Shown one piece after another: positions 1 to 27,556 of a stretch of DNA of 27,556 nucleotides. The position numbers and the translations under genes are program-made. Each line of letters starts with the position of its first letter. The first letter of the stretch is position 1. The notes under the pieces are model-generated. The model did no database searches, was not told the origin of the DNA, and saw only the letters and a list, made by a program, of their open reading frames with translations. Location: contig CADWAF010001853.1 of the NCBI GenBank assembly GCA_902984215.1, positions 1 through 27,556 of the forward strand, in the 5' to 3' direction. Source of the stretch: Willaertia magna (lineage: Eukaryota > Heterolobosea > Eutetramitea > Acrasida > Naegleriidae).

Positions 1-234
1 TGGAAAATTATTATTTAATGAAATAAAATTTCTTTTACAAATTTCATTTAAAGAAATTAAATTTTCTTTCATCATTAAATTAAACATTTGTTTATTAATT
101 AATGATAAATTAAAATAATCTTGTAAAGTATCAATAAATTTTGTAATTTCAATAATTATATCAAAGGAAAAGAGTGTTGTTGTGTAATTATCCTTTTCTC
201 TATTCTTTATAGTGCCTCTTTCTTCTTCAAACAT
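1..234 (-). CDS. Partial gene, possible F-box-like protein (N-terminus)
   Basis: An ATG at 232-234 on the minus strand opens 78 codons with no stop of any kind, running off the left edge. The start reads MFEEERGTIKNREKDNY. Around residues 28-55 is a hydrophobic pattern, 'FIDTLQDYFNLSLINKQMF', which resembles the leucine-rich first part of an F-box ('L..L....L...VNK....L'). F-box proteins recruit substrates to SCF ubiquitin ligases; that role is only inferred and the domain call is weak. Codon use is ordinary for this DNA and glutamines are CAA, so the gene looks less decayed than its neighbours. The LINE at 240 onward begins a few bases upstream of the start codon, in divergent orientation, and may have displaced its promoter. 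Confidence 0.55.
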   Translation of the reverse strand, partial: MFEEERGTIKNREKDNYTTTLFSFDIIIEITKFIDTLQDYFNLSLINKQMFNLMMKENLISLNEICKRNFISLNNNFP

Positions 235-266
235 TTTTTTTTTAAAAATTTGGGGGATTCAAAAAA

Positions 267-1420
267 ATGTCTAATAAAAGAGGGCCTAAAGTGCCAAAAA
301 ATAAGTCTGGTTCAGGAAAGAAACAGGGCCAGACCACTAATTCCACACAAAGTTCTTCACAAACATCATCTAAAGATAATGATTTATCTCAAAACAATGT
401 TACAGTCAATCAAAAGGGTGATGATAAAAAGAAGAATAAATATAAAAATCTGAACAGAGCGTTCAAGATTATTGTCATCTTCAAAAATGCTAAAGAATTT
501 ACTAATGAAGAAATTCTAGCTAAATTTAAAATTAGTAGTACAGGAGTAGGTCTTATATTCCAGTTAGATAAAGAAGTAGGAGGGGCAATTATTTTCTTTA
601 AGTATAGATATGCTGCAGAAATAGCCTTTAAATATACAAGGAATGAATTCTTTGTAATGTCACAATCTAAAATTACAAAAGTTAAATACAGGGTAAAATT
701 GGTAATAAAAAACAAAGTAATTTGTAAAGTTATTGAATATTTCAAAACTAAAGATAACCCAGTATTAAGCATGAATTTAGTCATTAACATAAAATTCTAG
801 GCTATTGGTTTAAAAGACACATTCATGACAGAAAACAACACAGATATTTTAAAATATTTAAAAGTGATTAATCAAAACAAAACAGTAATTAAACTTTAAG
901 TTCCTTTGAAAATTTCTGATGAATATATCACTAAAGCAATTAAAGAGAATTGGAACGTTGATAGAGAAGTTAGCAATAGATGTAACCTAACAGTTTTCTT
1001 TTTGGTTGATAAAAACAAGATGAATGACAAAATATCTAAAGGTTTCTATATTGGCCTCAATTAGATAGTTAACTATAGTTAGTATACTAGATAAAGGTTT
1101 CTTAAATTTAAAAAAAAAAAAAATCAACTGACAAATTAAAGTATACTATTAATGAAATAAACATAGTAACCAAGACATTAGAACAAGTGCAAGTAAAGAT
1201 TAATAACATCAACAACATTGACACTAATGACTAGAATAATATTAAATTAACTATCAATTCTATTAAAAAAAAAATTCATTCAATCAAGTTAAAACTTACC
1301 ACACTTGAATTGGCAGATAATTATTTTAATAACAGAATTGAAGAATTTCTTAAAGAAGATGCAGGAAGGCAATTATTTGAAGAATTATTCAATAATTGTG
1401 CTTCCTGCTATAGACAATAA
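267..1420 (+). pseudogene. LINE ORF1, putative RNA-binding protein
   Basis: The start ATG at 267 opens a basic, Ser/Thr/Gln-rich N-terminus (MSNKRGPKVPKNKSGSGKKQ). A segment at residues 65-130 ('FKIIVIFKNAKEFTNEEIL', then 'GGAIIFFKYRYAAEIAFKY') has the beta-alpha-beta flavour of an RRM-like fold, as in other LINE ORF1 proteins that coat the element RNA; this is a weak call. The frame continues past a TAG at 798-800 and further TAA/TAG codons read as Gln. It then breaks at a long A run (1109-1123) and resumes one frame over with coherent sequence up to TAA at 1418-1420, next to the ORF2 start. There is no in-frame TGA. Its one clear Trp is TGG (KENWNVD). Confidence 0.7.
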
Positions 1421-1434
1421 CCACACATATAAGG

Positions 1435-4400
1435 ATGGCCAGTATAAATTTATCTGGTCTGTCCCTTATTAAAAGAGGTATTATCTTAAATAATATCTCT
1501 AAATTCCACCTTAAGGTGGTAAACATTCAGAAGACACACTGGGATGAGCAGAAAGATTTTTATAAAGTTGGTCACCTCCAAAAGTTCATTGGTCAATGTA
1601 ATATATTTAATAGTTTTAAGGATAAGAATGATAAATATAGAAAAGTACTTACGATTTCTAAATTAAGCAAAGCGTGAATAGTAGTGCAATATTAGAAGTT
1701 AATTAAAGAGAGGGTTACTAACCTTATATATAGCCACCCTGTTATAAAAGTAATCAACATTATTAACTAGTATGGCTCTTTACATACGACTGATCTTAAT
1801 TTTGATAATTCTTTTAAGCAAGTAGAACAAATGCTATTACATGCATCCTTATATAAGGAACGAGTAATTATATTCAGAGATTTAAACATGATGACAGTAA
1901 ATAATATTAAAAGTAACCTTAATAGTCAAGATAAAGCTTTGTTAGAATGGATTGTTAAAATGAATATTTTTGACTTACTTTCTGTAATAGTAGCTTCTCA
2001 AAGAAGACATTAAATAAAGAATTCATTTTTAACAATTAACAGGCAATAGATAATTTATTAATTGAAAGTAACTTTGATAATTTTAACCAGCTTCATTCTG
2101 CTTTAATGTCCATAATTGATAAATTTGGTAGACAAATTAATATTAACAATAGTCCTCTTACAAAGGACTTAAAATATAAAAGATTATTCCACATTTATAA
2201 ATGTTTAGTCAAGGAATATAGATTCTGTAGATTTGGAAGAAATTGGAAGAAATTTGACAAATGACAATCAATATCTATTGTTGATTCATTAAACAACTGT
2301 AGAAAGGAAATTAAAGCAATTCTTTTATGCTTGCTTAAAGAAAGAAAAAATGTCTTTATACTTAAAATTAATAATCTCCAAACCAGAACACCTTTTTTGT
2401 TTATGTTCCAAAAGATTAATATTAATTAGTCCATTAAAGATATGGTTCAATTAAATAAGGAACAGGAGATTATTAAGCATTTCGACAGTATATTTAACAC
2501 GTTTTTGGGAGATTTAACCTTAAATTTAAATAACCTTATACATAAATTTCCTACAGATTGAAAATTTAATGAAATATCTAGAGCTGAAGTCAAATATTTT
2601 GCAAGAGAACTTAAAAACTCTATACAAGGATGAGATAATATACCAGTAGTCCTTTTAAAAAACTTAAATGATAAAACTTATGAAGATTTGGCTAAGTTTT
2701 TCAATGTATGGATTAAAAGTAAACCGTTACTTGAGTTTTGTAAAGTGGGTTTGTTGTTATTATTATTTAAAGTTCAGTCACCAAAAGAATTAAAAGACTT
2801 TAGACCAATAGTTGTTTTCCCAACAATTTATAGGTTATACTCAACAATTATCAACTACCAACTTATGGAAGCCACAAATCATTACCACATTATTCATGAT
2901 TATCAAAAAGAATTTAAACATAAAGCTTCCACTTTAGATTACTTGATGGTAGTGAAAACTATTGTGGAAAACCAACTCAACAATAATAAAAAAGTCTTTG
3001 TTACCACATTAAATATTAAAAATGCTTATGGTTCAGTTTTACATAATAAGTTTTATGATATGTTAGAACACTTAAATATTGAGGAAAGCTCATGTAAAAC
3101 CATTTACAATATGATTTCCAATCAGAGCATTGCAATATTATCTAAAAATAAACTCTCTTCTTATTTCAAGATTGGATTAGAAGTTCCACAAAGAAATCCA
3201 TTTAGTCCCCTTTTATTCAACATTTACTTCAACATTCTAACAAGTAACTTAGAACAATTCAAGGGAGTCTCTATATGTGGTGTTAAAGTTATTTTGTTGA
3301 AATATGCTGACGACATAATAGTGATTACTGAAAGATACTAGGATATGAATAAAATATTAGATAATCTTTACAAGTTAGCAATACAAGTAAGTATGCATTT
3401 TATTCTTCATAAATGTATAGCTTGGAATAAAACATTCTCTAACCATAAATCCAAAGCTAAAATTTACATTAACAATCAATTAATCAGTAACAACAAGGTT
3501 TTAAAGTATTTAGGTTCTAAATTAAGTACTACTAAGGGCTGATTTGGAGGAAGAACTAGTGTGCTCAGTAAAATGTGTAAAACTTTACTATTAACTAATG
3601 CTAGATTTATTTATTTGCATCAATTTGTAGTTGTTACTATGTTTAAGGTTGTTTTTTTACCAAGATATTTATGTATAATTAATGGTATAGACTTGAAAAC
3701 ATTATTTAAAATGGACTCTAAACTTGCATTATAGATTAAAAAGAAATTAGGACTGGACTACAAGTTGTCGAAAGCAGTTATTTTCAGTAATTTCAATGTA
3801 AATGGTCTGAGAGTTGTAGCTCCTTCGGACCTTAAAGAAATAGAAGTGATGACCTTAGCCATTAGATTCTTCAATAATTTATTTAATATTACTAAAATAG
3901 TAGCACGTAATGCTTGAATTAGTAAGTCAACTAAGGATGGATATTGGAATTCAATCAAAACCACGGCTAAAATATATAATTTATGTCCTAAAGATTCAGC
4001 AGTTAGATGTTTGAATAATAGTTCAAACATTAATTCAAAGTTTACTTGGTACAAAAACTATAAAAAAATCGAAAATATTAGATCATTTTTACTCAAAAAA
4101 CTAAGGAAATTCAAAACTATTAACTATTTAGGTACTTTAGACCTCAATAATGAGTGGTAGAAGAGGTATCAAATACTTTGGAATAGTTACAAGTTCTCCT
4201 ACTATAAACAAAGACTGACATTTGTTTACCTACATAAAGTATAGATTCTTAGAGATATAGATAAAAAATACTGGGAATGTTCTATGTGTAAAGTAATAAC
4301 AGATTGGCTACATATGTTTTATCATTGTATAAGAGCCAAAACTAAACTACTAAAACTTTATAGTGAATAAGACAATATTCTCTTGTTTAAGCTAAGATTA

Positions 4401-4853
4401 GAAGATTGTAACATTTGTGAAACAATGTTCCATCCAGTTAATGCAACTTTGTCGCATCAACTAAATATCGCCTTTGGAGAAAAGTCAATACTTTGTCCAG
4501 TAGTTGCCTTTTCAGAGCAACTACAAGACCTCGCCTCAGTACTTATTAGAACATTGAAAATTATAAAGTTGAATGGAATCATTTTTACTAAAGATATACC
4601 CAAAGAAATAGATCTAGATATGTACACAAAAGAAATTTATGTACCTTTTTTTAACTACATAGAAAGATGTTACAAAAACATGGATTGGAATAATAAGGCA
4701 CACCAAAGAAAATGTAAGAAGAGCCAATCCTACACTCCTAAACCCACAAAATATAAAACAGAATGGGATAACCTCAATAGCAACAACAACAACAACAGTG
4801 AAGTATTATTCAATCAAACATTACAAAACAATGTATTATCACTACAATTATAA
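1435..4853 (+). pseudogene. LINE ORF2, endonuclease plus reverse transcriptase
   Basis: About 1,140 codons from ATG 1435. The N-terminal endonuclease starts 'MASINLSGLSLIKRG' and has 'IQKTHW' where the family has QETH, and 'FRDLN' where it has GDxN. One frame change near 2010-2045 leads to the RT frame, which then holds to 4853. RT motifs follow in order: 'DFRPIVVF', 'TLNIKNAYGSV' (motif A, first Asp now Asn), 'VPQRNPFSPLLFN' (motif B, QG now QR), 'YADDIIVI' (motif C) and 'YLGSKLS'. Near 4280-4330 is 'CSMCKVITDWLHMFYHC', a CX2CX7HX4C finger typical of LINE C-termini. In-frame TGAs fall at 1675, 2262, 2559, 2631, 3540 and 3915, with many TAA/TAG read as Gln. Substitutions at catalytic motifs argue that it is dead. 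The protein would nick DNA and prime cDNA synthesis at the target. Confidence 0.85.
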
Positions 4854-5157
4854 CTGTAACCAATCCAAAAACACTTTGTATTTTTACACTATAATAAAAA
4901 CCAACCCCTTATTTTTTTTTACAACAATTTTCCATAACTTCTAAATCTTTATCAAAACTTTAATTTAAAAAATTTAACTAATTAAATTTTTAATTTCTAA
5001 GATTATTTAAATTTAGCAAAAGTTAATAAAATAGGTTACCTCTATAAATAAAAGATAAAAAGATATTTTATATTCTTTAAAATTTCTTCTTTTATTTTTT
5101 GTTTAATTTCTTCTTTCGTTTTTTAATTTCTTTTCTTTTTGACATTTTTTGACAAGT
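4854..5157. other. LINE 3' UTR and AT-rich spacer, no gene seen
   Basis: After the ORF2 stop there is a short CA-rich stretch, a T run near 4910, then very AT-rich DNA with pyrimidine-rich tracts at 5085-5150 (repeated 'aatttcttc' type words). I see no convincing reading frame on either strand. Confidence 0.5.
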
Positions 5158-5550
5158 TGAAGAGTATTACATTGTAAAATATATATTCTCTAATTAATAT
5201 ACAATATTTTTTATTTACAATTATTAATCAAGAAATTAAAAATTTAATTGGCGAAATAAGTAATGAATCAAACTTTAATAGTTTTAAATTTTAGATGAAA
5301 ATACAATTAACAGAGATTTACAAACTTTTACTTGATCAATTAAAATATCAACTAAATAATAAAGATAGTATAATAACTGAGATTATTAAATTGTGGAAAG
5401 AAAATGATTTGAAAAAATAGATTTATTTATTAAGAAATTACAAAACACGAAAACAATGAATCGAATTAAAACAAAGACACAAAAATTGTCACATTAAACA
5501 ACTTTTTTATAAACCATTAAGAATTAACCTTTTTGTGTACTTTGTAAAGT
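5158..5550 (+). CDS. Possible gene fragment, unknown protein
   Basis: Reading frame 1 stays open for about 130 codons if TAA/TAG are glutamine (for example the TAG before 'MKIQLTEIYKLLLDQL'). The composition looks protein-like: Leu/Lys/Gln-rich, probably helical, with 'EIIKLWKENDLKKQIYLLR' followed by 'LKQRHKNCHIKQLF'. One TGA lies in 'TRKQ-TGA-IELKQRH'. I do not recognise a family, and no start codon is obvious. It could be the remnant of a host gene or of an element interrupted by the SINE-like repeat beginning near 5560. The evidence is the open frame and composition only. Confidence 0.3.
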
Positions 5551-5559
5551 TGTTTTCTT

Positions 5560-6066
5560 TCCTAATTAGACCTTTGTTTTCATGACATATGATTGATTTC
5601 TCAGTAAACTTTTTTCGATCAGATTTTTGGCATTTTTTGCAGAAATACCTTTCTGTTGCTAACATTTGACGCTTTAAAAAATGAGATTGCAGAAATGTAT
5701 GTCAGAAAAGTACTTCCAACCTCTAAATTTTTCAAAAAATCTGGAGTAGATTTAAAATTTCTGGAGTTTTTTTTCGCTTATTTCTGACCAACTAGAAAAT
5801 TCAATCTGCATGTGATTTTGCCATCGATCATTGACCATCATGTAGAAAAAGCGTTGTAATGAATAAAAATATATAGCCCATGACCTTTCCTTCTAGTACT
5901 CCCGCCATCTCTATGTACTGTTTATGATACTTTACAAAAGGTCGATCTTAGGTGTTCTAGCTTAAATTTTTTATTTATTTTTCTTATTTTTTTTTGTTTT
6001 TTTGTGGCAGATTTGAACCCAAGACTATAAATATGCAGTCTTGCATCTCTTCAACTAAGCTATTAT
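5560..6066 (-). mobile_element. tRNA-related SINE-like repeat, copy a
   Basis: On the minus strand, TAGCTTAGTTGA (6051-6062) matches the Pol III A box TRGCNNAGYNGG at 11 of 12 positions. GGTTCAAATCT (6009-6019) matches the B box GGTTCGANTCC at 9 of 11. They are 31 bases apart, as in tRNA genes. An AAGACT/AGTCTT stem lies between them, like an anticodon arm with an oversized loop. Downstream on the minus strand comes an A-rich stretch, then the block with 'gacc ttttgtaaa' (near 5930-5945) that recurs in copies at 10985-11440 and 22370-22720. The tail boundary near 5560 is approximate. Such elements are transcribed by Pol III and borrow LINE machinery. Confidence 0.5.
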
Positions 6067-6149
6067 TTCATTTGATTATTATTTATTGATACAAGTAATG
6101 TCCTATGAAATTTACATATAGAAACAAAGTAGTCTCAAAAAATACAATG

Positions 6150-6345
6150 TCTTCAATTCAAATAAAAATAAAAAAAATAAAAATCTAATTCCTAATGCCG
6201 TTAAAAAAAAATAAAAATAATAAAAAATCTAATTCCAAAAAATTAAATAAAAAATAAAAAAAATTAAAAATTTAATTCCTGTAATTTTTTTTATTTTTTA
6301 TTTTTTTTATTTAATTTTTATTTTTTCAAACAATTTCTAAAAAAC
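6150..6345. repeat. AT-only low-complexity tract with a large imperfect palindrome
   Basis: Nearly pure A then nearly pure T. 'tctaattcc' or 'tttaattcc' recurs at about 6184, 6228 and 6271 after A-rich runs, giving short direct repeats. The stretch 6241-6266 is an inverted repeat of 6282-6319, so the strand could fold into a long AT hairpin with 'ttaattcctg' near the loop. There is no coding potential. Confidence 0.6.
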
Positions 6346-6386
6346 AAACACAACCAACAACAACATTCAATGCAACAACTAGTACT

Positions 6387-7083
6387 CCGAAAGGTATTAT
6401 AGTTTGAAAATTAAGAAACTATTGTTTCAAGTTTAATAACTTAATAGTAATATTGTTGGTTAATAATATTAATACTAATAAAGATATAAAACTGCTTTTA
6501 TCTTCCTTTATTAACTATAATCCAACTCCTCGTCTGCATCCTCTTTTGAATTAAAAAGTTTAAAATATTTAATACTAATAATTTGTGGATTAATTTAAAT
6601 TTAATTGAAAGTCATTTAGAAAATTCAAAAGCTAAAGTTGAAATTATTAATAATGAAAAAGAAGTTGAAAATATTAAGATAATTTTATTAAAGACTGTTA
6701 TTGGTATTGCAATTCAAATATCTCATAAATCAATAATCAATAAGTATTGATGTTTTTCATTCAAGATTTTTACTTATAAAAAAATATTCCAATTTATTAC
6801 TTGTTCAATCTAATTTATATCAATTAAATAAAGAATGTTGTCTTGTAAAACAAATTGAAGGTGAATTATTTGTAATTAATTTAGATGATAATTATTATAA
6901 GAAAGTTGGTGATTATTTAAATAGATTTAAAGAAGGTGTACCAGATATTAGAAATTTAATTGAATTGAATGTTTGTAGTGATGTTTACTTTGGAAAGAAT
7001 GTAAAATTAGAAGAAAAAGTTAATATACAAGCAAAACAAAGAAATCAATTGGCAAATAGAACTGAATTACATGATTAAACTAT
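6387..7083 (+). pseudogene. UDP-glucose pyrophosphorylase (UGPase) pseudogene fragment
   Basis: Pieces of UTP-glucose-1-phosphate uridylyltransferase appear in family order. 'PKGIIV' (6387) resembles the GPK loop region. 'LVNNINTNKDIKLLL' resembles the 'LMNSFNT.DT' strand. 'FNTNNLWINLNLI' (6568 onward) is the very characteristic FNTNNLW motif. 'VFHSRFLLIKKYSNLLLVQSNLY' (20 residues of it nearly exact in type) is the RFLPVKKTSDLL region, and 'DVYFGKNVKLEEKV' is the C-terminal beta-helix. The enzyme makes UDP-glucose in the cytosol. Here the middle of the protein, including most of the catalytic domain, is missing, the frame breaks near 6750, and it runs into Hsp90 sequence. It is a decayed fragment, not a working gene. 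Glucose-nucleotide relatives are less likely because of the FNTNNLW and RFL signatures. Confidence 0.8.
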
Positions 7084-7092
7084 TGAATTGTA

Positions 7093-7620
7093 AAAATTGA
7101 AGAATTAAATGAAGAAAAAGAAACCAAAAAGAAGAAGGTTAAGGAAGTTATTTATGAAAATAGAAATTAGTCAACAAGATTGAATCATTATAAATTCATG
7201 ATTCAAAAACTATCACAAAAGAAGAATATGCAGCATTTTACAAAGCATTTACTAATGATTGGCAAAATTATTTTATTGGTAAACACTTTTTTGTTGAAAA
7301 TAATCTTGATTTTAAGGTAATCCTTTTTTTACTTAGCAAGGCTCTGAAGAAGAATGGATAAGTTTAAAAGAATATATAAAAAGAAAGAATTCGAAGTCTT
7401 ATACATGATTAACCTAATTGATGAATACATGGTCTAATAATTAAAGAAATTTAATAGTAAAAAATTAGTCTGTGTCACAAAAGAATGTTTAAAATTACCA
7501 GAAATTGAAGAAGAAAAGAAGAAGAATTAGAAATATTATTGGAACAATTAATGCGAAATTTAACTTTAGATCAACCAACTGAATTATTTAAAAGTTTATT
7601 ATTGGTTTTGGTGAATAAAG
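7093..7620 (+). pseudogene. Hsp90 pseudogene fragment
   Basis: This matches the middle and end of cytosolic Hsp90, an ATP-dependent chaperone. A charged linker ('EEKETKKKKVKEVIYE') is followed by 'TITKEEYAAFYKAFTNDW' (7200-7262), 'KHFFVENNLDFK', 'EEEWISLKEYIKR', 'LIDEYMVQQLKKFNSKK' (7411 onward) and 'LVCVTKECLKLPEIEEE'. A last piece, 'LTLDQPTELF', resembles the C-terminal 'SGF.LDEP' segment. Several blocks between these are deleted and the frame shifts repeatedly, so it is a pseudogene. The QQ in 'MVQQLK' is encoded by TAA TAA (7435-7440), and Hsp90 proteins generally have QQ there. No ATPase domain is present. It is joined directly to the UGPase fragment. Confidence 0.85.
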
Positions 7621-7889
7621 GTTTTTGGACATTGTATTTTTTTTTAAACTTTTAAGACATTGTAGTTTTTTAGCATAAAAACTTAAAAATAAAGGCCTCC
7701 AGAAATTAAAAATCAAAAGTATCTTTCTGCCACTAGGAATTTGGAGCAGAAAAAAAATCTGCAAAAAATGAGTTTACCAAGTTCAATACTTTGATAAGTA
7801 TTTAATATTTCTCTTTGTAAATTATATTTCGATCAACAAAAAAAAAAAAATTAAATGTAACTATTCATATCTTTTAAAGAAAAGAAAAT
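7621..7889. other. Intergenic, short repeats
   Basis: Two copies of 'gacattgta' followed by T runs (7629 and 7653) resemble the minisatellite unit at 22181-22352. A stretch near 7700-7790 ('tttctgccactagg', 'gcagaaaaaaaatctgc') looks like the tail sequences of the SINE-like copies. I see no gene. Confidence 0.4.
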
Positions 7890-8969
7890 TGTTTTATCTG
7901 TTGTCAACATAAAAAAGACATTACTTTTAGTGATATTAAAAGAAAACTTCTTACACGATTGAAAATAACTTTAGATGAAGAAAGCAAATACGTACTTTGC
8001 AGTGACAAAGGTTGATAGTGATACATTGATAGATATAGAGATTGGTAATGAAAGTAATTTAATTTTAAAAGATATTAACTCTTTAAATGATCAAGAACCA
8101 ATTATAGTCTGTAATAACAGTGGTATTATTGTAGAAGATAATGAATCAGAAGACATTATTATATATTTGAAGATTTTTTGAAAAGATGTTATTACAATTA
8201 ATGCATAACATTTTTAGATAATTAAACAAATGATTATATTTTAAAGAAAGAAAGATTAGAAAACATAAGTGTTGTATGTCAATTATTTACTGATAAGATG
8301 TCAATTTTTCATTCAGAAGATATTAATAAGTTAATTTTAAAGGTTTATGATATTAAACATAAAGATAATTTATTTGCTTTCTTTATTGATGAATCTTTGT
8401 CACAATATATATATGAATTAGATTTTTGCTAGAATTTACCTAAATATTATGTGCTATCTAGGTATTTTCTTAAATGTTATCTCTTTAAAAAAACGGAGTT
8501 CTCATCAAATATTATTACTAGTTTTCTTTTTTTATTGTCTTTTTTTCACCACAAATTTACTTGTAATTTCTTTTATTACAATATTTTTTATTGCAAATAT
8601 TTTTTAAGGAGGTATCCTTGTAATTTTTTGCCGATACACAAAAAATTAAGGTGTGAATTTATTAGATAGTTTAAATCAAAAGGATTTAAACTCACAATAG
8701 AAAGTCTCCAAGATCTAGATCGCTGTTATTTAAATTTAAGTTAGTTGTGCTATGACAATATGTTGTGTTTAACTAAAATGGGGAGAATATGTTATTACTT
8801 TTGGGAATATAAGAGTTTAGAGTAGCAAAGCTTCTTAGTTGTAGACATAGGTTCTATTCTGCTACTTTATAATAATTTTTTATATACAATACGATACCAG
8901 ACATTTCAATAGTTTAAAAACACCCTTTTATTACAGAAGGGACAGATGATGGGGCCCAGTATTTTGAAT
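7890..8969 (+). CDS. Unknown protein with N-terminal Cys-rich motif, frame breaks
   Basis: If TAA/TAG are read as Gln, about 360 coherent codons run from 'ENCFICCQHKKDITFSDIKR' (the Cys codons start at 7890) to the edge of the next LINE. The frame moves at about 8010 and moves back in the T run at 8174-8179, so a pair of indels cancels out. No in-frame TGA is seen in either reading. Recognisable composition: an acidic middle ('IIVEDNESEDIIIYLK'), then 'FAFFIDESLSQYIYELDF', a Phe/Cys-rich hydrophobic stretch near 8500-8620, and 'MGRICYYFWEYKSLE'. The CxxC-x-H start hints at a zinc ribbon. I recognise no family. The true start is unknown: no ATG is in frame just upstream of the Cys cluster. Confidence 0.45.
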
Positions 8970-8984
8970 AAAAGGAAAAATTAT

Positions 8985-10984
8985 ACGTCAAAATTTACTA
9001 AAAAACAATGCAAAACCAATTTTTTTGTGCGATATCGTATTAATGATAGAATTCTTTCATAATTAGTTTGATAACTTCCTCAAGTTTTTTCTCAAAATTA
9101 AAGAGAATATTCTTTTTAAGGATAACCCTTGAAGCTTTTTGTGTTTGCTATTATGTTTTCGTCAATAAATCTTAAATTCCAGTCATAAAGAACTGTTATA
9201 GCATCTTATTTGCTATATAGAAGAGCTTTTTCTAATTTATTTTTAAAACAATGTATGAAGACATGATCCCAATTAGAGCATGAGTTACATATAGAATATT
9301 GTAAAAAGTCTTTGTTGATTTCTTTAAGAATGTATACCTTATGAAGACACATAAATCCCAATCTTTGTTGAAACCAGAATTGTAATGATTTACACCACCA
9401 TTCTCCATTTAAATCTAAATTTCCCAGGAGAAAATTTTTTTTTCTATTTCTATATTCTTTAAGAATAAACTCTCTAATGTTGGGAACTATCTTATTATTA
9501 TTAATCCAAACTATTTTGGCATTGATGTCTGTAAAGTGATTTAAAGGTAGATTAGAATGTTTGCAAGTTAAAGTTAATTTAAATTTTTGAGCAAATTTTC
9601 TATAAGTACTCCAGTATTTTTCTTTACTTCTACTAGTCTAACAGTTTCTAGACATTCTCCTTGTAAGTGGTGCTTCTGAATTAATAAATTTGATACAAGA
9701 GGCTAAACTTTCAATAACTCTTAGATCTAAAGAGGCTATAATATCTAATCTCCTTTTATCTATATCTCTATAAATTACTGCTTTAGAAAGAAGATAGTTT
9801 AAGCTTAATTTTCTTTTAATCTATTCAGCAATTTTGGAATCCAATTTGTTTAAAGTTGTTTTTTTAATTCTTATGATACTACATAAATATCAAGGAATAG
9901 AAATAACTTTGGACATAATTATTACTTTAAATTGATTAAGATATAATTTTCTAGTAAAAGACAATTTAAGAGTTTTATGAACTTTATTTTTAATTTTTTT
10001 GCTATTACTATTCTACTGATTAAACTTTAATGTGGATACTCCTAAATATTCCAGTTGTAATTAGATATTATTAATCTTAATAATTGCCTTAAATTTATAA
10101 TTACTAAGTGTTTTATTCCATGTAAAGCATTTTTCTGAGGCAAAGTGCAAACCTAATTGTAAGGCAATAGAACATAAATTATTAAGAAAAAAATTCATTT
10201 CTGTTTTAGAGTTAGTAATGATAATTAGATCATCTGTATATATGAGAAATAAAACTTTGTTTTTGTATGCAGTAACACCACTATATTGGTTAATTAATAA
10301 ACTAATAATGTTAAAATAAAAGTTAAACAATAAGGGATTAACAAGGTTACCTTGAAGCACTCTTATAAAAGCTGCAAAATCATTAGTTAAGTGGTTATTC
10401 ATTAAAACTTGAATTTTGTGATTTGTCAACAAATTTTGATTTATTTCAGTGACTTTATAGTTAAACCTTTTTTATTTAAATAGCAAACTAAGTTTGCTAT
10501 GAACTATTAAGCTGTAAGCGTTTTTAATATCAGTTGTTGTAATGTAAATAGGTTTTTTTTTGAAGTATGATAATAGACCACTGATTTTAAAACTATTAGT
10601 TGATTTAGTGTTGATTTTTTTTTAAAGCCTTTTTGGCATTCATGAATAATATAATTATTATCACAAACATCCATTAACTGATTATTAATTATTGTTGAGT
10701 ATACTCTGTAAATAATAAAGATCACAACAATAGATCTAAAGTGTTTAAACAAAGTAGAGGATGAAACCTTAAGTAGAAGAAATAATAATCCTCTTTTAAA
10801 TGACTTGTCAATTAGTGAGTCTAACAATCATTTGTTAAATTGTTCTATTAGAATTTCACAATGTTCTTTTTATAATTGCTTTAACAATAGAATGGAAATA
10901 TTGTTTATGCTTTGCATAGAATTTTTCATCTTTCTAATAATATTTAAAACCAATTTTCCATCACAATTACAAAAGTTCCAATTT
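8985..10984 (-). pseudogene. LINE copy 2, 5'-truncated ORF2 (reverse transcriptase)
   Basis: Minus-strand relative of the LINE at 240-4905, from just before the RT domain to the C-terminus. Matching blocks include 'MKNSMQSINNIS', 'IYRVYSTIINNQLMD', 'VLQGNLVNPLLFNFYFN' (motif B with QG kept), 'YTDDLIII' (motif C, TDD instead of ADD), 'CFTWNKTLSNYK', 'LLGNLDLNGEW' and a finger 'CNSCSNWDHVFIHC' (CX2CX5HX4C). TGA at 10828-10830 aligns with a TGG of copy 1, and TGG at 10978-10980 aligns with a TGA of copy 1. A TAG is conserved at the same codon in both copies ('IA-E-TAG-IKRKL' versus 'LA-L-TAG-IKKKL'). The 5' truncation is typical of LINE insertion. The break near 10990 meets a SINE-like copy. Confidence 0.8.
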
Positions 10985-11440
10985 TTATAGTCCTAAGTTC
11001 AATATCAGTTCATTACAAAAATCTCAAAAAAAAGAAAAAGATTTAAGCTTAAGAATTGACCGTCCATTTTTTGTAAAATGATTACAAATATAGATAAATT
11101 GGGTAGGAGACTGTAGAAAATGGGAGACTATTGTAGAAGAGGATAACTGAACCAAGTTTGTCTTTTATTTTTATTACAATGTGATTTTTTACATAATTTT
11201 ATATTATCATCTAATCAGATTTAGCCTACATAACCTAATTCTACCAACATTATTTCTGCTAAACAGAATAAAATTATGTCAAACTAGATTTTACAAATTT
11301 TTTAGCACAAAAAAAATACCAAATAAGTAGAAAAAAAATTTCTGTTAAGCGATGTAATTATATATGAAATTATTTTTCCGCGATTTTTCGCATAAATACA
11401 AGCAGAAAAAATGCTTTTTTTGTATGCAGGAAAAAAATTC
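10985..11440 (+). mobile_element. tRNA-related SINE-like repeat, copy b, 5'-truncated
   Basis: It begins with 'tatagtcctaagttcaa' (10988 onward), which corresponds to the B-box region of copy a. An A-rich spacer follows, then 'atttaagcttaagaattgac' and 'ttttttgtaaaatg' (11041-11080), the shared core in the same order. The A-box half is absent. Downstream are 'tctgct' and 'cagaaa'-rich words as in the tails of the other copies. The right end is approximate. Confidence 0.45.
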
Positions 11441-11454
11441 TATATACTAGAATT

Positions 11455-12375
11455 TATATAGCCAATGTTAAAGTTGTTGGGACAGAGTTATTTAAAAAAC
11501 TTAATGAAAGTGATAAAAAGTTTAAGAAATAGATAGAGGATTTACAATTATTTGATATCACACCAAATATAATTAACCCGTCTTTTAAGTAATATAATAG
11601 TTTGTTTTCATATTCTAAATTATGCCCTAATCATATAATTACTAATTGGAAAACAAACAATATGGTTGTATTTGATTTTAATATTAAACATCAATACAAA
11701 AGAGTAGAAATTACACTTTCATTGGAGAATAGAATTATATAGAATGTTAAATTTAATTCTATCAAAATTTCCAACAAACAAAGCTCAAAATTAGAAATTC
11801 TTAATAATAAACTAAAGAATTGTAATACGTTCACTAATTTAATTGATATTTTAGGTAATGTTACCAATAGATTTGGTAATATGAATGTCTTTCTTTAACA
11901 AGTAATCAAAATTATATGCATTTAGATAATACTTATAAGCAATTAAGAAAATACTATAAAATTCAAAGAAATAATAACTCTTGGGTTAAATTTAACTACT
12001 TCAATGCACTTACTTTAGAAGGGGCCATTAAAGATTGTGTTAAGAAAAAGAAGGATACACTTTTATCACTTTTTAAAGAAAAAAAAGAAAGTTTTATCAA
12101 ACATATCAATAATCTTCATACAAAAGTCTCTTTTTCCTATCTATTCAAAAAGAAACTTAACAATATGTCAATAAAATCAGTTTATAATAATTCACCAGTA
12201 GAAATATTTAATTTTTTTAAAAAAATATTCAATACTAACTTACTAAATTCTCAACTATCTCAATTCAGTATCCTTAATAGAAATATTATATGTGAGTCCT
12301 GCATCTTGTATCATACGGTTACAATATTATTTGATTGTTATTCATTTTTCTTAATTACATTAAACCAAAAGTAGC
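11455..12375 (+). pseudogene. LINE copy 3, fragment of ORF2 (endonuclease end plus linker)
   Basis: About 300 codons read as the C-terminal half of the AP-endonuclease-like domain ('IEDLQLFDITPN', 'FSYSKLCPNHIITNW') followed by the linker before the RT. 'LSLFKEKKESFIKHINNL' matches 'LCLLKERKNVFILKINNL' of copy 1, and 'FFKKIFNTNLLN' matches 'HFDSIFNTFLGD'. TAG/TAA read as Gln upstream. The frame shifts near 11900. The RT itself is missing, so this is an internal fragment truncated at both ends. It is more diverged from copy 1 than copy 2 is. Confidence 0.7.
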
Positions 12376-12602
12376 GTAGTGTACAAAAGTTATTACTATT
12401 TGTTGTTAATAGAAAAAAAGAAAAAAAAGTAGAATAAAAATAATTTATTTAAAAATACAATTAGAATATCTAAAAAAGAAAAATAAAATATAAAATGTTA
12501 GTTAATTAAAAAAAAGTAAAATAAAAATTATTAATTAAATAAAATTGTAAAATTAAAATTATTAATTAAATAAATTAATATTCTAAATGATAAAATAAAT
12601 TA
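12376..12602. other. A-rich low-complexity spacer
   Basis: Runs of A with 'taaaataaaaatta' words and repeated 'attaattaaataaa' (about 12530-12580). It could include the poly(A)-like tail of LINE copy 3 or the left end of the next element. No gene seen. Confidence 0.4.
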
Positions 12603-14869
12603 ATAATACATGTAAAGATATTTGTGACATTTTTTATATGTAACTGTTTCATCTTTATGTTTAATCTTAAAAACAAGTAAAAATTCTTTTCAATTACAGT
12701 CATCTATTTTATACAAAGTATAGTCTGATAAATCATTGTAAATGTCTACTTTTTTTTTGTGCTTAAATTTTAATTCTAAATTATCCTCATTAACTTACTA
12801 TCAACAATATTACAAACTAAGTACTTCTATTTAGTTACAACAAACATTATTATATCTTTCAAAAACCTGATTCTAAAATTATTAATCATTACAAACTTTT
12901 CATTGTCAAGCACATAATATTGATTTCTATAAAAATATAGCATATCGTAAAATTTAATATTCTAAAGAATTATGAGCTATAAATGTTTTTATAAATGACG
13001 AATTAAATTTTTTAAATATGAAAACACTATTCAAAAGTATTAGTTTAAACATATAAGTATTTAAAGTCATTTCGGTTGTAACGTGAATATTAAATGTAAA
13101 TTCTTTATCTTCTTTAAATAAGTAACATAAGACTTTTGCTATCTTGTTTTGTATACCATTTAATTTATCAATTTCTATATCCTCATATAATTTATCCATT
13201 AAGTCAATATATTTTTATATATTTATATATAAATCAGTATCTATGTTTGTTTGTTTAAATAATGTAAAATAATAGTGCATAACACAATAACATTCTATTA
13301 CTTTAAGCTTTCCTTTTGTTAATATTAAAAATCTTGGTCTTCTTTTAATAAAAGATGGCCAATCATTTTTTAATAATAAATTATCAAATTCCTTGTAGGC
13401 ACTTAAACATTTCTTCATTATAAATAAAATAATCTATAAAATATACCTTCATATAATGTATACATTGTGTTAAAACAGTTTATCTGAAAAGAATAAACAT
13501 AAAAAAAGAATATATAATGTACTTTTTTTTCTTTTATTTTATCGTCACTACTACGACCATCATATATCTTATTATAATGTACTTGTGTCCTTTTTTTAGC
13601 TAGTTTGTAGTATTTATGATCAAAAAAAAAATCATTTTGATCATTTAAATTTTCTTTATCTTTCATAATCTCTATTTTTTCTTGTTCACTCAGCTTTGCA
13701 AATTTATTTAAATAAACAACCTTTACTTTCTTACATTTCCCCTCAATTCCAATACCCAATTTCTTGCAAAAATAACAAAAATAGTAACCAACACTCTTCA
13801 TAAATATCATCTTTGCACGAGCAAGTAAATTATAAATTAATTTATATATTAAAATTCTTAATTTTAAATAAATATCATCTTTTATAAAAATCCTTTCTTC
13901 TATCTTTCTTATTTCTTTAAATAAAATCTCATAAGATATTTCTATTTCTTTCTTTTTTGAATTATTGACAAAAACAAATAATAAAAAAGAATTCTTTATT
14001 TTCTTTCTGTCACACGGTTTAAATTCATTAAATTGAACAAAAATAAAGAAAAAGCTTAAATTACTTTTTTTAAAAGAGCTAATGCTATTACCGTTTATAG
14101 TTATTGAGTAAGTGTTAGGTTTTTTTGTAAAATGATAAATATATTTTAAATAATTGCTACTTTCATAAATGTTTATTATTTTGTTATCATCTTTGTTCAC
14201 AGTGTAATTATTATAAAAATAATTTAAATCATTTAAACAGTTGCTATAAAAGTTCATTTTGAATTCTAATTGATTTACGAGAGGTTTGTAATAAAAATAA
14301 TTACAGAGCCTTCTGTTATAATAACAATTTTCATCTTTAGCAGTCTTAGAAAATGTATAAAAATAACATTTCCTACAAAAATAAACTCTTTCTGTATTAA
14401 ATACTCCGTTAAATTTATAAAAATTTCTTAAATTCATTACATTAAATGTTGAATAATTTAAATCAGAGTTTAAATTTGATGATGTTTCTAATTCATTTAA
14501 ATTAGATTGTAATACACTATCATTATCTAATTCGTTAGTGTAATTTTTTAAATTATATACTATATATTCTTTTTCTTGTTCATACATATCTATTTTATCT
14601 AGTAAATCTTCTTCATTTAAATCTAAATCCTCTTCAAATAAATCTTCATGATCATTTAAATCTAAATTCTTTTCAAATAAATCTTCATCATCATCAGTTT
14701 CCATTCTATTATGTTCCAAAACATTTATTAATGTGTAATGATCAAAAGAAAAATCATTTTGATCATTTTTATTTATTTTTTGTTCATTCATTTCTTGTCT
14801 ATTCATTTTTTGTTGACTTGCAAAAAAATATAACTTTCTAAGTACTCTAGTCTTTCTATTTAAATCCAT
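12603..14869 (-). CDS. tnp2/CACTA-type transposase-like protein (with DUF4218-like C-terminus)
   Basis: ATG at 14867-14869 opens 483 codons free of all three stop triplets, then a frame change near 13418 leads into a C-terminal part. After an Asn/Asp/Glu-rich N-terminus come 'FCRKCYFYT', 'TINGNSISSFKKS' (the DG strand), 'YNLLARAKMIFMKSVGYYFC' (the D.PAR...G..C block) and 'INCFNTMYTLYEGIF' (the D.MH...G block). The DUF4218-like part follows: 'WPSFIKRRPRFL', 'VIECYCVM' and 'FNIHVTTEM'. These are the landmarks of CACTA-type transposases, which cut and paste DNA in the nucleus. In three places Asp is expected and Asn is present, so activity is doubtful. The reading extends to about 12603 with a TGA at 'DDCN-TGA-KEF'. 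A shortened paralogue lies at 22827-24281. XY diverges from just upstream. Confidence 0.7.
13618..13647. repeat. 30-bp palindromic repeat, also at 14738-14767
   Basis: On the minus strand both sites read 'aatgatcaaaatgatttt', then T's, then 'gatcat', encoding 'NDQNDFxFDH' in the same protein at its N-terminus and again about 370 codons later. Each copy is itself an inverted repeat (tgatcaaaa/ttttgatca). The N-terminal copy is conserved in the paralogue near 24178-24205, where the Gln codon is TAA instead of CAA. Confidence 0.6.
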
Positions 14870-14990
14870 TTTTTTTAAATTGTTATTTTTATTTTTTTAT
14901 TGTTATTTAATTACAAAGAGCTTAATTAGGAAAATTACATCAAAAAAATACCTCAACATACACTTCGGCAATAGTAATAGTTTTTTTCAT

Positions 14991-15180
14991 AATAAAAACG
15001 ATAGTTATGATTCATCTAACTTTTGTTTATCATCATTATCATCATCAAGATTAGTTACAAGTTCTTTATCATTTAAAACAAGATTAATTATAGATTCTTC
15101 TTACAATAAGAATGACAGTTATGATTCATCTAATTCTCATTTATTATCATCATCATCATCATCAAGATTAGTTACAAGTT
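14991..15180 (+). repeat. Tandem 114-bp coding repeat
   Basis: 'gatagttatgattcatctaa' begins at 15000 and 'gacagttatgattcatctaa' at 15114. Both are followed by a Ser-codon run (tcatcatcatca) and 'agattagttacaagt'. The period is 114 bp, or 38 codons, so the reading frame is kept. Confidence 0.75.
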
Positions 15181-15582
15181 TTTCATTATCTAGTTATGAA
15201 AAGAAAAAGAGCCATTATAGAGCACCATTTTATTATTTAACTGACAGAAAAGCAAGGTTTTAAGAAACAAATTCTAAACAAATATGAACGAAATTATGGA
15301 AGATATTATGAACAAAGAAGAAGAGAAAAACATACTATCATAGCAATAAATCTTCCAACAGTAATTCGTATTGACACAAGTAACACACTAAAATTGGTTA
15401 ACAAACAAAATAATTTCAAACTTAATCCAACCAAAGGTCCTTTTTATACTCTAATTATATTCAATTGGCCTACTCTGTAAATACCATATCTACCTACAAA
15501 TAACACACCTGTATATATCAATCCTATAAATGAACAATTAAATAATCAACAATTAAACAAATCTGTAGAAATTCTATGGCTA

Positions 15583-15641
15583 AGCCTAGAAGAAATTAAA
15601 AGAATAAATGAAGAAAATAAAAGAAAGCATGAAGAAAATAG
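15583..15641 (+). repeat. Direct repeat, left copy (partner 18239-18297)
   Basis: About 58 bases here and at 18239 differ at only about three positions ('gcctagaagaaattaaaa' versus 'gcccagaagaagttaaaa'). Similarity continues after a roughly 10-base gap ('aaaaaataaata'). The two copies flank the integrase transposon and encode the same coiled-coil segment of XY. Confidence 0.75.
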
Positions 15642-15737
15642 TAGAAAGTTAAAAAATAAATAACAATTAAACAAACCTGTAGTAATTACATGGTTAAGTT
15701 TGTAGTAGAAAGAAACTTCTTCCTAAAAATTAAAAGA

Positions 15738-15775
15738 AAAATTTTCAGTTAAAAGTTTTTTAGGAAAAATTTTCC
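15738..15775 (+). repeat. Left terminal inverted repeat of the integrase transposon
   Basis: 'agttaaaagttttttaggaa' (15748 onward) pairs with the complement of 18163-18200, with roughly 30 of 37 positions matching by eye. Confidence 0.65.
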
Positions 15776-15820
15776 TTCATATTTACAAATACGAAAGTAC
15801 ATCAGAAGAAGTTGTTCAAA

Positions 15821-18137
15821 TTAAAATGTATTGTAAATAAATTTGAAAAAGTAACAATCATCAAATATTTTAGTTTTTTCATCGTCAAAAGAGAAATCTT
15901 CTATGGTCGCATCATAATTACTACATAATAAATCATTCATTTCACCTTCGGAATCTTCTTTTATGTTATTTATATCTCTTTCTTTTATAGTTTCATCTTT
16001 CATATAACGACAAAGTGTTATCTTTGCCAAAGTGATAGAGTTTAATATGTGTAATATGGACTGTAGAAGTTGTATTTGGCTTTTAACTCTTCTTTCAACC
16101 TCCAGTTTCGGACTATTTATAAAGAAAGGTGTTATTGTTATTTGATTTGATGATTGTTACTTTTTTAGTCTAAAGACCTTCTTGCATTGCTTTATTTCTT
16201 CTAATAGTACTTAGTCTCTTAACTCTAACAATAGTGCCAACTTGAAAAGGATTAGTACTTTAAGTTCCGCGTAAGTAAGAATAATTGTTTTGATTTCTTT
16301 TTTTAATTATGCGATCTGTTATTTTTTGTTTTAATAATTTTAATTTAATTATTCTCAATTTTCTTTCTTAATTACTTGATGCTTCTTTGAGTAAAAATTC
16401 TTCATATAATTGATTAAGAGAATAACTTGTAGTTGAGTGAATAGTTAAATTGTAGGTTTCTATATAATTTGGTAAAGACTTTAACCAATCTTTCTTTCTT
16501 AATTTAATTGAATTTTTAATTGATTTCTTCAATGTTTGATTTACTTTTTCCACTATACTTTAAGATATTAATACATTCACAATTTTAAAAGCAAGTTCTA
16601 TTCCCATTTCCTCGCAATAACCTTTAATAGTGGAATTAGAAAACTTTAAATCATTATCTAATCTAATTTTCAAATTATTTTTTACCTTTACTCCAACAAG
16701 GGTGAGCTTTTCAACAACATGTTCTAATTTTTTTTTTAATTACTTCACCATCTTTTGTTTTAGAAGAAAAAACAATTGTTCTTTTTATAAAAACATTAAT
16801 AAAACAAATACAATGTTTAAACTCTTTAATATTCGAAAAATCAAAACAATCAAGAAAATACAAAGAAAACGGACCATTTGGAATAGTAATAGCACAAAGT
16901 GTTCATACTTGAACTTTAGATGAAGATATTTTATTTTCTTAACAAAACTTACATCTTTTAATAAATGTTTTAACAGCTTTAGTTTTTCTAATGAAATGAA
17001 ATTCTTCTCCAATTGCAGTTAGCATTTTACTCTAGACAGTTATTTTTTTCAGTATTCTTTTTATAAATCTAAAAATAAATCCAAAGATTAAACTTTAAAC
17101 TCTACATAACAACCTATTTATTTAAGGACGCAAAAAATAAAAAAAAAGATAAGAAACTTATGATTTGTTAAAATAATAATAAGTCTTGAGTCAAATTAGT
17201 CACTTTTACTTCTTTTATTGAATCACAATCCATTTCATCGTCATCTGAAATTATATTTTCATCATTAAAGTCTAAATTTTCTTCTTTTTCTTGTTGAATC
17301 TTTGCATTTTATGCAGCTTTTTTTAATCTTTTTAATTGATCAACTTTGTGTTTCTTTTTGTTGTCAGAAGGGATAATTGAAGATAAATTATTGTTTGCTT
17401 TTAATCTATATGTTGAAAGAAATATTTTGGGTGAAAGGTTGTGACTGGAAACTTTATAAGGTTTAATTTCTTTCTCTGAATTAAAATTACAATAAAATTT
17501 ACAAAAATTTGTAATTATTACAAATATAACAATATCTTTGTAAAAACATTCCACAGTTACATTTTCTTGTTGTTAAATTAAAATCAAAATGAGATACATT
17601 TGTTGGACATCTTAAGAGTCTTGGAGGTTCAATGAAAACTTAAGAGGTCATTTTTTTACTGAAAAGACAGTGCTAAAAATCTGTCTCCAAAAAATAACTA
17701 TCCAGAGTATCTCTAGTGTTAGTATGATTTTTACCATGAAGTTTTATAAGTAATTGTAAGATTTCTTTTTTACTTGGGACTTTTATCCATTTTTCTTTTT
17801 TTACTTTTTTGATTTTAAAATGAATATTTTTTTGAAAACTAAGTAAATTTTTTCTAATTTTATTTTCATCTTCTTTGGTCCAATGTAAAAGTACTTCTTT
17901 CTCCATGATAGAACCTTTATTAATAAAAAGTTCTTCATTTTCAAATTTTGTATTTTTTTTTATATTTAAAACGTGTCTACTATTGTTGATAAAAGGTAGT
18001 ACTATTTTCTCATCTAAAAAGTAAATATTTCTAACAAGTTCTAATATTAACAACTCATTCATTTGCACTTCATCAAACAAATATTTTATATTTTTACTGA
18101 GAGGCTTTTCAGTTGGTTGCTTTATGGTTTTAGACAT
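15821..18137 (-). CDS. Retroviral/Ginger-like integrase (transposase), with frame breaks
   Basis: ATG at 18135-18137. Residues 1-150 end in 'LLIKLHGKNHTNTRDTL', like the HxxxH half of an integrase zinc domain. Then comes a Cys-rich patch, 'TRKCNCGMFLQRYCYIC', somewhat SWIM-like, and an acidic stretch. 'TFIKRCKFCQENK' (about 16940) is the CxxC half. The DDE core has 'YFLDCFDF' (D1, about 16850), 'IRLDND' (D2, about 16655) and 'SIVEKVNQTLKKS' (E, about 16555), followed by 'WLKSLPNYIETYN'. A C-terminal SH3-like segment, 'NPFQVGTIVRV' (about 16235), and an acidic tail finish it. The frame changes near 17540, 17100 and 16110. TAA/TAG read as Gln and one TGA lies at 16903-16905. It would join transposon ends to target DNA. 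The extra 200 residues between the two zinc-ligand halves are unusual. Confidence 0.75.
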
Positions 18138-18162
18138 ATTTTTTTTAAAGACAATTTACAAT

Positions 18163-18200
18163 AAAAATTTTCCCTGAAAAACTTTTACCTAGACAAATTT
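18163..18200 (-). repeat. Right terminal inverted repeat of the integrase transposon
   Basis: 'aaaattttccctgaaaaact' (18165 onward), then 'tttacctag', is the inverted partner of 15738-15775. It lies just upstream of the integrase start codon, so it probably also holds its promoter. Confidence 0.65.
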
Positions 18201-18204
18201 TTTC

Positions 18205-19707
18205 TTGTTTTTCAAGGAAATTTTTTTCCTTTTACAAAGCCCAGAAGAAGTTAAAAGAATAAATGAAGAAAATAAAAGAAAGCATGAAAAAAATAGAAAA
18301 AATAAATACAGACAAAGAGAAAATATAAAATCAAATAAAAATATTATTAACAAGTACACAGAGAGAAAAAATTATGACTTATTTAACTCTTTTAAATATG
18401 ATTGAGTTTCATAGAGAAATTATAAAAGTGACAATTTAAACAAAAATTCAGAATTGTTTAATACTGTGTTAGAGAAAAAGAAAGAAAATAATAAACTATT
18501 AAATTCTAAACTAACAAAGAAAATTTCGGATATTAATATAACATATTTAAAAGAAATAAGTAGTTTAATTCAAACTACGAATAGAAAATTTAAAAGAAAA
18601 ACAACTTTACATGAAAATGTTCACTTATTTGAAAATAAGTATACAAACGTAAAGAAATTCTTTAAATATTATATCAATTCAAATATTAGTGATAGAGTTA
18701 TTACTTTTTTTAAGGTAATATATTTTAAATAAAAGAGAGATTCAGTTGAAGAAAAGAAAATTACTAATGTTTATAAGTTGAATTATAAAAAGCAGAAAGA
18801 AAAGAAAAAATTTAAAGTTATTCTTAATTTTACAAGTGATATCAAATCTAGTATTAAATTAGCTTACATTGATAGTGATTGTAGTGAGGTATATAGAAAA
18901 ATAAAAGATATAATGAATTACTATATACAAAAGACTATAGATGGGGACTTAAGTGAAAGAAATGAAAATTTTTATTTAAATGCTTTTTATAAATTGTATA
19001 ACACTAAGAAAGGGTATAAAGTTTTATAATTTTTACCCTCAAAGTACAATCTTATTTTCAAATTGTTGAAAATAAGACAATTTAAATGTTATACACATGG
19101 AAAGTTTAGTTATGCCTTTTTATTAGGTGTTACTGATTATAAAATTGAAAAGAACAATAAAAATAGACATTTTTTTAATTGACTTATAGTTTAGATCTAA
19201 AAAAGAATGTATAGTTATGATATGCCTTTAAGTGATTTCATTAAAGTCATACATAGTTATTTAGTAGAATGTGTCTATCAAAAGATTCTGCAATACTTTA
19301 GATGGGAAAGAAGTCTGTATAACGATGATAATAAGGTTAGAATGAATATGAATTTAAATGTACAATACAATTACAATTCTTTATTTATTCCTGTATTTGA
19401 TAATAAAAGGAAATATATTAGATTTGAATGGAATTATGTTGTAAAGATTATGATGATTTTTAATAATGTATCAAGTAACAATTTATATGAACTTTTAGTA
19501 TGGATATTTGGAGAATTCTTTATTAGGTATGCTATAAAGAAAGATTTTGTACAATATTTATAGAAGGAGTTTTTTCCAAAGTATTAATTTGATAAAAGTT
19601 ATTATATAAAGTATTACTTTCACTTTTTGAATATAATAAGATTAAACAAGGAAAGGTTGTTTGAAAGTATTGAATTTGGTTACTTTTTAGATATTGATTT
19701 AAAATAA
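18205..19707 (+). pseudogene. Gene XY of unit 1, 3' part
   Basis: One frame is maintained for about 500 codons if TAA/TAG are Gln and the TGAs at 18403 and 19180 are passed. The first 60 residues are a charged coiled coil ('SPEEVKRINEENKRKHEKN'), then a Lys-rich helical region. A globular part begins near 18780: 'FKVILNFTSDIKSS', 'FYKLYNTKKGYK', 'KLLKIRQFKCY', 'RFEWNYVVKIMMIF', 'LVWIFGEFF'. It ends near 19705 in 'DIDLK' followed by TAA TAA. The block with FYKLYN and KLLKIRQFK aligns with 'FNKLYERNRNF' and 'KKLKINTFR' of the unit 2 homologue, confirming that both TAA codons between are sense. No known domain is recognised. It continues the part at 14895-15737. Confidence 0.6.
18239..18297 (+). 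repeat. Direct repeat, right copy (partner 15583-15641)
   Basis: Near-identical to the segment at 15583-15641. It lies about 40 bases outside the right inverted repeat of the integrase transposon, while the left copy lies about 100 bases outside the left one. Confidence 0.75.
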
Positions 19708-19940
19708 TAATTGTAAAATAAAACTTTTTTTTTTATTTTTTTAAAATTATTTGACCCATAAATTTCTTGTAATTTGTTGTTTTTGTAATTTATGGCTTTC
19801 TTTATATCAATCTCTAGAAGTTTAATAAATATATATTTAAATTTCTTAATTGGAAGAAATAATTTAATTAAATTCGTTTTTTTTATGTTTTATTTTAATT
19901 TAGAATTTTTTTTTTGAAAAAAAATATTTTAACAATAACA

Positions 19941-22085
19941 ATGAAAAACATACAAACTATTGCATCAACAAGAACAAGAAAAATTAGGAAACTTAAAGAT
20001 AACGTGTTCCAGGACAATATAAATAGAGCTGAACAAGAAGAAAGGAAAAGAAAAAGAGAATACAAGAAGAATTCAACAAAGAAAATTAAAGAACAAATAG
20101 AAGAAGAAGAACTGGAAAAAGAATTAATTGAATTGGAAGAAGAAAATGTTGAAGATTTTGAAGGATATAGATTTGATTTAACAATAAGAGAAGAAAGAGA
20201 AAGAGAAGAAAGAAGAGGTTTAGCCGAAAAAAATATAGTATAAACTTATAGTTTAGTACAGTTAATCTTTGATTTAGTTTATTCAACTTCATCTTTACAA
20301 GCAAGTATCCTGACACTTATTTCTCAAGAAGAAGAAACAGGCAAATAAAAGGAGAGCTAAAATGCTTTGTAAGTAATAATTTCAACAAAAAAGACTACAA
20401 TTACCTGTATAATTAAGAAACATAAAATTTCACCAAAGAAAGAAGAAAAAAAGAAAGAAGAAATTGAAAGTAAAAAGAAAGTTTTGCCTTTTTTAGATTT
20501 TAACACCGAAAATTATGATTTTTCTAATCTTCAAGTTAGCAAAGAAATAACTTCAAATAGAATAGTAACGTCTATTAAATTAAAAAAAGCATCAAACAAA
20601 ACAAAAAAAAACAACATGAAACAAGATTTTATAAAAATGTCCTATCTAGGGATGATTTAATTTTCACAACAATAACGATTATTAACTATTTAAAAAATTT
20701 AAAAGATTTACATTAGAAAGATAAAGTTGAATTGATATTTAAAAACAACAACAATACTTACCTCAGTGTATTTTGTTACATTTATAATTTTTATTCTATA
20801 CATTCATCCTTAAGTAACAATTATATTATAGGTTTTGCTTCCAAAACAGTAAAAGATTTAATTATTTTTATTAAATCTTTATATAAAGAATTACTAATTG
20901 TTGCGGGTATGTTTTTTGGAAAGTTTTTGCATTTAGTGACTTTATTAAAATTTTTGGAGCTAAATGAAATCGTGACGAACAAAAGGGAATAATAAGAGGA
21001 TTGATGTAAATGATGAAGTAAAAATTGTATTAGACTTTAGTAATAGGAAATTTAACGATTTATTCAAACAAATTGCCTGTAATCATTTAACTAAAAGTGA
21101 AGGTAAAATATTTTGTATTTATATTATTGGCAAAGAAATAGTTAAAAGTAAATCTAGTAATGGTTGGATTGTTGGAAATATTATTTATTTTCATAATATG
21201 GATAAATTAGTAGAGTTTGAGTTAAGGGAAGATGAATTAGAAATTTTACATATACACTTATTTAAGTTTTCAACAGAACTTCCTTTGTTAAATATAGAAA
21301 GAATATGTTTTAAATCTATAGAGTTTTATTTCTAGCCAAAAGTAGTGCAAGAATTAGGTAGTAATGACTTACAATAGGAAAAAACTTGTGCTTTTTTTTT
21401 AAAAGCAATAAATAATAGCGAAACAAAAAAGAGTGCTTCAACAACACCATCTCTTTCCCCAATTCTCTCCAAAAAAGATAACAATTATTTAATGTTACCT
21501 TTTATAACAGAATAAAACACAGTTGTTTTAGAAGAAAATATTCAATTAAGAAAAGTATTTTTATTAAAGTTGTGTACTTATTATAAGAAACAATATGAAG
21601 CGATAAAGTATAAATATGATAAAGCTTTAGGAATTATAGAAAATTTTGAGGAATTATGGAAGAATATTATGTTTTGACAAAGTCAAAGTAATAAATTCCT
21701 TAAAAATATTGATGCTTTGAAGTTAGAAGAAAATATTTTAAATATTGATACATTTTATTATAAGTTTGATTCTGGTAATGTTATTAATGTAGATAGAAAT
21801 ATTTTAAAGAAGCTTATTGAGAAGACGCAAAGATATGAAAGATATTATTTAATTGTTAATTTATTATTTAATAAGGATTATACTTTTACAACTGTTGAAC
21901 AATTATTTAAGTTGGATCCTTCTGAAAGAAATGAGATATTTACTGTGGATTTTAAAATTGAAAAGATAATTGCGGGAATAAAAAATATTGAATTTAAACA
22001 AAATATCAAAACTTTCATACAAACAAGAAAGGAAGCGTTAGAAGAAAAGTTTAGATATGATGAAAAGAAAGAAAATAATAATTAA
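19941..22085 (+). CDS. Gene A of unit 1, unknown protein of about 715 residues, two frame breaks
   Basis: ATG 19941 starts 'MKNIQTIASTRTRKIRKLKD'. A strongly charged coiled coil follows (residues 30-100, 'EEEELEKELIELEEENVE'), then a Lys-rich linker. The frame leaves near an A run at 20604-20612 and returns near 20990. After that it is open to 22085. Conserved blocks shared with the unit 2 copy are 'TVKDLIIFIKSL', 'IIGKEIVK', 'FELREDELEILHIHLFK' and 'KYKYDKALGIIENFEELW'. TAA/TAG occur in frame at several places, and one TGA at 21675 ('IMF-TGA-QSQ'). I recognise no domain; the layout (coil, then helical globular region) would suit a structural or DNA-packaging partner, but nothing shows it. 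It follows XY by about 230 bp on the same strand. Confidence 0.6.
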
Positions 22086-22180
22086 GAGCAAAAGAAAACA
22101 GAGAGCAAAAGAAAGAATTACTTAGCTAAGTTGTTTTAAATATATTAAGTTTTTGTTTATTTTAATTTTTTTTAATTTGA

Positions 22181-22352
22181 GACATTGTGTTTTTGAGTTA
22201 GTTTTTTGGATATTGTTTTTTGAGTAGTGTTTTGGACATTGTGTTTTTGAGTTAGTTTTTCATGATTAGGAATGAATTAGAAATTTTATTTTTTTTTTAA
22301 TTTAGGACATTATGTTTTTTGAGTATTATTTTAAACATTGTGTTTTTTCACG
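22181..22352 (+). repeat. Minisatellite, 26-28 bp units
   Basis: Units start with 'gacattgtgtttttgag' or close variants at 22181, 22209, 22235, 22306 and 22334, spaced 26 or 28 bases apart with one gap. The repeat sits at the 3' end of unit 1. Two similar words occur at 7629 and 7653, at the end of the Hsp90 pseudogene. Confidence 0.7.
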
Positions 22353-22369
22353 ATTTAATTGTAGATTTT

Positions 22370-22720
22370 ATACACATTTCTAATAAAAAAATTCTGTTAA
22401 ACAGATTTTTTTTCTGTTTTTCATAATGTATATAGTATTTTTTTTCTGTTACACTTAACTAAAATAACATAAAAATTACGTAAAAACATAGAGGATCATG
22501 TTGTAATAAAAAAAATTAACTTAAGTTACCTCTAATCTTTTCTTATCTACTGTAATCTCTCACCTAAACCACTGTGTATGTATTTACTTTACAAAAAGTG
22601 GACAATTAGCTTTCAAGCTTAAATTTTTTTAGTTTTTTTTTAAGCTTTTTTTGATAGACCAAATTTAAATTTGGGACTATATAAATCTTACATCTATTAC
22701 CATACAGCTAGAATGTTATT
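22370..22720 (-). mobile_element. tRNA-related SINE-like repeat, copy c
   Basis: On the minus strand, 'tagctgtatggt' (22699-22710) is a decayed A box (about 9 of 12). The palindrome 'ccaaatttaaatttgg' (22659-22674) lies where the T arm and B box should be. An A-rich spacer follows, then 'tttaagcttgaaagc' and 'ttttgtaaagt', the shared core of copies a and b. It lies between unit 1 and unit 2 of the multi-gene element. Confidence 0.45.
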
Positions 22721-22826
22721 TAACAATTAATAAAGATTCTTAATAAAACTCAAAAAAGAACAACATAACACAATAAAAAGATTACAAAAAATTATAAAAC
22801 AATGTTATTGAAATAAAATCAATAAT

Positions 22827-24281
22827 TTATTAATAATATACATATATTTGTAAACGCGAATATATTTATTTGGTTAATTATTAAAAGTTTTTAACTTAAA
22901 AACAGGCATAAAATTACTTAATTTATTCCTTTTAATAATTACCACTTGTTCACTATTAATATTTATTTTCTTTTTATACTTAAATTTAATTTCTAAATCA
23001 AATATTATTGATAACTTTGTTTCTAATTATAAAAAGGAAATACATATTTAACTTTTTTTACATTTATCTTATCTTTATCTTTATTTATAAATTATGTCAT
23101 ATTCCTCTTTTTTCTTTATTTTATTAATTTCTGCTTCATCATTTGTAATTAAGGTTATTGGATATATTATTTTTCTTTTATATATATTCCATTACTCTTT
23201 AAATCAATTAACTCTTTAAAAAAGATTTTATAAAAATGTTTAATTCAATTTTATAAAGTATACTTAGAAATATTGCAAATAAAAAATTATTTTCAATTTT
23301 TTTCCTTTCAAAAGATTCAAATTCATTCATTTGTATAAATATTAGATAAAAACTTATTGCAGATTTTTTAAAAGAGCTTATACTATTAACATTTAACATA
23401 AAAAAGTAAGTATTTTCATTATTTTTTATAAAACTGTAAATATTATTCCTGTAATTAAAACTGTCATATATATCATTTATATATTTATCTGGTTTTTCAT
23501 TATTGTTTTAAAGAATCTTTAAAATAATTTAACTTCTTTTTATAATCTTTATAAAAATTAATTTTCATTTCAAGTTGATTAGCAAAAAATCTGTAAAAAA
23601 AATAATTACAAGCTCCATTATTATATAAACATATGCCATTTTCATTATTAAAAAATAATCATGACATTCTTTGTAATAATAAACTTACATATTTTTTTGA
23701 ATACCATAGTAAACAAAATAATTTTTTACTATTAATAAACTTCTAATATCTACTATATCGCTTCTTGAGTAATAATTGTTTACTGTGTTGTCTAATATTT
23801 TTTGTAATAATTAAACAATAGTTTTATATTCTTAATTGAACATCTTGCTTTTAAAATAAATATTAAAATTTCTACTATTATTTCTTCTATTTTTTTATTT
23901 GTTAATATATTATTAAAATCAAATAAAAAATAAAAGTAGCCACAATATATTGAAGAATTATCACTTACTTCACTTTCTGCATCACTTTTAGTATCATTTT
24001 TGTTATTAATAAATTGATCTCTATACTTGTTATACACTTTATTAAAATAATCTTTTTCTCTTTCTAATATATCTATTTCTTCATTTAATTCATCTTCTTC
24101 TTCATTAGAATTTTCTTCTGATTCTTTCTTTTTATTGTTAAATTTTTCTGTTTTATAACAATCTAAACTTCCTAAATGACCAAAAGAAAAATTATTTTAG
24201 TTACTATCTTCAAGTAAGGTAAATGTTAACTAATAAAAATTATTAAACGCTTATTCTTTTTAATTTGTTATATTTTTCCAT
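22827..24281 (-). pseudogene. tnp2-like transposase paralogue, internally deleted
   Basis: The N-terminal 'NNFSFGHLGS' matches 'NDFSFDHYTL' of the copy at 12603-14869. 'NVNSISSFKKSAISFYLIFI' matches 'NGNSISSFKKSNLSFFFIFV'. The C-terminal 'DLEIKFKYKKK' matches 'NLELKFKHKKK'. The central D.PAR and D.MH blocks are missing: sequence jumps from the segment after 'IELNIFIK' to the C-terminus. A Gln codon CAA in the full copy is TAA here ('SN-TAA-NNFSF'). An N-terminal helical region ('IIVEILIFILKARCS') resembles the N-terminal part of this protein family and is absent from the other copy. There are several frame breaks, including one near the start. It is not expected to be catalytic. Confidence 0.65.
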
Positions 24282-24362
24282 TTTTTTCTGTTTAAATAAA
24301 AAAAATAAATGTTTAAAAATTTTTATAAATATTTAAAAATAGAATATTTAAATATTTAGGCT

Positions 24363-24930
24363 TGTTCAATTAATTTTAACCATATTATAAAAAAAATAGC
24401 ATCAAAGAAAAGTAGTCTTCGTATTTTCTTGTTTTTGCAAGTTCCGATTATAAAGTATGGAGGAAAATACTACATATCAACTATAGACCTAAAGTTCTAT
24501 TTAGGTTATAATCAATAAGTTATAAATTATTTAAAAATATATAGAGTGTCCAATTCTATTAGATACAAAATAATTACATTAGAAAACGAAAAAAAACAAT
24601 CAAAAAACTTTATACAGAATTGTTATCTTATAAATTGTTTATTATAAAAAAAAAGATAAACACATAGTGTTAAACAAATATAGAATGAATCATGGCTTAT
24701 TAATGTTTAAACTTGATGATTATTTGACTTTTATAAAAAAATCTTTAAAACAAATTCAAAATTATATTGAAGAAAATGATTATTTAATTTATAAGCAGTT
24801 CTATTCTTTTGATAGAACAATCTCGGAGAACAATATATATGATATAAAAAATTACAAATGTATCATTAATATTGATCAAAACATAGTAATATTTTTAGTT
24901 GAAAAAAAAAGTTTCTTTTTTTTTATTTAA
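24363..24930 (+). CDS. Small unknown gene, possible DNA-binding N-terminus
   Basis: Frame 0 gives 'VPIIKYGGKYYISTIDLKF' then 'YLGYNQQVINYLK' with only one TAA, and breaks at an A run near 24650. Frame 1 then continues 'NHGLLMFKLDDYLTFIKKSL' to TAA at 24928-24930. The segment with 'KYYISTIDLKFYLGY' is reminiscent of the start of Bro-N/KilA-N DNA-binding domains, but I hold this loosely. A competing reading in frame 1 from an ATG at 24457 contains many TAA/TAG in its first half and is less likely. There is no counterpart at the same place in unit 1. Start not determined. Confidence 0.4.
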
Positions 24931-25063
24931 AATAAAATTGTCAATCATTTCCAATATTCTAATGGACACTAGAACTAATTTTTAAAAAAAGTAAAATGCA
25001 ATAAAAATAAATATAAAACTAATAATATTAAATAATTTATTTTAAAAAAATAAAAAAACAACA

Positions 25064-26401
25064 ATGTATAAAAGTCACAAAACAAGATATTTTCATTACA
25101 ATTTATCAAATGTAAATGATCAATCATCTTCTCTTCACAAAGAAGAAGAATTAAAGTAGTCAACAAGTACTAATTAACTACTTTCTCTTCCAACAACAAT
25201 CAGATGGCCAACTTCAAGTAATAATCAACCACCTCTTCCTCCAGAACATGAGTCAAATTCTAATTAACCTTGTTTTAAAAGAAAAAAAGAATATTCTTTT
25301 ATTAGAATTGAACTTAATTCAAAGAAAAGAAAGAATGTATTAGGGGAACACTATTATTTTTATAGCGTTCCTAATATATAAAAAAGATATAAACAATAAA
25401 GTTTACAGTTAAAGTTATCACCAGAAATATTATTTAGAAGACAAATATTAGAGAAAAGTAAGAGGGTTGATAAAGTAAAGTTGTTAATATAAATAAAAAG
25501 AAGAACAAAAAAACTGAAATTTAATTTAGTGCAGCGAGTGCCTATTAAAGTATTAAAAGTATATACTGGAGAACTGACTGTTTATAAAGAGTCAGTTTAT
25601 TCTAATATGATATTAAAATCATTTTTCAATAAATATGAAGATGCAAGATTTAGTAGAAATGAATATTCTAGTATTTATGAATATTATAATGCAATTAATA
25701 ACATTATTAATAAATAGATAAACAAAAGTGAATACGATTTATTGTTTACTCCAAGAGAAAAAAAAGAATATTATATGTATTATTTCAACAAATTATATGA
25801 GAGGAATAGAAATTTTATTAAGAATTTACCAAAAACAACATTTACTTTATTTAAAAAACTCAAAATCAATACATTTAGAGTATTTGTTTATATAAATTAC
25901 AATATATATTTTTTAGTAACTTTAAGTAGTAGAAAAAATATTATTAGGAATGATTCAAATCATATGATTTTTAATTTGATTAATAATTATAATATTTATA
26001 GATCATCAACTTTTTTTGATTTACAACAATGCTCTCTAATTGCGCTATATTTAACAAAAATAATGACTGAAAGTAATGACAAATTGGTAAAAAAAATAAT
26101 ATGTTATATGTATTTTAGGTTTTAAAATTCTCTTGTTTTCAAAAAAGATTTCAATAGAGTTGAAGCACAAGTAGAAAATTATTTAAACAAGTTAGATGAA
26201 ATTTTAAGGAAATATAAAAATTTTTGTTTTATGTTTTTTGAAATTGTTAATACTTATTTATTTACTCAAGGTCTTAACTTTAAATGTTTAATACAAAAAG
26301 GATTAATGAACGTTATTTAATGTGTAGTAGTTGTGCGTCGTTATTTGTGTGATGAATTAAAGCAAAATATATGTTTTATTTTATACAAATTTCATATCTA
26401 A
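25064..26401 (+). CDS. Gene XY of unit 2, uninterrupted, unknown protein of 445 residues
   Basis: From ATG 25064 the frame is open for 445 codons when TAA/TAG are Gln: nine internal TAA/TAG, no TGA, no frame break. The start is 'MYKSHKTRYFHYNLSNVND', then a Ser/Asn/Pro-rich disordered region ('SSNNQPPLPPEHESNSN'), a basic region ('KRRTKKLKFN') and a helical globular part. 'FNKLYERNRNF', 'KKLKINTFRVFVYINY' and 'FMFFEIVNTYLF' align with the unit 1 gene. The TAA at 26399-26401 is taken as the stop because gene A of this unit has an ATG at 26406, four bases later, in another frame. It is the best-preserved gene of the window. Function is unknown; conservation beside a transposase suggests a role in the element's life cycle. 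Confidence 0.65.
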
Positions 26402-26405
26402 AGTT

Positions 26406-27556
26406 ATGGTAAAAGAAATTAATAAACTATTAATAAATGTAACATTAGTATTAGATTTTTTATATATAGTTAATAGAAAAAAAAGCAATATTTACTTTAA
26501 AGAGTAAAAAAACTTACGTTATAATTTTATGTACTATTTACAACTTTTTTAGGACACTTTTAAAAAGTAATACAACTATTTTAGAAAGCTTTACTACAAG
26601 AACATTGAAAGATTTAATTATTTTTATTAAATCTTTAGATAATATAGAATTTGCTACATTTATTGATACTTTTAATACATTTAAAAACATTTTGATTTTA
26701 ATTAAGTTTATTAAAAGAACAAAGAAATTAAAATATCTAAATGCTGATAAATTAGATGTAGATAATGAAGTATAAATAGCAATGTTTATTAAACAAGAAA
26801 CATTTGATGCTGTTATAAGAGAAATATTATTATATTACTTTGAAATTGTTTGGAAATTACTGTATAGGTAAAAAAAAGATAGTAAAAGTTGGATTAAAAG
26901 TAGAAGATAAATATTTAGTTAAAGATATTATGTTTTATAACAACTGTGAAAAGATTAAAGAAATAGAATTGAGAAGTAAAACTGAATTAAAAATTCATTT
27001 TATGTATTTATTTAAGAGAATTGGCTTTAATAGACTTTTAAACATTTTAAAAACTGTTAAAAAGAATTTTACACCACTAATAACTTTATCAGTACAACAA
27101 CAAGTACAAGCATTAATAATTACAACGCTATCCATTTAAAAACTACTTGTTATTGAAGAATTTGTAACTTTAGAAGAAGTACAACAAATAATTACTGAAC
27201 ATAGTTCAAAAATTTTAGTTCTTTAAATAATTTTTTTGAAACTAATAGTGTACAAAAACAGTTATTTAAATTTTTACATAAAGATTCTCATTTTAATAAA
27301 CAGAATTTAAATAAACTATCAAACATTTTAGAAGTAACTTCTTTTTACAAAAAAAGCTATAAGCTCTAAAGAGAAGTATAAAAAAGCAACGTTAATGATT
27401 GAAACATTTAATGAATTATATAGTAATATTAATAAGCAAAAAATTCTAAACAAATAAACAAGATATCAAAAGAATTTCAATGAAGAAAGAAATAGATATT
27501 GTTGAAAGAAATTATTATTGTAGATTTATTTTTGGGAGAGTTTGTGATATTAATAA
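26406..27556 (+). CDS. Gene A of unit 2, partial, frame breaks
   Basis: ATG 26406 starts 'MVKEINKLLINVTLVLDFLY', aligning with an internal part of the unit 1 protein. The frame changes near 26553, 26860, 27220 and 27350. Shared blocks are 'TLKDLIIFIKSL' (26607 onward), 'YCIGKKKIVKVG', 'EIELRSKTELKIHFMYLFK' and 'KEKYKKATLMIETFNELY'. The coiled-coil N-terminus of the unit 1 protein (about 200 residues) is absent, so either this copy is N-terminally shorter or the unit 1 gene gained the coil. It runs off the right edge. No domain recognised. Confidence 0.55.

Follow-up and report, generated by a model that had tools for sequence, protein, structure and literature searches.

The window comprised the whole contig CADWAF010001853.1 of Willaertia magna (27,556 nucleotides, forward strand). 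Two diverged units were located in it, each consisting of a transposase-like gene on the minus strand and the genes XY and A on the plus strand. This common gene order had been given in the initial annotation, together with the statement that protein similarity persists between units of strongly diverged DNA. Both points were borne out: the DNA likeness was weak (334 bp of the transposase region at 67.7%, 87 bp of gene A at 79%), yet protein similarity was detected. The start at position 12603 given for the pair was not retained, as it falls inside the body of unit 1; the pair itself stands.

The body of unit 1 (12281–22428), a copy of subfamily 1, carries a foreign insertion and lacks its right terminus. 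Over aligned bases it is 87.1% identical to the copy on contig C1 (L005) and 89.0% identical to that on C368 (L007). An inverted left-terminal piece of the unit (10986–11475, minus strand) was recognised by alignment to C1 and C368; it matches C368 (positions 6612–7095, 77% over 494 bp), in which this segment adjoins the element body and the terminus reads CCCAGCAACTT. The stretch between the inverted piece and the body appeared LINE-like by eye. The tnp2-like transposase remains (12815–14869, minus strand) consist of a stop-to-stop ORF (13418–14896, 492 codons, truly open in the standard code), which represents part of the transposase, and of a C-terminal part that continues in another frame. 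The 5' part of XY (14990–15698, plus strand; putative start) is common to C1 and C368, and a serine-rich ORF (14817–15263) was noted at this part. XY is then split by a foreign insertion of 2.5 kb (about 15699–18236, minus strand) with imperfect inverted ends of its own and a frame that looks integrase-like by eye, for which a Pfam scan gave no match; neither the C1 nor the C368 copy has this insertion, and a related stretch lies on C107 (L074; 81% over 497 bp). The 3' part of XY (18243–19716, plus strand) contains in-frame stops, and gene A (19941–22085, plus strand; first ATG taken as putative start) contains in-frame stops and frame changes. Subterminal repeats of the GGACATTGTGTTTTT type follow (22180–22347, plus strand).

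Unit 2, which belongs to subfamily 2 (22429–27556), directly abuts unit 1 at 22428/22429. At this junction the right terminus of unit 1 and about 86 bp of the left terminus of unit 2 are missing, and the other side of unit 2 is cut by the contig end. Similarity to unit 2 of contig C430 begins at 22429 (C430:6411) and amounts to 88.4% over 3943 aligned bases. The transposase remains (22800–24231, minus strand) are heavily decayed. XY (25064–26383, plus strand) is a relative of W. magna ABK040_016123 (P0009), with 66% amino acid identity over 467 columns, and gene A (26364–27554, plus strand), a broken relative of ABK040_016122 (P0001), is cut by the contig end. Both copies in the window are broken.

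Further copies, falling into several subfamilies, were found among the contigs of the genome. The linkage of a tnp2-like transposase to two conserved genes, which had been proposed from the window, recurred in them: the order transposase–XY–A was present in all 13 contigs bearing the three genes, and a divergent transposase/A pair within 9 kb in 16 of the 17 contigs bearing both, C24 being the exception with both genes on the same strand. Six of 23 transposase contigs were without A and six of 23 A contigs without a transposase, some being cut by contig ends.

Eight copies, 6.8–8.2 kb in length, could be delimited, so that the definition of ends and terminal repeats proposed in the initial annotation was achieved. 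The ends were fixed from the CCC-type termini and from alignments before any flanks were compared. The terminal inverted repeats are short, of the type CCC(A/G/T)GCAA; beside A the right terminus reads CCCGGCAACT(C/T)ATTTTTGG in several copies, and the partner termini lie at the transposase side. Flanks matched over 2 bp in six of the eight copies and over 3 bp or 4 bp in none (permutation p 0.012, uncorrected for the several lengths tried), and a 2-bp target duplication is therefore considered probable. The genome is AT-rich, and the duplicated pairs are AA or AT; no 2-bp duplication was present in C368 or C431, and longer matches were seen in single copies only (5 bp in C430 unit 2, 7 bp in C638). 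Over the short distances compared, the flanks of the delimited copies differed by eye. In 11 of 13 copies, repeats of the GGACATTGTGTTTTT type (one to three direct copies per element) stand between A and the right inverted repeat, at most 420 bp from the right end; C368 and C107 are without them. Other repeats were seen by eye at the left ends of subfamily 2.

The transposase is probably a remote relative of the tnp2 (Transposase_21) family. Pfam PF02992 matched one of three separate transposase copies scanned, that of C431, at E 5.8e-5 and 22.8 bits (under the cut-off of 28.6); no Pfam match was obtained for the unit 1 copy, and no family named Plavaka appeared at E 1 or better in the three copies. 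Catalytic positions were picked by comparison with tnp2 motifs. At these positions the predicted D, D and E are kept in C431, C542 and C828 and read N, N and K in unit 1, which has lost all three acids. The C(2)C motif is kept in C431, C542, C248, C422, C638, C403u1 and C1 and altered in some other copies; the second His of the H(3–4)H motif is replaced by Glu in eight copies, by Lys in three and by a stop in one.

For XY and A, the searches run returned relatives in W. magna and nowhere else, and no known family or fold. The W. magna annotation contains A genes of 566–731 aa and an XY gene of 571 aa, and XY and A carry neighbouring locus tags (016123/016122 and 001527/001526). Since no fold or family was found, the role proposed for these proteins is one of analogy: possible functions are those of a TnpA-like binder or regulator.

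The host, W. magna or a very close relative (Heterolobosea), uses the standard genetic code. In three of its beta-tubulin genes the stop codon is TAA and Gln is specified by CAA/CAG; in an alpha-tubulin gene, internal TAA/TAG codons lie within what appears by eye to be a short intron. Read in this code, XY of unit 2, described in the initial annotation as fully open, contains nine stops: relative to P0009, two TAG and one TAA stand at Trp, five TAA at Gln and one TAA in a gap. The open frame was thus an artefact, and the selection deduced from it is not supported.

The resemblance to a ciliate code comes from the decay of the copies, in which C-to-T type mutations predominated. Set against intact proteins of W. 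magna, nine copies showed 42 stops opposite a residue, of which 39 stood at Gln or Trp, as predicted by C:G-to-T:A mutation; together Gln and Trp account for 4.0% of the residues aligned. Transitions and transversions numbered 265:9 between C430u1 and C431. The sole control, fourfold sites in three pairs of tubulin paralogues, gave 17:15, 20:45 and 16:48; the excess was lower in some copy comparisons (2.4 for C430u1/C638). Cytosines were hit in all contexts, at rates of 0.096 (CA), 0.106 (CC), 0.165 (CG) and 0.085 (CT). The decay perhaps proceeded through cytosine methylation, and the cytosine methylase family gave three matches on two contigs. Repeat-induced point mutation (RIP) or another C>T bias would account equally for the stops and for the marked surplus of C>T/G>A changes in repeated DNA relative to the tubulin pairs. 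Fungal RIP prefers CpA, however, and this preference is absent here (CA 0.096 against CG 0.165). In addition, a heterolobosean relative methylates all contexts: in PMC12344493, Naegleria gruberi is described as carrying all-context 5mC, at higher levels on younger transposon insertions. A bias other than methylcytosine deamination is therefore regarded as somewhat unlikely.

The dN/dS ratios, proposed earlier as a measure of selection, were below the simulated neutral bands for the transposase between subfamilies (0.28 and 0.32) and not below them for XY (0.56) and A (0.50 and 0.68). Within subfamilies, values of 0.42–0.92 lay inside the bands simulated for neutral decay; simulated neutral C>T/G>A decay itself gave mean values of 0.54–0.66. 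Past selection on XY and A is suggested instead by their recognisable conservation over four diverged subfamilies and the annotated W. magna genes.

The units are likely to be copies of a DNA transposon family resident in W. magna or a very close relative. A reading of XY and A as genes of the host next to which a simple transposase element inserted, the units being segmental duplications, would agree with their annotation as ordinary hypothetical genes and with the six A contigs in which no transposase was detected; the order kept in 13 of 13 contigs across diverged subfamilies, the position of both genes between the inferred ends in all eight delimited copies and the short flanks, which differ by eye, make it improbable. 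Derivation from a larger virus-like (Polinton-type) element, to which the multiple genes, the inverted ends and the integrase-like frame inside unit 1 might point, is more improbable still, as that frame is part of an insertion of its own, missing from C1 and C368, and the delimited copies measure 6.8–8.2 kb, with transposase, XY and A alone seen in those read. A ciliate element with TAA/TAG read as Gln and XY still open, in keeping with the ciliate host initially assumed, with the 32 of 42 stops that are TAA or TAG at Gln positions and with the long frames of a table 6 translation, has a negligible probability: it is refuted by the host tubulins, and the match of the element proteins to W. 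magna and the seven of 42 stops at Trp, two of them TGA, speak against it.

From the gene set and its order, the ends, the repeats, the several subfamilies and the decay spectrum, all observed, a scheme for the transposon family may be drawn. An element measures about 7–8 kb: the transposase points toward the left end, XY and A run in the opposite direction from the middle, and the repeats and the right inverted repeat come after them. The transposase would cut at the CCC ends and insert with a 2-bp duplication. In maize En/Spm, TNPA binds subterminal repeats; by analogy A, perhaps with XY, might aid the transposase by binding these repeats or by countering silencing. Silencing of copies, through methylation of cytosines whatever their context, would have been followed by decay through C>T mutation. 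The far-reaching version, in which the family is a new Discoba lineage of CMCT type whose XY/A proteins bind their own right-end repeats and lift all-context methylation silencing, is speculative and, taken as a whole, unlikely; if it were true, the C>T scars that mimic a ciliate code would mark the losing side of a silencing contest. The family provides a concrete multi-gene element with ends, repeats and subfamilies from a little-studied branch of eukaryotes. It also yields two protein families, with no relatives detected, as testable candidates for factors of transposition or anti-silencing. All-context C>T decay can pass for a changed genetic code and mislead those who read genomes, and the data suggest that all-context methylation of the Naegleria kind may leave Willaertia with an enduring record of mutation.

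Among known systems, CACTA/EnSpm elements (En/Spm, Tam1, Tgmt*), as described in PMC2613891, have short inverted ends and asymmetric subterminal repeats like the Willaertia family, and combine a tnp2-type transposase, to which that of Willaertia is probably a remote relative, with a second protein of poor conservation. They differ in ending in CACTA (CAC..GTG) rather than CCC, in duplicating 3 bp rather than 2 bp, and in producing their proteins as splice products of one transcription unit, whereas XY and A are two genes of their own, oriented away from the transposase; no sequence similarity was found. Under a strict CACTA/EnSpm definition the subterminal repeats are present, and CAC termini and a 3-bp duplication are not. 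The wider CMCT group (CACTA/EnSpm-Mirage-Chapaev-Transib, with Plavaka, ESTA and Lanisha) is characterised by three catalytic acids, as predicted in C431, C542 and C828, and by C(2)C and H(3–4)H between the second D and E; its ends are mostly CA..TG with duplications of 2–5 bp, compared with CCC..GGG and, likely, 2 bp in Willaertia. According to PMC12730594, Plavaka, ESTA and other CMCT lineages have a DDE transposase in which C(2)C stands between these two residues, a motif kept in part of the Willaertia copies; target duplications of 2 bp are seen in PlavakaA and ESTA, and some families carry accessory genes. The differences lie in the ends (TGT..ACA in PlavakaA, CATCA..TGATG in PlavakaB), in the TA duplicated by ESTA, and in the accessory gene, which is TET/JBP there. 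The CMC-EnSpm repeats of the sister genus, reported in PMC6125883 for Naegleria lovaniensis (38 copies, 0.23% of the genome), fall into the same broad class, the comparison covering the repeat-class count alone. VANDAL/VANC of Arabidopsis, a different transposon group likened here by description only, offers a transposon protein that counters silencing sequence-specifically (PMC5735166 and PMC10398659), which resembles one reading of A. The Willaertia elements are best read as a new family of multi-gene transposons with a remote relationship to the CACTA/EnSpm-like (CMCT) group.

The genome searched, in which the window is contig C403, comprises 19.24 Mb in 894 contigs; the published assembly of W. 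magna C2c maky is larger, at 36.6 Mb with 24.8% GC (PMC6892926). The initial annotation had described a tnp2-like transposase with the partner genes XY and A as an element in two copies, placed here at 12281-22428 (unit 1) and 22429-27556 (unit 2), and further copies were indeed present. Protein searches of this genome gave matches to the transposase on at least 23 contigs, to A on at least 23 and to XY on at least 16; the contigs, each with at least one hit, were counted by script from several searches, and the counts are lower bounds because the searches score best candidates only. Transposase and A occurred together on 17 contigs, divergently and less than 9 kb apart in 16 of them (exception: C24), and the order transposase, XY, A was kept in all 13 contigs carrying the three genes. 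Copies were grouped by similarity, as a judgement call, into subfamily 1 (C403 unit 1, C1, C368), subfamily 2 (C403 unit 2, C430 unit 2, C159, C542, C248, C107, C522, C893, C422), subfamily 3 (C431, C430 unit 1, C638, C397, C343, C183, C828) and subfamily 4 (C132, C323). Compared with A of C159 (subfamily 2), fragments of A from subfamily 3 were 32-37% identical. The ciliate host with an altered code that had been proposed was not borne out: a host gene check gave the standard genetic code, and W. magna proteins matched A of C159 (97%, 93% of the query covered) and, with P0009 (ABK040_016123), its XY (88% across 410 residues), which points to W. magna or a very close relative as the host.

Both ends were set from CCC-type termini and alignments for eight copies of 6.8-8.2 kb, some left ends being chosen by eye: C430 unit 2 (6325-14184), C368 (326-7118), C431 (5888-13822), C159 (2989-11193), C542 (868-8459), C248 (1460-8814), C183 (7685-14808) and C638 (671-8510). 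Four copies are outside this set because one side yielded no usable end, the left in C828 and C107 and the right in C343 and C397. The putative right terminus, read inward as CCCGGCAACT(C/T)ATTTTTGG, adjoins A in C368, C542 and C107, and altered forms lie beside A in C132, C248 and others. When as many as three mismatches were allowed, this 19-base pattern was found at 8 places genome-wide versus 4 for the reversed control and is thus weak evidence by itself; it is the location adjoining A that argues for the terminus. Similarity between C430 unit 1 and C431 breaks off at a terminus of this kind, ...TTTGCCGGG. The left ends read CCCAGCAACTT in C368, CCCAGCAAAAATGAG in C431 and CCCTGCAATTT in C430 unit 2, the others being decayed forms, in part chosen by eye. 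The flanks matched over 2 bp in six of the eight copies (C430 unit 2, C542, C248, C159, C183, C638; permutation mean 3.0, p 0.012) and over 3 or 4 bp in none; longer matches were seen in single copies (5 bp in C430 unit 2, 7 bp in C638).

Repeats of the GGACATTGTGTTTTT type (up to three mismatches), one to three per copy and in a single orientation, were present within the last 420 bp of the right end in 11 of 13 copies, which were mostly 3' parts and included window unit 1 without a true end; C368 and C107 had none. Shuffles gave 0.003-0.103 expected repeats per end. The remaining sequence read from the 11 copies contained none on the same strand; opposite-strand matches occurred elsewhere, one in C430 unit 1 and two in C431. 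By eye, left ends of subfamily 2 (loci L014, L026 and L073) appear to carry their own ACTTTTTTTTGGTGCC-type repeats, different from those at the right end.

Other features were observed in and around the window units. In unit 1, XY is interrupted at 15699-18236 by a 2.5-kb insertion that has imperfect inverted ends, an integrase-like frame (by eye; no Pfam match) and flanks suggesting, by eye, a 6-7 bp duplication; a related stretch lies close to the C107 copy (L074). The left end of unit 1 (10986-12281) and the body of the unit lie in opposite orientations, as though a 1.3-kb segment had flipped. The units abut at 22428/22429 with both facing termini missing, for which deletion, recombination or assembly are candidate causes. 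Remains of a LINE-type reverse transcriptase lie at 2634-3341 (RVT_1, E 1.5e-19) and, judged by eye and weak DNA similarity, at about 9092-10827; 11476-12280 looks LINE-like by eye.

The C431 transposase matched Transposase_21 (tnp2) with E 5.8e-5, under the curated cut-off, and the other two transposase copies scanned gave no such match. The predicted catalytic acids are D, D and E in C431, C542 and C828; the predicted positions hold N, N and K in window unit 1, and the first holds N in unit 2. A has a basic start, a helical core in the predicted model and a coiled C-terminal part, and one stretch without any match may be read as a small beta domain; XY begins with a proline-rich or Asn/Ser-rich region, and its C-terminal half is conserved. 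Searches with A and XY against Pfam and PDB sequences, and with A against PDB folds, gave no convincing match. All hits for A (8/8) and XY (4/4) came from W. magna, with two instances of adjacent A/XY locus tags, and none from Naegleria in a search reaching only relatives with shared exact words.

Within subfamilies (37 pairs), copies differed mainly by transitions, with transition:transversion counts of 265:9 (C430 unit 1/C431), 560:53 (C403 unit 1/C368) and 395:61 (C403 unit 2/C430 unit 2) and a lowest ratio of 2.4 (C430 unit 1/C638); the sole control, fourfold sites of three beta-tubulin pairs, genes under coding constraint, gave 17:15, 20:45 and 16:48. In HSPs of at least 60% identity to W. 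magna proteins (nine copies, eight with stops), 49 stops were counted, 7 facing gaps and 42 facing residues, 39 of the latter at Gln (32) or Trp (7), with Val, His and Arg accounting for the others. In remoter comparisons stops were scattered over many residues, a pattern to be expected from misalignment or older decay. Hit rates across C contexts in a recent pair were 0.085-0.165, highest at CpG. Cytosine-C5 methylase matches were found on C319 and C456, one on C319 holding internal TAG and TAA; in N. gruberi all four contexts are methylated, and 5mC builds up in repeats and is higher on younger transposon insertions (PMC12344493). We infer that cytosine methylation may have caused the decay. 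NG86 ratios were 0.42-0.92 within subfamilies, and simulated neutral C>T/G>A decay gave means of 0.54-0.66. Past selection, initially suggested for XY and A, did not emerge from their between-subfamily ratios (0.56 for XY, 0.50 and 0.68 for A) against the neutral values; by this measure, clear past constraint is confined to the transposase (0.28 and 0.32).

In maize En/Spm the tnp2 domain is in TNPD and the subterminal repeats are bound by TNPA, both being required (PMC2613891). Going by its anatomy, the family could by analogy work in a similar way, with A, and perhaps XY, as the counterpart of TNPA. Its ends and target duplication set it apart from strict CACTA elements, and its fit to the wider CMCT group, as that group is described in PMC12730594, is incomplete. 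CMC-EnSpm repeats are reported from Naegleria lovaniensis (38 copies; PMC6125883), and the class is therefore not new to the group; as far as the searches show, the gene set and ends of the family appear to be new.
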